From: Ruegeria atlantica
GTDB lineage: Bacteria > Pseudomonadota > Alphaproteobacteria > Rhodobacterales > Rhodobacteraceae
DNA: 64,000 nt
Assembly (NCBI RefSeq): GCF_013032005.1
Contig: NZ_WQBE01000009.1
Coordinates: 62,001 to 126,000, forward strand
Direction: 5' to 3'
The notes under the pieces are model-generated. The model did no database searches and was not told the origin of the DNA. It was given only the letters and a program-made list of their open reading frames with translations. Below, one piece after another: positions 1-64,000 of this stretch; the first letter of the stretch is position 1, and every line of letters starts with the position of its first letter. Made by a program: the position numbers and the translations under genes.

Positions 1-43
1 CCGCTGTCAGCAGCCTGCGCCGATTCACATTCAATTCAGTCAT
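1..43 (-). CDS. Exported protein fragment, probably ABC sugar-binding protein
   Basis: Only the first 14 codons lie in the window. The start ATG is the complement of 41-43, preceded by GGGAG at good spacing. The visible residues contain an NRRR basic stretch running into LL, as at the front of an exported protein. It is the gene after an ABC permease in the same leftward operon, the usual place for the periplasmic binding protein of a ribose-type transporter. The function is inferred from position only. Confidence 0.5.
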   Translation of the reverse strand, partial: MTELNVNRRRLLTA

Positions 44-99
44 CGTAGTCTCCCTGTTTTGGATCTTTGGTTGTTGTTGAGTTTTGGAAAGCGTCGGGA

Positions 100-1092
100 T
101 TAGCCCCGTTTGCTTCGGATCAGCATGTCCAAGGCGACCGCTGTAACGAGTACACCGCCGATGACGATCATCTGCCAGTAGATCGATACAGCCAGCATCG
201 TCATAGTGTTGTTGATCAACGCAACGAAAACGACGCCGAGGAAAGCACCAAGAATAGTACCTTCGCCGCCGCGTAGAGATGCGCCACCGATGACAGCCGC
301 TGCCAGAACCTGAAGTTCGATACCGTTTCCTGCCGTGGGCGTGCCGCTCATCAGGCGGGAGGCGAGCAATACACCCGCCAAAGCAGCCAGAATACCGGTC
401 AGTGCGTACAGAATGATACGCACGCGTGTGACATGGATGCCTGACAACATCGCGGCCTTTTCATTGGCGCCGATGAAATAGACCTGACGGAAAAAGCGTG
501 TATGGCGGACGGCCAGGTCAAACAGGACGACGAGCAGAATGGTGAACAAGACGATTACAGGAAAGCCGCCTATGTCGGCTTTGCCGATCCAGGCAAATGA
601 TGCTGGCAGGCTTGAGACAGAAAAACCTTCGGTCAGGACAAGAGCGATGCCTCGCGCGATTGACATCGTCCCGAGGGTCGCGATAAGCGGATTGATCCCG
701 AGGCCGGTCACAAGCAAACCGTTCACTACCCCGACAATTCCACCCAACACTAATCCGCATACCACCGCGAGCGGAATTGGCATGCCAGTCAAAAGCAGCA
801 TGGCGACGACAGTCGAAGACAAGGCCATTACCGACCCAACGGAAAGATCGAACCCGCCGGATGCAAGTAGGATCGCCATACCGATCACGATGATCGCGGT
901 GGGGGCCATGCCCACGGCCACGGCTCGAAAGTTTGAGAAGCTGAGGAAATAGGGATTAAAGTTGGACATCACGATGATGATGGCGGCGATCAGAACGATC
1001 AGCGTCAGTTCACGAATATCGACAAAAGCTTGTAAAACACGGCGCAGCAGCGGACGCTTCATGGGCAAGTTGGCTTGAGCGGTCATGGTCAC
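100..1092 (-). CDS. Ribose-type sugar ABC transporter permease
   Basis: An inner-membrane permease of the RbsC/BPD_transp_2 family, 330 residues, about the usual length, with many hydrophobic segments. Family-typical stretches are visible: GGFDLSVGSVMAL in the N-terminal half, GLLVTGLGINPLIATLGTM in the middle and AAVIGGASLRGGEGT near the C-terminus. The start chosen is GTG at 1092, seven bases after AGGAG; an ATG two codons later is the alternative. It overlaps the stop of the ATPase gene by 4 bases, indicating translational coupling. It should form the membrane channel with the ATPase at 1089-2654. The substrate cannot be read from the sequence; a sugar or polyol is likely. Confidence 0.9.
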   Translation of the reverse strand: MTMTAQANLPMKRPLLRRVLQAFVDIRELTLIVLIAAIIIVMSNFNPYFLSFSNFRAVAVGMAPTAIIVIGMAILLASGGFDLSVGSVMALSSTVVAMLLLTGMPIPLAVVCGLVLGGIVGVVNGLLVTGLGINPLIATLGTMSIARGIALVLTEGFSVSSLPASFAWIGKADIGGFPVIVLFTILLVVLFDLAVRHTRFFRQVYFIGANEKAAMLSGIHVTRVRIILYALTGILAALAGVLLASRLMSGTPTAGNGIELQVLAAAVIGGASLRGGEGTILGAFLGVVFVALINNTMTMLAVSIYWQMIVIGGVLVTAVALDMLIRSKRG

Positions 1093-2654
1093 GTCGCGAC
1101 TCCTGATTGATTGGTTTGGGGTGCGTCCACAATTGGAACGGAATTTCCAGCGGCCATTTGAAGAAGCTTGGTTTCGGTTGCCTCAGCGGCTGCGATGTCT
1201 CCCATGAGGCGACCGTCGTGGACGACAAGGATGCGGGTCGAGAGAGAGACAAGTTCGGGAAAATCGGATGACACGACGAGGATGGCCATTCCCTCGGCTG
1301 CTCGACGCAAAAGTTCCGAGTGGATTTGGAATTTGGCTCCAACATCGACCCCTTTTGTGGGCTCCTCAATGATCAGAAGAGCTGGCGCGCGTTTGAGCCA
1401 CTTGGCCAACATAATCTTTTGCTGATTGCCCCCTGAGAGATCACCAACAAGTTCGTTAATCCCGCTGGTTTTGACACTGAAGGCGTCAATGGCTGCTTGG
1501 CTGGCTGCTTTGATCGAGCCCGAACGCATGAGCCCAGCAGACGCATGATCGGAAAGACTGGCCGCGATCAGGTTGTCGCTGAGTGATTGCTCCAGAAAGA
1601 GGCCTTCAGTCTTGCGTTCCTCGGGAACAAACCCGACTCCAGCACGCATCGCCTGCCGCAAGGATGCAAAGTTAACAGGCTTGCCGTGAAGTCTGATCTC
1701 CCCGGTCGCGCCATGCATCAGCCCGACAATCGATCGAACAATCTCGCTGCGGCGAGCGCCCATCAACCCTGCCATCCCTACAATCTCTCCGGCTTTAATG
1801 GAGAAAGAAATGTCTTCGAATTCACCTGGATGGGTTAGGTCTTGGACCTGCAAAACCTCTTCGCCGTTAACCTTACCTGACCGCGTGACATCACCGGGGT
1901 GAGCGCCGCCGATCATCTCGGCGACGACTTGTTCCTGAGAAGTTTCCGAAACCGGTAAAGTGCTGATGTGGCGCCCATCTCGCAAAACGGTAATGCGATC
2001 CGAGATCTGGAAAATCTCGGCCATATGGTGGCTGACATAGACGATGCCAATCCCTTTCTTTGTCAGGGACTTTAGGACTTCAAATAGTGCGTCTACTTCG
2101 TCGGGTGCCAATGCCGATGTCGGTTCATCCAGCAAAAGGACGCGGGAATTCAACGACAGAGCCTTTGCGATTTCAACAATCTGGCGGGAGCTGATCGGCA
2201 AGTTTTCCACGGGTGTTGAGACGTCGATATCCAGACCGAATTCCGCCAGCAACGCCTCCGCACGGCGGCGCAGTTCAGGCCAGTCAACTACGCCAAACCG
2301 GGTGGGTACTCGGCCCGCGTAGATGTTTTCCGCAACAGAGAGCGCGCCAGCGAGGCTGAGCTCTTGGAAAACACAGCCGACGCCCAGGGATTGCGCATGC
2401 GACGGGCTTTCGACCCGCTGTTCCTTGCCGTCGCACAGGATACGCCCAGCAGAAGGTTGGTGAAGTCCGTAAAACAGGCCGAGACAGGTGGATTTTCCGG
2501 CGCCGTTTTCCCCGCATAGCGCGTGAACTTCGCCGGGTCTCAGTTCAAAGTCGACGCCATCCAAAACAATGTTCGTGCCGAAGCTTTTGCCAACCCGATC
2601 CAGTTGGATCAGTGGCTGTAGCCCCGGTGAGTCAGGTTTCATTGCTGGCGTCAT
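1089..2654 (-). CDS. Ribose-type sugar ABC transporter ATP-binding protein (duplicated ATPase)
   Basis: A cytoplasmic ATPase with two fused ABC domains, as in RbsA/MglA. Domain 1 has a Walker A motif (GENGAGKST) and LLLDEPTSAL as Walker B. Domain 2 has the degenerate P-loop usual for this family (GLMGARRSE) but a full LSGGNQQK signature. The open frame extends ten codons further upstream, but ATG at 2654 sits just after GGAGG (complement of 2661-2667) and is the better start, giving 521 residues. It is the first gene of a leftward operon of ATPase, permease and presumed binding protein. A palindrome at 2682-2699 lies just upstream, suggesting GntR control. Confidence 0.92.
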   Translation of the reverse strand: MTPAMKPDSPGLQPLIQLDRVGKSFGTNIVLDGVDFELRPGEVHALCGENGAGKSTCLGLFYGLHQPSAGRILCDGKEQRVESPSHAQSLGVGCVFQELSLAGALSVAENIYAGRVPTRFGVVDWPELRRRAEALLAEFGLDIDVSTPVENLPISSRQIVEIAKALSLNSRVLLLDEPTSALAPDEVDALFEVLKSLTKKGIGIVYVSHHMAEIFQISDRITVLRDGRHISTLPVSETSQEQVVAEMIGGAHPGDVTRSGKVNGEEVLQVQDLTHPGEFEDISFSIKAGEIVGMAGLMGARRSEIVRSIVGLMHGATGEIRLHGKPVNFASLRQAMRAGVGFVPEERKTEGLFLEQSLSDNLIAASLSDHASAGLMRSGSIKAASQAAIDAFSVKTSGINELVGDLSGGNQQKIMLAKWLKRAPALLIIEEPTKGVDVGAKFQIHSELLRRAAEGMAILVVSSDFPELVSLSTRILVVHDGRLMGDIAAAEATETKLLQMAAGNSVPIVDAPQTNQSGVAT

Positions 2655-2681
2655 ATAAGCTTCCTCCCGCTTTCTGATTGG

Positions 2682-2699
2682 CATCTGATATCTCAGATG
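2682..2699. promoter_or_regulatory. Probable GntR operator upstream of the leftward ABC operon
   Basis: The 18-base sequence CATCTGATATCTCAGATG has perfect 7-base arms around TATC. It lies 28-45 bases before the ATPase start codon. The same core occurs at 3501-3542 and 18388-18405, each beside an FCD-type GntR gene, so it is most simply their binding site. No experiment backs the assignment. Confidence 0.65.
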
Positions 2700-2739
2700 T
2701 CAACGGAAAAAGAAAAGACAGTGAGGTGCCCAAAAGAAA

Positions 2740-2765
2740 GGGGCGGCGCCGTTCTGGCCCGCCCC
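2740..2765 (-). terminator. Rho-independent terminator of the GntR gene at 2790-3461
   Basis: Reading leftward, the arms GGGGCGG and CCGCCCC (2740-2746 and 2759-2765) form a GC-rich stem that is followed on the minus strand by the T-rich run CTTTCTTTTG. It starts 25 bases beyond the stop of the GntR gene and separates it from the ABC operon. Confidence 0.7.
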
Positions 2766-2789
2766 CGTCACAACGAAGCTACGTTTTTG

Positions 2790-3461
2790 CTAGGATGCGG
2801 TCGCTCCTTCGAGGACGATGGCGGCGCTTTTGTAGGCTTGTCTGGTGCGGTCAATATGCGCTGTGAGAAGAGATTTGATTTTGGCCATGTCACCTTCGCG
2901 AACGGCAATAGCGATTTTAGAATGCTCGTCGAAGGAGAGCTCAGTATGCTGTGGCAGCTTCGCCAAATGGGTTCGCAATGCGGCAATCTTACCGATGTAG
3001 CGTGTATAGCTGGCCGTCAGATAATCGTTACCGGCATGTTCAAAAATCAACTGATGAAATGTGGTATCCAGTGAAAGGTAGCCCTTTTCATTACCTCGCC
3101 TGCGTTCCTTCTCCATGTCCTTCACGACACGCTGCATGTCGTCGGCAAGACCTTCCGGGTTCCGCAACAACGCAAGTTCAAAGGCGGCAGTTTCGATAGC
3201 CTGTCTGAAATCGCAGATCTGAGTCACTTCCGGCTCAGACAGCGAAAAAACGCGTGCGCCTTTTTGAGGCTCGATACTGACCAACCCTTCGTCACGTAGT
3301 TGAGCGAGTGCTTCGCGGACTGGCGATTTCGATACGCCCAGCTCTTCGGAGATTTTTCGCTCCGACAAAACCTGACCCATTTTCAGGGAGCCATCGATAA
3401 TACTATTCCGCAAATGTTCCAGTGCGAGTTCACGCAAAGACTTGGGTCTCTCAAGCGCCAT
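2790..3461 (-). CDS. FCD-domain GntR family transcriptional regulator
   Basis: A DNA-binding regulator of 223 residues. The N-terminal winged helix includes LSERKISEELGVSKSPVREAL, typical of the FadR/FCD subfamily. The C-terminal FCD domain keeps the usual metal/ligand positions: Asp and His in LDTTFHQLIFEHAGN, His in DEHSKIA and His in TAHIDRTR. The reading frame runs 48 codons further upstream, but the ATG at 3461 follows GGAG and aligns with the family start. The gene is divergent from the lactonase/ABC operon at 3567; palindromes at 3501-3542 and 2682-2699 are probable operators. FCD regulators usually repress in the absence of a small carboxylate or sugar-acid ligand, which is inferred here. 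Confidence 0.9.
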   Translation of the reverse strand: MALERPKSLRELALEHLRNSIIDGSLKMGQVLSERKISEELGVSKSPVREALAQLRDEGLVSIEPQKGARVFSLSEPEVTQICDFRQAIETAAFELALLRNPEGLADDMQRVVKDMEKERRRGNEKGYLSLDTTFHQLIFEHAGNDYLTASYTRYIGKIAALRTHLAKLPQHTELSFDEHSKIAIAVREGDMAKIKSLLTAHIDRTRQAYKSAAIVLEGATAS

Positions 3462-3500
3462 CTGAGGATATCTCCAAAAAAAGGTGTTGCCAGATGCAAG

Positions 3501-3542
3501 ATATCTGATACACCAGATTAGGCAAGCTGGTATATCAGATAT
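3501..3542. promoter_or_regulatory. Long inverted repeat between GntR gene and lactonase operon (operator)
   Basis: Two 16-base arms (3501-3516 and 3527-3542) pair with a single mismatch around a 10-base spacer. Each arm carries ATATCTGATA. It sits in the divergent promoter region of the regulator and the SMP-30 operon and shares its core with 2682-2699 and 18388-18405. It probably holds one operator dimer site in each arm. Confidence 0.7.
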
Positions 3543-3566
3543 CAGAATGTACTTAGGAGAAAAAAA

Positions 3567-4436
3567 GTGCGCGCAGAGTTGGTCGTCGATTGTAAGAACC
3601 AGCACGGGGAAGGGATTTTCTGGAATCCCGCCGATGGCCTTATCTGGTGGACCGACATTGAGGGCTGCGCGCTTTGGTCATTTGATCCTGCAACGTCAGA
3701 ATCCGCTTCTCATGAGATGCCGGAGCGCGTGTGTTGCTTCGCGCCGCGCGCGTCTGGCGGTCTGATAGTTGCTTATGCTGATCGAGTTGTCTTGTTCGAT
3801 TCGCCCAATAGCGAGGAAACCCTCGTGACGCGATTCGAGCCGAACAATCCGGAGACACGGCTTAACGATGGGCGAACCGATCGCCAGGGGCGATTGATTG
3901 TTGGAGGCATGAACGAAGTTTCTGGTAAGGCCGATTCGTCGGTCGTCCGCGTTGATAAGGATTTTAGTGTACGGACGATTATCGAAGGAGTGTCTTGCGC
4001 CAATTCGACTTGCTTTACGTCCGATGGTGAGACGATGTTCTTCGCGGATACCCCGGATCGGGAAATCGTCGCATTTGATTACGACACCCGCAGTGGAACC
4101 GTTTCGAACCGTCGGCAGCACGCTTCTTTCAATGATGAGCCTGGCTTGCCTGATGGGTCCTGTGTCGATGCCGAAGGGGGCGTCTGGAACGCCGAATGGG
4201 AAGGTCATCGCGTTGTTCGCGTCGCACCTGACGGCACGATAGATCGCGTGATTGAGGTGCCGGTCTGGAAGCCCACCTGTTGCGCTTTCGGTGGCCCTGA
4301 TCTCGACACGCTGTTCATCACGACCTCAAGGCTGATGAGTGATGAAGCAGCTCTAACAAAAGAACCGGAATCCGGCGGCCTCTTTGCTGCGAAACCCGGC
4401 GTTCGTGGCGTGATCGACGCGCCATTCAAAGGATAA
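3567..4436 (+). CDS. SMP-30/gluconolactonase family lactonase
   Basis: A likely cytoplasmic, metal-dependent sugar lactonase that opens an aldonolactone to the aldonate. The 289 residues match the SMP-30 six-bladed propeller: HGEGIFWN near the N-terminus (first metal-ligand Glu), LNDGRTDRQGR in the middle and LPDGSCVDAEGGVWNAEW toward the C-terminus (metal Asn/Asp positions). The start is GTG at 3567, preceded by TAGGAG. It is the first gene of the long operon that also encodes an ABC importer and the DgoK/DgoA pair, which fits hydrolysis of a lactone made by one of the operon's SDR dehydrogenases. The exact sugar is unknown. Confidence 0.88.
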   Translation: MRAELVVDCKNQHGEGIFWNPADGLIWWTDIEGCALWSFDPATSESASHEMPERVCCFAPRASGGLIVAYADRVVLFDSPNSEETLVTRFEPNNPETRLNDGRTDRQGRLIVGGMNEVSGKADSSVVRVDKDFSVRTIIEGVSCANSTCFTSDGETMFFADTPDREIVAFDYDTRSGTVSNRRQHASFNDEPGLPDGSCVDAEGGVWNAEWEGHRVVRVAPDGTIDRVIEVPVWKPTCCAFGGPDLDTLFITTSRLMSDEAALTKEPESGGLFAAKPGVRGVIDAPFKG

Positions 4437-4462
4437 CCGACGAATTTCTGGAGGAGAAAACT

Positions 4463-5497
4463 ATGTTGAAAACGCTTATGACCACTACGCTTGTCGCGGG
4501 GTTCGCCACGCTGGCAACGGTCGCTCTGGCGGAAAATTATCCAACACCGGTTCCACTTGAGGACGGGGCACAAGCGCCAATCGATGCGATAGAACCTAAG
4601 AACGATACGTTCCGGATCGCGTATATGCCGCCGGCGACCGAGTTCAACTATTACATCGCCATCGGTGAAGGCATCAAAGCGGTTGCTGCTGAGGCCGGGG
4701 TCGAAGTCTTCATGCTTGCGCCCCAGTCCGGTGCGGACATCAACGGCCAAATGGGAATGATCCAGGATGTGCTGACGCAGGATGTGGATGCAATCATCTT
4801 TGGTACCCACGATGAATTTGCTGCCGCACCACTGCTGAAGCAGGCCGTCGACAAGGGCATGGCAGTTTTGATGATCAACTCAGACATCCCGAACTTCCCG
4901 ACACCAATTCATGGCGTTGTCGGGTACTCTCAGCGTAACGGCACGCATGCTATCGCTGATTGGGCCATTGAAACTTATGGTGATCAACCGCTGAAGGTCG
5001 GCATTATCGAAGGGCAGCCTGGCTATCACTCGACCGAACGTGTGGGCGGCTTCCTCGACGGTATCGAGGGCAATGATAACTTCGACGTTGTGGTATCCAT
5101 TGATGGTAAATGGAACGTTGAAGGCGGCAACACTGCTGGTATGGATATCCTGCAGTCGAACCCCGATCTCGACATGATCTTTGCGGCGAACGACTACATG
5201 ATCATTGGGGCATCATTTGCTGCAAAAGCACTTGGCCGCAATGATATCGTCCTTTTGGGCAATGATGGTGACACTTCTGGCCTTGAAGAAATCGCGGCTG
5301 GCAACATCACGGCAACCGTCAACACCTCGCCATTCTTAATGGGTAAAGCGGCCATGCACGCAACCATTGATGCGCTCAACGGGTCCTATCCCGGCGGCTG
5401 GATCGAAACGCCCACATCAATTGAAGACAAAGATGGTGCGATCAGCGTGCTGCAAGAGCCAGAAAAGCTCTTCCCGCAGCCGTCCAAAGAGTACTGA
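4463..5497 (+). CDS. Periplasmic sugar-binding protein of an ABC transporter
   Basis: A 344-residue exported binding protein. Residues 1-23 form a Sec signal peptide ending at ALA, and the mature part is a type I periplasmic fold (Peripla_BP_4), with FRIAYMPPATEFNYYIAIGEGI opening the first lobe and IFAANDYMIIGAS and VLLGNDGD in the second. AGGAG precedes the ATG. It is followed by the ATPase and permease genes at 5582 and 7102, completing a ribose-type importer. The family binds pentoses, hexoses and polyols; the ligand cannot be told from the sequence. Confidence 0.9.
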   Translation: MLKTLMTTTLVAGFATLATVALAENYPTPVPLEDGAQAPIDAIEPKNDTFRIAYMPPATEFNYYIAIGEGIKAVAAEAGVEVFMLAPQSGADINGQMGMIQDVLTQDVDAIIFGTHDEFAAAPLLKQAVDKGMAVLMINSDIPNFPTPIHGVVGYSQRNGTHAIADWAIETYGDQPLKVGIIEGQPGYHSTERVGGFLDGIEGNDNFDVVVSIDGKWNVEGGNTAGMDILQSNPDLDMIFAANDYMIIGASFAAKALGRNDIVLLGNDGDTSGLEEIAAGNITATVNTSPFLMGKAAMHATIDALNGSYPGGWIETPTSIEDKDGAISVLQEPEKLFPQPSKEY

Positions 5498-5512
5498 GCT
5501 TTCTCCCCGCTT

Positions 5513-5540
5513 CCCGGTGGCGCGTGCGCGTGCTGCCGGG
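5513..5540 (+). repeat. GC-rich hairpin between binding-protein and ATPase genes
   Basis: CCCGG and CCGGG arms flank a GC-rich interior just after the stop of the binding-protein gene. Hairpins in this position commonly stabilise the upstream message so that the binding protein is made in excess over the membrane components. The stem is imperfect, so the call is tentative. Confidence 0.4.
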
Positions 5541-5581
5541 TCGCAACTCAACCGAGTTTCACTTTTGTCGAGGCAATCGCA

Positions 5582-7105
5582 ATGACACCCGCAACGCCAC
5601 TTTGGGAGTTTGTCGATATCACCAAGGCCTATCCTGGGGTTTTGGCGAATGACAAGGTTTGCATCCGGCTTATGCCCGGTTCCATTCATGGGCTGCTGGG
5701 TGAAAATGGCTGTGGCAAGTCGACTATGATCAAGACTCTGTCCGGCGTGCAGCAACCCGATAGCGGTCAAATCCTGCACAATGGCAAGCCGGTCACGATC
5801 AGCGACCCGCAGGCGGCACGTGAATTGGGCGTCGCAACAGTTTTTCAGGAATTCTCGATCGTGCCCACCTTGTCGGTTGGCGAAAACATCTTCCTTGGCA
5901 ATATGCCTCGGTCCCGCTTTGGCGTGATCGATTGGGCCAAGGTCCACAACGAAGCTGCTCGCGTTTTGGCGGAAATGGATGTCGATGTTTCACCCGAGAC
6001 CATAACCGGCTCGCTATCGGTAGGCGAGCAACAACTGGTCGAGATCGCGAAAGCTGTCGCGATGGACGCCCGCATGATCATCCTGGATGAGCCGACGGCG
6101 GCATTGGGTGAAGATGAAATCGAGCGCCTGCACGAGCTACTGCGCAATATGCGCGAGCGCGGCACCGCTATTCTCTATGTGTCGCACAGGCTGGATGAGG
6201 TTGAACGGATCGTTGATGAAGTGACGATCTTGCGTAACGGCTGTGTTGTGCGTGCAAGTGGCGAGACCAAGATCAACGTCTCTGAGATTGTCAGCGCAAT
6301 GGTCGGTGAGGACATTGGTGAGCATTATCCAAAGGAGCAGAACGCGACCAAGGATATTGTGCTAGAGGCGGCGGGTCTGGCCACCAATTCGGGCGTGAGA
6401 GATGTATCGTTTTCGTTGCATCGGGGCGAAGTTCTGGGCTTGGGTGGTGTATTGGGCAGTGGCCGCACAGAGATTGCCCGCGCCCTATTCGGGACAGATG
6501 AGCTAACCGCCGGGCAGATATCACTGAACGGCAAACCGGTTCGCTTTCGTCGGGAAATTGATGCGATCCGTGCTGGATTGGCCCTTGTTCCGGAGAACCG
6601 TAAGTTTGACGGGTTGTTCTTCAATTTCCGCGCAAGCGGGAACGTCACCGCAGCGTCCCTTGGCGGGCTAAGCCGGTTCGGCGTGTTGAATCTTAAGGCG
6701 GAAGAGCAAGCCACCCATGACCTGATCCGCGATCTGGAAATCTCGACCCAGGCCGAGGAAAAGACGGTCAACTTCTTGTCTGGTGGTAATCAGCAGAAGA
6801 TCGTGATTGCACGTTGGCTGTTCTCAGCCTCTGACATCCTGATCCTTGATGAACCGACGCAAGGGATCGATATCGGCGCCAAGATCGCTGTTTATAAGTT
6901 GATTAACAGGCTCACGCGGGCGGGAAAATCGATCATTCTAATCAGTTCAGACCATGATGAGTTGCTTGCGATGAGCGACCGGATTGCCGTCGTGCAGCAC
7001 GGAACGATAGTGCGCACGGTCGATGCATCCGACCTTACGCATGACGATCTTGTTCGCGCGTCCGCCGACACCCCCCAATCCAAGCCTAAGGAGGCTTTCG
7101 CATGA
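5582..7105 (+). CDS. Sugar ABC transporter ATP-binding protein (duplicated ATPase)
   Basis: A cytoplasmic dual ABC ATPase of 507 residues (RbsA/MglA class). Domain 1 has GENGCGKST, the signature-like LSVGEQQLVEIAK and MIILDEPTAAL. Domain 2 has the weak P-loop GVLGSGRTE, a full LSGGNQQK and LILDEPTQGID. It lies between the binding protein (4463-5497) and the permease (7102-8103), with which it overlaps by 4 bases. It is distinct from the leftward ATPase at 1089-2654, so the island carries two separate ribose-type importers. Confidence 0.93.
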   Translation: MTPATPLWEFVDITKAYPGVLANDKVCIRLMPGSIHGLLGENGCGKSTMIKTLSGVQQPDSGQILHNGKPVTISDPQAARELGVATVFQEFSIVPTLSVGENIFLGNMPRSRFGVIDWAKVHNEAARVLAEMDVDVSPETITGSLSVGEQQLVEIAKAVAMDARMIILDEPTAALGEDEIERLHELLRNMRERGTAILYVSHRLDEVERIVDEVTILRNGCVVRASGETKINVSEIVSAMVGEDIGEHYPKEQNATKDIVLEAAGLATNSGVRDVSFSLHRGEVLGLGGVLGSGRTEIARALFGTDELTAGQISLNGKPVRFRREIDAIRAGLALVPENRKFDGLFFNFRASGNVTAASLGGLSRFGVLNLKAEEQATHDLIRDLEISTQAEEKTVNFLSGGNQQKIVIARWLFSASDILILDEPTQGIDIGAKIAVYKLINRLTRAGKSIILISSDHDELLAMSDRIAVVQHGTIVRTVDASDLTHDDLVRASADTPQSKPKEAFA

Positions 7106-8103
7106 AGCGGATCTTTGACACCCAGTTGATCGGGCCATTCGCAGCAATGGTGATTGTCGCACTGATCGTGGCCCTTACGACCGAACGCTTCCTGAACCCG
7201 GGCAACCTTTCTAACCTTTCGCTACAGGTAAGCATCGTGGCCTTGATCGCAATCGGGTCTACTATCGTGATCTTCGCTGCGGGCATCGATCTGAGTTCCG
7301 GGTCTATGGTGGCTTTGCTGACCATGATCCTTGCGCAAATGTTGAAATTTGTCGGCATTCCACTGGTTCTGGCGCTGCCCCTCATACTCTTCATGGGCGG
7401 ATTGCTTGGTCTGTTCATTGGGCTGATAACAGCCTACGGGCGTATTCCGTCGTTTATCACTACATTGGCGGCGTTGATTGCCTTCAGGGGCCTTGCCCTG
7501 ACCTTCAACAATGGGTCTCCGATCTTCTCGCTGGATCCGGCGTTAGAGCCAATCTTCTACGGCAAGCTGTTCGGCGTTCCGATGCCTTTCTTCTACCTCG
7601 TATTCTTCTACGTCCTTGCTGCGTTCACCATGAACTTCACGAAACTTGGGCGTGAGATCTATGCCGTGGGTGGTAACCCAGCCGCTGCCGTTCTGACGGG
7701 TATCAACGTACGTAAAGTTCAGACGACAACATTTGTCATCGCTGGTTTCATGACTGCGGTTGGTGCGATCCTGATGTCAGCGCGCCTCAACTCTGGTTCG
7801 CCCAACTATGGCCAGACGCTGGAACTTCAGGCCATTGCCGCCGCTGTTGTCGGCGGAGCCAGCCTTGCAGGTGGCCGCGGCAACATCCTCGCCACGCTGA
7901 TGGGGGCGATGACAATCGTTATCGTCCAGAATGGTTTGAACCTAAACGCTGCGCCATCTTCGGTTCAGAATATCGTGCTGGGCCTGATCATTCTGTTGGC
8001 CGTCGGCATAGACATGTGGCGCTCGGAGATTTCGGCCTTGATGGGTCGAATGTTCGGCCGCCCTTCATCGCAGCAGTCATCTAACGTTAAGAAGGAGGCC
8101 TGA
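7102..8103 (+). CDS. Sugar ABC transporter permease
   Basis: An inner-membrane RbsC-family permease of 333 residues. Family patterns include AAGIDLSSGSMVALLTMI, GLITAYGRIPSFITTLAAL and AAAVVGGASLAGGRGNI. AGGAGG lies just before the ATG, which overlaps the ATPase stop (ATGA). It is the membrane part of the importer encoded from 4463. The following SDR gene begins right after its stop, so transport and catabolism are co-transcribed. Confidence 0.92.
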   Translation: MKRIFDTQLIGPFAAMVIVALIVALTTERFLNPGNLSNLSLQVSIVALIAIGSTIVIFAAGIDLSSGSMVALLTMILAQMLKFVGIPLVLALPLILFMGGLLGLFIGLITAYGRIPSFITTLAALIAFRGLALTFNNGSPIFSLDPALEPIFYGKLFGVPMPFFYLVFFYVLAAFTMNFTKLGREIYAVGGNPAAAVLTGINVRKVQTTTFVIAGFMTAVGAILMSARLNSGSPNYGQTLELQAIAAAVVGGASLAGGRGNILATLMGAMTIVIVQNGLNLNAAPSSVQNIVLGLIILLAVGIDMWRSEISALMGRMFGRPSSQQSSNVKKEA

Positions 8104-8104
8104 G

Positions 8105-8893
8105 ATGGATCTGGGGCTCAAAAATAAACTGGTCCTGGTGACTGGTTCAGGTTCCGGCATCGGCAAAGCCACTGCCCGGATCTACCTGGAAGAGGGCGCG
8201 CGGGTCATCGTGCATGGTCTGACCGCAGCGGAAGTGTCCGACTGCGTCGACGACCTGTCATCTCTGGGCGACGTCGAAGGCATTGCGGCCGACCTAACCA
8301 AGACGTCTGATGCGGAAACTCTGGCGGAGTTTGCCCGCGCACGCGGTGCGGTGGATGTTCTTGTGAATAATGTCGGCATCTTTTCGGTTAAGCCGTTCGA
8401 GGATCTCACGGATGACGACTGGATGCACTATTTCAACATCAATGTCCTGTCTGCCGTTCGGATGAGCCGAATTTTCCTGCCAGACATGCTTGGCCGGGAT
8501 AAGGGATCTATCATCAACATGGCCAGCGAAGCGGCAGTGAAACCACTACCTCAGATGGTGCATTATTCTGTCACTAAAACTGCCATGTTAGGTCTGACAC
8601 GTGGCATGGCAGAATTGACAAAGGGTACAAAAGTCCGGGTTAACTCGATCCTGCCTGGTCCGACCTGGACAGAAGGTGTCGAAGCCTATTTTGACGGCCT
8701 CGCCGATCAAAAGGGTGAGCCGCTCGACACCATCGTCGACAATTATTTTAAATCAGATGAGCCCACATCGCTCATACAGCGCTTTGTCCAACCAGACGAA
8801 GTCGCCCGCATGATCGTCACGATCTCAGCAAGCACAGCCTCCAATGGTTCTGCGCACCGGATCGAAGGCGGCATCGTTCGCAACATTCTTTAA
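8105..8893 (+). CDS. SDR family NAD(P)-dependent oxidoreductase
   Basis: A classical short-chain dehydrogenase of 262 residues. The cofactor motif TGSGSGIG is near residue 14, NNVG follows in the fourth strand, and the catalytic set is visible as Ser in NMASEAA and YSVTK. It probably oxidises a hydroxyl of the imported sugar or sugar acid, or its lactone precursor. AAGGAGG lies just before the ATG and the gene follows the permease by one base. The C-terminal IEGGIVRNIL is like the usual SDR end. NAD against NADP preference and substrate are not resolved. Confidence 0.88.
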   Translation: MDLGLKNKLVLVTGSGSGIGKATARIYLEEGARVIVHGLTAAEVSDCVDDLSSLGDVEGIAADLTKTSDAETLAEFARARGAVDVLVNNVGIFSVKPFEDLTDDDWMHYFNINVLSAVRMSRIFLPDMLGRDKGSIINMASEAAVKPLPQMVHYSVTKTAMLGLTRGMAELTKGTKVRVNSILPGPTWTEGVEAYFDGLADQKGEPLDTIVDNYFKSDEPTSLIQRFVQPDEVARMIVTISASTASNGSAHRIEGGIVRNIL

Positions 8894-8915
8894 CTTCTAA
8901 CTGGAGGAGCCCTAC

Positions 8916-9410
8916 ATGGCCGCTCTCACTTTCTCTCACATCGGCATCACAGTTCCCGACCTGGAAAAAGCCGTGGAGTTCTATTCCAAGGCATTCGGCC
9001 TTTACGTGCTGATGGAACCAACTGAAATCCTGCATGACGAAAGCGCCATCGGTCAGATGTGCGACGATGTGTTTGGGGAAGGTTGGGGAAGCTTCCGTAT
9101 CGCGCACTTGTCAATGGGCGACGGTGTTGGCATCGAATTGTTTGAGTTCCCAAAGACCGTCGAAGAAGAACGCCCGTTTGAATATTGGCGGCGTGGCTTG
9201 TTTCATTTCTGCGTACAGGACGAGGATCTGGAAGGCCGCATCAAGATTATCGAAGACCTGGGCGGGCGCCAGCGCATGAGCCAAGTGCGCAAGTATTACC
9301 CAGGTGAAAAGCCCTATCGCATGGTCTATATGGAAGACCCGTTTGGCAACATCTTCGAGCTCTACAGCCACTCGTACGAATTGACCTATTCGGCGGGTGC
9401 TTATGACTGA
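8916..9410 (+). CDS. VOC family (glyoxalase-like) protein
   Basis: A 164-residue vicinal-oxygen-chelate protein. It opens with LTFSHIGITVPDLEKAVEFYSKAFG, which carries the first metal His, and ends with YMEDPFGNIFELYSHSYE, which carries the terminal Glu. HFCVQDEDLEGRIKIIEDLGG in the middle is the second module's ligand strand. VOC proteins include glyoxalase I, epimerases and dioxygenases. Its presence in an operon that ends with methylglyoxal synthase makes a glyoxalase role attractive, but its sequence is not close enough to GloA for me to claim it. It overlaps the next gene by 8 bases. Confidence 0.82.
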   Translation: MAALTFSHIGITVPDLEKAVEFYSKAFGLYVLMEPTEILHDESAIGQMCDDVFGEGWGSFRIAHLSMGDGVGIELFEFPKTVEEERPFEYWRRGLFHFCVQDEDLEGRIKIIEDLGGRQRMSQVRKYYPGEKPYRMVYMEDPFGNIFELYSHSYELTYSAGAYD

Positions 9411-10434
9411 TCGCGCCGACTTTCCCCCCAGAACGGACAAACCCAAGGTCGTGATAACCGATTACGACTTTGGTAATGTTGCCGTTGAGACGGAAATCCT
9501 GGAAGCCGCAGGAGCCGAGGTGATTGCGCTTCAGGCCAAGCGCCAGGAAGACCTGTTTGATGTCGCGCCGCATTGCGCAGCGATGATGAACCAATATGCC
9601 CGGATCGGGAAAGAAACGATTACGCGGATGCGGAACTGCGAAGTCATCGCGCGCTATGGCGTAGGCGTAGATATCGTGGATGTCGGCACGGCAACGGAAA
9701 AAGGCATCCTCGTTACCAACGTGCAAAACTATTGCACCGAGGAAGTCGCCGATCACGCGATTGCCCTTTGGCTGACCCTGGCGCGCAAGTTGCCTGACTA
9801 TGATCGGGCCACTCACGCAGGGGTCTGGCAATGGCAAAGCGGGCAGCCGGTCTACCGGTTGCGCGGGCGGACGATGGGTGTCGTTTCGCTGGGTAAAATC
9901 GGGCAAGCCATCGTTGCGCGGGCGCAATCTTTCGGAGTTACGGTCATCGCTTACGACCCGTATTTGCCAAGAGAAGTCGCCGCGAAGATTGGGGTCGAGC
10001 TGGTGAGCAAGCCCGAATTGCTAGCAAGGTCCGACTATATCCTGATGCAGGCGCCGATGACGCCGAACACGCATCACTTTTTGTCGGATGCCGAATTCTC
10101 GGTCATGAAACCCGGTGCGATACTCGTGAACACTGGACGCGGACCAACGGTCGACAACAAAGCCCTGTTCCGGGCGCTGACCGAAGGCCATTTGGCCGCT
10201 GCAGGGCTCGACGACCCCGAAGAAGAGCCGGCAAAGCGCGCCAACTGGACGCCTGATGACAACCCGTTGTTCACACTGCCCAACGTCCTCGTAACACCAC
10301 ATGCCGCCTACTATTCCGAGGAATCGATACACGCAGCGCGGGTTACCGCGGCTACGCAAGTGGCCAAGGTCCTGACAGGACAAAACCCCGACTACACAGT
10401 CAATGCCGACGCATTGGCCGTATCTACCGCATAA
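9403..10434 (+). CDS. D-2-hydroxyacid dehydrogenase family protein (CtBP-like)
   Basis: An NAD-dependent 2-hydroxyacid dehydrogenase of 343 residues. The Rossmann motif is GVVSLGKIGQAIVARAQSFG, followed by the nucleotide Asp in VIAYDPY. The catalytic Arg is in VNTGRGPTVD, the Glu in the DDPEEEP region and the His in VTPHAAYYSEES. The ATG at 9403 overlaps the VOC stop, which fixes the start; an upstream GTG at 9397 is less likely. The enzyme probably interconverts a 2-keto and a 2-hydroxy acid of the pathway. Confidence 0.87.
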   Translation: MTDRADFPPRTDKPKVVITDYDFGNVAVETEILEAAGAEVIALQAKRQEDLFDVAPHCAAMMNQYARIGKETITRMRNCEVIARYGVGVDIVDVGTATEKGILVTNVQNYCTEEVADHAIALWLTLARKLPDYDRATHAGVWQWQSGQPVYRLRGRTMGVVSLGKIGQAIVARAQSFGVTVIAYDPYLPREVAAKIGVELVSKPELLARSDYILMQAPMTPNTHHFLSDAEFSVMKPGAILVNTGRGPTVDNKALFRALTEGHLAAAGLDDPEEEPAKRANWTPDDNPLFTLPNVLVTPHAAYYSEESIHAARVTAATQVAKVLTGQNPDYTVNADALAVSTA

Positions 10435-10446
10435 CAGGAGACAAGA

Positions 10447-11136
10447 ATGCCAGACGTCAGCACGGACCTTAGGGTTTTCAATGATTTTGAAAGAAACCCG
10501 GAACTTCTCAAAAAATTTGACAAGGTGTTGGAGGCGTACTCTGCTGCTGCCATTTTTGCGGATGTGCAGTACCGAACAGGCGTGATGGACAGCGCCATCA
10601 AGCCCGCTTTCCGCGCCAAGGTGACAGGCCAGGCCGTGACGGTCCAGCTTTCAAAAGGTGATCTGGTCGACCCATTGCGAGCGCTTGAAATGGGACAACC
10701 CGGGGACGTGATCGTTGTGGACGCGGGTGGTGATCGTCAAACGTCAGTCTGCGGCGGTTTAATGGGTGGCCTGGCCAAGAACCGTGGCATTCGGGGGATG
10801 ATCGTAGATGGCACTGGGCGTGACACAGATGAGTTGGAAGACATTAACTGGCCAATCTGGACGCGCGCGATCACGCCGCGCGGAACGCACACGATGTTCT
10901 CGGAACGTAAAGAAGAACTTTCGATCAATGTGCCAATCGCCTGTGGGGGCGTCGTGGTAAACCCCGGAGATTTCATTGTAGCTGATCTTATGGGCGTCGT
11001 CGTGGTTCCACAGGAAATTGCCGAAGAAACCGTGCGCCTTGCTCAAGAGCAAGCTGACCGTGAGGAGGAAACCCGTAAATGGGTGTCCCAAGGCAAAACC
11101 GTTGAGGATCTGCTAAATGAATTCGGTCGCATCTGA
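10447..11136 (+). CDS. RraA-like protein / 4-hydroxy-4-methyl-2-oxoglutarate aldolase family
   Basis: A 229-residue protein with the RraA fold. The family site is visible as GGLMGGLAKNRGIRGMIVDGTGRDTDEL, where the Arg and the RD Asp are the metal/substrate positions, followed by NPGDFIVADLMGVVVVP. In this family some members are class II pyruvate aldolases and others are regulators or oxaloacetate decarboxylases. In a sugar-acid operon an aldolase or decarboxylase role is likelier than RNase E inhibition. AGGAG precedes the ATG. The gene overlaps dgoK by 20 bases. Confidence 0.83.
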   Translation: MPDVSTDLRVFNDFERNPELLKKFDKVLEAYSAAAIFADVQYRTGVMDSAIKPAFRAKVTGQAVTVQLSKGDLVDPLRALEMGQPGDVIVVDAGGDRQTSVCGGLMGGLAKNRGIRGMIVDGTGRDTDELEDINWPIWTRAITPRGTHTMFSERKEELSINVPIACGGVVVNPGDFIVADLMGVVVVPQEIAEETVRLAQEQADREEETRKWVSQGKTVEDLLNEFGRI

Positions 11137-12037
11137 ACCAGCGCTGATCGGCGTAGATTGGGGCACTTCATCGTTTCGTGCATTTCTAATTGGTGCGGAG
11201 GGCGACGTGATCGATGGGGTCTCGTCGCCTGAAGGTATCATGCAGGTTGCGGGACAAACCTTTGAGGCGGTCCTTGATCGTCTAATCGGCCCTTGGGTCG
11301 CCAAGGCTAACCTGCCGATCCTGGCATCTGGCATGATCACCAGCCGCAATGGTTGGGTAGAAACGCAATATGCTGAAATGCCGCTGGGTGCTGGCGGTCT
11401 TGCGCGAGCGTTGGTCCCCCACGAAGCGGCCAACGGAGCGCGTATTCATTTTGTGACAGGTGCTTCGACGGAACATGCCGGAGGACCGGACGTAATGCGC
11501 GGCGAGGAGACCCAGATCATCGGGGCATCTTCGTTAGGTTTGAGCGAAGGTATGTTCGTGATGCCGGGAACGCACAGCAAATGGGTTCAGGTTGCCGACG
11601 GGAAGATCGTGGATTTCTCGACCTACATGACAGGTGAGATCTTTTCGGCGCTGAAAGAACACACGATCCTTGGCACCTTGATGAAGGAGGACGCCTTCAG
11701 CGAAGACGCATTCGTGATGGGCGTCAAGGCGGGCCTCAGTGGTGAGTCGAACCTGCTGCACAGCCTGTTTCATGTTCGGACGCTTCCTCTCATGGGCAAA
11801 ATCCCGAAGGTTGCTACGGCCGACTACTTGTCGGGCTTGTTGATCGGGACCGAGGTTGCCGCCGCGACCGGCGAAGTAAAAGACGTCGGCAGGATCACTG
11901 TTGTTGGACGTAGCGATTTGTCTGACCGATACGAAATAGCGCTTCGAACTGCTGGTTTAGACAGCCGTCGCGCGCCAGATGATATCGTTGCGAAAGGGCA
12001 TTTTCTGATTGCTCGCGCTGCGGGGTTGGTCGGATGA
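11117..12037 (+). CDS. dgoK: 2-dehydro-3-deoxygalactonokinase
   Basis: Phosphorylates 2-keto-3-deoxygalactonate at C6 in the DeLey-Doudoroff branch. The 306 residues begin with GVDWGTSSFRAFLI, the ATP-binding start of the DgoK family, and continue with MRGEETQIIGA and MPGTHSKWV, both typical of DgoK. The next gene is the matching KDPGal aldolase, overlapping by 4 bases, which strongly supports the call. The products feed pyruvate and glyceraldehyde-3-phosphate to central metabolism. No sugar-acid dehydratase of the enolase or IlvD type is encoded in this operon, so the substrate must be supplied from elsewhere or by an unrecognised enzyme. Confidence 0.9.
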   Translation: MNSVASEPALIGVDWGTSSFRAFLIGAEGDVIDGVSSPEGIMQVAGQTFEAVLDRLIGPWVAKANLPILASGMITSRNGWVETQYAEMPLGAGGLARALVPHEAANGARIHFVTGASTEHAGGPDVMRGEETQIIGASSLGLSEGMFVMPGTHSKWVQVADGKIVDFSTYMTGEIFSALKEHTILGTLMKEDAFSEDAFVMGVKAGLSGESNLLHSLFHVRTLPLMGKIPKVATADYLSGLLIGTEVAAATGEVKDVGRITVVGRSDLSDRYEIALRTAGLDSRRAPDDIVAKGHFLIARAAGLVG

Positions 12038-12660
12038 TTGACCTCACCGCAGCTCTTGCTGAGAACCCGCTGATCGCGATTTTGCGGGGGCTGGCACCAG
12101 AAAATGCGCGCCCGGTGTCTGATGTACTCTTCGATACCGGGTTTCGGATCATCGAAGTGCCGCTCAACTCACCGGACCCGCTGGAATCGATTACGCAGAT
12201 CGTTGCGAAACATGGTGCTCAAGCCATCGTCGGCGCTGGCACTGTGTTGACTACGGACCAGGTCGCGGCGGTTGCAGATGCAGGCGGGCGGATCATCGTG
12301 TCGCCCAATATGAACCCGGACGTCGGGCGCGCGGCTGTCGCTCGGGATCTTTATTGGTGTCCAGGAGTCATGACCCCCTCCGAGGCCTTTACGGCGTTGG
12401 ATATCGGAGCATCGGTCCTCAAATTCTTTCCGGCGGAAATGATGCCGCCAGCTGCCATTGCTGCCATGCGCGCCGTATTGCCAGCAGACGCAGTCGTCGC
12501 TGCGGTAGGGGGCATCACGCCGGATACGATGGCGTCGTATCGTGCCGCGGGTGTAGATGGATATGGGCTGGGGTCCGCGCTGTTCAAACCGAGCTATACA
12601 TTGGATGATATCGGAAGGCGCGCGCGCGCCTTCACCAGTGTATTGGAGGAACTTGGATGA
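12034..12660 (+). CDS. dgoA: 2-dehydro-3-deoxy-6-phosphogalactonate aldolase
   Basis: A class I aldolase of the KDPG/KDPGal family, 208 residues, splitting KDPGal to pyruvate and glyceraldehyde-3-phosphate. Visible motifs are IEVPLNSPDPLESI (catalytic Glu; the N-S-P form points to KDPGal rather than KDPG aldolase), VGAGTVLT, SPNMNPDV and LKFFPAE, which carries the Schiff-base Lys. It is coupled to dgoK by ATGA and to the next SDR gene by the same overlap. Confidence 0.93.
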   Translation: MIDLTAALAENPLIAILRGLAPENARPVSDVLFDTGFRIIEVPLNSPDPLESITQIVAKHGAQAIVGAGTVLTTDQVAAVADAGGRIIVSPNMNPDVGRAAVARDLYWCPGVMTPSEAFTALDIGASVLKFFPAEMMPPAAIAAMRAVLPADAVVAAVGGITPDTMASYRAAGVDGYGLGSALFKPSYTLDDIGRRARAFTSVLEELG

Positions 12661-13358
12661 AACAGGCCCTTGTAACGGGCGGTACACGAGGGATTGGTGC
12701 GGGTGTTGCACGGTCGTTGACAGACGCAGGTTGGTCCGTCATTGCCGCATCCGCCTCCCAATCCGAATTGGATGCATTCGAGCCTCAGGACGGGTTAAAG
12801 GTGCAGCTCTTGGATGTCACCGACCAAACGTCCATCAATGATGTATTCGGCGAACTCACGGGTCTCGATGCCTTGGTGAACTGCGCAGGTATTCTTTTGC
12901 GTGGCGAAGAATACGACATCGACGTCTTCGCCAAGGTGCTCGATGTGAATCTGACAGGCACCATGCGCTGCTGTCTTGCCGCGCATCCATTGTTGGCTGA
13001 AGCGAGTGGGGCCATCGTCAACACCGCCTCTATGCTCAGTACCTTTGGTGGGCCTTTGGTTCCGGCGTATTCCGCTTCTAAGGGCGGCGTGGCACAGTTG
13101 ACCAAGGCGCTCGCAGGTCGCTGGGCCGAAGACGGTATCCGGGTCAATGCCATCGCGCCGGGTTGGATTGAGACAGAGATGACCCAGGGCCTTCGGGAAG
13201 ACCCTGAACGAACAGCGGGGATCATGGCGCGTACGCCTATGAAGCGCTGGGGGAAACCCGAAGAAGTCGGTGCGCTTGTGCAATGGCTTTTGAGTGAAAA
13301 CGCCAGTTTTGTGACCGGATCGATCTATCCAGTCGATGGCGGCTATCTCGCTATGTGA
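12657..13358 (+). CDS. SDR family oxidoreductase
   Basis: A 233-residue classical SDR. The cofactor motif is GGTRGIGAG, the structural motif NCAG, and the active site Ser in NTASMLS and YSASK. It ends with VTGSIYPVDGGYLAM, the usual SDR tail. It overlaps dgoA by 4 bases, with GGAGG before its ATG. With the SDR at 8105 this gives two alcohol dehydrogenases in one operon, perhaps acting at sugar C1 and at another carbon. Confidence 0.9.
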   Translation: MKQALVTGGTRGIGAGVARSLTDAGWSVIAASASQSELDAFEPQDGLKVQLLDVTDQTSINDVFGELTGLDALVNCAGILLRGEEYDIDVFAKVLDVNLTGTMRCCLAAHPLLAEASGAIVNTASMLSTFGGPLVPAYSASKGGVAQLTKALAGRWAEDGIRVNAIAPGWIETEMTQGLREDPERTAGIMARTPMKRWGKPEEVGALVQWLLSENASFVTGSIYPVDGGYLAM

Positions 13359-13367
13359 GGAAAATCA

Positions 13368-13886
13368 ATGAATGACCATGACACCGCCCGAATGCCCTAT
13401 CAGTTGCCATTCCCCAAGGATGCGCAAGACGAGATCGTGATCCCGAATGCCATGAGCGAGGACGATAGACTGTGGGTTCCGCAGGCAGAGAACGTCTGGT
13501 TCCGACCGCTCTGCCTGAACCGCTCGCAAGGTTATTGGATGAACCTTCTCAAAGTGCGCAAAGCTGGTGTTCTTTCGCGGCACCGCCATCCCCAGCCCGT
13601 CCACGGCTTCGTCCTGAAAGGGCGCTGGCATTATCTGGAACATGACTGGGTTGCAGAAGAAGGGGGATATGTCTTTGAGCCGCCGGGTGAGACTCATACC
13701 TTGGTCGTTCCCGACGATGTCGAAGAGATGGTTACCTATTTCCAGGTCAATGGCGTGATGTGCTATGTTGATCCGTGGGGCAAGGTCACTGGCTACGAAG
13801 ATGTCTTTACCAAGATTGATCTGTGCCGGAAACATTTCGCGGAAGTCGGTCTTGGAGAAGATTACGTTGAACAATTCATCCGGTGA
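13368..13886 (+). CDS. Cupin-domain protein, 2,4'-dihydroxyacetophenone-dioxygenase-like
   Basis: A 172-residue cupin. The first cupin motif is [18 protein letters not shown] and the second is [15 protein letters not shown], giving His and Glu metal ligands. The overall pattern resembles the family annotated as 2,4'-dihydroxyacetophenone dioxygenase, many members of which sit in sugar operons and are probably isomerases or dioxygenases of other compounds. The start ATG is ten bases after the SDR stop and the end overlaps mgsA by 20 bases. Substrate unknown. Confidence 0.78.
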
Positions 13887-14280
13887 TGCGCCGCGTTTCG
13901 CGCTTGTAGCGCATGATGCGCGAAAGGACGAAATCGTCGAATGGGTGGGTCTGCAATTGGCCCGCCTGTCCAGAGTACAAATCTTTTCGACAGGGACCAC
14001 CGGCAGTCGCATTAAGCAAGCCTATCCACAACTGGATGTGACCTGCCTGAAAAGCGGACCACTCGGAGGCGACCAACAGATTGGCGCCATGATCTGCGAA
14101 GAGAAACTGGATGCATTGATTTTCTTTGTCGACCCTCTCTCACCCATGCCACATGACGTCGACGTTAAGGCTCTGACCCGTCTCGCAACGGTATATGACC
14201 TGCCAATGGCATGTTCGCGCTCAACCGCGGATCTGATCGTCAAGGGGCTGATTGACGAGGATGACAACGCGCCTGCGTGA
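13867..14280 (+). CDS. mgsA: Methylglyoxal synthase
   Basis: Converts dihydroxyacetone phosphate to methylglyoxal and phosphate. The active-site segments are intact: FALVAHD (His16), FSTGTTG (phosphate loop), [12 protein letters not shown] (catalytic Asp69) and [15 protein letters not shown] (His96). No ATG suits the family start; the TTG at 13867 lies nine bases after GGAG and gives 137 residues, slightly shorter than the E. coli enzyme. It is the last gene of the lactonase-DgoKA operon, overlapping the cupin gene. The aldolase product glyceraldehyde-3-phosphate could drain through DHAP to methylglyoxal and, with the hydroxyacid oxidase at 14305, on to pyruvate. That route is inference. Confidence 0.9.
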
Positions 14281-14304
14281 TACGCCGCGCGCCGCAAGCG
14301 CCGA

Positions 14305-15450
14305 TCAGCCAGTTCTCAGAAGGTGCTCTGCCAGACTGCCGAGTTTTTCGCTGCCAAGTTGGCTCATGTTGGCCTCAATGTCAGCTTTCAGGATGTGAAC
14401 GAGATGGTCGATCCCTCGTGCTCCGAACGCTGCAACGGCATATTGAAAGGCGCGTCCGACCATGACGAAATCTGCACCTTTCGCCAGGGCACGCATGATG
14501 TCCAATCCCCAGGCAACGCCAGAGTCATAGATCAGTGGCACATCTGTTCCGACCGCCTCGCGGATGTTCGGGAGTTGGTCAATCACGGCGGGCCCGGCTT
14601 CGAATTGACGCCCGGAGTGGTTTGAGACCCAGATGCAATCCACACCCTCGGCCACCATTTTTTGTGCATCCTCCGGCCGCAGGACACCCTTGACGATCAG
14701 GTGACCCTCCCATTCCTGCCGTAGTTCGCGCAGGTAGTCCCAATCCGGAATCCCACGTATCAGAGCGCCTGCATGGGTAAAGCTTTCTCGCCCGCGTGTG
14801 GGAACGTAATCGTCAAAGAACCGCATACGTGGCATGATGCCCTCGCGCAGATGCGCAAGGCACCAGGCGGGTCGTGACGCCATTTCTTTCAGCGTGCGCA
14901 GGTCAGCTTTTGGAGGCACGGTCAGGTTGGCGCGGCGTTGTCGTTCGCGCCGGCTCTCTTCTGGTACGTCCACCGTGATGATTAGTGTATGAAATCCCGC
15001 TGCCTTTATCCTCGGCAGCATCGCGCGGCGCAAATCGCTGGAGTTCACCGGGTAATGCTGAAACCATCCGTTTTTGCCAATGTAAGGTGCCACATCTTCC
15101 GGTGAAGCAACCGCCACGCTGGACAACGAGAACGGAATGTTGTGAGCAACCGCTGCCTTGGCAAGCATCCGCTCAGCTCCCGCCCACATCAGGCCGGACA
15201 TGCCTACCGGTGCTATCCCGAAAGGCAGGTCGTATTTTTGGCCCATCAATGTAGTCTGCAGGTCGGCCTTTGTTCGGCCGCATAGCACACGCGGCATGAA
15301 TCCGATGGCATCAAGTGCGTCCCGGTTGACCTTCAACCCCAGCTCCCGGCCGGTGGCGCTGTCGAGGTATTCGAAAGCAAACTTCGGGATGCGCTTCTGT
15401 GCGGTTCGCCGAAGGTCTTCTATCGACGGGTGGGATAGGTCCAGATCCAT
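14305..15450 (-). CDS. FMN-dependent alpha-hydroxy-acid oxidizing protein (lactate dehydrogenase-like)
   Basis: A 381-residue TIM-barrel flavoprotein of the LldD/glycolate-oxidase family, oxidising an L-2-hydroxyacid. Seen are PFGIAPVGMSGL (FMN loop), the lysine of LIVKGVLRPEDA, the catalytic His/Arg pair in WVSNHSGRQFE and the FMN phosphate segment YDSGVAWGLDIMRALAKGADFVMVGRAF. The WFQHYP and VPEESRRERQRRAN segments depart from the usual lactate dehydrogenase versions, so the substrate may be another 2-hydroxyacid. It is the last gene of the leftward TRAP operon and converges with mgsA, with only 24 bases between stops. Confidence 0.88.
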   Translation of the reverse strand: MDLDLSHPSIEDLRRTAQKRIPKFAFEYLDSATGRELGLKVNRDALDAIGFMPRVLCGRTKADLQTTLMGQKYDLPFGIAPVGMSGLMWAGAERMLAKAAVAHNIPFSLSSVAVASPEDVAPYIGKNGWFQHYPVNSSDLRRAMLPRIKAAGFHTLIITVDVPEESRRERQRRANLTVPPKADLRTLKEMASRPAWCLAHLREGIMPRMRFFDDYVPTRGRESFTHAGALIRGIPDWDYLRELRQEWEGHLIVKGVLRPEDAQKMVAEGVDCIWVSNHSGRQFEAGPAVIDQLPNIREAVGTDVPLIYDSGVAWGLDIMRALAKGADFVMVGRAFQYAVAAFGARGIDHLVHILKADIEANMSQLGSEKLGSLAEHLLRTG

Positions 15451-15495
15451 CCGGGTCCTCTGTTCGTTGTCTAACGGTTGAAGCTCCTCAGCCAG

Positions 15496-16779
15496 TCACC
15501 AAAGGGATGGCAAGGCCAAGGAAACTGCGGGCACATAGGTGATGAACATCAACAAGATCAGCATGCCGACAAAGAATGGCAGGATCGCCCGGCTGAGGCT
15601 TTCGATGGAAACCTTCGAAATGCTGCTGGCCACGAACAGGTTTACACCCAATGGCGGTGTGCAGAACCCAATGGCCAGATTGACCGTCAAGATGACACCA
15701 AAAACGATCGGATCGACCCCCAGTGCGGTTGCAACCGGCAGCAGGATCGGCGTCATGATGATGATCGAAGAAATCGTCTCCATGAACATGCCGATCACCA
15801 GCAATAGCAGATTGATCAGCAACAGAATGATGATCGGATTGTCGGATAGGCTGGTGATTGTTGTTGCGAGTTCTGTCGGGATTCTTGCAAGCGTGATCAA
15901 CCTGCCAAAGGCGGTCGCCATGATCACTAATATCAGAATGGTCCCGCTGGTCTTTGCACTGCCCGCAAAAACCTCTGGCAGGTCCTTGAGGGTGATGTCG
16001 CCATACACGAAGATGCCGATGAAAGCGGCATAGACTACGGCCACGGCACCGGCTTCGGTTGGGGTAAAGATGCCGCTATAGATACCCCCAAGAATAATCA
16101 CGGGCACGAGAAGCGCCCAGATGGAAGACCGGAAACTCTGCCAGACGCCAGGGCCTGAGAACGTGGTTGTCGATTGCTGAACAACCTCGTCCTTTCTCAG
16201 CAGAACGCGAGCCACCAACATGAACATGAGGGCAAAGAGGATGCCAGGAACAACACCTGCAAGAAACAGTTTGCCGATCGAAACCTCGGCAGTTACCCCA
16301 TATATGATGAATGGAATACTTGGCGGTATCATAACGCCGATCATTCCTGAGGATGCCGTCAATGCGCCGCTGAATTTGCGCGTATAGCCGACCTTCTCCA
16401 TCTCAGGGATCATGTTCGACCCGATGGCGGCTACGGTCGCAGGAGACGAACCGGATATGGCGGCAAAGAACACGCAGGCGAGTACGTTCACATAAGCAAG
16501 CCCACCCCGGATATGCCCGATCAGTGCGTTAGCGAACCCAACCAGTCGACGAGACATTCCGCCGTGCTGCATCAGGTCGCCTGCCAATATGAACAGAGGG
16601 ACGGCAATTAGAGGAAACGAGTCCGCGCCTGTTACCACCGACCGTGCCAGAAGAACTATGGGTGGCGTGCCATCCACAAAGACCATCACGATCATAGTGG
16701 CCAAGCCCAGACAGATGCCAATAGGCACGCTGAAGAGCAACAGGGCAAAGAGCGTCAAGAAAAGCGTTGTTGCAAGCAT
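15496..16779 (-). CDS. dctM: TRAP transporter large permease (DctM family)
   Basis: A 427-residue inner-membrane protein with about 12 hydrophobic segments. Family patterns include PLFILAGDLMQHGGMSRRLV, AAISGSSPATVAAIGS, SSGMIGVMIPPSIPFIIYG and GFCTPPLGVNLFVASSIS. It is the ion-coupled translocating unit. The gene lies 10 bases downstream of the small-permease gene in the leftward dctPQM order. Confidence 0.93.
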   Translation of the reverse strand: MLATTLFLTLFALLLFSVPIGICLGLATMIVMVFVDGTPPIVLLARSVVTGADSFPLIAVPLFILAGDLMQHGGMSRRLVGFANALIGHIRGGLAYVNVLACVFFAAISGSSPATVAAIGSNMIPEMEKVGYTRKFSGALTASSGMIGVMIPPSIPFIIYGVTAEVSIGKLFLAGVVPGILFALMFMLVARVLLRKDEVVQQSTTTFSGPGVWQSFRSSIWALLVPVIILGGIYSGIFTPTEAGAVAVVYAAFIGIFVYGDITLKDLPEVFAGSAKTSGTILILVIMATAFGRLITLARIPTELATTITSLSDNPIIILLLINLLLLVIGMFMETISSIIIMTPILLPVATALGVDPIVFGVILTVNLAIGFCTPPLGVNLFVASSISKVSIESLSRAILPFFVGMLILLMFITYVPAVSLALPSLW

Positions 16780-16789
16780 GCCAGGTTCC

Positions 16790-17275
16790 TCACGCTTTGG
16801 TTCCTGCGATCAGACGCAGGGTTCGGATCAGATGTTGAGTGACGCGGATCGCAGACAGGCCCGCGCCAATCGGCGCCGAAGCATAAAGGATCGGAATCGG
16901 TAGTCCCAAAACGACCGAAGTCTGGCTGGCGACAAAAGGCTGTCGGATAAGCTTGATGCATTCAATTGTCAGAACGATCAGAAATCCAAGGACAAGAAGC
17001 GCGATCACAACATCCGCGTAAAGCCTTGCGCGCTCGCTCAGGACATCACGCAGGACCGTGATACGCACATGATCGCCTGTGTGGAACGCATAGCTGACAC
17101 CAAGCCAGACGAACCATACAAACAACCAAAGCGTTAGCTCTTCGCCCCATGAAAGAGAGGCATTCAGAATGTAGCGCATGAACACATTGCCAAAGATCAA
17201 CAAGACAATCGCGGCCAAAAGTGCACTGGCTAAGACCTTTTCGGCATTCAGATCGATCCATTTGATAACCGACAC
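16790..17275 (-). CDS. dctQ: TRAP transporter small permease (DctQ family)
   Basis: A 161-residue four-helix membrane protein. The pattern SWGEELTLWLFVWFVWLGVSYAFHTGDHVRIT is typical of DctQ. GGGAGG precedes the start on the minus strand. It couples the binding protein at 17353 to the large permease at 15496; a hairpin at 17300-17340 separates it from the binding-protein gene. Confidence 0.92.
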   Translation of the reverse strand: MSVIKWIDLNAEKVLASALLAAIVLLIFGNVFMRYILNASLSWGEELTLWLFVWFVWLGVSYAFHTGDHVRITVLRDVLSERARLYADVVIALLVLGFLIVLTIECIKLIRQPFVASQTSVVLGLPIPILYASAPIGAGLSAIRVTQHLIRTLRLIAGTKA

Positions 17276-17299
17276 CGTTCACCTCCCCTGAACGAAAGG

Positions 17300-17340
17300 G
17301 GCACCCGAACCTTCATGGCACGGGTGCCCGTATTGGCTGA
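17300..17340 (-). terminator. Intercistronic hairpin between dctP and dctQ
   Basis: Perfect 9-base arms GGGCACCCG (17300-17308) and CGGGTGCCC (17332-17340) lie just after the dctP stop. There is no strong T-run on the minus strand, so it more likely acts as a partial terminator or an mRNA 3' stabiliser favouring binding-protein excess. Confidence 0.55.
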
Positions 17341-17352
17341 GTAGTCCGAGGG

Positions 17353-18351
17353 TCAGCTTCCGCTCGCTGCGGAAACCGCTGCTACCCAGTCGTCATAGGC
17401 TTCAGCGCCAACCTCGTCGCGATACTGCAGACGGACGCTTTCGGTTTTGTCGGCAAAGGCCTGCCGCTGCTCTGCAGTCAGTTCCAGAACCTCGACACCA
17501 GCAGCACGAATTTGTTCCAGCTGTTCCGCATCTTCGCTTGCGACCAGTTCCGCCTGATAGTCACGTGCGGCGGCCATCGAGTCCCGCACCAGTTGCTGAT
17601 GCTCTGCGGACAGTGAGTCAAAGAACGGTTTGGAGATGACGGGCATATAGACCGCAAAGACATGGCCCGTAGTCGAAAGGTATTTCTGCACCTCGTAGAA
17701 ACGCTGTGAGGTAATGATCGCCAGTGGGTTTTCCTGGCCGTCGATCACGCCTTGCTGGAGAGCAGAATAGACCTCACCAAAGTTCATTGGCGTCGGGTTG
17801 GCCCCGAGCGTTTCGAATGTCGCCACATGCGCCGGAACCTTCATGGTACGTAGCTTGACACCCTCGAGATCTGCGGGGGTTGCAACCGGACGGACATTGT
17901 TGGTCACATTGCGTACACCCAATTCAAGCCAGCCGAGACCGACCAATCCCTGGTTTTCGACCCGTGCAAGCATCCCATCACCAGCATCACCATCAAGAAC
18001 ATCAAAGGCGATGTCCTTGGAGGAATACATGTAGGGCAGTTCAATTACTGCAAAAGCCGGATCCCAGCCCGCGAAGAAAGAGGAAGGAGGAATGGCCATT
18101 TCCAGAACGCCGGTTTGAACACCTTCGATCATCTCGCGATCAGGGCCCATCTGCGACGAAGGGAATATCTGTACGTCGATCTCACCATTCGAGCCAGTTT
18201 CGACCAGTTCTTCAAATTTCAGTAGCGCGCGATGCATATGAAACGCTTCTGCTGCGCCATGCCCAACCTTAATGACTGTTTCAGCGGATGCTGCAAAAGC
18301 AAGTCCGGCTGACATGACGACGCCAAACGCCAATGTTGATTTCTTGAACAA
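17353..18351 (-). CDS. dctP: TRAP transporter substrate-binding protein (DctP family)
   Basis: A 332-residue periplasmic binding protein with a signal peptide ending at AASA near residue 23. The ligand-carboxylate Arg is in LEGVKLRTMKVPAH and the family pattern NFGEVYSALQQGVIDGQENPL follows. The start codon is TTG at 18351, seven bases or so after GGGAGG; no in-frame ATG fits. It heads the leftward operon with dctQ, dctM and the hydroxyacid oxidase, so a hydroxy- or keto-acid ligand is likely. The palindrome at 18388-18405 just upstream should be the operator. Confidence 0.92.
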   Translation of the reverse strand: MFKKSTLAFGVVMSAGLAFAASAETVIKVGHGAAEAFHMHRALLKFEELVETGSNGEIDVQIFPSSQMGPDREMIEGVQTGVLEMAIPPSSFFAGWDPAFAVIELPYMYSSKDIAFDVLDGDAGDGMLARVENQGLVGLGWLELGVRNVTNNVRPVATPADLEGVKLRTMKVPAHVATFETLGANPTPMNFGEVYSALQQGVIDGQENPLAIITSQRFYEVQKYLSTTGHVFAVYMPVISKPFFDSLSAEHQQLVRDSMAAARDYQAELVASEDAEQLEQIRAAGVEVLELTAEQRQAFADKTESVRLQYRDEVGAEAYDDWVAAVSAASGS

Positions 18352-18387
18352 GGTATCCTCCCACGGATTTAGTTATTTTCGATCTAT

Positions 18388-18405
18388 TATCTGAGATATC
18401 AGATA
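18388..18405. promoter_or_regulatory. Probable GntR operator between dctP and the second GntR gene
   Basis: TATCTGAGATATCAGATA has perfect 7-base arms around GATA. It lies 37 bases before the dctP start codon and 64 bases before the divergent GntR start. Its core is the same as at 2682-2699 and 3501-3542, so either GntR paralogue might bind it. Confidence 0.65.
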
Positions 18406-18468
18406 TAATATAGAAATCAAGCTTACATGTGCTATTGTGTTGGAGAGACGAAATAGGACGAAGTGAAA

Positions 18469-19140
18469 ATGACTGAGATTTTGCAGATTAAGCGCCCGGA
18501 TTCGTTGAGTAAAACTGCTGAAGAGCATATACGAAAAAGCATTATCAATGGCACGTTTCAATTGGGTGAATCGTTGCCGGAAGTGAAGCTGTCAAATGCC
18601 ATGGGCATCAGTAAAACTCCGATTCGCGAAGCGCTATCGGCATTGAATCTTCAGGGGCTCGTTCAGATCTTTCCTCATCGAGGAGCGTTTGTATTCTCTC
18701 TTTCTCAAGAGGACGTGGTGCAGCTTTGCCAGTATCGGCTCATCCTAGAATCTGCAGCTTTGGAGCAGGCGCTTGAAAAGAACCCGTCGGTTCTGATCAA
18801 TGAGCTGGCTACAATTGTTTCTAAGATGTCAGAAGCGCAGGAAGCGGATGAATTCGAGCAGTACTTGGAACTTGACGCCGAGTTTCACGACGCGTTTTTC
18901 AGGTCCTGCGGAAACAGTTACCTGCGGGATGGATATCAAAAAGTCAGTGATATCGTCCAAACTATGCGGACACATTTGTCCAAGCGTTCCAATCGAACGA
19001 AGAAATCTTACAAGGAACATCAAGCGATCACATCGCTATTGGACGAGGGTAAAGTAAAAGCAGCAACGAACACCCTCAAACGTCAAATCACTCGCGGTGA
19101 GCGTTCTTATTCCGATTTGGTTGGTGTCAATCAAACATAG
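18469..19140 (+). CDS. FCD-domain GntR family transcriptional regulator
   Basis: A 223-residue paralogue of the regulator at 2790-3461. The winged helix carries LPEVKLSNAMGISKTPIREALSALNLQGLV. The FCD domain has Asp/His in LDAEFHDAFFRSCGN and His in KEHQAITSLL, but the third His position reads LKRQITRGE, with Gln instead of His, so its metal site may be altered. ATG at 18469 is used; GTG at 18463 is possible, closer to AGGA. Divergent from the TRAP operon it presumably controls. Confidence 0.87.
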   Translation: MTEILQIKRPDSLSKTAEEHIRKSIINGTFQLGESLPEVKLSNAMGISKTPIREALSALNLQGLVQIFPHRGAFVFSLSQEDVVQLCQYRLILESAALEQALEKNPSVLINELATIVSKMSEAQEADEFEQYLELDAEFHDAFFRSCGNSYLRDGYQKVSDIVQTMRTHLSKRSNRTKKSYKEHQAITSLLDEGKVKAATNTLKRQITRGERSYSDLVGVNQT

Positions 19141-19200
19141 GAGGCTCAGTTACAGAAGTAGCACTGAAGACTAGTGGCAGCATTATGACCATTCTGATTT

Positions 19201-19550
19201 GATGGAAAGCCTTTGAGTCGCAAATGGCAAAGTTTGGGCGCTTCAGAAAACCAAGTTTTCATAAAATCAATTACTTAGATGTCGCCGAATGGCAAAACTA
19301 TGTGTCGCCCGACATTCCTTGTAAGGCGACACATAGTTCTGCCACCAGCGACAGAACCTTGCCATTTTCGCCTCACTTCCTTCATCCAGCACCTAGACCG
19401 ATTTCAATGATCCTGATTTCCCTTTTTGGGAAAATCAGGGCTGATTTGCAGATCAGACGCCGAAGGCGCCTGTTCCTGCTGATCTGCCACGTGGCGAATG
19501 CGGATGGGGGCGAGGCAATGCTATTCGACAATAGTGGTGCGGCCCGCAAC
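19201..19550 (+). repeat. Dispersed intergenic repeat, copy A
   Basis: This 350-base segment shares blocks with 34998-35421: a first block around CTTTGAGTCGCAAATGGCAA, a second around GATGTCGCCGAATGGCAAAA, and a long end block from the GCTGATTTGCAGATCAG hairpin to GGTGCGGCCCGC. It holds several hairpins, including CAGACGCC-GAA-GGCGCCTG near 19454. The 200-codon open frame across it (19224-19826) follows the repeat and shows no protein-like features. It may be a decayed mobile element or a structured intergenic element. Confidence 0.7.
19290..19344. repeat. 20-base inverted repeat inside repeat copy A
   Basis: Arms 19290-19309 and 19325-19344 pair over 20 bases with one mismatch, with a 15-base loop. 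The inner 14 bases, AACTATGTGTCGCC and its complement, are perfect. Copy B has only the left arm (near 35091-35106), so this hairpin is specific to copy A. Confidence 0.75.
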
Positions 19551-19964
19551 CTAGTTTCGTGTCACTGCGTATCTTGGTTGGTCATTTTTTCTTTGTCTTC
19601 GACAGAAACAACCGTTTTCATGTTACTTCTGAGGGTGGATATTGGCGCAGTTGCAGCGAATTTACACTTTGTCCGCGAAGCAGCCTTTGGTACTCGTTCC
19701 ATTGAATGGCCACTACTCAATCAGAGATCGCTTCACATAAAACCGCTTCAAGGATGTTCGCGGTTTGTTATGGTGGTGCAAAGCAACCCTTGGTTGCGGA
19801 AGCTTAGCGTTCTCATCCTTGTTTAAACGGCTGCCTGATGAAGCGGGTTCGGATGTTGAATCATAAACTTACGGAATTCGTCTGGTAAGCACAGTAATTA
19901 AACTTGCCTTTCAGGTCCCGTGCCGCTGATTCAGGTGATGGAGATAGGCGGCAACAACAGCGAG
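19551..19964. other. Intergenic stretch without recognised gene
   Basis: Between repeat copy A and the stop of the GntR gene at 19965. No plausible coding frame, RNA gene or strong terminator was seen; the open frame entering from 19224 is low in protein-like features. Confidence 0.5.
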
Positions 19965-20618
19965 CTACATAGCCTCCAGCGTATGTGAAAGACCGTTTCG
20001 GATGTGATCTACCAACAGCTTCTTAGCGGTGCCCGCGTCTCTGGCCAATGCGGCATCGAACATGCCCTTATGCTCCTTGACGGCCTCTTCGCCGCGATAG
20101 GTCAGCACGAGCATCTGATACCGCAAATACTTGTCGTAGATGATCGAGTGCAGAGACAGAAGGTTCTTGGAGTTGCAGGCCGCGATCATCGCTTGGTGAA
20201 ACTCCCAATCATATCGTTTCCAGGTTTCTTTCTCGGACTCGTCGCCCTTGAGAAGCTGCTGTTCCATCAGGTGCAGTTTGTGGTGCGCGGCAACGAGGTT
20301 GCCTTCCCAGTCCGTGTCGCCATTCGCAATGGACAACTCCAACGCGTGGCATTCCAGCAGGACACGCAACTCTGATATCTCGGTCAGGTCTTCGCGAGAG
20401 ACCGGCGTAACCAGGAACCCCCGTTGTTCCGGGGCTTCGACAAACCCGTCGCTGGCAAGTCTGTTCAGGGTTTCACGAAGTGTCGAAAGGCTTGCCGAAT
20501 ACCGGTCTTTTAAGGCGTCCAGTTTCAGTTTGGAGCCAGGCTGCAACTCTCCAAAGATAATATCCCGCTTTATGCGCTGATAGGTGCTTGCACCTATCGT
20601 AGACGGCTGTTTCGCCAT
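19965..20618 (-). CDS. FCD-domain GntR family transcriptional regulator
   Basis: A 217-residue regulator, more distant from the other two GntR proteins. The winged helix reads LDALKDRYSASLSTLRETLNRLASDGFV, with a basic QRGFLVTPVSREDL wing and linker. The FCD domain has Asp/His in RYDWEFHQAMIAACN, His in KEHKGMFDAAL and His in VDHIRNGLSH. The start is taken at ATG 20618; a GTG at 20627 is in frame. It is divergent from the second catabolic operon. The palindromes at 20689-20718, 21907-21923 and 30751-30767 are its probable sites. Confidence 0.87.
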   Translation of the reverse strand: MAKQPSTIGASTYQRIKRDIIFGELQPGSKLKLDALKDRYSASLSTLRETLNRLASDGFVEAPEQRGFLVTPVSREDLTEISELRVLLECHALELSIANGDTDWEGNLVAAHHKLHLMEQQLLKGDESEKETWKRYDWEFHQAMIAACNSKNLLSLHSIIYDKYLRYQMLVLTYRGEEAVKEHKGMFDAALARDAGTAKKLLVDHIRNGLSHTLEAM

Positions 20619-20688
20619 GCGTTTCACCCGATATTTTTAGATTCCTCCTTCAAATACCACTTTACAGAGTTATCAGCAATCCAATGTG

Positions 20689-20718
20689 ATGTATGGTAGA
20701 AATAAAAATATCATACAT
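20689..20718. promoter_or_regulatory. Inverted repeat upstream of the third GntR gene
   Basis: ATGTATGGTA (20689-20698) and TATCATACAT (20709-20718) pair with one mismatch across a 10-base spacer. The right part overlaps AAAATATC-A (20705-20713), which is one half of the 8-1-8 palindromes at 21907 and 30751. It lies in the divergent promoter region and is probably an autoregulatory operator. Confidence 0.55.
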
Positions 20719-20825
20719 TATTGTGGAATCGCAAAAACCCCAATACGGTCGAGTTCAAGTTGGGCAAAGCAGCTCAGTCATAAACATTGGTTTCGGAGTT
20801 TCCGAACCCTCTGGAAGGAAGCAAA

Positions 20826-21917
20826 GTGTCAATGAACTTTCGCATTGCCATTGTCGGCATTGGCCTTGTTGGACGCCGCCACGCAGACGCGATCCGCGCG
20901 TTGCGTCATGTCGATCTTGTTGCGGTTGTTGATCCCAGTGACGAAGGGCGCACCTACGCTGCGGAGCATGGCGTTGCGTGTTACGAGACCCTCGAGGATA
21001 TGTTTGCAAATCAGACGCCGGACGGAGCTGTGCTCGCGACGCCCACGACGCTTCATGTCGAACAAGGGCTCACATGTGTTCGGCATGGTTGTCCCGTACT
21101 CGTCGAAAAACCGATCGCCGTGGAAGCCTCCGCTGCACTGGAGCTTGTCCAAGAAGCGGAGAAGACTAATGTGCCACTGATGGTCGGACATCATCGTCGG
21201 CACAATCCTCTGATCAAGTCAGCGAAGGAAGCCATTGTCGACGGGAAGATTGGAAATGTGCGCGCTGTCCATGCGAATTGCTGGTTTTACAAGCCCGATG
21301 AATATTTTGACGCCGCACCCTGGCGTAAGGAACCCGGTGCGGGGCCCATCTCGGTCAATCTTGTCCATGATGTCGATCTTCTGCGGTACCTGGCCGGAGA
21401 GGTCGTGACCGTACAGGCGCAGTCGGCTACCTCGCAACGCGGCTATGACAACGAAGATGTCGCCGGAGCGCTATTGACGTTTGAAAGCGGAGCGATTGGG
21501 ACCATTAGCGTATCCGACAGCATTGTTGCTCCGTGGAGCTGGGAGATGACGTCTCAGGAATATCCAATCTATCCGTCGACCACTGAGAGTAGCTACATGA
21601 TCGGTGGCTCTCATGGGTCGTTGTCTGTCCCCGATCTAAGACTGTGGACCTACCAGGGTGAGGAAAGGGATTGGTGGACGCCAATCTCATCCACCGCGCT
21701 GAAGAAGGGTGCGTCTGACCCTCTGGTCAATCAGCTTAGGCACTTTGTTGGAGTAGCTCGGCACGAAGCAGAGCCGATTGTGTCTGGTTGGGAAGGTTTC
21801 AGGACGCTTCAAGTTATTGAAGCTATTCAGAATTCTTGCAGGACTGGCGAGACTGTCAGGATAAGAAACCTTCAGGAAATGCAACAACAGAAATTGCAGG
21901 TAATGAAAAATATCTGA
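20826..21917 (+). CDS. Gfo/Idh/MocA family oxidoreductase
   Basis: An NAD(P)-dependent sugar or cyclitol dehydrogenase, 363 residues. The Rossmann motif is IAIVGIGLVGRRHADAI and the cofactor/catalytic Lys is in VLVEKPIAVEAS; the NLVHDVDLLRYLAGE segment holds the acid/base His of the family. The GTG at 20826, seven bases after GGAAGG, is preferred; ATG at 20832 is an alternative. It is the first gene of an operon with a TRAP transporter and two further Gfo/Idh/MocA genes. An operator-like palindrome overlaps its last codons. Confidence 0.87.
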   Translation: MSMNFRIAIVGIGLVGRRHADAIRALRHVDLVAVVDPSDEGRTYAAEHGVACYETLEDMFANQTPDGAVLATPTTLHVEQGLTCVRHGCPVLVEKPIAVEASAALELVQEAEKTNVPLMVGHHRRHNPLIKSAKEAIVDGKIGNVRAVHANCWFYKPDEYFDAAPWRKEPGAGPISVNLVHDVDLLRYLAGEVVTVQAQSATSQRGYDNEDVAGALLTFESGAIGTISVSDSIVAPWSWEMTSQEYPIYPSTTESSYMIGGSHGSLSVPDLRLWTYQGEERDWWTPISSTALKKGASDPLVNQLRHFVGVARHEAEPIVSGWEGFRTLQVIEAIQNSCRTGETVRIRNLQEMQQQKLQVMKNI

Positions 21918-21923
21918 TATTTT
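21907..21923. promoter_or_regulatory. 8-1-8 palindrome, probable GntR operator before TRAP operon
   Basis: AAAATATC-T-GATATTTT is a perfect 17-base palindrome spanning the end of the preceding gene, 83 bases upstream of the TRAP binding-protein start. The same 17-mer, with A at the centre, occurs at 30751-30767 before the isomerase operon. Confidence 0.7.
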
Positions 21924-22005
21924 GCAAAAAATCTTGCAAAAAGTCCAAAATAGGTCAAAACTCAGAATCGGAAAAATGCATCATGATGTCTCAGGGAGGA
22001 GCAAA

Positions 22006-23016
22006 GTGATTACCAAACTTACCCGCCGGGCTGCTGTGTCAGCCCTGGTTGCAACCGGTGTTCTGTTTAGCGCAACAAGTGGTGCGCTGGCGGAAGACAA
22101 AGTGCAACTTCGCCTCGCAACATCAGGATCGGAGACCGACCAACGCTCGGTCGCTATGGCAGAAGTTTTCGCGCCAATGGTCGCCGATTTCGCAAGTTAT
22201 GAGCCCAGCTATAATGGTACCATCTTCGCTCAGGGCACTGAGTTGGATGCTATCAGTCGCGGTAACCTGGAAATGTCGATCACTTCGGCGCAGGAACTGG
22301 CCCAGTTCTTCCCCGAGTTTTCGATCTTTACCGCAGGCTATGTCCACCAGGACGCCGCGCATCAGGTGGCTGTCTTCAACGATCCCTTGATGGATGCCTT
22401 CAAGCAGAAGGCCGAAGAAGAACTGGGCGTTAAACTGCTGTCGGTCATGTATCTGGGCCGTCGTCAGGTGAACCTGCGTCAACCCAAGGATGAGTTGACG
22501 GTCACAACTCCGGCCGATCTGGACGGCGTGAACCTGCGGATGCCGGGCACCGATGCGTGGCAGTTCCTTGGCAAAGCGCTGGGTGCCGCACCGACACCAA
22601 TGGCCTTCTCCGAGGTTTATACCGCGCTGTCGACCGGTGCCGTTGATGGTCAGGACAACCCATTGCCGACTGTGGTTGATGCCAAGTTCTACGAAGTGAC
22701 CAATCAGATCGTCCTGACATCGCATCTGGTCGACCTGAATTATATCGCCATCGGCAAAGAGGTTTGGGACGGGCTGACACCGGAACAGCAAGCAAAGGTT
22801 CAGGAGGCTGCAGACGCAGCGGCTGAAGCTGGTCGCCAGAAGCAGCTTCAGAAAGAAGAGGACCTTGTCAGCTTCCTGAAAGAGCAGGGCATGGAGGTCT
22901 ATGAACCCGACCTCGCGGCGTTCCGCGATCAGGTACAGACCATGTATCTGGAAAGCGAGTTCGCCGGATCATGGCCGGACGGTGTTCTGGAGCAGATCAA
23001 CGCTCTGGGCAACTAA
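22006..23016 (+). CDS. TRAP transporter substrate-binding protein
   Basis: A 336-residue periplasmic DctP-family protein with a signal peptide (TRRAAVSALVATG to SGALAED). The ligand Arg is in DLDGVNLRMPGTDAW and the family motif is AFSEVYTALSTGAVDGQDNPL. The start is GTG at 22006 after GGGAGG; an upstream ATG in the same frame at 21922 lacks a ribosome site and would bury the signal peptide. It works with the permeases at 23047 and 23619. Its ligand is presumably the carboxylate degraded by the following enzymes. Confidence 0.92.
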   Translation: MITKLTRRAAVSALVATGVLFSATSGALAEDKVQLRLATSGSETDQRSVAMAEVFAPMVADFASYEPSYNGTIFAQGTELDAISRGNLEMSITSAQELAQFFPEFSIFTAGYVHQDAAHQVAVFNDPLMDAFKQKAEEELGVKLLSVMYLGRRQVNLRQPKDELTVTTPADLDGVNLRMPGTDAWQFLGKALGAAPTPMAFSEVYTALSTGAVDGQDNPLPTVVDAKFYEVTNQIVLTSHLVDLNYIAIGKEVWDGLTPEQQAKVQEAADAAAEAGRQKQLQKEEDLVSFLKEQGMEVYEPDLAAFRDQVQTMYLESEFAGSWPDGVLEQINALGN

Positions 23017-23046
23017 GTTCATCTACACAAGGGAGGGAGAACCACA

Positions 23047-23622
23047 ATGAAAGGCTTCATAAAGGGGTTCTCCCGATTGACCGAAGCGATTGCCGGCGGG
23101 ATGCTGGCGGCAATCTTCCTGATCTTCCTTCTGCAAATTCTATTGCGCTATTTCTTCACCCCTGCCGGATGGACGCTAGAACTGATCGGCATCCTCTGGG
23201 TCTGGGTGATCTTTTTCAGCTGCGCTTTCATCGTGCGCGAGCGGGATCACGTAAAGTTCGACATCATCTACCTTTCGGTACCGATGCGGGTGCGCCAGGT
23301 ATTTGCGATGCTGGCGGCCGCGGCAATCGTGGTCGGGATGCTCTATAGTTTCCTACCGACTTGGGACTACATCGACTGGATGAAAATCCGCAAAACCGCG
23401 ACGGTACGTAATCCCTTTTCGGGTGAGAAGATACCGCTGCGCACCGTGTTCTCGATCTATGCCGTGTTCATGCTGGTCGTAGCCGCGCGGTATGCATGGC
23501 TGTTTTTTGACATCATGCGCAACGGCCCACCAAAAACCGAACTTGAAATGGTCGTGGGATACAACGTGGTCGACGAACATCCCCGTGTTGATGTGGAAGA
23601 CGACGAGGACGCAAGCAAATGA
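23047..23622 (+). CDS. TRAP transporter small permease
   Basis: A 191-residue DctQ-family membrane protein with four hydrophobic segments and GWTLELIGILWVWVIFFSCAFIVRERDHVKF. It is longer than the DctQ at 16790 because of an extra acidic C-terminal tail (VDVEDDEDASK). It overlaps the large permease gene by 4 bases. Confidence 0.9.
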   Translation: MKGFIKGFSRLTEAIAGGMLAAIFLIFLLQILLRYFFTPAGWTLELIGILWVWVIFFSCAFIVRERDHVKFDIIYLSVPMRVRQVFAMLAAAAIVVGMLYSFLPTWDYIDWMKIRKTATVRNPFSGEKIPLRTVFSIYAVFMLVVAARYAWLFFDIMRNGPPKTELEMVVGYNVVDEHPRVDVEDDEDASK

Positions 23623-24914
23623 GTTTCGAACTTCTTTCCTGCCTGCTCACACTCTTTGTTCTGGCAGGCATCGGGACCCCTATTGGCTACTCCATCCTTT
23701 TGGCGTCACTGATGTATCTGGGTGTTGCTGGTCTGGACGTCGCACTGGCGGGTGAGAAAATTCTGCAAGGCTTCTATAAAAGTACGATCCTGCTTGCCGT
23801 GCCTTTGTTCATCGTCGCCGCGAATATCATGAATGCTGGGTCGATCACCGATCGCCTGCTTAACTTTTGCGTCGCGGCGGTCGGGCGTTTCAAGGGCGGC
23901 CTCGGGCATGTCAACGTTGTGGCGTCTCTGATCTTTTCCGGCATGTCCGGCTCAGCCGTCGCGGATGCTGCAGGGATCGGCAAGATAATCATTGAAATGA
24001 TGACCAAGGATGGCCGCTACAGCCGAGGCTATGCTGCTGCAATTACTGCGGCATCGGCAACAATCGGCCCGATCATTCCGCCTTCGATCCCAATGGTTCT
24101 GTATGCGCTGGTCTCAAAGGCGTCTATCGGGTCGCTGTTCCTTGCGGGCATTCTGCCGGGCCTGATTATGGGCATAGTCCTGATGGCGATGAACTACTAT
24201 CTGGCCGGAAAGCGGAATTTTGCGTTGGAAGAACCTGTTCCGCTGCGCGAGTTGCCGGCTAAAACCGCCAACGCGTTCCCGGCACTGCTGATGCCTGCAA
24301 TTCTGCTGTACGGCATATATGGCGGCGTCACTACTCCGACAGAGGCCGCCGCAGTTGCTGCATTCTACGCCCTGCTTCTGGCAGCGTTGTTCTACCGCGC
24401 ACTGACCTTCCGTGGCCTTTATCAAGTGTTCGTCGACAGCGCACGCTCTTCCGCCGCCGTCGGGGTGGTCATTGGTGGCGCGTTCATTCTGAACTTCATC
24501 GTCATTCAGGAACAGATTCCACAGTCGATCTCGGCACTGCTGGAGGGTTCAGATGTTAGTCCGATTGTTTTCCTGATCCTAGTTAACCTGCTTATCCTCG
24601 CGCTGGGTTGCGTGTTGGACGCGACAACGATCATTCTTGTGATCGTGCCCCTGTTCATTCCAACCTGCGAAGCGCTTGGGATTGATCTGGTGCATTTCGG
24701 AGTGCTGGTCGTCGTGAACTCGATGATCGGTCTGATCACGCCGCCCTATGGCATTCTACTGTTTGTGATCAACGCCGTGACAGACATTCCTCTGCGCGAA
24801 ATCATCTCGGAAATCTGGGCCTTCCTCGCGGTTCTCATCTTCGCCTTGGTGATCATGATGCTGATGCCTGATCTGGTCCTGTGGTTGCCGCGTATGTTTG
24901 GATATCAGGGATAA
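23619..24914 (+). CDS. TRAP transporter large permease
   Basis: A 431-residue DctM-family membrane protein. Typical stretches are SGMSGSAVADAAGIGKIIIEMM, AASATIGPIIPPSIPMVLY, GVTTPTEAAAVAAFYAL and GLITPPYGILLFVINA. Its stop codon TAATG overlaps the start of the next gene, so the fusion enzyme at 24914 is translated together with the transporter. Confidence 0.93.
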   Translation: MSFELLSCLLTLFVLAGIGTPIGYSILLASLMYLGVAGLDVALAGEKILQGFYKSTILLAVPLFIVAANIMNAGSITDRLLNFCVAAVGRFKGGLGHVNVVASLIFSGMSGSAVADAAGIGKIIIEMMTKDGRYSRGYAAAITAASATIGPIIPPSIPMVLYALVSKASIGSLFLAGILPGLIMGIVLMAMNYYLAGKRNFALEEPVPLRELPAKTANAFPALLMPAILLYGIYGGVTTPTEAAAVAAFYALLLAALFYRALTFRGLYQVFVDSARSSAAVGVVIGGAFILNFIVIQEQIPQSISALLEGSDVSPIVFLILVNLLILALGCVLDATTIILVIVPLFIPTCEALGIDLVHFGVLVVVNSMIGLITPPYGILLFVINAVTDIPLREIISEIWAFLAVLIFALVIMMLMPDLVLWLPRMFGYQG

Positions 24915-26806
24915 TGTGCCTTTCGGTTTCGACAACGTCGATCCCCGGTGATCTGGCTGAAAAGCTGAGTGCTATCGCTGACGCGGGATTCGGGGGTGTC
25001 GAACTACACGAACCGGATTTGACCGCTTTTGATGGGCCGCCATCTCAAATCCGGAATATTGCATCAGACCTCGGCCTGAAGATTTGCCTGCTACAACCCT
25101 TCCATAACCTCGAAGGTCAATCCGGCAGCGGTCGGCAGCGCGCTTTTGATCGGCTAAAGCGCAAACTCGACCTGATGAGCGAGTTGGGAACAGAATTACT
25201 GCTAATCGGGTCTGCTTACGAGGTCGATGCCGCTGCAACCGAAGAACAGGTAATCGCGGACCTTGGCGAGGCGGCCAAGATCGCGAAAGAGATGGGGTTG
25301 TGTCTGGCCTATATGGGCTTGCCATGGTCGAATCTTGTTCACTCGGATGAGCAGGCGTTAGGCGTCGTTGAAGCCATCGACAGCCCTCATTTGGGGTTGG
25401 CCTTGAACTCATTCTTCTCGCTTGCCGACGGGTCCAAACCCGCCCGCCTTCGGGACATTCCCGGAGAGCGGCTGTTCCATGTGCAACTGTCAGATGCACC
25501 CCGGCTTGAGATGGATATACGTCGGCTCAAACGGCACTTTGGGCTTCTGCCGGGGCTCGGATCGCTGAACCTTGCAGGTTTCGTGCGGGTGTTGTCCCGC
25601 GCCGGGTACAAGGGGCCTTGGTCCATTGCGCGCGTCAACGAAGCAGCTCCTCAACCCGGTGGCCGAACACTGGCCCGAGACAGCTATAGGTCGCTGGTGA
25701 ACCTCTTGGACGAGGTGTCGCGGACCGAGCCCGGAACGAACTTTGGTATCCCGAAGTTGCCTGAACGCGTTTACGCCTCAGGCTTCGAATTCGTTGAGTT
25801 TACAGCCGACGAAACGAGTGGGACCCAATTGGCAGACATGCTGTCAGCAATGTGTTTTCGAATGGAGCGAAAGCACGTCAGCAAGTCCGTCGAGCTGTGG
25901 CGGCAGGGGGCTATCAACATCGTAGTAAATACCGAAAAGGACGGTTTTGCCCAGTCGGCGTTCCTGGGCCACGGCCCCTCGGTTTGTGACATGGGGTTGC
26001 GTGTCAAAGATGCGGATCAGACGGTCCAGCGTGCGACCGCGTTGGGCGCTCCGAATTTCTCGCAGCCGGTGGGAACAGGAGAGCTGGATATTCCGGCCAT
26101 CCGTGGTGTCGGCGGCAATGTCGTCCATTTCATTGATGAGAAATCCGATCTGCATCGGGTTTGGGATATCGAATTTGAGCCGGTAGCGAAAACCAAAGCG
26201 ACCCAGCCCGCCGGTTTGCGCCGTATCGACCATCTGGCACAGACGATGAGCCACGATGAAATGCAAAGCTGGCTACTGTATTACATCTCGACTTTTGAGA
26301 TGGAGAAGTCGCCTATCGTGAATGTGGCCGACCCGTCCGGCGTCGTGCGAAGCCAGGCCATCGAAAGCCCCGAAGGCGAAGTGCGCCTGAACCTGAACGG
26401 GGCAGTTGGTCGCCGAACTCTGGCGGCTTCGTTCCTTGAAGATGGCTTTGGGGCCGGTGTTCAGCACATCGCCTTCCAGTCTGACGATATATTTGAAACT
26501 TCAGACCAATTGCTCAACTCCGGCTTTCCCAGCCTGTCCATCCCAGAAAACTACTACGCTGATCTGCAAGCGACTTTCGGATTGGATGACGATTTGATCG
26601 CCCAACTGCGCCGAGGCAACATTCTCTACGATCGGGCAGCAGGTGCCGAGTATTTTCAGATATACAGCCGCCCCATCTTTAACGGCTTCTTCTTCGAAAT
26701 TGTTGAACGCCGCATGGGCTATGCCGGTTATGGCGCACGTAACGCACCCATTCGCCTCGCCGCGCAAAGCAAAATCCAGACCGCGAAAGAGGTGCAAACT
26801 CAATGA
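24914..26806 (+). CDS. 3-dehydroshikimate dehydratase-like/HPPD-like fusion protein with degenerate barrel site
   Basis: A 630-residue two-domain protein like bacterial QuiC: an N-terminal sugar-isomerase TIM barrel (about 1-270) and a C-terminal double VOC domain (about 290-610) related to 4-hydroxyphenylpyruvate dioxygenase. In QuiC the barrel metal is held by Glu134, Asp165, Gln191 and Glu239; here the aligned residues are Met134, Asn165, Gln191 and Ala239, so the dehydratase site looks lost. The VOC metal triad is intact: His440, His518 and Glu595, with the family end GYGARNAPIRLAAQ. Start ATG overlaps the TRAP permease stop. The role may therefore be VOC-based oxygenation or a changed barrel reaction; not established. 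Confidence 0.8.
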   Translation: MCLSVSTTSIPGDLAEKLSAIADAGFGGVELHEPDLTAFDGPPSQIRNIASDLGLKICLLQPFHNLEGQSGSGRQRAFDRLKRKLDLMSELGTELLLIGSAYEVDAAATEEQVIADLGEAAKIAKEMGLCLAYMGLPWSNLVHSDEQALGVVEAIDSPHLGLALNSFFSLADGSKPARLRDIPGERLFHVQLSDAPRLEMDIRRLKRHFGLLPGLGSLNLAGFVRVLSRAGYKGPWSIARVNEAAPQPGGRTLARDSYRSLVNLLDEVSRTEPGTNFGIPKLPERVYASGFEFVEFTADETSGTQLADMLSAMCFRMERKHVSKSVELWRQGAINIVVNTEKDGFAQSAFLGHGPSVCDMGLRVKDADQTVQRATALGAPNFSQPVGTGELDIPAIRGVGGNVVHFIDEKSDLHRVWDIEFEPVAKTKATQPAGLRRIDHLAQTMSHDEMQSWLLYYISTFEMEKSPIVNVADPSGVVRSQAIESPEGEVRLNLNGAVGRRTLAASFLEDGFGAGVQHIAFQSDDIFETSDQLLNSGFPSLSIPENYYADLQATFGLDDDLIAQLRRGNILYDRAAGAEYFQIYSRPIFNGFFFEIVERRMGYAGYGARNAPIRLAAQSKIQTAKEVQTQ

Positions 26807-27639
26807 CCGTGCTGGATGAAAACATGACAATGGATGAGCGCGCCGTTCGCCAATGGTGGCGCACATCCATCGTCGACATGAAACCCGGAAAGATCGCTTT
26901 TCGTGGCAATGCCATAGAGGACCTGATCGGGAACGTATCTTTCCCGCAAATGATCTGGCTGATGGTACGGGGCGGTTTGCCCGGCGACGCGCAAGCGCGC
27001 CTGTTCGAGGCCGCTTTGGTCGCAGGCGTGGATCACGGTCCACAGGCTCCCTCGATCGCGGCTGCGCGTATGGCCGCCACCTGCGGGGTGGGTCTCAATA
27101 ATGCGATGGCGACTGCGGTGAACATGCTGGGCGACGTGCATGGTGGGGCAGGAGAGCAGTGCGCAGAGCTGTACTATGATATCGCGGCCCGCATGGATGC
27201 GGGAGCTTCACTGAATGACGCTGTTCGGGATGGCTTGGACAGTTGGCGCGAGACCTACGGCAAGATCGTTTCGGGCTTTGGTCACAGGTTCCACAAGCCC
27301 ACCGACCCACGTGCACCCCGGCTTATGCAACTAGTTCGAAATGCGGCAAAGGAAGGCACAGTTTCAGGCCGGTTTGCCGACATTGGCGAAGAGGTTCAGG
27401 CCGAACTTGCCCGTCAACGCGGAGGTCGACCGATTGCCATGAATATTGATGGCGCGACAGCTGTGATCTTCTGTGAGCTTGGCTTTCCTGCGCCCTTGTC
27501 GCGAGGGCTGTTCTGCCTGTCCCGCTCGGTCGGAATACTCGCCCACGCTTGGGAGCAGATGGGGCAGGGCGGTCGGAACAAAGGACCGATGCCCCCGAAT
27601 TACTTACCCCTCTACGAAGACAGGAATGATGACACGTGA
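26803..27639 (+). CDS. Citryl-CoA lyase-like (small citrate synthase superfamily) protein
   Basis: A 278-residue protein of the citrate synthase fold, much shorter than citrate synthase itself. The catalytic triad is preserved: His113 in GDVHGGAGEQ, His161 in GFGHRFHKPTDPRAPRL and Asp216 in MNIDGATAVIF. Small members are usually annotated as citryl-CoA lyase and cleave or form a C-C bond next to an acyl-CoA. It overlaps the fusion gene by 4 bases. With a CoA-acylating aldehyde dehydrogenase encoded at 31713, it may act on an acyl-CoA formed in this pathway. The true substrate is unknown. Confidence 0.8.
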   Translation: MTVLDENMTMDERAVRQWWRTSIVDMKPGKIAFRGNAIEDLIGNVSFPQMIWLMVRGGLPGDAQARLFEAALVAGVDHGPQAPSIAAARMAATCGVGLNNAMATAVNMLGDVHGGAGEQCAELYYDIAARMDAGASLNDAVRDGLDSWRETYGKIVSGFGHRFHKPTDPRAPRLMQLVRNAAKEGTVSGRFADIGEEVQAELARQRGGRPIAMNIDGATAVIFCELGFPAPLSRGLFCLSRSVGILAHAWEQMGQGGRNKGPMPPNYLPLYEDRNDDT

Positions 27640-28816
27640 GACATCGAAATCCTTCCGGGTCGGCCTTATCGGCTGTGGTCGTATCAGCGATATCTATCTA
27701 AAAACACTATCCAAATATTCGAGCGTCGAGGTCGTAGCTTGTGCAAGCCTTGATCCTTTGGAAAGTAGCGCCAAAGCGGATCAATACGGTGTCGCCAAGG
27801 CCTGCACGCCAGATAAAGTGTTTGACGATCCGACGATCGACTGCGTTCTGAATCTGACAATTCCGGCGGCGCATGCGGATATCAGTTTACGCGCGTTGGA
27901 GGCGGGCAAACACGTCTATTCCGAGAAGCCACTGGTTATGAATCGAACGGATGGTAAGGCGATCCTGCACATGGCCTCTGAAAAGGGGTTACTGGTCGGC
28001 TGCGCACCCGACACGTTTCTGGGCGGTCGCTGGCAGACCGTTCGGCGCTTGATCGGCGAGGGTGCTATTGGCAAACCGACAGGGGTTTTTGCCCATGTCG
28101 GGACCCACGGGACGGAGCGCCACCATCCCAACCCGGATTTCTACTACCAGGCCGGTGGCGGGCCCTTGCTGGACCTTGGCCCATACTACCTGACCGCGAT
28201 GATCTGCTGTCTTGGACCAATTGACCGGGTCGCTGGAATGGCACGGCGGACCTTTGAGCAGCGTATGATCGAAAACGGCCCGCGCAACGGCGAATGGATG
28301 GATGTCGAGGTCGACACGCACTCCCTGAGCCTGATGCAGTTCTCATCCGGAGCTATAGGGTCGATGACCATGAGCTTCGACATTTGGGACAGCGAAACCC
28401 CACGGTTCGAAATCTATGGTGAAAACGGAACCATCAGCATCCCTGACCCTGACCCGGTTCACGGAGCCAACATTTTTCAGGGGGATGTCTGGCTGAAAAC
28501 GCGGGACACCTCGCGCTGGTCTCATCAGCCTCGTCCAACTGGTCGCGAAGACTGGCAGGTGGTCGAAAACAAACATGCGTTCAATGAAGACAGCCGCGGG
28601 CTCGGCCTTTTGGATCTGGCCCTGGCGGCACGAGAAGGACGCCAACCCCGTGCAAGTGGAGCGCTTGCCTACCATGTTTTCGAGGTCATGAACGCGATTG
28701 AACGAGCACCAAAATTTGGCGCCTACCAGACGATAGAAAGCCGTTGCGCGGCACCTGCGCCTCTGCCGGTCGATTTCCTGAACGATGAGAGGAAGGAGTT
28801 GGCCCATGCCGATTGA
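27626..28816 (+). CDS. Gfo/Idh/MocA family oxidoreductase
   Basis: A 396-residue NAD(P)-dependent dehydrogenase. The cofactor motif is VGLIGCGRISDIYLK, the Lys motif is YSEKPLVMNRTDG, and GGGPLLDLGPYYLTAM provides the family's active-site Asp/Tyr region. The open frame extends upstream into the citryl-CoA lyase gene, but ATG at 27626 (or 27629), next to CAGGA, is the sensible start. It overlaps the preceding gene by 14 bases and the next by 11. Confidence 0.87.
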   Translation: MMTRETSKSFRVGLIGCGRISDIYLKTLSKYSSVEVVACASLDPLESSAKADQYGVAKACTPDKVFDDPTIDCVLNLTIPAAHADISLRALEAGKHVYSEKPLVMNRTDGKAILHMASEKGLLVGCAPDTFLGGRWQTVRRLIGEGAIGKPTGVFAHVGTHGTERHHPNPDFYYQAGGGPLLDLGPYYLTAMICCLGPIDRVAGMARRTFEQRMIENGPRNGEWMDVEVDTHSLSLMQFSSGAIGSMTMSFDIWDSETPRFEIYGENGTISIPDPDPVHGANIFQGDVWLKTRDTSRWSHQPRPTGREDWQVVENKHAFNEDSRGLGLLDLALAAREGRQPRASGALAYHVFEVMNAIERAPKFGAYQTIESRCAAPAPLPVDFLNDERKELAHAD

Positions 28817-29480
28817 AACACTCGACTTTGCCCAGCCATTCTTTTGCGTCCAGCACATCACCGATGAAGACAGAATATCTATCGAGGGCCGCGCCATTGT
28901 TCTGAACCTTGGGGGGAGGGACTTCTCGGTCGAGGATCAGATCGTTGCGCCACTTTCGTCTGTGATCGTACAGAACAGCACCATCCAAAACGTGGAACGC
29001 GCGGTAATCGTCCACGGTTTCGACGCCCATGCCGATGACAACGAGTTGTTTGCATGGGTGAAAGATACATGGCCATCTGCTTTTGTTGTTCGCCAAGAGG
29101 AGCGTCTGCGTGGTGTCAGCCACTACATGTCGCCAAAGGTCTTCGTGGGTAACGTTGGACTGACCATGTACCACTCAGGCTCGGTGCCGCTGAATGTTGG
29201 ATTGCACAAGGATCATCCGTTCTGCCCGGTACCGGGGTTTCGCGAAGTGCATACGCAAATCGTAGGCCTTGGCAAAATGCAGCAATGCCGCGAACAGGAC
29301 GTTGAAACCCTTTACCTCGAAGAATTCATGGCCCCCGGCACGACGCACAAGCCGATGTATGACGCTGAAGGCAACTATCCCTGGCATCAATACGAGACCA
29401 TTACGCCCAGCATCTTCATGGCGGTGGAAATGCTGCCAGAAGGCGTACGGGCCCCGGAAATGGAGGTTCAGAATGGCTGA
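28806..29480 (+). CDS. Uncharacterised protein, possibly cupin-like
   Basis: A 224-residue cytoplasmic protein I do not recognise. The ATG at 28806 follows GAGGAAGGAG. The N-terminal half is beta-rich (IEGRAIVLNLGG, DQIVAPLSSVIVQNS). The C-terminal half has scattered His and Glu in a cupin-like arrangement: LHKDHPFCP, FREVHTQIVG, LEEFMAPGTTHKP and PWHQYETI. It sits between two Gfo/Idh/MocA genes and overlaps both, so it belongs to the same pathway, perhaps as an isomerase or lactone-processing enzyme. No function is claimed. Confidence 0.7.
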   Translation: MPIETLDFAQPFFCVQHITDEDRISIEGRAIVLNLGGRDFSVEDQIVAPLSSVIVQNSTIQNVERAVIVHGFDAHADDNELFAWVKDTWPSAFVVRQEERLRGVSHYMSPKVFVGNVGLTMYHSGSVPLNVGLHKDHPFCPVPGFREVHTQIVGLGKMQQCREQDVETLYLEEFMAPGTTHKPMYDAEGNYPWHQYETITPSIFMAVEMLPEGVRAPEMEVQNG

Positions 29481-30663
29481 GAGACTATTACCCGAAGACC
29501 TGAACTTTGATGGCCCTTTCCCCCGCTTTTCTCGCCGTTTGAGGCTGGGCGTCGTCGGCGGTGGACGTATCTCTGTCACGCAGGCAACGGCCGCGCGGAT
29601 GACTGACCGGTGGGAGGTCGTCGCAGGCGCGCTCAGTTCAGATGCCGCTCGCAGCAAGGCGCGCGGGGTCGAGTGGTTCTTGCCGACCGATCGGTGCTAC
29701 GCTTCGTTCGAGGAGATGGCACAGGCCGAGGCGGCGCGCCCGGATGGCGTAGATGCCGTCATGATCACTACCCCGAACCACGTTCATTTCGAAGCGGCCA
29801 AAGCGTTTCTGGAGGCGGGCATTGACGTGCTGTGCGACAAGCCTTTGACCAATGAAGTCGCCGAGGCCGAGGGGCTTGAGAAGATGACCGCACGAACGGG
29901 GCAGGTCTTTGCCGTCGGTTATGCGATGTCGTGTTTTCCAGTGATCCGGCAGGCCAAACAAATCGTGGCCGAAGGCGGCATCGGCAAAATCAACCAAATC
30001 CATGTTGAGTTCATGCAAGACTGGATGACGCCCGAAGATGTGGCTGATGCGCCTCATGTAAAGTGGCGGCTGGACCCAAAGATTTCTGGCCCGACCAGTT
30101 GTGTTGGCGATATCGGTACTCATGCCGCGCATCTTGCCAGTTTTGTCTCGGGCGTGCCGATGACCGACGTGAGGGCCGAGTTTCATGTCTGCGGTGCGCC
30201 AAAGCCTTTGGAAGACACAGTTTTCATGTTCACGCGTTACCAAAATGAAGTCCCCGGAACCTTGATGGCAACACGCCTTGCCCCCGGAAATCGGGGTGGG
30301 TTGCGGTTGCGGATATTCGGGAGCGAAGGCGGTCTTGAGTGGGGCTTGGAGAATTCGGAACAGCTGAAGTTCAATCGGTTCGGTGAGCCGGATCGTATCA
30401 TCAGCCGAGGTCACGGGCACGGCATTGGCCCCGGCGCGGAACGTCTGGTCCGTACCGCGCGCGGCTTCCCTGAAGGGATTATCGAAGCTTGGGCCAACCT
30501 CTACACGGAATTTGCCATGGCCGTAGCTGCGCGTCGGGATGGCGTTACAGTTCCGGCCGATTGGCTTGCTTATCCCAGTGTCGTACAAGGCGCAGGCGGT
30601 GTCCGATTCATTGATGCCTCTGTACGCTCTCACCAGTCCGGAGGCGACTGGGTCACTATCTAA
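29473..30663 (+). CDS. Gfo/Idh/MocA family oxidoreductase
   Basis: A 396-residue dehydrogenase, third of its family in this operon. The Rossmann motif is LGVVGGGRISVTQATAARM, the Lys motif DVLCDKPLTNEVAEA and the conserved Asp/His segment SCVGDIGTHAAHLASFV, the form seen in inositol-dehydrogenase-like members. ATG at 29473 overlaps the previous stop by 8 bases. It ends the operon; a strong terminator follows at 30690. Confidence 0.88.
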   Translation: MAERLLPEDLNFDGPFPRFSRRLRLGVVGGGRISVTQATAARMTDRWEVVAGALSSDAARSKARGVEWFLPTDRCYASFEEMAQAEAARPDGVDAVMITTPNHVHFEAAKAFLEAGIDVLCDKPLTNEVAEAEGLEKMTARTGQVFAVGYAMSCFPVIRQAKQIVAEGGIGKINQIHVEFMQDWMTPEDVADAPHVKWRLDPKISGPTSCVGDIGTHAAHLASFVSGVPMTDVRAEFHVCGAPKPLEDTVFMFTRYQNEVPGTLMATRLAPGNRGGLRLRIFGSEGGLEWGLENSEQLKFNRFGEPDRIISRGHGHGIGPGAERLVRTARGFPEGIIEAWANLYTEFAMAVAARRDGVTVPADWLAYPSVVQGAGGVRFIDASVRSHQSGGDWVTI

Positions 30664-30689
30664 AGCTTTGCCAAAACGAAGGTTAAACA

Positions 30690-30714
30690 CGCCCGGGCCA
30701 TTGCCCGGGCGTTT
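30690..30714 (+). terminator. Rho-independent terminator after the TRAP/dehydrogenase operon
   Basis: CGCCCGGGC, the loop CATT and GCCCGGGCG make a 9-base GC stem (30690-30698 and 30703-30711) followed by TTTTC. It lies 27 bases after the last stop codon and isolates the operon from the isomerase operon. Confidence 0.85.
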
Positions 30715-30750
30715 TCATTTCCTGCTCAGTATTAAAAGTTGATATTTTAA

Positions 30751-30767
30751 AAAATATCAGATATTTT
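30751..30767. promoter_or_regulatory. 8-1-8 palindrome, probable GntR operator before isomerase operon
   Basis: AAAATATC-A-GATATTTT is a perfect palindrome 51 bases upstream of the isomerase start, identical apart from its centre to 21907-21923. It puts the two halves of the catabolic locus under one regulator, most likely the GntR protein of 19965-20618. Confidence 0.72.
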
Positions 30768-30817
30768 TTATTACGTGTGATGAAAATGAGATTCGCAGAC
30801 GCTTGGAGCTGTCGTTC

Positions 30818-31732
30818 ATGGTGAAACCCGAAGAGGCTGGCGCAAGCCCCTCTCTCTATTCCTTGGCGCATCTGACGCTGATCGGCTGCACGCCGCCCGA
30901 GTTGGTCTATATCGCCGCGCGGGCCGGTTACGATGCTGTCAGTCCTCGGTTCATTCCGATGCATGTGCCCGGTGAATTCACTCAATCTCCAATCGACAAG
31001 ACACAGGTCCAGGCCACCAAAACTGCTCTCTCTACCACCGGCTTGAAGGTCCTTGATGTCGAGCTTGCGCGCATCACTGAAGATGTCGACCCGCGCAGCT
31101 TTGAGCCTTCTCTGGAGATCGGCGGAGAACTAGGTGCCAAGCGCATGATCATGAGCGCGTGGACCAATACCCGTGATGATCGTGATTTTCTGATCGACGT
31201 CTATTCAGAGACCTGCGAACTGGCCGTGCCCTATGGGCTGACGGTGGATCTGGAGTTCCCAAGCTTCTCTCGCTTGCGCACTCTGGATGAGACTCTGGAT
31301 ATCGTCCGTGCCGCAGATCAGCCGAATGGTGGTATTCTGGTCGATACACTCTATCTGCACCTCAGCCGCGTGGATTTGGGGGAGCTCTTGCACGTCCCCT
31401 CGGACCTGTTTCACTTCCTGCATATCTCAGATTGCCTGCCAGGCATCGCTGATACGCGTGAGGGCATGATCCAACTGGCCCGTGACGCAAGGTTGTACCC
31501 CGGCGAAGGCTGGATCGATTTCACCGGCATCATCGAACGGATGCCACCCGTCGACTATTCCATCGAACTGCCCAACCAAAGCCGCGTCGCCGAGTTGGGA
31601 TATGAAGAACACGCGCGTCGCTGTCTCAGCCACGCCAAGCGAACATTCGGCGAGGCGCGATCACAGCGTCGCATGACCGATGCAGCAATTCTAAAACACC
31701 AAGAGGATCATCATGGGCAAAGAGCTCACTGA
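30818..31732 (+). CDS. Sugar phosphate isomerase/epimerase family TIM-barrel protein
   Basis: A 304-residue AP-endonuclease-2-like barrel. SPSLYSLAHLTLIGCTPPELVYIAARAGYDAVSPRF opens the barrel; metal-ligand strands are suggested by VDLEFPSFSRL (Glu), GGILVDTLYLHLSR (Asp), FHFLHISD and YSIELPNQ (Glu). Relatives include IolE/IolI of inositol breakdown and hydroxypyruvate isomerase. Start ATG at 30818 lies nine bases after GGAG. It overlaps the aldehyde dehydrogenase gene by 20 bases. Confidence 0.82.
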   Translation: MVKPEEAGASPSLYSLAHLTLIGCTPPELVYIAARAGYDAVSPRFIPMHVPGEFTQSPIDKTQVQATKTALSTTGLKVLDVELARITEDVDPRSFEPSLEIGGELGAKRMIMSAWTNTRDDRDFLIDVYSETCELAVPYGLTVDLEFPSFSRLRTLDETLDIVRAADQPNGGILVDTLYLHLSRVDLGELLHVPSDLFHFLHISDCLPGIADTREGMIQLARDARLYPGEGWIDFTGIIERMPPVDYSIELPNQSRVAELGYEEHARRCLSHAKRTFGEARSQRRMTDAAILKHQEDHHGQRAH

Positions 31733-33122
31733 GAACGACCGCAACATGGCGGCCGATATGCTGGCGCGCGCCCGCGCTGCCATGGCCGAAATCGAGGATT
31801 GGGATCAGGACAGGCTGAACCGCCTGTCTCAGGCCATCGCGTGGTATGCGGGGAACGAGAAAACTTTCACGCGTCTGGCCCAGCAAGGTGTGGACGAAAG
31901 CGGTATCGGAGATCGCGAAGGGCGTCCTGCGAAGCGATTCAAGATTCACATGGTACTACGTGATGTCTTGCGTACGCCTTCGACGGGGATCGTCGAAGTC
32001 GACGAAGAAAAGGGGCTGGTGAAATATGCCAAACCTGCCGGTGTGATCGCGTCACTGATCCCCATGACTAACCCAGCGATGACACCACCGGTGACCGGCG
32101 TTTCCGCCGCCAACGCCCGGAATGCGGTCGTCTTCAGTCCACATCCGCGAACCGCCCATACCACCTTTGAAATGGTCGAGGTCATGCGCGCAGCTTGTCG
32201 TGCTGCCGGTGCCCCCGAGGACTTGTTTCAATCCATTCGCAAACCGTCGATCCCATTAACGCAACATTTGATGGAGATTTGTGACCTGACGCTGGCGACG
32301 GGTGGCAAGCCCATGGTCAAAGCAGCCTACAGCTCGGGACGTCCGGCTTATGGCGTCGGCGCGGGCAATTCTTCCATCGTCATCGATGAGACAGCCGATC
32401 TGGATGTCGCCGCTCAAAACACTCGTATTTCCAAGACCTCCGACTTTGGGTCAGGCTGTTCGGCGGACGGCAACATCATCATCCAACGCTCGGTTTACGA
32501 CGATATGGTCAAGGCACTTCAAGCCGAAGGCGGTTACCTGTGTTCGGACGAAGAGAAGGCAATGCTCGAAGCGGCCATGTGGGATGAGAAGGGCAACCGT
32601 ACCTTCCCGACTATCGCCTGTCCGCCTCAGCAAACGGCCAAGGTCGCCGGTTTCTCGATCGCCGAAGATCGCAAATTCCTGATGGTCGAAAATCAGGGGC
32701 AAATCGGGCCGCAGCACAAATTCTCCAGGGAAAAACTGACCACGCTGATGGCGCTATATCACTTCGACACATTTGATGACGCGCTGGAAACGGTCAGCCA
32801 GATTTACAACACCGGGGGCAAGGGCCATTCCTGCGGCATTTACAGCCACAATGACGATCACATTGACCGGTTGGCGCGTCTGGCTCCGGTCAGCCGCATG
32901 ATGGTGCGACAGCCACAATCCAAGGCCAACGCAGGTGCCTGGACCAACGGGATGCCCATGACCAGCAGCCTGGGTTGCGGCATCTGGGGCGGCAACATCA
33001 CCAATGAAAACGTCACCATGAAACACATGATGAACTACACCTGGGTCAGCCGTCCTATCCCCGAGGATCGCCCCTCGGAGCCGGACCTGTTCGGTGAGTT
33101 CTTCGGGCAGGAGGTCGCGTGA
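31713..33122 (+). CDS. CoA-acylating aldehyde dehydrogenase family protein
   Basis: A 469-residue aldehyde dehydrogenase. The N-terminal half has YAKPAGVIASLIPMTNPAMTPP and NAVVFSPHPRTAHT, the pattern of CoA-acylating members such as acetaldehyde and sulfoacetaldehyde dehydrogenases rather than hydrolytic ALDHs. The catalytic Cys is Cys249 in DFGSGCSADGN. It should turn an aldehyde, NAD and CoA into an acyl-CoA. The ThDP enzyme that follows (TGATG overlap) could make that aldehyde by decarboxylating a 2-keto acid. Which aldehyde is unknown. Confidence 0.83.
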   Translation: MGKELTENDRNMAADMLARARAAMAEIEDWDQDRLNRLSQAIAWYAGNEKTFTRLAQQGVDESGIGDREGRPAKRFKIHMVLRDVLRTPSTGIVEVDEEKGLVKYAKPAGVIASLIPMTNPAMTPPVTGVSAANARNAVVFSPHPRTAHTTFEMVEVMRAACRAAGAPEDLFQSIRKPSIPLTQHLMEICDLTLATGGKPMVKAAYSSGRPAYGVGAGNSSIVIDETADLDVAAQNTRISKTSDFGSGCSADGNIIIQRSVYDDMVKALQAEGGYLCSDEEKAMLEAAMWDEKGNRTFPTIACPPQQTAKVAGFSIAEDRKFLMVENQGQIGPQHKFSREKLTTLMALYHFDTFDDALETVSQIYNTGGKGHSCGIYSHNDDHIDRLARLAPVSRMMVRQPQSKANAGAWTNGMPMTSSLGCGIWGGNITNENVTMKHMMNYTWVSRPIPEDRPSEPDLFGEFFGQEVA

Positions 33123-34903
33123 TGGACGGAGCGAAACTGGACGGAAAAACCGTAGCTGAACACATTGTCGACTTCCTCGAACGCCGTGAGGTGAAGCATG
33201 TGTTCGGCCTATGCGGCCATACCAATATCGCGGTTTTAGCTGCATTGGCGGAAAGCCCAATTGATTTTGTAACGGTGCGTCATGAACAAATCGCCAGCCA
33301 CGCGGCGGACGCATATGCCCGCGTGACGGGGAAGGCCTCGGTGGTGTTGTCCCATCTCTCCCCGGGGCTGACCAATTGCGCCACCGGGGTCGCCAACGCC
33401 GCACTGGACTGTATCCCGATGGTTGTGATCGCAGGCGACATTCCCACGCATTACTACGGCAAGCATCCGCATCAGGAAGTGAACCTGCATGCAGATGCCG
33501 CTCAGTGGGAGATCTATCGACCCTTCGTAAAACGCGCCTGGCGGGTCGACCGCGCAGATTTAATGGCCGAGATTCTTGAAAAGGCGTTCCATCTGGCTGA
33601 AAGCGGTCAGCCTGGCCCCGTGTTGGTCAACGTACCCATGGATATCTTCTCCAAGGTGATCCCGTCGGACAGTTTCGACCGTATCCGCGACAACACGCGG
33701 GCGCTCAGGAAACCGTCGATAGACGATGAAACGGCGCGTGAAATCATTGAGACACTGGTACAGGCCGAAAACCCGGTCGCCTATGTCGGCGGTGGTATCC
33801 TGCTGGCGCAAGCCAGCGAAGAGTTGCGCGAATTCGTTGAACATATGGGCCTGCCAGTCGCGCATTCCCTGATGGGTAAAGGTGCGTTGCGGGACGACCA
33901 TCCGCTTGTGCTGGGCATGACTGGTTTTTGGGGCACCGAGCTGGTTAATCAGACCTGCCTGAATGCCGACTACATTTTTGCCGTTGGGACCCGTTTCAAG
34001 GAAGCTGATTGCTCCAGTTGGTATCCCGGCTACACGTTCAACATTCCCGGCTCCAAGGTTATTCATATCGACATCGAACCGCAGGAGATCGGGCGGAACT
34101 ATCCGACCGAGATCGGCGTAATCGCGGACGCCAAGGCCGCGCTTCGTGTGCTTATTCGGGTGGCCCGCGAGATGTATCCAGAGGGTTTCAGACGCCCCGC
34201 GTTGGAAAAAAAGATCGCTGACTTCCGAACAAACTTCAAAACGCGCAATGTGGAAATGGCAACTTCAACTGCGTTTCCGATGATGCCCGAGCGCATTCTT
34301 GCGGATACCCGAAAAGCGCTGCCTGAAGATGCCATCATCACGACGGACGTTGGGTGGAACAAAAACGGTGTCGGACAACAGTTTGATATCCTGACTCCGG
34401 GCTCAATCCTGACCCCGGGTGGTTTTGCCACGATGGGTTTTGGCCCTCCGGGTGCGATCGGCGCGAAACTGGCGGCACCTGATCGTGTGGTGATCAGCCT
34501 GGTTGGCGATGGTGGTTTCGGTCAGAACCCGTCAATGCTGGCAACGGCCGTTGAACTTGATCTGGGCATCATCTGGCTGGTGATGAACAACAACGCTTTC
34601 GGAACTATCGCTGGCCTTCAAAAAGCGCATTACGGTCTGACCTATGGAACCACATTCCCCGGATCAGCCGCCGCACCCGCAAACGGACCGGGCTATGCCG
34701 ACATAGCGCGAGCCTACGGTGCAGAAGGGCACAGACTCAGCGCTGCCGACGAACTGTTGCCCGCACTGGAAGCGGCAATCGCCAGTGGCAAGCCAACCGT
34801 GCTCGATGTGCCAATGATCAACAACCCGACACCAACGACCGGACATTGGAACATCCTCGACATCTATTCGCCAGACAGGGATGTTTCGCACGTTGCAACC
34901 TAA
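33122..34903 (+). CDS. Thiamine diphosphate-dependent enzyme, acetolactate-synthase-like
   Basis: A 593-residue three-domain ThDP enzyme. The cofactor-activating Glu55 is in TVRHEQIASHAADAYARVTG, the middle domain begins around PVAYVGGGILL, and the ThDP/Mg motif is GDGGFGQNPSMLATAVELDLGIIWLVMNNNAFG. Such enzymes act as 2-keto-acid decarboxylases, carboligases, Xsc-type acetyltransferases or IolD-type ring hydrolases. Coupling to the acylating dehydrogenase favours aldehyde production. GTG at 33119 is an alternative start one codon earlier. It is the last gene of the locus. Confidence 0.85.
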   Translation: MDGAKLDGKTVAEHIVDFLERREVKHVFGLCGHTNIAVLAALAESPIDFVTVRHEQIASHAADAYARVTGKASVVLSHLSPGLTNCATGVANAALDCIPMVVIAGDIPTHYYGKHPHQEVNLHADAAQWEIYRPFVKRAWRVDRADLMAEILEKAFHLAESGQPGPVLVNVPMDIFSKVIPSDSFDRIRDNTRALRKPSIDDETAREIIETLVQAENPVAYVGGGILLAQASEELREFVEHMGLPVAHSLMGKGALRDDHPLVLGMTGFWGTELVNQTCLNADYIFAVGTRFKEADCSSWYPGYTFNIPGSKVIHIDIEPQEIGRNYPTEIGVIADAKAALRVLIRVAREMYPEGFRRPALEKKIADFRTNFKTRNVEMATSTAFPMMPERILADTRKALPEDAIITTDVGWNKNGVGQQFDILTPGSILTPGGFATMGFGPPGAIGAKLAAPDRVVISLVGDGGFGQNPSMLATAVELDLGIIWLVMNNNAFGTIAGLQKAHYGLTYGTTFPGSAAAPANGPGYADIARAYGAEGHRLSAADELLPALEAAIASGKPTVLDVPMINNPTPTTGHWNILDIYSPDRDVSHVAT

Positions 34904-34997
34904 AGCAATTTAGAGTGTGCGATCCGCCTATGCATACGGCTTTTGCCTGTATCGGTTAAACAGAAGGGCAATTGCCGCTGTGCGATGGCTTCAGATT

Positions 34998-35421
34998 GAT
35001 GGAAAACCTTTGAGTCGCAAATGGCAAGACTCGTGCGTCGTGCTTTTTAAGGGAAATTAAAAATCAAAGATTTAGATGTCGCCGAATGGCAAAACTATGT
35101 GTCGCCTGACATTTCCTGTTGAACGTCACACGAACCTGACCCAACCGTCACAGTTGGACCAGAAACGGGGTGAACGTTCGACTTCGGAAGGCACCCCCGA
35201 TGTTGGACATCAATTGATTTTGGCCTCTGCGTCTTAAACTGACCCCAAATTCCCATTTTAATTCTCCCGCAGAGGGTTTCGTTTGATCTGGCTTCCCTTT
35301 TGGAAAATCTGGGCTGATTTGCAGATCAGACAGCGAAGCTGCCTGTTTCGGCCGATCTGCCACGTGGCGAACGCGGGAGGGGGCGAGGCAATGTTATTCG
35401 ATAGGGGTGGTGCGGCCCGCA
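34998..35421 (+). repeat. Dispersed intergenic repeat, copy B
   Basis: This 424-base copy shares its two ends with copy A (19201-19550) and its middle (35117-35316) with copy C (58138-58331). The hairpin CAGACAGC-GAA-GCTGCCTG near 35325-35343 corresponds to CAGACGCC-GAA-GGCGCCTG in copy A, with two compensated base-pair changes. On the minus strand a short frame (35363-35148) ends in MSNIGGAFRSRTFTPFLVQL, and copy C holds the same phrase with stops, so it may be the relic of a coding sequence. Confidence 0.7.
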
Positions 35422-35965
35422 GGCATAGCCGAGGACACGGTCCTGTCTAATAGCGTTGCCCGAGGGGGAGGGCCGCGCCCTCACCCTGACGGCCAAGGGC
35501 GTTTGGCTTGTCCAAATCCCGCTGGCCCACGAAAGGGAGGTGATGGGAAAGAGGGCTTACCGCTATTTGCGATCGAAACCTTCTGTCAAACTTCATAAAG
35601 TAATTGTGGCCACTTTGCTGCCATTCGCCGCGTTTGCAGCCTAGACATCAATCTGCGTCCGCTTTGTGCGCATCAGCGGGCTTTGTGGCACAGGGAACTT
35701 CCTTGACTCTATGCTGGGTAAGAACCACAAGAGTGCATTGGTGAAATTCACTCGTCGTCGCAATGCTGCCGACTTCGACGATCCAATGGCCTTCATAGTA
35801 GCTGTAGCATGTACCCCAGCTTAGGAACGGGTTCCGCTGGGGTGTTCGAAACGAACTCGTTACTCGCAAACGTTCGCAGTTGTTTCCTGATATTTTTCAG
35901 ACGACGAACGACACATGAAAGAAGGCAAAACATGAACAATACTTGGCTCATAAACTGCGTGTCTG
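35422..35965. other. Intergenic stretch with one hairpin and no convincing gene
   Basis: Small frames of 60-70 codons (for example 35456-35644 and 35648-35869 on the minus strand) lack ribosome sites and protein-like features. A hairpin lies at 35813-35843. A 14-codon ATG frame (35932-35976) just upstream of the next gene could be a leader peptide, but nothing supports its translation except AAGAAGG nearby. Confidence 0.45.
35813..35843. repeat. Nested hairpin upstream of the Cys/Trp-repeat gene
   Basis: Outer arms ACCCCAGC and GCTGGGGT (8 bases, perfect) enclose inner arms GGAAC and GTTCC around GG. There is no T-run, so it is not an obvious terminator. Confidence 0.55.
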
Positions 35966-36770
35966 ATGCCCGATAGGCCCGACCCCAGGCACCGCTTTAA
36001 CCTGACTTCAATCAAACGTACGCGCGATGTTTCGTGTTTGATTTTGACATTTTTCGTGTTGATTTCGGGAACGCAGCTTTCAGCTCAGGTCGCGCCTGCA
36101 ACCTCTCAATTGGCAGGAAATTCTGGCGGATCGGTTTGTGACGAAGGTTACGAAAACAGGGGCGGATCGTGCCTAAAAGACAACGTACCTGAAAACGCAT
36201 ATTCGACAGGCAACTCCTATGGCCAAGGCTGGGAGTGCAACCATGGTTTCCGGGGTGTCGGGGGCATTTGTGAGGAAACAGAAGTTCCTGAAAATGCCTA
36301 CCTCGTTTCTACGGGAGACCGCTGGAAATGCAATCGGCTGTTCCGGCGTTTCGGAGAGGAATGTGAAGAAGTGATTGCGCCGGAAAACGGATTCGTTGAA
36401 ACCCGATTTGGCGTGCAGGAAACACATTGCAACTGGGGATTTCGCAAAGATGGCCTGGATTGTGTTACAATAGATGTCCCCCGAAACGGCCACCTAACCG
36501 ACAAAAAACAGCAAGGATGGCTGGGTGTGCCTCAGAGGATTTAGATCAGTAGAGAGTCGTTGCGAGCCTGTAGCCATTCCGGATCACGCATATCTTGCGT
36601 CTGACACCTATTCTGGGTGGAAATGCGAGCGTGGTTTCCGCGCAAGTCGAAACACGTGTATTGCAATCATCGTCCCATCAAATGCTCATTTGAATCGAAG
36701 AAGTGATGGGTGGGAATGCAATCAACCCTTTAAACGTCAGAACGATACATGTGCTGAAAACTTGCCGTGA
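35966..36770 (+). pseudogene. Secreted Cys/Trp-repeat protein, frameshifted at an A6 run
   Basis: Two frames together encode a secreted protein. The first (35966-36544) starts with a signal peptide (SCLILTFFVLISGTQLSAQ) and the second continues to 36770. Deleting one A from the six at 36503-36508 joins them into about 267 residues reading DKNSKDGWVCLRGFR across the junction. The joined protein has seven degenerate 25-35-residue repeats of the form W-x-C-x2-G-F-R-x5-C-x4-V-P-x-N-A-x-L, with two Cys each. It may be a real pseudogene, a sequencing error or a slippery site. I do not know its function; the disulfide-rich repeats suggest an envelope or secreted binding protein. Confidence 0.75.
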
Positions 36771-36823
36771 CAATGGGCTGTTGAAATTCACCGTCGCCCT
36801 GACAGAGTAGGAAGGATCAAACT

Positions 36824-36960
36824 GTGACTCTAGACTCGATTGACGAAAATCTGGGCAAAAGGCTCAAAGCTGAAAGGGTTCGCCTCTTAACTTACGGCAT
36901 CAAATTTTTTATCGCGTCAGTTTTTTTGTAGCGGCGGTTGTCTTTGTAGTGTTTTTCTGA
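36824..36960 (+). pseudogene. Small single-pass membrane protein, frameshifted at a T7 run
   Basis: GTG at 36824, after GAAGGA, opens a frame (VTLDSIDENLGKRLKAERVR...) that stops at 36933 inside what should be a membrane helix. Adding one T to the run at 36921-36927 continues it as FFVAAVVFVVFF and ends at TGA 36958-36960, which overlaps the ATG of the next gene as TGATG. That coupling argues that the restored 45-residue protein is the real or ancestral product: a charged cytoplasmic N-terminus and one C-terminal transmembrane helix. Function unknown. Confidence 0.6.
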
Positions 36961-37649
36961 TGCGCAATCGAACCCCTCAAGTCAGTCTTCAGAGCGCAAG
37001 GACGTCAGTTCTTGGTATGGAGCAGCGAGAATTTCAGGACCGCAGTGTTCGAGAGTCGCGAAATGCAGACGTATCCGGAGTTATTGAAGAAGAGTTCGGA
37101 AAATACCTGATAAAAGCCGGCCTTCTAAGCGGCAACAGCGTTGCACGGGCGTTCCCCAAGCCACCGGCTAAAACACAAACCATGATTGCTGACGCAGTTG
37201 GCGAAACACCGGCAATGGCTATCGAGGCGTTAAAGGAAATTCTTGAAGAACGTGACCGGAAACGCAGCGGTCAACGCCGTCTGAAAGGAAACTCCGGGAC
37301 TCATGTTCCCAGCGAAAGAGAATACACAGAAGCATTGCGCCAAGTCCGGTTTACACCGGCGCAGGTTGCGATGCTCAGGGCGCTGTCAATCGCAGGAAAG
37401 GAAGGTCTGACTGTTGGCCAGCTCTCTCAGGCAGCAGGCCACAAATCGCGCGGGGCATCCCTCAAGTCCTTCAAAAAAGTGGGGCTGTTAATCGCTGAAT
37501 ACCTTGATCTCGATCTTCCCGAAACCGGATCGGAAGAGAATGATGGCGCTGCTCAGATACTGGCGTTTTCTCATATTGAAAATGGCGATGAACCAGCAAC
37601 TTGGATCATGCATGAGGAACTGCGCGGCGCTGTTCGTTCGGAACTTTGA
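36960..37649 (+). CDS. Uncharacterised protein with possible winged-helix-like C-terminus
   Basis: A 229-residue soluble protein I cannot assign. The N-terminal 110 residues are polar, with AIEALKEILEERDRKRSGQRRLKG probably a basic helix. The C-terminal half, YTEALRQVRFTPAQVAMLRALSIAGKEGLTVGQLSQAAGHKSRGASLKSFKKVGLLIAEYL, looks like a winged-helix module of the sort found beside nuclease genes. It ends with WIMHEELRGAVRSEL. The ATG overlaps the stop of the restored small membrane protein. Lower GC nearby suggests acquired DNA. Confidence 0.65.
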   Translation: MRNRTPQVSLQSARTSVLGMEQREFQDRSVRESRNADVSGVIEEEFGKYLIKAGLLSGNSVARAFPKPPAKTQTMIADAVGETPAMAIEALKEILEERDRKRSGQRRLKGNSGTHVPSEREYTEALRQVRFTPAQVAMLRALSIAGKEGLTVGQLSQAAGHKSRGASLKSFKKVGLLIAEYLDLDLPETGSEENDGAAQILAFSHIENGDEPATWIMHEELRGAVRSEL

Positions 37650-37723
37650 TGTACGTGCCAGCGCCCGCTGTCGAACGGGATTCCGAATCTGACCAAAAGC
37701 TCGAAAGGTTGCACAAGTAGTTT

Positions 37724-37972
37724 ATGCTAGAGAAAAGACCATACCCGCTGGAATTGATCTACGTACCTGTAAAACGTGCAAAAACACTTGATCAGAATAA
37801 AGTTCTGACGCTTGCCGAAGATATATTGAAGAACGGTCAGAAGACCCCGATCCAATTGCGCGCCGACAGCAAGAGGTTCGTGTTGATCGAAGGTCTGCAC
37901 CGATTAGAGGCCATTCGCGCCCTCGGTGGTGACACAATTGAAGCCTACCTGGTGCGTGCCAGATTGCACTGA
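37724..37972 (+). CDS. Mini ParB/sulfiredoxin-like N-terminal domain protein
   Basis: An 82-residue protein consisting only of a ParB-N/Srx-type domain: LIYVPVKRAKTLDQNKVLTLAEDILKNGQKTPIQLRADSKRFVLIEGLHRLEAIRALGGDTIEAYLV. The IEGLHRLEAIRALG block is the family's nucleotide-binding box II (usually GxHRxxA). No DNA-binding or dimer domain follows, so it is not a partition ParB. Stand-alone domains of this kind are found near mobile or defence genes. Function unknown. Confidence 0.72.
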   Translation: MLEKRPYPLELIYVPVKRAKTLDQNKVLTLAEDILKNGQKTPIQLRADSKRFVLIEGLHRLEAIRALGGDTIEAYLVRARLH

Positions 37973-38109
37973 CAATTCCTTGGAACCGGCAACTTCCCGA
38001 CCAAACCGGCCGAGTGCGGCTACGGCTATTAAATGATCGGGAACGGCGGCTAAGGGCTCAATCTGCTTGTCCAAACTCGCCATAGAGAAAGTCGGCAACG
38101 AGACCAAAG

Positions 38110-39036
38110 TTACCTCTCAGGCTCCTTGCTGATCACGGTCGTCACAGTTCGAGTTGAGCGACTTTGAGTGAGAGCTATCGCACCCAAAACCAGCGCGCAG
38201 GCCAGCGCCTGTGTACCCGTGATTACTTCACCGAATGCAAGAACGCCAACAGCAAACATCGTGGGTAGTTCAATACTTCCGACTACAGCAGTGCGCGCTG
38301 CCCCAATAATAGGCGAACAGATCGTGTAAATCAGTTGCGGAATTAGCGCCGTCACAAGGCCCAACCCGACAACTAGAACCCAGTCGTCCCCACTTTCTGG
38401 TAGAATTTCGCCGACGTCGGATGAAAGAATGAGAGGGGCAAGGCCAATGACCGACCCAAGCGAGACTGACGCCATTCTGGCTAAAGGCGCAATACGTGAC
38501 AGGCGGTGCACGAGAACACATATGCCGAAGCCAAAACCGAAAGGTGCCGCTAATGAGACGAGAAGGATTGGAATTTGGTCCGGTGGCACAGATGCCGGAG
38601 AACCTGCGAATATCGCAGCAGCGACGATCAATCCAGCCGCAACAAAGCTGCGCCGCGTTGGTTGATCACCAAAAAGCGCCCATGCGATGGCAATCGTAAA
38701 CACCGGATAGGTCATGTAGAGTACGCCAACCGTCGATGCAGGAACAGTCTCAAGAGCAGTAACATAGCCGACCCAGCCAAGACCCATCACTGCGCCCGCA
38801 ACCATACCCCAGACGATTTCTCGCCACTTTGAGTGATGCATTACAAGTGCGGGCAAAAGGACAACAGCTGCCAAGATGTACCGATAAAAGGCAACCGCAT
38901 AGGGAGCGAGACCCTGATCGGTGAGCCCACGGCTAAAATAGGGTACAAGGCCAAAACAGATGGATGCAAAAAGCACACCAACGACCGCAAGGGCATAGGG
39001 TATGGCGTTCCGCTTGGCTGAGGTTAGTTGGTTCAT
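38110..39036 (-). CDS. EamA/DMT family transporter
   Basis: A 308-residue inner-membrane protein with ten hydrophobic segments in two EamA repeats. The first contains YFSRGLTDQGLAPYAVAFYRYILAA and TVPASTVGVLYMTYPVFTIAIAWALFGDQPTRRSF; the second contains SIELPTMFAVGVLAFGEVITGTQALACALVLGAIAL. ATG at 39036 is chosen over TTG at 39045. The family exports amino acids, nucleotides or other metabolites; the substrate is not evident. Bases 39037-39316 upstream hold no gene. Confidence 0.88.
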   Translation of the reverse strand: MNQLTSAKRNAIPYALAVVGVLFASICFGLVPYFSRGLTDQGLAPYAVAFYRYILAAVVLLPALVMHHSKWREIVWGMVAGAVMGLGWVGYVTALETVPASTVGVLYMTYPVFTIAIAWALFGDQPTRRSFVAAGLIVAAAIFAGSPASVPPDQIPILLVSLAAPFGFGFGICVLVHRLSRIAPLARMASVSLGSVIGLAPLILSSDVGEILPESGDDWVLVVGLGLVTALIPQLIYTICSPIIGAARTAVVGSIELPTMFAVGVLAFGEVITGTQALACALVLGAIALTQSRSTRTVTTVISKEPER

Positions 39037-39316
39037 TGCTGACAACTAACACGCTATGCTGCGGTTGACATCGTCAAGACAAATGAACGGCAACTTTGTA
39101 CGCGTTCGCGACCGGCTGCATGAGCGAAAGACCGAGGTGTGATCAAGGTCTGGTAAGGGCTCATCGCAGGTCCGCAATCGTTCTGTGAGCTTAAAGATCT
39201 AGCGATCAGTCTAGTGGCGAACATGGCAAAGAGCGAATGCTGGCTTGGAAGTCCTGGATAAATACCTGGAGAATATTAGAGAAAATCTGTGATGTCTTTC
39301 GCACTTCGATAACGGA

Positions 39317-39775
39317 TTACTTGCTGGCGATCTTCTTGCAAATTCGGATGATGTCGTCTGCCTCATGTTGAGTAAGGCCAATTTGGGAAAAGACTTCAGA
39401 TGATATCCCGCAGCTTTTTATCCAGATGCTGCGTCCTGTTTCAGTTAGAGTGACAATCTTCTGGCGCTCGTTCCCGTCCCGCGTCTCACGCCGTAACAGA
39501 TCTTTTTCCTCAAGGCGCCGCAACAACGGCGTCATTGTCGCTCCGGATACGTCAAGCCGTTTTGCCAAAGTGGAAATGGAGACACCATCCTCTTCGGACA
39601 ATGCCATCAAGACCAAATACTGGGTGTAAGTTAGTCCCTGGGCCTTCAGAAGTATCTGGTAAAGCTGCTCTATCTTGTGCGAGGCCGCGTAGACCGCAAA
39701 ACACAACTGATTGTCTAGCCGAACATCTTCGTCGGTCTCAGGCTTTTTCGTCTTGGGCACGATGGCGACTTTCAT
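39317..39775 (-). CDS. MarR family regulator, OhrR-like
   Basis: A 152-residue winged-helix regulator. LDNQLCFAVYAASHKIEQLYQ carries the reactive Cys in the position of the peroxide-sensing Cys of OhrR, and GLTYTQYLVLMALSEEDGVSISTLAKRLDVSGATMTPLLRRLEEKDLLRRE is the OhrR DNA-binding region. The start is ATG 39775; the frame continues 15 codons upstream. It is divergent from a periplasmic mini-catalase gene, with an AGCTAA-ATA-TTAGCT palindrome between, so it probably represses both until oxidised by peroxide. Confidence 0.85.
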   Translation of the reverse strand: MKVAIVPKTKKPETDEDVRLDNQLCFAVYAASHKIEQLYQILLKAQGLTYTQYLVLMALSEEDGVSISTLAKRLDVSGATMTPLLRRLEEKDLLRRETRDGNERQKIVTLTETGRSIWIKSCGISSEVFSQIGLTQHEADDIIRICKKIASK

Positions 39776-39830
39776 TTTTGATCTCGGGCACTTTTTAGCA
39801 TCTGAAGTTTTTACTTGCAAATAATTAGGA

Positions 39831-39845
39831 AGCTAAATATTAGCT
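39831..39845. promoter_or_regulatory. Probable OhrR-type operator
   Basis: AGCTAA-ATA-TTAGCT is a perfect 6-3-6 palindrome in the AT-rich divergent region, flanked by TTGCAAATAATT and GCAAATAAATGCAAAT. MarR/OhrR operators are AT-rich palindromes of this type. Confidence 0.55.
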
Positions 39846-39872
39846 AGCAAATAAATGCAAATGGAGGATGTA

Positions 39873-40829
39873 ATGATCAGACGCAGCATTATAGCTATTG
39901 GCATTTCTGTGGGGGCGACACCTGCCGTCGCAGAAGGTGACTTTGACTTTGAGAAGGGTTTCGCTGCCTTCGAAGACTTGTTTGGTGTGACTGAAGGTAA
40001 ACGCCGCAATCACACCAAAGGATTTTGCGTTGAGGGCACGCTTACACCCTTAGACGAGACGATTGAAACGTACTCCAACAGCACTTTGTTCACTAGTGAA
40101 TCTTCGGTTATTGCTCGGGTGTCCCACAAGGGTGGTAAGGCAAATCCAGCAGACGACAAATACGGGCTACTTGGGCTATCGATGGAGATCACGACGCCGG
40201 AGGAAGACCTGCACGTGATTGCCATGAACACCGAACACTTCTTTCCGGTGCCGACGAGCAAAGCGTTCATCGAACTATTGCGTGCCAAGGCCGCTGGAGC
40301 GGAAGCAACCAAGGCGTTTGCAGCCGCCAATCCTTCATTGAAGACCTACAGCGAGTATCATGGCGCGTTGGATAAATCGCTTCGACCCCATGAGGGTACA
40401 ACCTACTACAGCGTGAATTCTTTCCTCCTTGTAAATGACGCGGGTCAAGAAACTGCGATGCGATTCTATTTCCGCCCATCGGGGCAGGAGGATATCGTTG
40501 TTGACACTCACCCCGACTTCTTCATTGAAAACATGCAGGCCAATATCGCCAACGGGGGCGTGTCCTGGGACATGGTTATCGTTCTGGCTAACGCTGATGA
40601 CAATGTCGAAGATCCCTCTGTTCAGTGGACCGGCGATCACACAGAAATCGTTGCTGCGCGCTTCACAGCGAATGCTGCGATGACTGAGACTGATGGGCAG
40701 TGTGACGAGATCAACTTTGACCCGCTGATCTTGAGCGACGGCTTTGCACCATCCAATGATCCCATGTTGAAAGCACGATCGTTGATCTACGCACATGGTG
40801 TGGGAAAACGGCTGTCTGAAAAAGAATAA
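39873..40829 (+). CDS. Periplasmic mini-catalase (catalase-family peroxidase)
   Basis: A 318-residue catalase-fold haem protein about two thirds of catalase length. A signal peptide (IIAIGISVGATPAVAEG) sends it to the periplasm. The distal His is in RRNHTKGFCVEG, the Asn/strand region in VIARVSHKGGKANPADDKYGLLGLS, and the proximal Tyr in LKARSLIYAHGVGKRL. The ATG at 39873 follows GGAGG; the upstream in-frame ATG at 39855 is discounted. It uses peroxides, and the divergent OhrR-like gene suggests organic peroxide or peroxide induction. Confidence 0.83.
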   Translation: MIRRSIIAIGISVGATPAVAEGDFDFEKGFAAFEDLFGVTEGKRRNHTKGFCVEGTLTPLDETIETYSNSTLFTSESSVIARVSHKGGKANPADDKYGLLGLSMEITTPEEDLHVIAMNTEHFFPVPTSKAFIELLRAKAAGAEATKAFAAANPSLKTYSEYHGALDKSLRPHEGTTYYSVNSFLLVNDAGQETAMRFYFRPSGQEDIVVDTHPDFFIENMQANIANGGVSWDMVIVLANADDNVEDPSVQWTGDHTEIVAARFTANAAMTETDGQCDEINFDPLILSDGFAPSNDPMLKARSLIYAHGVGKRLSEKE

Positions 40830-40981
40830 CTTCGAATCCACTGAATCAGCGGATCAATCGATTTCCTGTGATGCTCTGCGCTGCCGGAAATACGAATTCT
40901 CAATGAGCAAAATGCATGGGCAATAAAGCCATCTCAAAAAGGGTTTCCCGGCCTGCTCGATAACTGATCAAGGAGGACGTC

Positions 40982-41878
40982 ATGTCACAGGCAGTAAAAC
41001 TGATCGACGCATTGAATGGAACGTTTGGCCGTCACAATGGCTATCGCGCGTCACACGCAAAGGGGTTTACAGCACAGGGGCGTTTCTGTCCTGCTGCGGA
41101 GGAGCCGAGAGTTCAAATCCCGATGTTGAACAATGAATGCAAGGTTACGGCGCGCTTCTCCGTTGGGGGTGGAAAACCGGGCATCAGTGACAAAAGCCCT
41201 TCGGTGCGCGGGATTGGGCTGGAGATCGGAAAAGGATCAGAATCTTGGGTTCTGACGTTAATTTCGAACCCGATTTTCTTTGCCAACTCTGCTGCACAAT
41301 TCCGGGCTTTTCTTGCCGCTCGTATTCCTGATCCGGACACCGGTGCCCCGGATCCGAAGTTGGTAGAAGCCTTTAATGAGGCAAACCCCAACACGGTGCC
41401 ACACCAACAATATCTGAAGTCTGTTGTGCCGTGCCGTTGTTATTCGTCTGAACAATACCACTCTGGTCATGCTTATCGGTTTGATTGGAGTGGAAGGGAA
41501 ATCTCTGCCCGAATTCTGCTGGAGCCGGAGGGTGGGCGTTTGGCATTGAGCAAGGAAGAGATGGAAACCCTCTCGGATGACTTCCTTCATGACAGGTTCC
41601 TGGAAAAGCTCTGCGATGGTCCCGCCCGTTGGTCGTTGAAGTTGGTGATCGCGAACGCCGCTGACAATGTGTCTGATCCGACTGTGCCTTGGAGTGGGAC
41701 ACATACCATGGTTGATCTTGGGACAATTCAGGTTGAGCTACCTGATGATCGTTCTGAAAGCACCAAAAAGGTGTTCGACCCAACCCGGATGCCTGAAGGA
41801 GTTAGGGCACCCCTGGATGATGTTTTTTCCCTGCGAAGTGGAGCTTACGCGGAATCTGCGGCAAGACGATCCGTCTGA
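40982..41878 (+). CDS. Cytoplasmic mini-catalase (catalase-family peroxidase)
   Basis: A 298-residue paralogue of the preceding protein without a signal peptide. The distal His is in YRASHAKGFTAQGRF, the strand after it is VTARFSVGGGKPGISDKSPSVRGIGLE, and the proximal Tyr is in DVFSLRSGAYAESAARR. AAGGAGG precedes the ATG. It is 152 bases downstream of the periplasmic version, so cytoplasm and periplasm each get a peroxidase. The long palindrome at 41909 may end its transcript. Confidence 0.85.
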   Translation: MSQAVKLIDALNGTFGRHNGYRASHAKGFTAQGRFCPAAEEPRVQIPMLNNECKVTARFSVGGGKPGISDKSPSVRGIGLEIGKGSESWVLTLISNPIFFANSAAQFRAFLAARIPDPDTGAPDPKLVEAFNEANPNTVPHQQYLKSVVPCRCYSSEQYHSGHAYRFDWSGREISARILLEPEGGRLALSKEEMETLSDDFLHDRFLEKLCDGPARWSLKLVIANAADNVSDPTVPWSGTHTMVDLGTIQVELPDDRSESTKKVFDPTRMPEGVRAPLDDVFSLRSGAYAESAARRSV

Positions 41879-41908
41879 GAGGCGGGTTGAGTATCTGTGG
41901 GGTACCAG

Positions 41909-41951
41909 TGCCCCCTTTAATAGGTATTGACAATACCTATTAAAGGGGGCA
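41909..41951. promoter_or_regulatory. 43-base perfect palindrome containing an NsrR-type operator
   Basis: Arms of 20 bases (41909-41928 and 41932-41951) pair perfectly around GAC. The inner 23 bases (41919-41941) have the 11-1-11 form AATAGGTATTG/A/CAATACCTATT, also seen at 47476-47498 and 47526-47548. The outer GCCCCC/GGGGGC makes a stable stem, so it may also end the catalase transcript. It lies 33 bases before the globin start. TTGACA occurs at its centre. Confidence 0.75.
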
Positions 41952-41983
41952 GAAACCGGGTGCCCGAAATGGAGTAGATTCTG

Positions 41984-42403
41984 ATGACAGCTGGGATGCT
42001 TGCCAAACCACAGATGTTTGAAATTTCCGCTGAGGAAATTGAGTTATTGGTTTGCCGGTTTTACGCGCAGATAAGGGTGCATCCTGTATTGGGTCCCGTG
42101 TTCAATGAGGCCATTCAGGATTGGAAAGCCCACGAAGAAAAGATCGCATCGTTTTGGCGCGGCGCGATCCTGAGGGAGCCCGGGTATTCCGGAAATCCAA
42201 TGCAGGCTCATCTTGCAAATTCAGACATCCTTCCCGAGCATTTTCCCTTGTGGCTCGATCTGTTTGGCGAAACGGCACATCAGGTTCTGCAGCCAGATAC
42301 CGCTCAAGCTTTTACTCATTTGACCAACCGGATCGGTAAAGGTTTGACCTTTGGGATCGAGAACTTTCGTCGCGAGGTGGGTGCCCCGCCGGTGTTGTCA
42401 TGA
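41984..42403 (+). CDS. Group 3 truncated haemoglobin
   Basis: A 139-residue 2-on-2 globin. VCRFYAQIRVHPVLGPVF carries the B10 Tyr, FWRGAILREPGYSGNPMQAHL the proximal His and FPLWLDLFGET the conserved Trp of class III. GGAG lies about nine bases before the ATG. Such globins are linked to nitric oxide handling. It heads the operon with DUF2189, DUF1971 and cbb3 genes and lies directly behind an NsrR-type operator. It overlaps the next gene by 4 bases. Confidence 0.9.
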   Translation: MTAGMLAKPQMFEISAEEIELLVCRFYAQIRVHPVLGPVFNEAIQDWKAHEEKIASFWRGAILREPGYSGNPMQAHLANSDILPEHFPLWLDLFGETAHQVLQPDTAQAFTHLTNRIGKGLTFGIENFRREVGAPPVLS

Positions 42404-43143
42404 CCATATCGGTATATTCAAAAGCGCAGGTCATTACCGAGCCGCCAATCCAAGTCGTGAAACGTTGGTTGCGAGCGGGATGGCGCGATTTTAGAGCGAA
42501 CCTTGAGTATTCGCTATGTTACGGCATTGCGCTTGTTCTGTTGGGATGGGCGTGTGTCGCGGGTCTTTTGCTCAGCGGTCAAGGTTGGGTTCTGCTGCCA
42601 CTTTTGGCTGGTGGAGTGCTTGTTGGTCCCATTGCAACCGTTGGTTTGTATTCGGTTGCGAGCGGTGGCTATGGACCAGCTGTCGCGAAAGGGCAGATTG
42701 CTCTGGTCGGCGCGATCCTCATGGTGTTTGCCCTGACTTGGATACGTGCCGCTACAGTCATGTTCGCCATTGTATATGGTCTGCGCCCGTTCTCTGGCTT
42801 CGCTGACACTCTGCTGCGGATGATCAGCACACCGTCGGGCTGGGCTTTATTAATCTCTGGATCTTTGATCGGCGGACTGTTTGCATCGTTGGGGTTCGCT
42901 GTCTCAGCCTTCTCGCTTCCGATGCTTGTAGACCGCAAGATCGATGGCTTCTCAGCCATGGCGCTGAGTTTTAATGCCACCACTCATAATTTTCGACTTT
43001 GCCTGTGTTGGGGAAGTGCGATTACCGCGCTGACTTTGTTGGGGATTTTAACGGGCCTGCTAGGGCTGGCCGTAGTTTTCCCTTTGCTGGGATATTCAAC
43101 CTGGCATGCCTATGCAGAGCTTTTCCATGGAGACGCACAATGA
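42400..43143 (+). CDS. DUF2189 membrane protein
   Basis: A 247-residue inner-membrane protein with about six hydrophobic segments. VKRWLRAGWRDFRANLEYSLCYGIALVLLGW is the typical N-terminal DUF2189 pattern and FSLPMLVDRKIDGFSAMALSFNATTHN the C-terminal one. The family's function is not known; it often accompanies haem-copper oxidase genes. It is coupled on both sides by 4-base overlaps. Confidence 0.85.
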   Translation: MTISVYSKAQVITEPPIQVVKRWLRAGWRDFRANLEYSLCYGIALVLLGWACVAGLLLSGQGWVLLPLLAGGVLVGPIATVGLYSVASGGYGPAVAKGQIALVGAILMVFALTWIRAATVMFAIVYGLRPFSGFADTLLRMISTPSGWALLISGSLIGGLFASLGFAVSAFSLPMLVDRKIDGFSAMALSFNATTHNFRLCLCWGSAITALTLLGILTGLLGLAVVFPLLGYSTWHAYAELFHGDAQ

Positions 43144-43430
43144 CAGAAGCCCTTCCAGAAGGCGTGGTGCACTATGCGACTTCGCAATTCACGCACGACA
43201 CTCTGCCAGAAAAATTGCGCAAGGATCACAGCACGAAAGCCGGTGTCTGGGGCCAATTGGCGGTGCAATCTGGCCAGCTTTTGCTGCGTCGGGACAACAA
43301 AGATGACTTGGTGTTGGCTGCGGGTGATACGGCGGTCTTTGCGCCCCAGGAAACTCACTCTGTGAACCCCATGGGAGAGGTCGCATTGGAAGTGCGTTTC
43401 CACCGGCAGGAGCGGCCAGATGCTGAATAA
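43140..43430 (+). CDS. DUF1971 (TehB-like cupin) protein
   Basis: A 96-residue cupin of the DUF1971 family: [46 protein letters not shown], with the metal-type residues HD and HST, and [24 protein letters not shown]. Members are often in NO-responsive regulons. ATG at 43140 overlaps the DUF2189 stop; the longer upstream frame is not used. It overlaps ccoN by 11 bases. Confidence 0.87.
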
Positions 43431-45042
43431 CAATACTGTCGAAAACGTTTTGGTCCTGTGTGCTCTTGTCATTGTTCTGATCGGCGGAGTGGCCATTCTT
43501 GGTTGGGGTGTACCTCTCGCCTATGTGCTGCATGGCTGGATGATCGCCATCTTCGCCGGTTGGGGGTTGATCTGGATGATCACCCGAATGAGTGAAGAAA
43601 TCCGGGACATCCCGCTTGAGTATAATGACAAGGTCACGCGTTTCGGTGTCATAGCTGCGCTATTTTGGGCCTTGGTTGGTTTTACCGTCGGAGACATTCT
43701 AGCTTGGCAACTGGCCTTTCCGGCATTGAACGGGGATATTTTCTGGTCGAACTTTGGCCGGTTGCGTCCGGTACATACGTCTGCGGTAATCTTCGGATTT
43801 GGCGGCAATGCCCTTATCGCAACTTCGTTCTACGTGGTGCAGCGCACCTCGCGGGCAAGACTGGCCAGTGAATCGCTGCCTTGGATGGTCTTTTGGGGCT
43901 ATAACCTTTTCATGGTCCTTGCGGCGACCGGCTACCCCTTGGGGATTACCCAATCCAAGGAATATGCGGAACCGGAATGGTATGCGGATCTTTTGTTGCT
44001 GGTTGTATGGGTAGGGTACCTCGCGCTTTACCTAAAGACCCTTTCGCGTCGGGCAGAGCCGCATATCTATGTGGCCAACTGGTACTATCTGGCATTCATC
44101 GTCGTCATCGCGATGCTGCACACGGTGAACAACCTCTCGGTCCCCGTCTCCATCGCTTACCCCAAAAGCTACTCGCTTTTTTCGGGAACGCAGGATGCCA
44201 TGACGCAGTGGTGGTACGGGCATAACGCGGTTGGTTTCCTGCTTACGGCAGGGTTCCTGGGGATGCTCTATTACTTCCTGCCTAAAGCTGTGAACCGGCC
44301 GATCTATTCATACCGCATGTCGATTGTAGGGTTCTGGGGGATCACTTTTCTCTACCTTTGGGCCGGATCGCATCACCTGCATTATACAGCCCTGCCTGAT
44401 TGGGTTCAGTACCTTGGTATGACCATGTCGATCATTTTGCTGGTTCCCAGCTGGGCCTCTGTGTTCAACGGCATCCTTACGATCAACGGGGCTTGGGATA
44501 AAGTCCGGACGGACCCGGCGGTGCGGTTCATGATGGTCGCAATTCTGTTCTATGGGCTGTCGACATTTGAAGGTTCGTTCATGGCGATCCGCCCGGTAAA
44601 CTCGCTAAGCCACTATACCGACTGGACGGTTGGGCACGTTCATGCCGGCGCCTTGGGTTGGGTCGCCTTCATCACCTTTGGTGCCTTGTACAAACTGGTG
44701 CCCTGGATATGGAAGCGGGACGGCGTATATTCCTTGCGACTGGAGGCCTGGCACTTCTGGCTCGCCCTGAGCGGAACGCTGATTTACGTTGGCGCGATGT
44801 GGAACAGCGGCATCACGCAATCGCTGATGTGGCAGACCTATGATGCGGACGGCGCTTTCCTCTATTCCTTCCTCGACAGTGTGATCGCGATGCATCCCTA
44901 CTATGTCGCCCGCGCGATTGGGGGGCTGTTGTATCTGATCGGAGCCTGCATCGGTGCATACAATATTTACATGACTGTAAGTGGGCCGAAAAAAGCCCAA
45001 ACCCGGGAAGCCGGACCATTGGTCCAGCTGCCAGCGGAGTAA
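43420..45042 (+). CDS. ccoN: cbb3-type cytochrome c oxidase subunit I
   Basis: The catalytic haem-copper subunit, 540 residues, about 12-14 membrane helices. [15 protein letters not shown] carries a CuB His, [14 protein letters not shown] the CuB His pair, [11 protein letters not shown] the haem His residues, and FLYLW the Tyr that in cbb3 enzymes is cross-linked in the seventh helix. [11 protein letters not shown] keeps the conserved Glu. Small differences from housekeeping CcoN are visible, such as SIVGFWG for SIVHFWA and AGSHH for AGPHH. The gene is in an NsrR-type-controlled operon without fixGHI biogenesis genes. Confidence 0.92.
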
Positions 45043-45048
45043 GTCCCA

Positions 45049-45780
45049 ATGAGTACTCAGCACCAAAAACTCGAACGCCATTCACTTGGGTTTGCAATGG
45101 CAATCCTGATGGTTGCATCGATCGGTGGAATTGTCGAAATCGCGCCGTTGTTCACGATCGAAAACACAGTGGAAAAGGTCGAAGGTATGCGGCCCTACAC
45201 GCCGCTGGAACTTGCCGGGCGTGACATCTATGTCCGCGAGGGGTGCTATGCCTGCCACAGCCAGATGATCCGCACCCTGCGGTCGGACATCGAACGCTAT
45301 GGACATTACAGTCTGGCTGCCGAAAGCATGTATGACCATCCGTTTCAATGGGGCTCGAAACGTACAGGGCCGGACTTGGCGCGCATTGGTGGCAAATACT
45401 CTGACGCATGGCATGTGGCGCATTTGGAAGCGCCGCGAGACCTCGTCGAGGGGTCAATCATGCCGGGTTATGCGTTTTTGTCCGAGACGCGTCTTGCGAC
45501 TGGACATTTACCTGCCTCGCTGAAAGCCCTCAGCCGGGCTGGTGTGCCCTATACGGACACCCAGATCGAAAACGCCGAAAAGGACGCCGCATGGCAGGCG
45601 GATGCTGAGCAGTACTTTGAAGGAGAGTTGCAGGCAAGTTACGGTGAAAACGTTCAGGTTCGGGATTATGACGGGCAACCGGGCAGGCTGACGGAAATGG
45701 ATGCCCTTGTAGCCTATCTTCAGGTTCTTGGCACATTGGCCGATCTGGATTCGTTAAACCTTGAGGAGGTTCAGCGATGA
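45049..45780 (+). CDS. ccoO: cbb3-type cytochrome c oxidase subunit II (monohaem)
   Basis: A 243-residue membrane-anchored cytochrome c. One N-terminal helix (FAMAILMVASIGGIVEIAPLF) is followed by the haem site REGCYACHSQMIRTLRSDIERYG and the axial Met in GSIMPGYAFL. It passes electrons to CcoN. The stop overlaps the ccoQ start (ATGA). Confidence 0.93.
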   Translation: MSTQHQKLERHSLGFAMAILMVASIGGIVEIAPLFTIENTVEKVEGMRPYTPLELAGRDIYVREGCYACHSQMIRTLRSDIERYGHYSLAAESMYDHPFQWGSKRTGPDLARIGGKYSDAWHVAHLEAPRDLVEGSIMPGYAFLSETRLATGHLPASLKALSRAGVPYTDTQIENAEKDAAWQADAEQYFEGELQASYGENVQVRDYDGQPGRLTEMDALVAYLQVLGTLADLDSLNLEEVQR

Positions 45781-45944
45781 CACATGATACGGTTCTCGTT
45801 TTCTCCAAGACTTGGGGCGCAATCTACCTGATGGCCGTCTTTTTAGCTGCAGCTGTTTGGACCTATTGGCCCTCGCGCCGGAAGGTTTACGACGATGCCG
45901 CCCAATCCCCACTCGATCGTCAGGAGGATCAGCCATGTCGATGA
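45777..45944 (+). CDS. ccoQ: cbb3-type oxidase small subunit
   Basis: A 55-residue single-helix membrane protein: AIYLMAVFLAAAVWTYWPSRRKVYDDAA, followed by a short polar tail SPLDRQEDQPCR. The YWPSRRKVYDDAA pattern after the helix is typical of CcoQ. GAGG precedes its ATG, which overlaps the ccoO stop; its own stop overlaps ccoP by 10 bases. Confidence 0.9.
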   Translation: MTHDTVLVFSKTWGAIYLMAVFLAAAVWTYWPSRRKVYDDAAQSPLDRQEDQPCR

Positions 45945-46807
45945 AGGAAAAGGATCCCGTTTCCGGCACCGATCTGACTGGCCACGAATGGGACGGTATC
46001 AAAGAATTGGATACACCTGTTCCCTGGGCTGCCAGATGGGCGCTTTGGATCAGTATCATCATAGCAGCGCTGTATTGGGTGTTTTACCCATCTTTCCCGA
46101 GTGTGCGTGACTACGCGAAGGGGATGCTCGGCTATTCCTCGCGTGCAGAAGTTGCGACGGCACTTCAACAGGCGGATGCGAGCCGAGAAATGACATTCGC
46201 GCCTTTCGCGTCCGGGGATATAGACAAGCTGGCCGCCGATCCGACGCTTGAGGCGCGGTATAGCGCGTCGATTTCCAAGCTTTACGCCGACAACTGTGCG
46301 GCTTGTCACCGGAATGATCTGAAAGGGCAGGTTGGCTTTCCCAACCTGGTGGACCGTCATTGGCTATGGTCAGGCACGCCGGAAGAGATAGAGGCGACCA
46401 TTCGATATGGAATCAATGCGCAGCATGACGATACACGGATCGCACAGATGCTTGCCTTTGGTGCGGATGGCATGATCGAAAATCAACAGGTTGAGGAAGT
46501 CACGGAATTTGTCTTGTTCCTCTCTGGACAGCAGCATGATGCGACGGCGGCCGAAGCCGGTAAATTGGTTTTTGAAGAAAACTGCGCGGCCTGCCACGGA
46601 GATGACGGCCGCGGGGGCTACGAGATCGGCGCGCCAGATTTGGGCGATGAAAGTTGGATCTATGGGGGCGACCGGGACGCCATCTATCACAGCATCCATT
46701 TTGGCCGACGGGGGGTGATGCCGGCGTGGGACGGACGTTTGAGTGACGCTCAGATCCGAATGCTGACACTGTACTTACTCTGGAATGCAGAAGATGTACC
46801 AAGCTGA
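45935..46807 (+). CDS. ccoP: cbb3-type cytochrome c oxidase subunit III (dihaem)
   Basis: A 290-residue membrane-anchored dihaem cytochrome c. The N-terminal helix is WALWISIIIAALYWVFYP; haem sites are CAACH at 121-125 and 217-221. HEWDGIKELDTPVPWAARW before the helix is the CcoP hallmark. The start is ATG 45935 after GGAGG; the longer frame upstream overlaps ccoQ in another phase. It receives electrons from soluble cytochromes. Confidence 0.93.
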   Translation: MSMKEKDPVSGTDLTGHEWDGIKELDTPVPWAARWALWISIIIAALYWVFYPSFPSVRDYAKGMLGYSSRAEVATALQQADASREMTFAPFASGDIDKLAADPTLEARYSASISKLYADNCAACHRNDLKGQVGFPNLVDRHWLWSGTPEEIEATIRYGINAQHDDTRIAQMLAFGADGMIENQQVEEVTEFVLFLSGQQHDATAAEAGKLVFEENCAACHGDDGRGGYEIGAPDLGDESWIYGGDRDAIYHSIHFGRRGVMPAWDGRLSDAQIRMLTLYLLWNAEDVPS

Positions 46808-46958
46808 AGAGAATCCACGATTCCGAAGGGCAATGTACCTGATGATAATGGTCCTGTTGGCCGGCTACATCGGGTTCAAGGCATGGCACCTGTCGATGGC
46901 ATTCGAGGCCTGGGAAGGGCAGGCGATTGAGGGTGCCGTGCCTGGTGCAGCTAAATGA
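46794..46958 (+). CDS. Small single-helix membrane protein at the end of the cbb3 operon
   Basis: A 54-residue protein. A basic stretch NPRFRRA is followed by one helix, MYLMIMVLLAGYIGFKAWHLSM, and a polar C-terminus. Its ATG lies inside the end of ccoP (14-base overlap) after GGAATGCAGAAG, so it is translationally coupled. It is not CcoS or CcoH in any way I can show; it may be an accessory oxidase subunit. A terminator-like stem follows. Confidence 0.6.
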   Translation: MYQAEENPRFRRAMYLMIMVLLAGYIGFKAWHLSMAFEAWEGQAIEGAVPGAAK

Positions 46959-46980
46959 AAATCGTGGTTTTATACGATTT
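46959..46980. terminator. Terminator-like stem between converging cbb3 operon and Rrf2 gene
   Basis: AAATCGT (46959-46965) and ACGATTT (46974-46980) make a 7-base stem with a T-rich loop, one base after the last stop codon, followed by CAATTT. AT-rich and short, so only moderately convincing. Confidence 0.5.
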
Positions 46981-46991
46981 CAATTTGCGTA

Positions 46992-47456
46992 TTAATGATC
47001 TGAAGCCAGCGCATGACTAACTTCTAGCGCTCGGATCAGGTTTTTCATTCCGCGATTTCCTTCCAAAACATCCTGCAATGTCTTGCTGTCCAAGGCAGTA
47101 AAAAACGCCTCCTGAGCTTCAGTCAGGATTGGTAGCAACCCACAGGCAGGCGTCATCACACAACAGCCGCCGTCTTCTTTCATACACTCAACCAAAGGGG
47201 TGCCGCGTTCGGATTTTCGCAGCAGGCCGCCAATCGAGATCGCATTGGGAGGCAAGGCCATTCGCATTCCTCCGTTGCGTCCACGAACGGATTCTACGTA
47301 GCCCTCGTGTGTGAGCCACTGGGAGATCTTGGCCAGGTGATTGAAGGGCAAGTTTTGCATCGCCGCAATCTCGCGGGTCGACATCAACCCCTCTTCGTGG
47401 GTGGCAAGATGGATCAGGATGCGCAAGGCATAGTCGGAAAACTTGGTAATTTGCAT
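46992..47456 (-). CDS. nsrR: Rrf2 family regulator, NsrR-like
   Basis: A 154-residue regulator with MQITKFSDYALRILIHLATHEEGLMSTREIAAMQNLPFNHLAKISQWLTHEGYVESVRGRNGGM as winged helix and a Cys cluster ECMKEDGGCCVMTPACGL suited to an iron-sulfur cluster. The DNA-binding part and Cys spacing fit NsrR, the NO-sensing repressor. The start is ATG 47456 (an upstream in-frame ATG exists). It converges on the cbb3 operon and diverges from norS, with two 11-1-11 palindromes in the shared promoter region; a third lies before the globin gene. NO damage to the cluster should derepress all three units. Confidence 0.82.
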   Translation of the reverse strand: MQITKFSDYALRILIHLATHEEGLMSTREIAAMQNLPFNHLAKISQWLTHEGYVESVRGRNGGMRMALPPNAISIGGLLRKSERGTPLVECMKEDGGCCVMTPACGLLPILTEAQEAFFTALDSKTLQDVLEGNRGMKNLIRALEVSHALASDH

Positions 47457-47475
47457 AGTTATATCTCTCATAAAA

Positions 47476-47498
47476 AATAGGCTTTGAAAATGCCTATT
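47476..47498. promoter_or_regulatory. NsrR-type operator, Rrf2-proximal
   Basis: An 11-1-11 site beginning AATAGGC and ending GCCTATT, palindromic with extra flanking A/T (9-base arms AAAATAGGC/GCCTATTTT). It sits 20 bases before the Rrf2 start codon and just upstream of the norS -35 box, so it can repress the regulator and the nor promoter. Confidence 0.72.
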
Positions 47499-47501
47499 TT
47501 G

Positions 47502-47528
47502 TTGACATCTTTTTCTGATCTTTATAAT
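47502..47528 (+). promoter_or_regulatory. Promoter of the norS operon
   Basis: TTGACA (47502-47507) and TATAAT (47523-47528) match the sigma-70-type consensus perfectly, though the 15-base gap is short. It starts 61 bases before the norS ATG and is bracketed by the two operators, a classical repression layout. Confidence 0.65.
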
Positions 47529-47548
47529 AGGTATTTAAAATGCTTAAT
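47526..47548. promoter_or_regulatory. NsrR-type operator, norS-proximal
   Basis: AATAGGTATTT, A and AAATGCTTAAT form an imperfect 11-1-11 site that overlaps the -10 box of the norS promoter. It matches the left arm of the 41919 site almost exactly. Confidence 0.68.
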
Positions 47549-47562
47549 AAAGGAGGTGGCTC

Positions 47563-48072
47563 ATGCAGCCTGTTGTACTTTTGATCTCGCTGATCCTGAT
47601 GGCAGCGCTGTCACTTGTCTTCTGGAAGGCCGCGCGCGCCTCGAACGGGGCGGAAGCAGGACCCAATGCCAACTCGAAGCGTGCGGGCTTGATCTGGGCA
47701 ATGACGATTGTTGGAGTAATCGTGGCAGTCGGTTCATTGCGACCATGGCCGCACGCTTTGGCCAGTACAGATGATGCCATCACCGTTTCCATCACCAGCG
47801 GGCAGTGGTGGTGGGATATCGACACAGTTGAGATCCCTGTGGGAACGCCCATCAATTTTAGCGCCACGACCGAAGATGTTACCCACGGATTGGGCATTTA
47901 CACTTCAGACCTCCGCCTTCTGACGCAGGTCCAAGTGATCCCCGGTTACACAACCGAAGTTTCTTACACGTTCGATGAACCCGGCACTTACCAAGTCCTG
48001 TGCATGGAGTTCTGCGGGGTGGCGCATCAGGACATGGTCAACGAATTCGAAGTCGTCGCGGTGGAGGAATAA
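47563..48072 (+). CDS. norS: NorS-type CuA subunit of haem-copper NO reductase
   Basis: A 169-residue subunit-II-like protein. Two N-terminal membrane segments precede a cupredoxin domain with a full CuA site: His108, Cys147, Glu149, Cys151, His155 and Met158 (CMEFCGVAHQDM). QWWWDID is the usual aromatic electron-entry patch. AGGAGG precedes the ATG. Gene order norS-norY-senC-orf1 is that of the sNOR locus described in ammonia oxidisers. It should accept electrons from a cytochrome c such as the one at 52092. Confidence 0.85.
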   Translation: MQPVVLLISLILMAALSLVFWKAARASNGAEAGPNANSKRAGLIWAMTIVGVIVAVGSLRPWPHALASTDDAITVSITSGQWWWDIDTVEIPVGTPINFSATTEDVTHGLGIYTSDLRLLTQVQVIPGYTTEVSYTFDEPGTYQVLCMEFCGVAHQDMVNEFEVVAVEE

Positions 48073-49533
48073 ATGAGCGCTGTATCTGAACTTGTCGCGG
48101 AAAAATCAGTCGTCACTGAACCCCAGGCTGAGGCAGTCAAGCTTACCATGATCCTCTCAGGCGCGGTCTTTGCCTTGATGATGGTCTTTGGTCTGATCAT
48201 GCGTGCTGCGCAGGGCCAATGGATCGAAGTGGATCCGGCTTTGTTTTATCAGTTGCTGACGGCCCATGGCGCCGGAATGGTTGGTACAGCTGCACTGTCT
48301 GGCGCCGCAATCATGTGGTATTTTTGCGGGCGTCATATCGTTCTGACAGCTGGAATCTTTTGGGCTTTCCTTGCTTTGTTTCTGCTGGGCGTCGTCCTGA
48401 TCTTCGGCTCGATCTTCATCGGCGGATATGGCGGCGCATGGACATTCCTGTTTCCCTTGCCCGCGATGTCAGGCGGAGCGTGGGAAGCGGGCGCGGCTGC
48501 TGCGTTCATGCTTGGATATGTTTCGATCGGCGTTGGCTTTCTGCTGTATTATCTGGAGCTCGGTCGTCAGATTCATGCCCGTTATGGCAGCCTTTTGCGC
48601 GCCCTGGGCTGGAACCTGATCCTAGGGCGAGAGGACAAAAATCCTCCGCCGCCAACAATCATCGCGGCGGCGGCCGTGACTATTTTCAATTCGATCGGGA
48701 TAATCCTAGGTGCCGCGGTGTTGGTGGCGAGCCTTGTCCACCTGCTGGTGCCGGGTTTTGAAGTAAACGCGCTGTTGGCCAAGAACCTGATCTATTTCTT
48801 TGGCCACGTTTTCATCAATGCCTCAATCTACATGGCCGTCACTGCGGTGTATGAAATCCTGCCGGAATACACCGGCAAACCGTGGAAATCGAACCGTCTG
48901 TTTGCGATTGCCTGGAATGCAGTTCTGATCTTCGTGATGGCTGTTTACTGGCACCATCTGCTTCAGGATGTGGTGATGCCACCCTGGATGCTGGTGGTCG
49001 GGCAACTGGTCTCATACTTAAGCGGCATTCCCCTCATCGCGGTCACAGCATTCTCTACGTTCCTCTATGTGCGAGGTTCGAAAATGACCTGGGATCTGAC
49101 GTCCTCACTGCTGGTTCTGTCCGTGGCAGGCTGGTCGGTCGGCTCAATCCCCGCGTCAATCGACGGGATGATCAGTGTGAACAAAGTGATGCACAATACA
49201 ATGTGGGTCCCGGGGCATTTCCACACCTACCTGCTGCTGGGCGAAGTGGCGATGGCCTTTGGGTTCATGGCCTGGCTGGTCCGAGGCAAAAACATCGCCC
49301 AGATGAGCGGGTTGGACCGGGTCGCTTTTGTGACCTACCTCGCAGGCGCCGCTGGGTTTGTGACGGTGTTTCTCTTCTCTGGTGCGGCTTCGATCCCGCG
49401 TCGCTGGGCGGTGCACTACGAAGAATGGCTGACCCACGACCGCATTGGCACCTTGTTCGGCGTGCTGGTCGTGTTGGGAACATTGCTCTTTGTTCTGCGC
49501 TTTGTGCTGCGTCTTGGGCGGAGTGACAGCTGA
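48073..49533 (+). CDS. norY: NorY-type catalytic subunit, haem-copper NO reductase (sNOR)
   Basis: A 486-residue haem-copper subunit I related to B-family (ba3) oxidases. Haem and copper ligands are present: His65 (LTAHGAG), His245 (FFGHVFIN), His294/His295 (YWHHLLQD) and His382/His384 (PGHFHTY). The cross-linked Tyr of oxygen reductases, four residues after the first CuB His in GHPxVY, is Asn249 here, so O2 reduction by the usual mechanism is unlikely and NO reduction is expected. It begins right at the norS stop and overlaps senC by one base. Not proven biochemically from sequence alone. Confidence 0.82.
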   Translation: MSAVSELVAEKSVVTEPQAEAVKLTMILSGAVFALMMVFGLIMRAAQGQWIEVDPALFYQLLTAHGAGMVGTAALSGAAIMWYFCGRHIVLTAGIFWAFLALFLLGVVLIFGSIFIGGYGGAWTFLFPLPAMSGGAWEAGAAAAFMLGYVSIGVGFLLYYLELGRQIHARYGSLLRALGWNLILGREDKNPPPPTIIAAAAVTIFNSIGIILGAAVLVASLVHLLVPGFEVNALLAKNLIYFFGHVFINASIYMAVTAVYEILPEYTGKPWKSNRLFAIAWNAVLIFVMAVYWHHLLQDVVMPPWMLVVGQLVSYLSGIPLIAVTAFSTFLYVRGSKMTWDLTSSLLVLSVAGWSVGSIPASIDGMISVNKVMHNTMWVPGHFHTYLLLGEVAMAFGFMAWLVRGKNIAQMSGLDRVAFVTYLAGAAGFVTVFLFSGAASIPRRWAVHYEEWLTHDRIGTLFGVLVVLGTLLFVLRFVLRLGRSDS

Positions 49534-50132
49534 TGATTGCGCGCGCTCTTCCCTCGGTTCTGGTCGCGAGCATCGGCTTGGGAACTCTCTGGCATGCCAC
49601 AGATGGAGGGCAGGCTTTCACCAGCGAAGCCGCTCGGAGATTGGACGTGGTGCGCGCACCGCGTCCAGTTCCAGCCCTGCAACTGGAAGACATGTCAGGT
49701 CAGTTGATGCCCCTGTTGCCGCAAGGGGAGGAGGTGGTTTTGGTCGAGTTCATCTACACCGTGTGCGGCGACATCTGCCAGATTGCAGGCGCAGACTTTG
49801 CCAAGATCCGAGATCAATTGGAACAGCGTGGAGAGCCCGTCCGGATGATCTCGGTCAGTTTTGATCCTAAGCGAGACACGCCCGATCAGATGACGATTTA
49901 CGGGGAAGCCCATGAGGCGGACGGCAAAATGTGGACCGTTGCGCGGCCGAGGCCAGAAGAGTTGCCGGCATTGTTGAAGCTTTTTGACGTGACTGTCATT
50001 CCCGATGAATGGGGCGGGTTTCAGCACAATGCCGCAATCCATGTGATTGACAGCGAGGGCCGCTTTTCGGCGGTGTATGACACCGATGCGATCGACGCTA
50101 TTCTGACCCATTTAGAGGAGCGCAGCTCATGA
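49533..50132 (+). CDS. senC: SCO1/SenC family copper chaperone
   Basis: A 199-residue membrane-anchored thioredoxin-fold protein. The copper site is Cys78 and Cys82 (TVCGDIC) with His165 in GGFQHNAA. It delivers copper to the CuA centre of NorS. SVSFDPKRDTPDQM is a family signature. The ATG overlaps the norY stop and its end overlaps the next gene by 4 bases. Confidence 0.9.
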   Translation: MIARALPSVLVASIGLGTLWHATDGGQAFTSEAARRLDVVRAPRPVPALQLEDMSGQLMPLLPQGEEVVLVEFIYTVCGDICQIAGADFAKIRDQLEQRGEPVRMISVSFDPKRDTPDQMTIYGEAHEADGKMWTVARPRPEELPALLKLFDVTVIPDEWGGFQHNAAIHVIDSEGRFSAVYDTDAIDAILTHLEERSS

Positions 50133-50689
50133 AGTTGCTTGGCTTGGCCTTCCTGGCTTCTGCCGAGGCCGTTGCACTTCGCTATGCGGTTGTTGAAAGT
50201 CCGATCCAGCATGTCCTGGTGCAGATGCCATTGTTGGTTCTGGCCGGGGTGTTGTTGGCTTGGAACAGGCAGGTCCGGCGTGAATGGGCTGTTCCGTTGC
50301 TACTTGTGGCCTTGACCGTATTTCTGTTCTGGATGCTGCCAAGAAACGTTGATTGGGCGCTGACGCCGACAGGGGAACTTACTAAATATCTGAGCTTGCC
50401 TTTGCTGTTGGGGGCACTGCTGAGGTTGTCCTGGCCCTGGCTGGGCCCGGTGCTTCGCGGATTCCTGAAGGCGAATGCGCTGTCGATGCTGGGTGTGCTG
50501 GGTTTTCTGTATACGCATGCGCCGGTCAGGATTTGCAACTCCTACCTGGTCTCGGCTCAGAAGGATCTGGGCATGGCCTTTCTCTACCTCGCTGCATGCT
50601 TGGCCTGTCTCTGGGCTATCCCGATCCTGTTTGGAAATCCAAGTGGCCAAAGGTCGAACGCGACCGGCTGCGCAAGCTGTGGAGTGTAA
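50129..50689 (+). CDS. Membrane protein of the nor locus (orf1 position)
   Basis: A 186-residue inner-membrane protein with about five hydrophobic segments and no recognised family. It holds APVRICNSYLVSAQKDLGMAFLYLAACLACLW and ends with GCASCGV, giving C-x2-C. By position it is the orf1 partner that follows norS-norY-senC in known sNOR clusters. A role in assembly or metal supply is possible. Confidence 0.65.
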   Translation: MKLLGLAFLASAEAVALRYAVVESPIQHVLVQMPLLVLAGVLLAWNRQVRREWAVPLLLVALTVFLFWMLPRNVDWALTPTGELTKYLSLPLLLGALLRLSWPWLGPVLRGFLKANALSMLGVLGFLYTHAPVRICNSYLVSAQKDLGMAFLYLAACLACLWAIPILFGNPSGQRSNATGCASCGV

Positions 50690-50695
50690 TACGAA

Positions 50696-51511
50696 ATGAC
50701 CTATGCTGACACAGTCATTGGGTTCGCAGAACTGGCGCAAGAGAAAGGCGTCAACCTGCGTGCAGATCCAATTGCCTTTCTGATCCTCGCCTTAAAAGCC
50801 GGGGCGTTTGTTGGTGCCGGTATCTTGCTGATCCTTTCTGTTGGGCAGGGCGCGGATCCATCCATCCGTCCCATCGTCATGGGGGCCAGCTTCGGTATCG
50901 CCTTGACCCTTGTGGTTTTTGCAGGGGCCGAGCTGTTCACTGGTCACACCATGTACATGACGCACGGATTGCTGGCCAAAAGTATTGCTTGGTGGGATGT
51001 GCTGCGCTGCTGGTTGGTCAGTTGGGCAGGAAATCTGATCGGGGCCATATTGCTGGCGTTGCTGTTCGTCGCAGGCGGTGGTGGACTTATCTTAGGGGCA
51101 GGCGAAGAGGCTTTTCTTTATAAGGTGGCCATCAAGAAGATGCACGGCACCGAGTTGGAGCTGTTCGCCAAAGCGATCCTGTGCAATTGGCTGGTTTGTC
51201 TTGCCTTGTGGTGTTCGGCGCGCGCAAAAGACGACGTTACCAAATGCATCGTCATCTTCTGGTGTCTTTATGCATTTATTGCTGCGGGGTTTGAACACAG
51301 CGTTGCGAACATGACCGTGTTTTCACTGGCGCTGATCTCAGATCACCCCGACAGCATCACCCTGGCCGGAGCCGCCCACAATTTGACGTATGTCACCTTG
51401 GGCAACGCATTCGCCGGTGCCGGGATCATGGGCTACGGCTACTGGCGAGCGGCTTCTAAACCCACGGTTAGGGGCGCCGCAACACACGCGTCAACCAAAC
51501 ACCCTGTCTAG
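50696..51511 (+). CDS. Formate/nitrite transporter family channel
   Basis: A 271-residue FNT-family channel with six helices: GAELFTGHTMYMTHGLLAK, RCWLVSWAGNLIGAILLALLF, AILCNWLVCLALWCSARA and FEHSVANMTVFSLAL, where the central-pore His and the Asn-containing half-helices are visible. NirC-like nitrite movement fits the NO-reductase context; formate is possible. The ATG is six bases after the orf1 stop. Confidence 0.87.
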   Translation: MTYADTVIGFAELAQEKGVNLRADPIAFLILALKAGAFVGAGILLILSVGQGADPSIRPIVMGASFGIALTLVVFAGAELFTGHTMYMTHGLLAKSIAWWDVLRCWLVSWAGNLIGAILLALLFVAGGGGLILGAGEEAFLYKVAIKKMHGTELELFAKAILCNWLVCLALWCSARAKDDVTKCIVIFWCLYAFIAAGFEHSVANMTVFSLALISDHPDSITLAGAAHNLTYVTLGNAFAGAGIMGYGYWRAASKPTVRGAATHASTKHPV

Positions 51512-51524
51512 TGAGGGCGCGATC

Positions 51525-52052
51525 ATGAGCGTGACACAACCTGTCAAAATCTCTGTCTCAAAAAACCGACTGTCCCATGCCGAGCCTCTTTTTGAGGCCG
51601 CCCGCATTGCACTGATTGCGACTATCTCTGTTTGGATGGGCGCCGCAGTTAGCGGTAACTTGATAGCGGCTCCGGCCAAGTTCCAAGCCCCGTCATTGAC
51701 ATTGCCGGTCGCCTTGGACGTTGGGCGGATGCAATTCCTGTGGATTGGCGTATTCGAGGCGTTTTGCACGCTACTGATTGCACTTCTTCTTCTGTCGTTC
51801 CGGCAGAAACCGTCGTTGTCATTAATTGTCGCGCTCTGCGTGTTCGGATTTCAAAGGCTTTGGCTCCTTCCTTTGCTGAACGCGCGGACGCATTTGATCA
51901 TCGCGGTTCAACCAGTCGAGGACAGTTCATTGCATCTGCTCTACGTCGCGTCTGAATTTCTGAAGATCGGGTTTCTTTTTTGGGCTGGCATTCGGGAAAT
52001 GAGAAGCCTGTTCCGAAAAGCAAGACCGACTGCAGTTTCGGTCCAAACCTGA
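51525..52052 (+). CDS. Uncharacterised four-helix membrane protein
   Basis: A 175-residue membrane protein with about four helices (IALIATISVWMGAAVSGNLIA, FLWIGVFEAFCTLLIALLLL, LIVALCVFGFQRLWLLPLLNART, LLYVASEFLKIGFLFWAGI). I do not recognise the family with confidence. It lies between the FNT channel and the cytochrome c gene on the same strand. The start is ATG 51525 after GAGGG; the frame upstream enters the FNT gene. Confidence 0.6.
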   Translation: MSVTQPVKISVSKNRLSHAEPLFEAARIALIATISVWMGAAVSGNLIAAPAKFQAPSLTLPVALDVGRMQFLWIGVFEAFCTLLIALLLLSFRQKPSLSLIVALCVFGFQRLWLLPLLNARTHLIIAVQPVEDSSLHLLYVASEFLKIGFLFWAGIREMRSLFRKARPTAVSVQT

Positions 52053-52091
52053 ATTCTCAACTATCTGCAATCAAAAGGAAGGGATGATCAC

Positions 52092-52457
52092 ATGCGAGGT
52101 ATTCTTGTGGCTGTAACAATAGCGCTGGCGGGTGCTCAAAGCGTTGCCGCAGAAGGCGACGCGGCGGCAGGCGAAAAAGTTTTCAAAAAATGTGCCGCAT
52201 GTCATGCAGTTGACGAAGGTAAGAAAAAAGTGGGCCCAACGATGCTTGGTGTTTGGGGCCGAGAAGCTGGCGCTGTTGATGGTTACAAATACTCAACAGC
52301 GATGGGGGAAGCCGGATTTATTTGGGATGAAGAACACTTATCCGGGTTCCTAGCGTCTCCCAAAAAGTACCTGCCGGGCACGAAGATGTCCTTTCCCGGA
52401 ATAAAGAAACCGGAGCAAATCTCGGACCTGCTGGCCTATCTGGAAGCCCTGCAGTGA
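52092..52457 (+). CDS. Periplasmic class I cytochrome c
   Basis: A 121-residue monohaem cytochrome c with a signal peptide (AVTIALAGAQSVAAE). The haem site is KKCAACHAVDEG, and the axial Met lies in LPGTKMSFPGIKKPEQISDLLAYLEAL, the usual class I end. AGGAAGGG precedes the ATG. It follows the nor genes and is a plausible electron donor to NorS or CcoP. A strong inverted repeat ends the transcript at 52468. Confidence 0.88.
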   Translation: MRGILVAVTIALAGAQSVAAEGDAAAGEKVFKKCAACHAVDEGKKKVGPTMLGVWGREAGAVDGYKYSTAMGEAGFIWDEEHLSGFLASPKKYLPGTKMSFPGIKKPEQISDLLAYLEALQ

Positions 52458-52467
52458 CAGACCAACG

Positions 52468-52512
52468 GCGTTTCTTTGATGATGACTTGCACGCTTGCCC
52501 TCAAAGAAACGC
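52468..52512. terminator. Inverted repeat between cytochrome c gene and oxyR (bidirectional terminator)
   Basis: GCGTTTCTTTGA (52468-52479) and TCAAAGAAACGC (52501-52512) pair perfectly over 12 bases with a 21-base loop. It lies between two converging genes, 11 bases after the cytochrome stop. Confidence 0.7.
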
Positions 52513-52542
52513 TAAATTGCCTTTTCCGTGGTTGGTCAGGCT

Positions 52543-53487
52543 CTAAGCTTTTCCGTTCAAATACCGCGCCATTTCCGGGGCAGCCATAAGGGTCTGAATG
52601 AAAGTCCCGAAATGTTCAAGCGATCCCGTGCGTGGGTCACTGTCGCGCCATGCCAGCCTGATAGAACGGCCAAACACCCCATCCGCAATGGGATGTGTTG
52701 TTGCTAGGCCGCCGAAACGGTCGGGGCCACTCACAGACAATGCCGGAAAAAGCGCGCAACCCTCTCCCAGCGCGACCATTTGCCGGAGCATCTCAAGACT
52801 GCTGGCCACTCTTTGTCCTGGTCGGTCAATCCGGTCGCAAAACGCAACGGTCTGATCCCGTAGACAGTGTTCTTGAGAAAGTAGAACGAGCTGTGAGGAC
52901 AAAACCTTGGACCAACGAACCTTTTCATTGGGTTTGAGATCCAGATCCTTGGGACAGGCAAAAACAAATGGTTCATGAAACAGCTCAAGCGCACTTAGTG
53001 CAGGCTGTTTCGGGTTAGTTGCGATCAGCGCAGCGTCCAGCGCCCGGTTGGTGAGCATCTCTTCAAGAACATGCGTGGGTTCTTCGAATAGTGACAGCCT
53101 TAACTTGGGATAAGCGGCTTTGAGTGACTTGAGGATGAGCGGCAATAAGTAAGGACCAAGGGTTGGAAGTACACCAAACTTCAAATCACCTTCCAGATTG
53201 TCACTCAGGCTCAGCGACAATTCCAACAGCTCACGGGCCTCGGTCAGAAGGATTTCTGCTTTTTGCAGGACTATCCGGCCATTTTGCGTCAAAGAGACAC
53301 GCCTGCCCTGACGTTCGAAAATCGAAAATCCAATTCGGGCCTCTAGCTTCAATACCTGTTGGCTGATTGCCGGTTGTGAAACCCCACAGATATCAGCTGC
53401 TCGGCCAAAATGACCTTCTTCGGCAATGCTTTGAATGTACTCAAGATCTCTGAGTGAAAGACCGGCAACCGAGGTTCTTCTTGCCAT
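52543..53487 (-). CDS. oxyR: Hydrogen peroxide-sensing LysR regulator OxyR
   Basis: A 314-residue LysR-type regulator. The HTH is [27 protein letters not shown]. The redox pair is Cys208 and Cys217 in [16 protein letters not shown], spaced as Cys199/Cys208 of E. coli OxyR. AGAGGTGA precedes the ATG. It is divergent from the catalase gene, with a candidate site at 53500-53516. On peroxide oxidation it should activate katA. Confidence 0.93.
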
Positions 53488-53499
53488 GCATCACCTCTG

Positions 53500-53516
53500 A
53501 TTATCGATCGGATAAT
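53500..53516. promoter_or_regulatory. Candidate OxyR site in the oxyR-katA intergenic region
   Basis: ATTATC (53500-53505) and GATAAT (53511-53516) form a palindrome around GATCG, the loose AT-type symmetry expected of a LysR site, between the two divergent genes. Confidence 0.5.
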
Positions 53517-53583
53517 TTATATAAGTTGGAGTATTTTGGCGGTTTTCGGTTTTGTCCTGCCAATACCAACTCAGGAGATTGAC

Positions 53584-55044
53584 ATGACCAGCAAACCGAA
53601 ACTGACCACCGCATTTGGCGCACCAGTGCCCGACAACCAAAACACTCTGACGGCGGGGCCGCGTGGTCCTGCGCTGCTTCAGGATGTCTGGTTTCTCGAG
53701 AAGATGGCTCATTTTGATCGCGAAGTGATCCCCGAACGCCGGATGCATGCCAAAGGGTCCGGCGCTTACGGTACGTTCACAGTGACCCACGACATCACAC
53801 GCTATACACGCGCCAAATTGTTCTCTGATGTTGGCAAGATGACGGATCTCTTCCTGCGCTTTTCGACCGTTGCAGGAGAACGCGGTGCGGCGGACGCGGA
53901 ACGGGACATTCGCGGCTTTGCAGTCAAGTTTTACACCGAGGAAGGCAACTGGGATCTGGTGGGCAATAACACTCCAGTGTTTTTCCTTCGCGACCCATTG
54001 AAGTTTCCCGATCTTAACCACGCGGTCAAACGCGATCCGCGGACCAACATGCGCAGTGCGGATAACAACTGGGACTTCTGGACCAGCCTTCCCGAAGCTT
54101 TGCTCCAGGTGACGATTGTTATGTCTGATCGCGGCATTCCCGCAACCTACCGGCACATGCACGGCTTTGGCAGCCACACATTCAGCTTTATCAATTCGGA
54201 CAGCGAACGGTTCTGGGTCAAATTCTATTTCAAAACCCAGCAGGGGATCAAAAACCTTACCGACGAAGAAGCCGCGCAAATCATCTCTGGTGACCGTGAA
54301 AGCCATCAGCGTGATCTTTATGATGCTATCGAAGACGGTGATTTTCCCAAATGGACGCTCTACGTCCAAGTCATGCCAGAGAAGGATGCGGGTACATACC
54401 ACCTCAACCCATTTGATCTGACCAAGGTTTGGCCGCATGGGGACTATCCGCTGATTGAGGTTGGCGAGCTGGAATTGAACCGCAACCCCGAGAACTACTT
54501 TGCCGAAGTGGAACAGGCGGCCTTTGCGCCTTCTACAATTGTACCTGGTATCAGCTTTTCGCCGGACAAAATGCTGCAGGGACGTCTGTTTTCCTATGGC
54601 GACACTCAGCGGTATCGGTTGGGTGTCAACCATTCCCAGATCCCGGTGAATGCGCCGCGTTGCCCGTATCATTCCTACCATCGTGATGGAGCGATGAGGA
54701 TCGACGGCAATGCCGGATCTCGGATTGGCTATGAACCCAATATGCATGCCGAATGGTCGGAGCAACCGGATTTCTCTGAACCACCTTTGTCCATCGAAGG
54801 TGCTGCAGATCATTGGAACCACCGCGAGGATGATGACTATTTCTCGCAACCCGGTGATTTGTTCCGCCTGATGACGCCGGAGCAGCAAAAAGTGTTGTTC
54901 GCAAACACTGCCCGCGCGATTGGCGCTGCAAGGAAGGAAATTCAGATCCGTCACATATCGAACTGTCTCAAGGCCGATCCTGGTTATGGTGCCGGTGTGG
55001 CAAGCGCGCTTGGTTTGAGCATCGAGTGTGTAGACCTGGCATAA
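53584..55044 (+). CDS. katA: Monofunctional haem catalase, small-subunit type
   Basis: A 486-residue clade 3-size catalase that dismutates hydrogen peroxide. The catalytic His is His55 in [13 protein letters not shown], the Asn in [14 protein letters not shown], and the haem Tyr in [15 protein letters not shown]. The ATG at 53584 follows CAGGAG; the longer frame from 53536 has no ribosome site. Controlled by the divergent oxyR. A hairpin follows at 55053. Confidence 0.95.
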
Positions 55045-55052
55045 AAACAATT

Positions 55053-55081
55053 GGCAAGTCCCCGATCTGTTGGGACTTGCC
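55053..55081 (+). terminator. Hairpin after katA
   Basis: GGCAAGTCCC and GGGACTTGCC pair perfectly over 10 bases, eight bases after the katA stop. There is no clear T-run, but the stem is strong. Confidence 0.65.
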
Positions 55082-55213
55082 TGACGCTGTGGGTTGTTGG
55101 GTAGCGAGCACCGTTTGGTGTATTTGGGCTTTTCGTCGCCGTGCAAGACAAAACTACGGTTTGGCGATGGCGCCTGGAAAAAACTATTTCCATATGTGGG
55201 CACCTTGGCCCGA

Positions 55214-55738
55214 TCACACATTGCAGCTACCTGGTTTGCATTCGCTTTGATCAACAGTGACGGTGCCGCCTTTTGTCGACACGACCTCCTGTGTCAGAAG
55301 ACTGCCAATCTCGGACCCCAATTGAAGTTCCGAAACCTGACCAAGGTGATGCGCAACGATCTGCCCCGCCTGATCTAAAAGGACAAGGCTTGGTGTGCCG
55401 CGCATGTCAAAGCGAGACATCGTGTTTGGCAACGGTCCTGCGCCCTGTTTGTCCACGCCGACAGGGAACGTGATGCGGTATTCATGCAGGAAAGCTTGCA
55501 AAGACACCGGTGTCATAGCGTTGTGATGCTCGAACACGGTGTGCAGGCCAATTACGGCTACCTTCTCTTCAGGAAACGTCCTCTGAATCGACTGCGCCAA
55601 GGGAATACCGTGCAGGACACATCCTGGGCATAGCATTTGAAAGGCCTCAATGACGACAACCCGTCCTTTTAGGTTATCTAGGGTTAGGGACGTGTCTGTG
55701 TTGAACCATTCCGAGACGTCTAACTCTGGTGCTTGCAT
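55214..55738 (-). CDS. TlpA/redoxin-like thiol protein
   Basis: A 174-residue cytoplasmic thioredoxin-fold protein. VVVIEAFQMLCPGCVLHGIPLAQ has a CPGC active site; RFDMRGTPSLVLLDQAGQIV carries the cis-Pro loop. It differs from TlpA in lacking a signal peptide and ends with a second Cys pair, SECKPGSCNV. It is followed leftward by nothing for 169 bases. It probably reduces disulfides or peroxides, in keeping with the stress genes nearby. Confidence 0.8.
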   Translation of the reverse strand: MQAPELDVSEWFNTDTSLTLDNLKGRVVVIEAFQMLCPGCVLHGIPLAQSIQRTFPEEKVAVIGLHTVFEHHNAMTPVSLQAFLHEYRITFPVGVDKQGAGPLPNTMSRFDMRGTPSLVLLDQAGQIVAHHLGQVSELQLGSEIGSLLTQEVVSTKGGTVTVDQSECKPGSCNV

Positions 55739-55796
55739 TTTCTTTGTCCTCAGCAGTAGGCAGCCGCCGTAGGTTTGGCGGCTGCTCAGTGGAATG

Positions 55797-56546
55797 TTAG
55801 TGAATCTTGCCCGGCAGGCTCAGATCGCCAGATGCGACGTCGAAAACATCTGTGACGCAAAGCAAGGGCGCATGGATATTCGCGTTAACCCTCAAGGCGG
55901 ATGTAACGCCGTCATAAGCGACACCATCCAGTTCAACGTCGCTGGCGAAGCCTGCGTTCACCGAGATTTCGGGCCCGTCGAACAGCGGTGTAAACCCAGG
56001 GCTGTCCAGAAAGATCGGAAACCCAGGCCATGTCGCAGGTAGCTTGGGTGTGGAGCCTTCGGGGATGTCACGTACGGCAAGCGCGTCGGGTCCGCACGCT
56101 TCGGTCGGGGTCAACACAACCCAGTGGCTGTGCCATTCGATGCCGTCGTTGGCCGGATCTCCGTCACCGTTCTCGTCAAAAAGCGGTGTGTCATCAAAAT
56201 CTGGATGACTGGTTGCGGCCATTGCAAGGATGCCTGTGCCGCCTTCGAACCCAACGGCCGAAGGGTCCAAAGACGTAGGCCAGACATATGACCAGACGTC
56301 TGAACCACCGACCTCTCCAGTTGCCGCCGGAACCGAGGCACCAGCCGATCCATTCGTGGTCATGTGAAAAGTGACCGTGTTTCCATTGCGGTGCGCGTGC
56401 GCGGCCAGAATGTCAAAATCCGCGACTTTACTGGCGTCAGCAGAAGATATGATCGCGCCATCCTGATGAATGGCATGGTTCCCATCAGCAAGAGCTGTGC
56501 TGCCGATGAGCAGAGCCAAAGTAGAAGTGAGCGTTGAAAGTTTCAT
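55797..56546 (-). CDS. Uncharacterised secreted protein
   Basis: A 249-residue protein with a signal peptide (LTSTLALLIGSTALA). It contains acidic, Asp-rich stretches such as DDTPLFDENGDGDPANDGIEWHSHWVV, which might bind calcium, and HAHRNGNTVTFHMTTNGSAG. GGAGG precedes the ATG at 56546. It is divergent from the Cys-rich MarR gene, so it may be its target. The family is not recognised. Confidence 0.7.
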   Translation of the reverse strand: MKLSTLTSTLALLIGSTALADGNHAIHQDGAIISSADASKVADFDILAAHAHRNGNTVTFHMTTNGSAGASVPAATGEVGGSDVWSYVWPTSLDPSAVGFEGGTGILAMAATSHPDFDDTPLFDENGDGDPANDGIEWHSHWVVLTPTEACGPDALAVRDIPEGSTPKLPATWPGFPIFLDSPGFTPLFDGPEISVNAGFASDVELDGVAYDGVTSALRVNANIHAPLLCVTDVFDVASGDLSLPGKIH

Positions 56547-56567
56547 GGGTGCCTCCAATTAAAAGAT

Positions 56568-56623
56568 AGCGAGTCGCTACTATAATGAGAAATACATTGC
56601 AACTATAATTTCGAGTCGCTACT
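56568..56623. promoter_or_regulatory. Repeated operator element upstream of the MarR gene
   Basis: GAGTCGCTACT occurs twice, at 56571-56581 and 56613-56623. The first copy overlaps the perfect palindrome AGCGA-G-TCGCT (56568-56578). Both lie between the secreted-protein and MarR genes, and the second is ten bases from the MarR start, consistent with autorepression. Confidence 0.65.
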
Positions 56624-56632
56624 AAAAGTGTT

Positions 56633-57178
56633 ATGAACACAGATCATCGCATACGCACACTGATCAACCGTCTGGCCCGAATTGATGCTTCCGAAGGATG
56701 GGCGGGAGATTTGAACCCGACTCAGAGGATGGCGCTCGAGTACCTCGCTGAGGCGAACATGTTCTCGCGCTCGCCGTCGCATGTCGCAGAGTACATCGGT
56801 ACAACCCGTGGAACGATGTCACAGACGCTCAAGGCTTTGGCACGCAAAGGCTATGTAGAAGAGCACCGCAAAGAACACGATCAGCGGTCGATATCCTACG
56901 AACTCACAAAAGAAGGGGCCGAGATCGTAGGTCAGCCAAATCCTGTTGCTCAGGCAATTGGAGATATGCCCTTAGAAAACCAAGCCATGCTTGAGCAGGG
57001 TCTGATGCAAGGCCTCAGTCTGGCTTTGGCCGTAAATGGAGGCCGATCCTTCGGACAATGCAAATCCTGCGCCCATCATGATGTCACGACGGAAAACGGT
57101 TTTTGCAAATTGTTGGGTGTTTCATTGGAGCCCGGCGAAAAAGACAAGATCTGCATTGAGCACGAGGAAGCCAGATGA
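56633..57178 (+). CDS. MarR family regulator with C-terminal four-Cys motif
   Basis: A 181-residue MarR-type winged-helix protein (RSPSHVAEYIGTTRGTMSQTLKALARKGYVEEHRKEHDQRS). After the DNA-binding domain there is an unusual tail with Cys143, Cys146, Cys158 and Cys174 and His148/149 (FGQCKSCAHHD...GFCKLLG...KICIEH), suitable for an iron-sulfur cluster or zinc. This suggests redox or metal sensing. It overlaps the MOSC gene by 4 bases. Confidence 0.82.
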   Translation: MNTDHRIRTLINRLARIDASEGWAGDLNPTQRMALEYLAEANMFSRSPSHVAEYIGTTRGTMSQTLKALARKGYVEEHRKEHDQRSISYELTKEGAEIVGQPNPVAQAIGDMPLENQAMLEQGLMQGLSLALAVNGGRSFGQCKSCAHHDVTTENGFCKLLGVSLEPGEKDKICIEHEEAR

Positions 57179-57873
57179 ACCATCCTGAACTGTCGGCAAA
57201 CATCGACGGCATTTTCCTTGGAGCCATCAGAGATCGCTGGGAAGGCAAACCGTCTTCGGCCATTCAGAAAGATCGGGTGGACGGCCGGCAGGTTGTTACC
57301 TCGCTCGGTTTTGCAGGCGATGCGCAGGCGGATTTGACCGTACACGGTGGTAAAGACAAAGCCATCCATCATTATGCACTTGATCACTATTCAGCCTGGC
57401 AAGCAGAGGGCCTAATGGCACCCGGCACAATACCAGCGGCGTTTGGTGAGAACATTTCAACAACGGGGCTGACCGAGGAAAACCTCTGCATCGGGGACAT
57501 CCTGTCACTCGGGACGGCGGTAGTTCAAATTAGCCAAGGGCGGCAGCCGTGCTGGAAACTTGGACTACATACCGGGCGAAAGGAAATGCCGAACCAGTTT
57601 CAGAAGACGGGCCGAACCGGATGGTACTATCGTGTACTCGAACCTGGCGAAGTTGGCGCCGGTGATCGGATCACCTTGTCTGAAAGGCCAAATCCCAATT
57701 GGTCTGTATTGGCTGTTACACGCGCACGGTTGACTCGTCGCATTCTGCCGGATGATGCCGAGGTTTTGTCTCAGATGGAAGAACTTGCTGAGGGTTGGCG
57801 ACAAGCCTTTAGTCGAATGGCTGAAGGCAATGCCAAGGAGGATACATCGGCAAGGCTTGGAGGCTCAGGGTAA
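57175..57873 (+). CDS. MOSC domain protein (YiiM-like)
   Basis: A 232-residue MOSC protein. VHGGKDKAIHHYALDHYSAW and AAFGENISTTGLTEENLCIGDIL are family landmarks, and QGRQPCWKLGLHTGR carries the conserved Cys that ligates molybdenum. YiiM-type enzymes reduce N-hydroxylated compounds. Coupled to the Cys-rich MarR gene by ATGA, so the regulator probably senses a stress that this enzyme answers. Confidence 0.87.
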   Translation: MNHPELSANIDGIFLGAIRDRWEGKPSSAIQKDRVDGRQVVTSLGFAGDAQADLTVHGGKDKAIHHYALDHYSAWQAEGLMAPGTIPAAFGENISTTGLTEENLCIGDILSLGTAVVQISQGRQPCWKLGLHTGRKEMPNQFQKTGRTGWYYRVLEPGEVGAGDRITLSERPNPNWSVLAVTRARLTRRILPDDAEVLSQMEELAEGWRQAFSRMAEGNAKEDTSARLGGSG

Positions 57874-58137
57874 GACACCCAACGCGCGTTCTGTCGCGAC
57901 GTAATTTCCTTGATCTTATTAACCTTCTCAATTCCATGACAGTCAAATCCCCGTTTGTCAGTCGCTGGGTGGGGCAGGTAAAAAATGAGACATCAACTCC
58001 AGCACCGATGAAATGCCATTAACCGCTTTAAGCCAGAAATGCTTGACGTTTGAGGCAAAATTGAGTGACGTGATTTGAGCATTTCTTGAGGTTTTGACTG
58101 TCGATTGAGTCAAATATCACTGACGTTCCACATCTCT
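57874..58137. other. Intergenic stretch without recognised gene
   Basis: No credible coding frame, RNA gene or promoter was seen. Short protein-like phrases occur on the minus strand with stops between them, perhaps relics of the sequence that includes repeat copy C. Confidence 0.4.
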
Positions 58138-58331
58138 TGTTGAACGTCACACGAACCTGACCCAACCGTCACAGTTGGACCAGAAACTAGGTGAACGTTC
58201 GACATCAGAAGGCGCCCCCAACATTGGACATCAGTTGAATTTGACCTTTGCGTTATCAACTAACACGCCGCCTCCATTTCATACTCCCGCAGACAGTTTG
58301 GTTTGATCTGATTTCCCTTTCGGAACATCAG
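58138..58331 (+). repeat. Dispersed intergenic repeat, copy C
   Basis: This 194-base segment matches the middle of copy B (35117-35316): TTGAACGTCACACGAACC, then GTCACAGTTGGACCAGAAAC and a T-rich end with TTTGATCTGATTTCCCTTTC. It lacks both outer blocks found in copies A and B. It ends six bases before the stop codon of the leftward AraC gene. Confidence 0.7.
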
Positions 58332-58336
58332 AGCCG

Positions 58337-59338
58337 CTACTTTTTCCGGAAAGCAGTCGGTGTCATTCCGGTCTGGCTTCGAAAAAAGCGAGTGAAGTGC
58401 GACTTGTCGGAATAACCGAGCATCAAACCAATCTCCGCAATTGTCATCTGGCCTTCTTTGAGGTGCTCCTTGGCGACATCGACACGCAGCCGTTTGACTT
58501 CGCGTGGGAGCGTTGTGCCTTGCCGCTGAAGCGCTTTCAAAAACCGTTCCGGCTGTATTCCCAGTAACCCCGCCATCGCCTCCGGCCCCAAATCGGTTTC
58601 ATCCAGTTTGTCGCGTAATACAGATCGCAAAGCAGCTACCACTGTTACTTCTTCATCTTGTCGATGCGAAGCAACGGGTTTTGCAGAGCCCTCAGAGACA
58701 TGGTGCAAATACAACCATTCCACAGGAAAACTAATTTGCATTCCGGGATCGGCTCCAAGGCCAACCTCGATCCCCTTGTAGTTGATAGGCAGACCATTGA
58801 TGTATCGACTTTCCCATCGCACACGGGAAGAATCCCAAGAATCTCCGACGACGGTCTGCAATAGACGTACATAGATTGCGGCACCAAAACCGGTCACCTG
58901 AATGGGTGGGACAGTTGATTCCTGTTGCCTATCGATACGATAAGTCGCTTTGTCTGCTTCAATGACAAGGTTGTGCCGCACAGAGTTGGACTCCTGCGGG
59001 ACAAGCCCAATAAAGCGAGTAAAAAACTCGAACAGCGTTTTTGTAGATTGCAGGGCTTGAGCGAACGGAGGCCACTCTTGCAGGTCAAACGTCTCCCCTA
59101 CGTTCAGTCCAAGGTATCGATCCCCGGACACGTCTGAGAAGGCATTCACCAAACCGTAGACCAACTCTGAGTGAACGAACACGGATGGGTCAGACAACAG
59201 TTCGGCTTTCAAGCCGACCTGATCCAGTGCTGGTTGCGGATTGATCTTACGTTCGGTGAGATATTGCAGGAACGGAGCAGCTAAGGAGAGGCGAATAAAG
59301 CCCTCGCTATGCTCTTGTGAGGTGGAGTTGAAAGGCAA
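58337..59338 (-). CDS. AraC family regulator with arabinose-binding-like domain
   Basis: A regulator of about 333 residues. The N-terminal domain (Arabinose_bd type) includes LNVGETFDLQEWPPFAQAL; the C-terminal AraC HTH is GPEAMAGLLGIQPERFLKALQRQGTTLPREVKRLRVDVAKEHLKEGQMTIAEIGLMLGYSDKSHFTRFFRSQTGMTPTAFRKK. The start is uncertain: TTG 59338 has GAGG nine bases upstream; the frame runs on to an ATG at 59401 without a ribosome site. Divergent from the amidohydrolase operon, which it probably activates. Confidence 0.83.
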   Translation of the reverse strand: MPFNSTSQEHSEGFIRLSLAAPFLQYLTERKINPQPALDQVGLKAELLSDPSVFVHSELVYGLVNAFSDVSGDRYLGLNVGETFDLQEWPPFAQALQSTKTLFEFFTRFIGLVPQESNSVRHNLVIEADKATYRIDRQQESTVPPIQVTGFGAAIYVRLLQTVVGDSWDSSRVRWESRYINGLPINYKGIEVGLGADPGMQISFPVEWLYLHHVSEGSAKPVASHRQDEEVTVVAALRSVLRDKLDETDLGPEAMAGLLGIQPERFLKALQRQGTTLPREVKRLRVDVAKEHLKEGQMTIAEIGLMLGYSDKSHFTRFFRSQTGMTPTAFRKK

Positions 59339-59477
59339 GCTCGTCACCCTCGTTTGGATTAGTCTTACAATGTGGCCATTTTTGCAGTCACATTCGAACA
59401 TCCTAATGCGAAACTGGCAACCGAGGCAAAGGTTTCCGGGTTACAGTTGGCAAAACATGAATATGAAGGGAGTGCTT

Positions 59478-60875
59478 ATGTCCGGTCTACGAATGTCGCT
59501 TTGCTCGACGGCAATTGTCGCTGCAGGACTTTGTTTTTCAGCGTCCGCGCAGGCTCAGGATCAAGAAGAACTCCAGACGCTGTTTACTAACGTGCATATC
59601 TTCGATGGCGTGAATGAACAGCGTATCGAGAATGCCAGCGTATTGGTCGAGGGCAACCTGATTACGACTGTATCAACTGAAGCGATTGACGCCCCTAATG
59701 CTACGGTTATTGACGGAGAAGGGAGGACACTGACCCCCGGCTTTATTGAAAATCATGCACACCTGATGCTGCCCGGACCCACGTTGCCCGCAATGGAAGC
59801 CAACAGCACTTGGGAAGACCTCGCGATTCACGGCACTCAAATGGCTGAGATGTACTTAATGCAAGGCTTTACCACTGTAAGAGATGCAGGTGGCGCTAAT
59901 GGAGGTCTTCGTCGCGCAATCGACAGCGGGACCATTGCCGGGCCGCGTTTCTACCCTGCGGCTGCTTTTCTAAGTACACGTGGTGGCCATGCTGATTTCG
60001 CCAATTTTACGGCGCCTGTTGGCCAGTCTTCAAACTTCAGCCGTCTGAATATGGCCCAAGAAGTCGACAGTGTCTCCGAAATGTACAAGTTTGCTCGCAA
60101 CAACTTCCGGATGGGAGCAACACAACTGAAGTACATGCAATCAGGCGGTGTAGTTTCAGCGTTTGACCCGTGGCAGTTGTTGGCTGGATCGACGGCAGAA
60201 TTAGAAGCGGCCGTGCAGGTTGCAAACGAATACGAAAGCTACGTCATGGCCCATTCCTACCGCAAGGAAACGATCATGGCGGCACTGAATGCTGGTGTGC
60301 GATCAATTGAACACGGGTTCATGTTTGATTGTGAAATATCAGCGCTGATGGAAGAGAAAGGAGCCTACATCACAACCAATCTCACAGCATTTGATCCAAA
60401 TCTCTTTGATATTCCTGCCATTCGAGATGTCCCAGCCAGCTTACGAAAGGCACAGTCCGCTACGCAGGCTTTTGGCGACTACATAAAAAACATGAATGAG
60501 TGCCCAGCCAAAAGAGGGTTTCACACGGATTGCGTAGGTTCTGTAGCGGCCTGCAATATTCAAATTGCGTATGAAAAACATCTCAATAATGAGTTCTTTG
60601 GCTCCCACGCTTCATTGGTCGCAATGACGTCCACCGGCGGTGAAATCGCCGCTTTGTCGGGGCCGTTTATGAACCCCTATCCCGAAGGCAAATTGGGTGT
60701 GATTGAGGAGGGGGCCTATGCAGACATTCTGCTCATTGACGGCAACCCGCTTGAAGACTTCTCGGTTGTTGGCACGGGTAATCAGTGGTTCGGTGCCGAT
60801 CCGAGGCCTGAAAGCCCAGATACGATCCGCCTGATCATGAAGGACGGCGTCATCTACAAAAACACACTGGATTGA
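59478..60875 (+). CDS. Exported amidohydrolase
   Basis: A 465-residue metal-dependent hydrolase with a signal peptide (CSTAIVAAGLCFSASAQAQ). The binuclear site is complete: HAH in TPGFIENHAHLML, Lys in TQLKYMQSGG, His in VMAHSYRK and SIEHGF, and Asp in GFHTDCVG. It belongs to the imidazolonepropionase-like group, many of which are Xaa-Arg/Lys or cyclic dipeptidases. ATG at 59478 follows AAGGGAG. Together with the membrane dipeptidase at 62890 it suggests periplasmic peptide processing. Confidence 0.85.
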   Translation: MSGLRMSLCSTAIVAAGLCFSASAQAQDQEELQTLFTNVHIFDGVNEQRIENASVLVEGNLITTVSTEAIDAPNATVIDGEGRTLTPGFIENHAHLMLPGPTLPAMEANSTWEDLAIHGTQMAEMYLMQGFTTVRDAGGANGGLRRAIDSGTIAGPRFYPAAAFLSTRGGHADFANFTAPVGQSSNFSRLNMAQEVDSVSEMYKFARNNFRMGATQLKYMQSGGVVSAFDPWQLLAGSTAELEAAVQVANEYESYVMAHSYRKETIMAALNAGVRSIEHGFMFDCEISALMEEKGAYITTNLTAFDPNLFDIPAIRDVPASLRKAQSATQAFGDYIKNMNECPAKRGFHTDCVGSVAACNIQIAYEKHLNNEFFGSHASLVAMTSTGGEIAALSGPFMNPYPEGKLGVIEEGAYADILLIDGNPLEDFSVVGTGNQWFGADPRPESPDTIRLIMKDGVIYKNTLD

Positions 60876-60901
60876 CCTGTCTAAACAGCCGGAGAGTATT
60901 T

Positions 60902-61666
60902 ATGCACCATTGGTTTCGCTCCTTAGTATTTGCAGGGTTGGTTTGGTGTGGTCATCCTGTCATGGCGACGCCAGGAACCGCGTTGGACTGGTCTGACTTA
61001 CCTGACCCGTCCGCGCAGGTCTTTGAAGACCCCTATCGAGATCTCAGCCCCGAACAATTCGACGATGTCCTCTACGTCGTACGACTGCGCGGCAGGCTGC
61101 AGCAGGATAGTGGCAGTGAAGAAGAGAGGCAGAAATGGCAAGGGTTTCTGACCGAGACTGAGGATGCCTTGGCGGCTGATGGAATTGATGTCGACTGGCT
61201 ACTCGATCAGCGAGAGGTTGTAACGGAACGTCGAAGAAAGGCTGGGACGAACGGAAATCTGCAATTCGACGGTCAAATAGTAACACTCGCGGGCTTTGCC
61301 ATTCCTGCTCCGAATGATCCAGACGGTCGGCCTGTCGCATACTTGGTGCCAGAACGAGGGATGTGCAGTCACATGCCTCCACCTCCGCCCAACCAGATGA
61401 TCCGTGTGCGGTTGAACGGGGGCTGGGCACCCAGCTATTTTCATGAACCCGTTCGGCTGACAGGCACGCTAACGATCGATCCGTCTGTTCAGAATATGAT
61501 GGTTGTGGATGGCCAGATGCCCATGAGCGCGACTTTCCAGTTGGAAGCAGAAAGTGTCGAAACTCTGGAAACCAAGGCAGATAGGCTGGAATGGAAGCAG
61601 CGTGCCGCTGATCGCATCCGCGCGGCAGGCAATCGCAAGACCGGCGGGGCAAAGGCGTCTGAATGA
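60902..61666 (+). CDS. DUF3299 exported protein
   Basis: A 254-residue protein with a signal peptide (FAGLVWCGHPVMA). The DUF3299 hallmark is VTLAGFAIPAPNDPDGRPVAYLVPERGMCSHMPPPPPNQMIRV. Function unknown; it is often near metal or redox-active periplasmic proteins. GGAGAG precedes the ATG. It overlaps the porin gene by 4 bases. Confidence 0.82.
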   Translation: MHHWFRSLVFAGLVWCGHPVMATPGTALDWSDLPDPSAQVFEDPYRDLSPEQFDDVLYVVRLRGRLQQDSGSEEERQKWQGFLTETEDALAADGIDVDWLLDQREVVTERRRKAGTNGNLQFDGQIVTLAGFAIPAPNDPDGRPVAYLVPERGMCSHMPPPPPNQMIRVRLNGGWAPSYFHEPVRLTGTLTIDPSVQNMMVVDGQMPMSATFQLEAESVETLETKADRLEWKQRAADRIRAAGNRKTGGAKASE

Positions 61667-62841
61667 TAAGACTTCTGGTTGCCGCATTGAGCATTGCCTT
61701 CGCTGGCACAGCGTCGGCTCAGGGACTATCCGGGCCATCTTCGGTCGAAGCTGATCTAGAGCCCGGAGATGGGCTAACCGACCCACAATATCGTTCCGAT
61801 TTTCCGCGAAATATCGCACCGGGTTGGTTTCAATGGAAAGACCGATTGGCTGTGGGTGGGTTTCGCTTCAACATTGATTACTTGGCATTGGGCCAATCCA
61901 CAAATGCTGATCTGGGAACCGGCGAAGCGGCCAGCGGAATTGCGCGTTTCTACGGTAGTTGGCAGGCAACTGAACGCGGCTCTCTGACATTCAAGATCGA
62001 AGATCGGCACAGCTACACCGATGTTGCCCCACAGTTTTTGGGGCTGGATGGCGGAGCCCTTTCAATCACGGGAACAGCCTTCAACGATAATGGTCTGCTG
62101 CTGACCAATCTGTTCTGGACTCAAAGGGCCGAGAACGGTTCGTGGACGCTGCAAGTTGGCCAGATTGATGTAACGGACTTTGTGGATATCTATGGGTTGG
62201 TCAGCCCCTACAGTGGTTTCCAAAACCTGTCTTTCAATACCAATCCGACTATTAACACACCCAATCAAGGCCTTGGCATTGCCGGTGGGGTAAAGCTGAG
62301 CGAAAACTTTTACGCTGTTGCCAGCGTCTCAGACGCAAACGCCGACCCGTCTGATCCAAACTTTGATGTGTTTAGCGATGGCAATCTCTTCAAATCACTC
62401 GAATTTGGTTACACCTCCGGCTTTGATCGCATCTACTTCGACAACATCCATTTGACCCTCTGGCATGCGGATGCGGCTGACGATGGCAGTCGAGCGGAAG
62501 ATTACGGCGCTGCGTTCTCTGCCGCATGGTTTGTTGACAATAAGTGGATGCCGTTCTTTCGGGCTGGGGCCTCAAAGGGTACCGCAGCGCTTTATGACCG
62601 GTCCGTCTCTGCAGGTCTGGGCTACTATGGTCGCAATACCGATTTGGCCGGGCTGGGCCTGAACTGGGCCGAGGCAAGAGGCATAGACGGTGACCAGTTC
62701 ACGCTCGAAGCATTCTACCGGTTTTCAATCTCGCCCGGACTGCAGATCACGCCATCGCTGCAGTTCATTTCTGACCCGCTGCTGAACCCCAATCAGGATA
62801 GCATTACGCTGTTCGGTCTAAGAACCCGGATCGTTTTCTGA
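61663..62841 (+). CDS. Outer-membrane porin (OprB-like)
   Basis: A 392-residue outer-membrane beta-barrel protein with a signal peptide (VAALSIAFAGTASAQ). Many alternating-hydrophobic strands are visible, for example RGSLTFKIEDRHSYTDV, NGSWTLQVGQIDVTDFVDIYGL and QITPSLQFISDPLLNPNQDSITLFGLRTRIVF, the last ending in Phe as usual for barrel proteins. The C-terminal DPLLNPNQDS and carbohydrate-porin-like pattern suggest OprB. It would admit the substrates of the neighbouring exported hydrolases. Confidence 0.83.
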   Translation: MIRLLVAALSIAFAGTASAQGLSGPSSVEADLEPGDGLTDPQYRSDFPRNIAPGWFQWKDRLAVGGFRFNIDYLALGQSTNADLGTGEAASGIARFYGSWQATERGSLTFKIEDRHSYTDVAPQFLGLDGGALSITGTAFNDNGLLLTNLFWTQRAENGSWTLQVGQIDVTDFVDIYGLVSPYSGFQNLSFNTNPTINTPNQGLGIAGGVKLSENFYAVASVSDANADPSDPNFDVFSDGNLFKSLEFGYTSGFDRIYFDNIHLTLWHADAADDGSRAEDYGAAFSAAWFVDNKWMPFFRAGASKGTAALYDRSVSAGLGYYGRNTDLAGLGLNWAEARGIDGDQFTLEAFYRFSISPGLQITPSLQFISDPLLNPNQDSITLFGLRTRIVF

Positions 62842-62889
62842 GGGGTTCGAATGCGGCGGTAAAAACAAAGCAGTTAATGAGGTAATGTC

Positions 62890-64000
62890 ATGAAGACCAT
62901 GTTGGCCGTAAGCGCTATCGCGATCACTCTAGGTTGCGCACTACACGCGAGCGAGGAAAGCAAGACTTGGGGTGCATCAGAAGAGGCGAAGCAATTCGTA
63001 CAAGACACCATCGTCCTCGGCATGTTGGCCAGCCCCTACGGCACTGGTTGGACCGACTACGATCAGCTTCATACTTACTTCGCGCGCGCTCGGGACAACG
63101 GCATTACGGGACACGAGATGACGCTGGCTGCTGCGGATATGTCGTTTGAAACCCTGCTAGAGCAGCACTATCACTTTCGCTCAGCCATGGCGCAGCAACC
63201 GGAAAACTACCTGATCGTCAATGAAACCCGAGATATCGAAGCCGCCCATATACAAGGCAAGACGGCCGTCATCTGGAACAGCCAAACCGCCACAATCCTG
63301 AACGGCGATCTTAAGAAAATGGCATTGCTAAAGGATATGGGGATCAAAAGTATGATCCTGGCTTACAATGACATTTTCCGAACCGGATCGGGGCAGTTGG
63401 CGGCCTATAACGGACGCGACATTGGTCTGACACCTTGGGGGAAGTCGGTCATCGATGAAATGGTGCGGTTCGGTATCTTGCTCGACCTAAGCCACACGGG
63501 TTCAAAAACGGCCAACGACGCCATGGACTACATGGATGAAAACTATCCCGGCGTGCCATATGTCTATACGCATTCTGTCCCAGCAGGGCTTTATGCGAAC
63601 GAACCCAATGCCACGACACGCGGTTGTTATCGGGCCATTCCCGACGACGAGGCGCTGCGTGCGGCCAAATCGGGCGGCTATATTTCTCCGACCTTCACCG
63701 AATGGATGATGGACGGTGTTTGGCCTGAGGACATCTCACCCGAGCAAGCTGCTGATATGATCGACTACTATGTCCAACTTGTGGGGGTCGACCATGTTGG
63801 GATTGCAACGGACGACATGTTCTCGACTGAACTAGTCGTACAGTTCGCAACTGCAAACGCGAGCATGTACGACGACGGTGGCTACATGATCGATGCGTTC
63901 AACAAAGGGGCCACAGGCAACGGTGAACTTGCCAAAATCCTTGCGGCGATTACCGATGACCTTTGGGCGAAGGGTTATTCCAATGAGGACCTTGCGAAGA
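62890..64000 (+). CDS. Membrane dipeptidase (peptidase M19), truncated by the window end
   Basis: The first 370 residues of a renal-dipeptidase-like zinc hydrolase. The signal region is [18 protein letters not shown], with a Cys that could make it a lipoprotein. Family landmarks are [37 protein letters not shown] (metal His), YTHSVPAG (His) and [14 protein letters not shown] (Asp). GAGG precedes the ATG. The 3' end lies outside the window, so no claim is made about the C-terminus. Confidence 0.88.

Follow-up and report, generated by a model that had tools for sequence, protein, structure and literature searches.

The closest described counterpart of the locus analysed here is the sNOR of ammonia oxidisers, represented by Nitrosomonas europaea genes NE0683-86, which have the order norSY-senC-orf1, include a CuA subunit and carry Asn as the family's active-site residue. 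PMC6967387 and PMC11388526 describe NO reduction by this enzyme as proposed or as demonstrated by indirect means only, and whether NO or O2 is the substrate is still argued. One section of PMC6967387 reports that sNOR of N. europaea was increased 2.7- to 10.8-fold under O2 limitation, names cNOR as the main NO reductase, and argues that sNOR is a high-affinity oxidase. The qCuANOR of Bacillus azotoformans, compared here by description and unaligned, shares the Tyr-to-Asn change and the CuA subunit, is likewise linked to genes for SenC and membrane proteins, and accepts menaquinol as well as cytochrome c; the purified enzyme reduces NO, and an excerpt of PMC3475470 equates it with sNOR. The part of PMC11388526 dealing with the Bacillus enzyme classes it separately, as bNOR. 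Table A4 of PMC8756737 (2022) lists sNOR as being without a proton channel, and an excerpt of PMC8906906 terms it electrogenic. The same table lists an sNOR with Asn in "Silicibacter" (now Ruegeria), so the presence of sNOR in this genus is already published and is not new.

We analysed a 64,000-nucleotide stretch of Ruegeria atlantica DNA (the window), which contains the same four genes. Among named bacteria, Ruegeria and Leisingera come closest to it, and the source suggested in a preliminary description, a probable marine alphaproteobacterium, therefore fits. The host is not an ammonia oxidiser, and in contrast to the sNOR described there (N. europaea being compared by description) the cluster is accompanied by a divergent NsrR-like gene, paired palindromes, a formate/nitrite (FNT) channel gene, and cbb3 and globin neighbours. 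The same cluster is found on the megaplasmid of R. (Silicibacter) pomeroyi DSS-3 (SPO_RS20760-20745), where NorY is 88.7% identical over 91% of the query. The Rrf2, FNT, cytochrome c, cbb3 and globin genes are shared neighbours, while the genes past the cytochrome are unlike those of the window.

Gene order, active-site residues and phylogeny

The norS gene (47,563-48,072, forward strand) encodes a CuA-bearing subunit II with two hydrophobic segments, a feature listed as a difference from Thermus ba3. Its CuA ligand set is complete: H108, C147, C151, H155 and M158 are present in 50 of 50 rows, and E149 in 49 of them. As in sNOR, this cupredoxin subunit lies immediately 5' of norY (48,073-49,533, forward strand), the gene of a B-type haem-copper catalytic subunit. 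The senC gene (49,533-50,132, forward strand) encodes a SCO1/SenC copper chaperone whose C78-x3-C82 motif and H165 are kept in all 48 rows, and orf1 (50,129-50,689, forward strand) a small membrane protein conserved with sNOR. Weak DUF1404 matches were obtained for 4 of 23 orf1 members, the window's own not among them, and no relation was found between orf1 and the CtaG-type assembly protein of Thermomicrobium (probability 0.5%). The full order is present in the window and in 45 of 51 other loci; among the six incomplete ones, L044 and L055 are without norS at a contig end, L037-L039 are without a senC match, and L057 is without senC and orf1. Profiles A1 and A2 were built from 34 of the 51 loci and from 22 loci, respectively, each together with the window. 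The intact CuA subunit, the SCO chaperone and the sNOR-like gene order noted in the preliminary description are all borne out.

NorY residues were assigned by alignment to the Thermus ba3 chain, with residue roles as in the Thermus enzyme. In this alignment H65 and H384 correspond to the low-spin haem ligands, H382 to the high-spin haem ligand, and H245, H294 and H295 to the CuB ligands, while N249, part of a signature H245-x3-N249-x3-Y253, sits at the Tyr237 column. N249 and the five histidines other than H65 are present in 52 of 52 NorY rows (the window and 51 loci, with L001-L006 from the window's own genome excluded); H65 is present in 50 rows, the remaining two having a gap, Y253 in all 52, and Y260 in 51. 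The earlier claim that NorY keeps every haem and copper histidine of the B family and has Asn at the position where ba3 enzymes carry their cross-linked Tyr is thus upheld. Among four K-path positions of Thermus ba3, two are retained (Y248 and T312, as Y260 and T325) and two are changed (Y244 to V256, and S309 to L321).

In oxidases, the splitting of O2 draws an electron and a proton from the cross-linked Tyr. N249 was also found in all 14 members of another NorY set (the window, R. pomeroyi, and 12 loci that may overlap the 51), and in an alignment with the sNOR rows Tyr occupies this column in each of six B-type reference rows (Thermus, Aquifex, Geobacillus and three haloarchaea). The column holds Gln in five eNOR-like rows and Glu in the genome's own cNOR; partial rows L044, L054 and L055 were excluded from the alignment with reference oxidases. 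The sNOR rows, NorY included, therefore have Asn where a ba3-type O2 reductase has the cross-linked Tyr on the CuB-His helix, and NorY also does not carry the Gln that marks eNOR, likewise a B-type NO reductase in which another residue takes the place of the Tyr. The complete histidine set combined with Asn for Tyr matches what Table A4 of PMC8756737 gives for sNOR; because that table gives Asn for both, Asn alone cannot separate sNOR from the Bacillus CuANOR.

Placement of NorY in a subunit I phylogeny had been proposed as a check, with a position inside proven O2 reductases counting against the sNOR reading. A tree computed without the N249 column unites the Asn rows in one group (41 rows, 99/100), apart from the six Tyr-bearing B-type rows; 18 of 75 rows (17 sNOR rows, part of them near-copies, and the CyoB-like L002) had been removed for thinning. 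In a second tree, which used 25 of the 75 rows and kept the N249 column, the Asn rows again form one group (15 rows, 100/100). Both times the group includes NorY of the ammonia oxidiser Nitrosovibrio sp. Nv17 (L034), and NorY does not group with known oxidases (Thermus, Aquifex). The Thermus ba3 and eNOR proteins each fall in a separate group, and cNOR (NorB), for which the same reaction is proposed, is very distant from NorY. Both trees carry a long-branch warning and do not assign sNOR to a parent branch within the B type, and N. europaea NorY and Bacillus bNOR lie outside their set. Residue, subunit, gene order and tree all agree, and the assignment of the norSY cluster to sNOR is supported.

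Neighbouring genes, NsrR-like regulator and palindromes

The FNT (NirC-like) channel gene (50,696-51,511, forward strand; NirC model 259 bits versus a cut-off of 293) and a small c-type cytochrome gene (52,092-52,457, forward strand), whose product is a candidate electron donor to CuA, were located downstream of the cluster; the preliminary description had noted both. An FNT gene lies downstream in 24 of the 51 loci, Nitrosovibrio included, and in none of the other 27; one also follows the Asn-bearing pair of Thermomicrobium. A small c-type cytochrome gene is downstream in 3 of 51 loci and in R. pomeroyi, and the window and 15 of the 51 loci have a cbb3 subunit I gene close to the cluster.

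Divergent to norS is a gene of the Rrf2 family (46,992-47,471, reverse strand), with a Cys-x7-Cys-x5-Cys motif read from the sequence. The product scores above the cut-off of the Rrf2 superfamily model; its best NCBIfam equivalog is NsrR (106.5 bits, cut-off 182), followed by 94.5 bits for the RirA model (cut-off 193). Since the NsrR score is below the curated cut-off, the protein is labelled NsrR-like only. Such a gene is divergent and upstream of the cluster in 17 of the 51 loci and is present anywhere in the locus in 24. For Nitrosococcus oceani, PMC3772326 lists nsrR in the vicinity of sNOR (Noc2967 and Noc2969-2971).

Two NsrR-like palindromes (47,476-47,498 and 47,526-47,548) lie upstream of norS. 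The second is overlapped by a candidate norS promoter (47,502-47,528, forward strand) composed of TTGACA at 47,502-47,507, a 15-base spacer and TATAAT at 47,523-47,528; it was absent from the list of a promoter scan that accepted spacers of 16-18. Scored against an NsrR consensus including its typical flanks, the two sites match at 16 and 17 of 20 positions (shuffled mean 12.2; none of 300 shuffles reached 17). The core of that consensus is from PMC1274295, where the NsrR-type palindrome is gATGyAT-N5-ATrCATc; the norS sites, near the target promoter as expected for NsrR, are close to it rather than exact, usually with G for T once per half. A third palindrome (41,919-41,941), within a perfect 21+1+21 inverted repeat, precedes a truncated haemoglobin-like gene (41,984-42,403, forward strand) that is the first of a series continuing on the same strand with a DUF2189 gene and cbb3 genes. 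The globin scored 16.0 bits with Pfam Bac_globin (cut-off 21) and had no match in an NCBIfam search; its R. pomeroyi counterpart at the same position is annotated as a group III truncated hemoglobin.

At three or fewer mismatches, the 4.4-Mb genome contains exactly three sites, the two before norS and the one before the globin gene, and the reversed pattern gave none. In 54 other loci 29 sites were found, versus 0 in each of three shuffles (verified as at least 99.5% of length) and 0 with the reversed pattern. The operator pattern was derived from norS upstream regions, and the match at norS is therefore partly circular; sites before globin, cytochrome and regulator genes are not affected by this. 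In R. pomeroyi, sites precede both norS and the globin gene, with one norS palindrome at four or fewer mismatches versus two in the window. The best site in L032, where a divergent regulator is present, is no better than chance (p 0.11), and 34 of 51 loci are without a site at four or fewer mismatches; this regulation would therefore be common to close relatives and not to all sNOR. In the literature searched, no report was found of NsrR-like palindromes beside norS with a divergent Rrf2/NsrR-like gene plus a third before a truncated globin. The preliminary description made no mention of this gene and its palindromes, nor of the NirS and cNOR genes elsewhere in the genome.

Substrate, rival readings and role

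The window's genome also encodes NirS and a cNOR (NorB, C25:36676-38040, nearest solved chains nitric-oxide reductase subunit B), so that sNOR would be a second NO reductase; its haem-copper subunits I further comprise two of cbb3 type, one of aa3 type and one CyoB-like. Follow-up checks bear out the designations cbb3, aa3, NorB and NirS. At E<=1e-40, NorB was matched in six of 13 sNOR genomes. Five of the seven genomes without such a match (G424, G131, G316, G467 and G903) have an eNOR-like Gln protein, and in the other two, G521 (4 matches) and G354 (2 matches; 86% complete), the haem-copper matches were of aa3, cbb3 or sNOR type only; two further matches, L139 (G903, 44.7 bits) and L140 (G467, 26.9 bits), were weak and carry no type label. 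The idea that sNOR is the sole NO reductase of its hosts is weakened by the NorB matches and the five eNOR-like proteins. NO dismutase is itself NorB-like. Seven of the 13 genomes have no NirS match at E<=1e-40, and just one matches copper nitrite reductase, which counts against the NO reading below; in its favour, the sNOR and cd1-type nitrite reductase genes of G424 are 3.3 kb apart.

The reading that probably explains the locus best is a two-subunit B-type sNOR that reduces NO under NsrR-like control and serves in NO removal. A periplasmic cytochrome c would pass electrons to the CuA of NorS, from where they would move to the low-spin haem and on to the high-spin haem/CuB pair of NorY, the ligands for each of these centres being present, and there two NO would be converted to N2O. 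SenC would load CuA, and orf1 may be an assembly or accessory membrane protein. For the Rrf2 protein the probable role is that of an NsrR-type repressor, which would occupy both palindromes of the norS promoter and come off once NO damages its Fe-S cluster. It would also govern the truncated globin gene and perhaps the cbb3 genes that follow there. With NirS and cNOR in the genome, the likely role would be to remove NO and so keep low-oxygen respiration working.

The regulator and palindromes point to NO as the substrate; adjoining cbb3 genes are compatible with low-oxygen as well as NO induction. An unlikely alternative, itself compatible with sNOR, is that the Rrf2 product, instead of sensing NO, is a RirA-type iron regulator or a general Fe-S one and the locus responds to iron or redox state. 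The NsrR and RirA scores are both below cut-off, and the Cys spacing does not discriminate between them, but the norS palindromes resemble the NsrR consensus and the sole other palindrome of the genome precedes a globin gene. Even less likely would be a NorSY that acts as a high-affinity terminal oxidase at low O2, with another residue, such as the invariant Y253 or near-invariant Y260, replacing the Tyr. Nearby cbb3 genes fit such a function, which PMC6967387 proposes for N. europaea on the grounds that O2 limitation induces sNOR there. However, the Tyr column and both trees split the reference oxidases from sNOR, the NsrR-like gene and palindromes indicate NO, the genome already has four other subunits I of the types listed above, and the Asn-bearing Bacillus enzyme, as purified in the excerpt of PMC3475470, reduces NO.

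It is very improbable that sNOR, rather than or besides reducing NO, oxidises it to nitrite at CuB, passing the electron via CuA to cytochrome c while the FNT channel carries the nitrite. The FNT gene recurs across alpha- and betaproteobacteria and Thermomicrobium, and a section of PMC6967387 calls the NO-oxidising enzyme of ammonia oxidisers unidentified; were this reading true, sNOR would be a candidate for NO-to-nitrite activity beyond globins. Its basis is purely gene context, however, FNT proteins carry formate too, and more than half of the loci have no FNT gene. Some ammonia oxidisers are without norSY according to an excerpt of PMC4940428, and norSY therefore cannot provide every ammonia oxidiser with its essential NO oxidase.

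The shared palindromes predict that NO, and not low oxygen alone, turns on norSY and the globin gene jointly. The Ruegeria and Leisingera clusters, and the near-twin in R. pomeroyi DSS-3, would permit deletion and induction tests outside ammonia oxidisers. NorY of R. pomeroyi is annotated as 'cbb3-type cytochrome c oxidase subunit I', and the KEGG name for sNOR is given in a passage of PMC11388526 as coxA. If the predicted joint induction by NO holds, sNOR would be an NO shield that makes N2O in these bacteria, overlooked by gene surveys in which it goes under the name coxA or cbb3 subunit I.

NorY and its place among B-type enzymes

All four genes of the cluster lie exactly where the preliminary description had placed them (norS, 47563-48072; norY, 48073-49533; senC, 49533-50132; orf1, 50129-50689). 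NorY gave a COX1 match of 156 bits, and a single-sequence search of solved structures returned 18 chains, all of ba3-type subunit I and presumably all from Thermus. A profile search added 7deg, which we take to be from Aquifex, followed by aa3/bo3-type oxidases; no chain named as sNOR was among the matches listed in either search. The haem and copper histidines claimed to be intact are all kept in the NorY alignment (H72, H233, H282, H283, H384 and H386, Thermus numbering), and the claimed loss of the cross-linked tyrosine was borne out as well: Y237 of Thermus is replaced by N249, and asparagine occupies this column in 52 of 52 rows (the window and the 51 sNOR loci compared with it). Asparagine is likewise found in 14/14 rows of a further set that includes the window and R. 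pomeroyi, in a NorY-like protein of Thermomicrobium (35% identity), and in a Phycisphaerales genome (34% identity) that is one of the 51 loci. In the same alignment, the column holds Tyr in six Tyr-type B rows and Gln in five other B-type proteins, Gln being given as the eNOR residue at this position in PMC8756737. Y253, one turn past N249, is a second sNOR mark and is present in 52/52 rows. On a Parasedimentitalea marina plasmid, NorY is apparently split over two frames, without a listed gene (locus L107, 5977-7349).

The N249 column was taken out before the larger tree was built. In this tree, 41 Asn rows formed one group (support 99/100), with six Tyr rows (94/95) and five Gln rows (100/100) in separate groups. 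The grouping recurs in a smaller tree that retains the column and is rooted on aa3, with support of 100/100 for 15 Asn rows and 96/98 for five Tyr rows. Because long branches meet, the trees give the Asn, Tyr and Gln groups themselves rather than their deep order. In the subunit I phylogeny that had been proposed as a check, NorY of the window falls in the Asn group, apart from the Tyr-type B oxidase rows; it groups with Ruegeria, Leisingera and R. pomeroyi, and the ammonia oxidiser Nitrosovibrio falls inside the same sNOR group. We conclude that the initial finding is correct and that its reading as sNOR is sound.

Companion proteins and gene neighbourhood

The CuA subunit is intact, as had been described: NorS has H108, C147, E149, C151, H155 and M158, kept in 49-50 of 50 rows, and a simple hydropathy count gave two hydrophobic segments. 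In SenC, the CxxxC motif and the histidine typical of SCO proteins are present in 48/48 rows. Orf1 is a membrane protein with 12 invariant positions across 23 rows, D75, K86 and C136 among them; its matches to DUF1404 (Pfam) were weak (4/23 members, best 4.3e-05). It occurs in 50 of the 51 loci, and this constant company with sNOR suggests a role in assembly or as a further subunit. PMC3475470 links a six-helix membrane protein and SenC to Bacillus qCuANOR; going by that description, the pair may parallel orf1 and SenC here.

Neighbours were counted over the 51 loci, which are of unequal length and in some cases cut by contig ends. The order norS-norY-senC-orf1, reported at the outset, is complete in 45; an FNT channel gene (50696-51511 in the window) lies downstream in 24. 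Of the 51, 24 contain an NsrR-like gene at some position, and in 17 such a gene is divergent; 15 have cbb3 subunit I close to the cluster; and a cytochrome c gene (52092-52457 in the window) lies downstream in three. In Leisingera aquimarina (L014, 8624-9626), this channel gene is apparently divided between two reading frames, unlike a single intact ORF. A Thermomicrobium roseum plasmid (L064) carries an Asn-bearing NorSY-like pair; in place of senC-orf1, the genes that come next encode an FNT channel and a CtaG-type protein. The window also holds two neighbouring catalase-family genes (39855-40829 and 40982-41878) and a catalase-like ORF, recognised by eye (53536-55044), that adjoins an OxyR-like regulator (52543-53487); the respiratory genes are thereby flanked by genes of peroxide defence.

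NsrR-like palindromes

Two NsrR-like palindromes of 23 bases each (47476-47498 and 47526-47548) lie between the divergent Rrf2 gene (46992-47471, minus strand) and norS. Scoring used an NsrR consensus with the core given in PMC1274295 and flanks taken from general background. The two sites matched it at 16/20 and 17/20 positions, in order; shuffled controls had a mean of 12.2, and 17 was reached in 0 of 300 shuffles. A divergent regulator is also present in 17 relatives, of which 16 had a best-site p of <=0.02 and one (L032) a p of 0.11. A candidate norS promoter has TTGACA at 47502, between the palindromes, and TATAAT at 47523-47528, touching the second palindrome, with a short spacing of 15 bases; this pair was absent from the output of a promoter scan.

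A second pattern, drawn from the norS-upstream sites themselves, had three matches in the window and none in 100 shuffles; in the 4.4-Mb genome, at <=3 mismatches, the same three sites only were found, and a reversed-pattern control gave zero. The third site (41919-41941) lies 42 bases before the truncated-globin gene (41984-42403), downstream of which are DUF2189 and cbb3 genes. It is contained in a perfect 21+1+21 inverted repeat (41909-41951, centre 41930). This repeat, which could also act as a terminator, separates the globin gene from a catalase-family gene. A search of 54 other loci at <=4 mismatches gave 29 sites, against 0 in each of three shuffles; the loci with sites number 18, namely R. 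pomeroyi and 17 from the set of 51. By our reading of the site list and gene table, 25 of the 29 are at norS or up to about 130 bases upstream; of the other four, one precedes the R. pomeroyi globin gene (L063), one precedes an Rrf2 gene (L043), one (L019, 9433-9455) immediately precedes the cytochrome c gene that follows sNOR in Ruegeria sp. THAF57, and one, in L013, had no gene assigned to it. PMC3772326 already records nsrR close to sNOR in Nitrosococcus oceani. In PMC1274295, no nsrR was found in the alphaproteobacteria surveyed, Rhodobacter capsulatus E1F1 excepted.

Distribution, other NO enzymes and standing of the family

With one genome per species and E < 1e-190, the profile built from 34 of the 51 loci and the window (A1) matched 5/385 genomes of the class, 6/198 of the family and 6/398 of the phylum, the window's own genome included each time; the sole other congener in the 198-genome sample had no match at 1e-60. 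The distribution of the sNOR cluster is patchy, and in R. pomeroyi and Parasedimentitalea the cluster is plasmid-borne.

The window's own genome encodes six haem-copper subunit I proteins (aa3-type, CyoB-like and below cut-off, two cbb3-type, NorB and NorY) and a cd1 nitrite reductase (contig C25, 33019-34698; nearest solved chains cd1 nitrite reductases, 418 bits); nothing over the cut-off was found for copper nitrite reductase. The solved chain nearest to NorB (C25, 36676-38040; L005, L108) is nitric-oxide reductase subunit B of 4xyd (878 bits), which we take to be the Roseobacter denitrificans NOR. That enzyme, according to PMC6967387, reduces O2 readily and NO poorly. If the genome's own NorB acts in the same way, sNOR may count more for NO than a "second" place suggests. 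In another genome (G424, contig C4; L144, also L099, L130 and L133), which had no NorB match at E<=1e-40, sNOR lies at 2416-3840, with a match for a cd1-type nitrite reductase gene at 7121-8671 and one for an eNOR-like Gln protein at 10782-12101, all three within 10 kb of one another. Five eNOR-like B-type proteins with a GHSSQQ motif (L128, L129, L130, L131, L132) come from genomes that carry sNOR too.

In earlier work, a table in PMC8756737 assigns Asn both to sNOR, with Betaproteobacteria, Silicibacter, Deinococcus and Geobacillus as its hosts, and to Bacillus CuANOR; norSY-senC-orf1 is described in ammonia oxidisers (PMC4940428); and sNOR, gNOR and nNOR are classed as proposed, and bNOR (formerly CuANOR) and eNOR as characterised (PMC11388526). 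In PMC3475470, the genes of purified Bacillus azotoformans qCuANOR are identified, the Tyr-to-Asn change is noted, and the cluster is equated with sNOR of Nitrosomonas eutropha; PMC6967387 argues that sNOR is a high-affinity oxidase and notes indirect evidence for an NO reductase in Nitrococcus. Surveys already employ sNOR models (PMC10359470, PMC12569097, PMC11707229). Among the matches listed in open-licence literature (titles and abstract starts), no paper dealt with Roseobacter sNOR, with the palindromes described here or with the neighbouring FNT gene. The window's sNOR adds a member to a family that has already been described, and its genus is one for which sNOR was previously listed; what lifts it above the routine is a compact, testable prediction of an NO switch, together with the recurring FNT neighbour.
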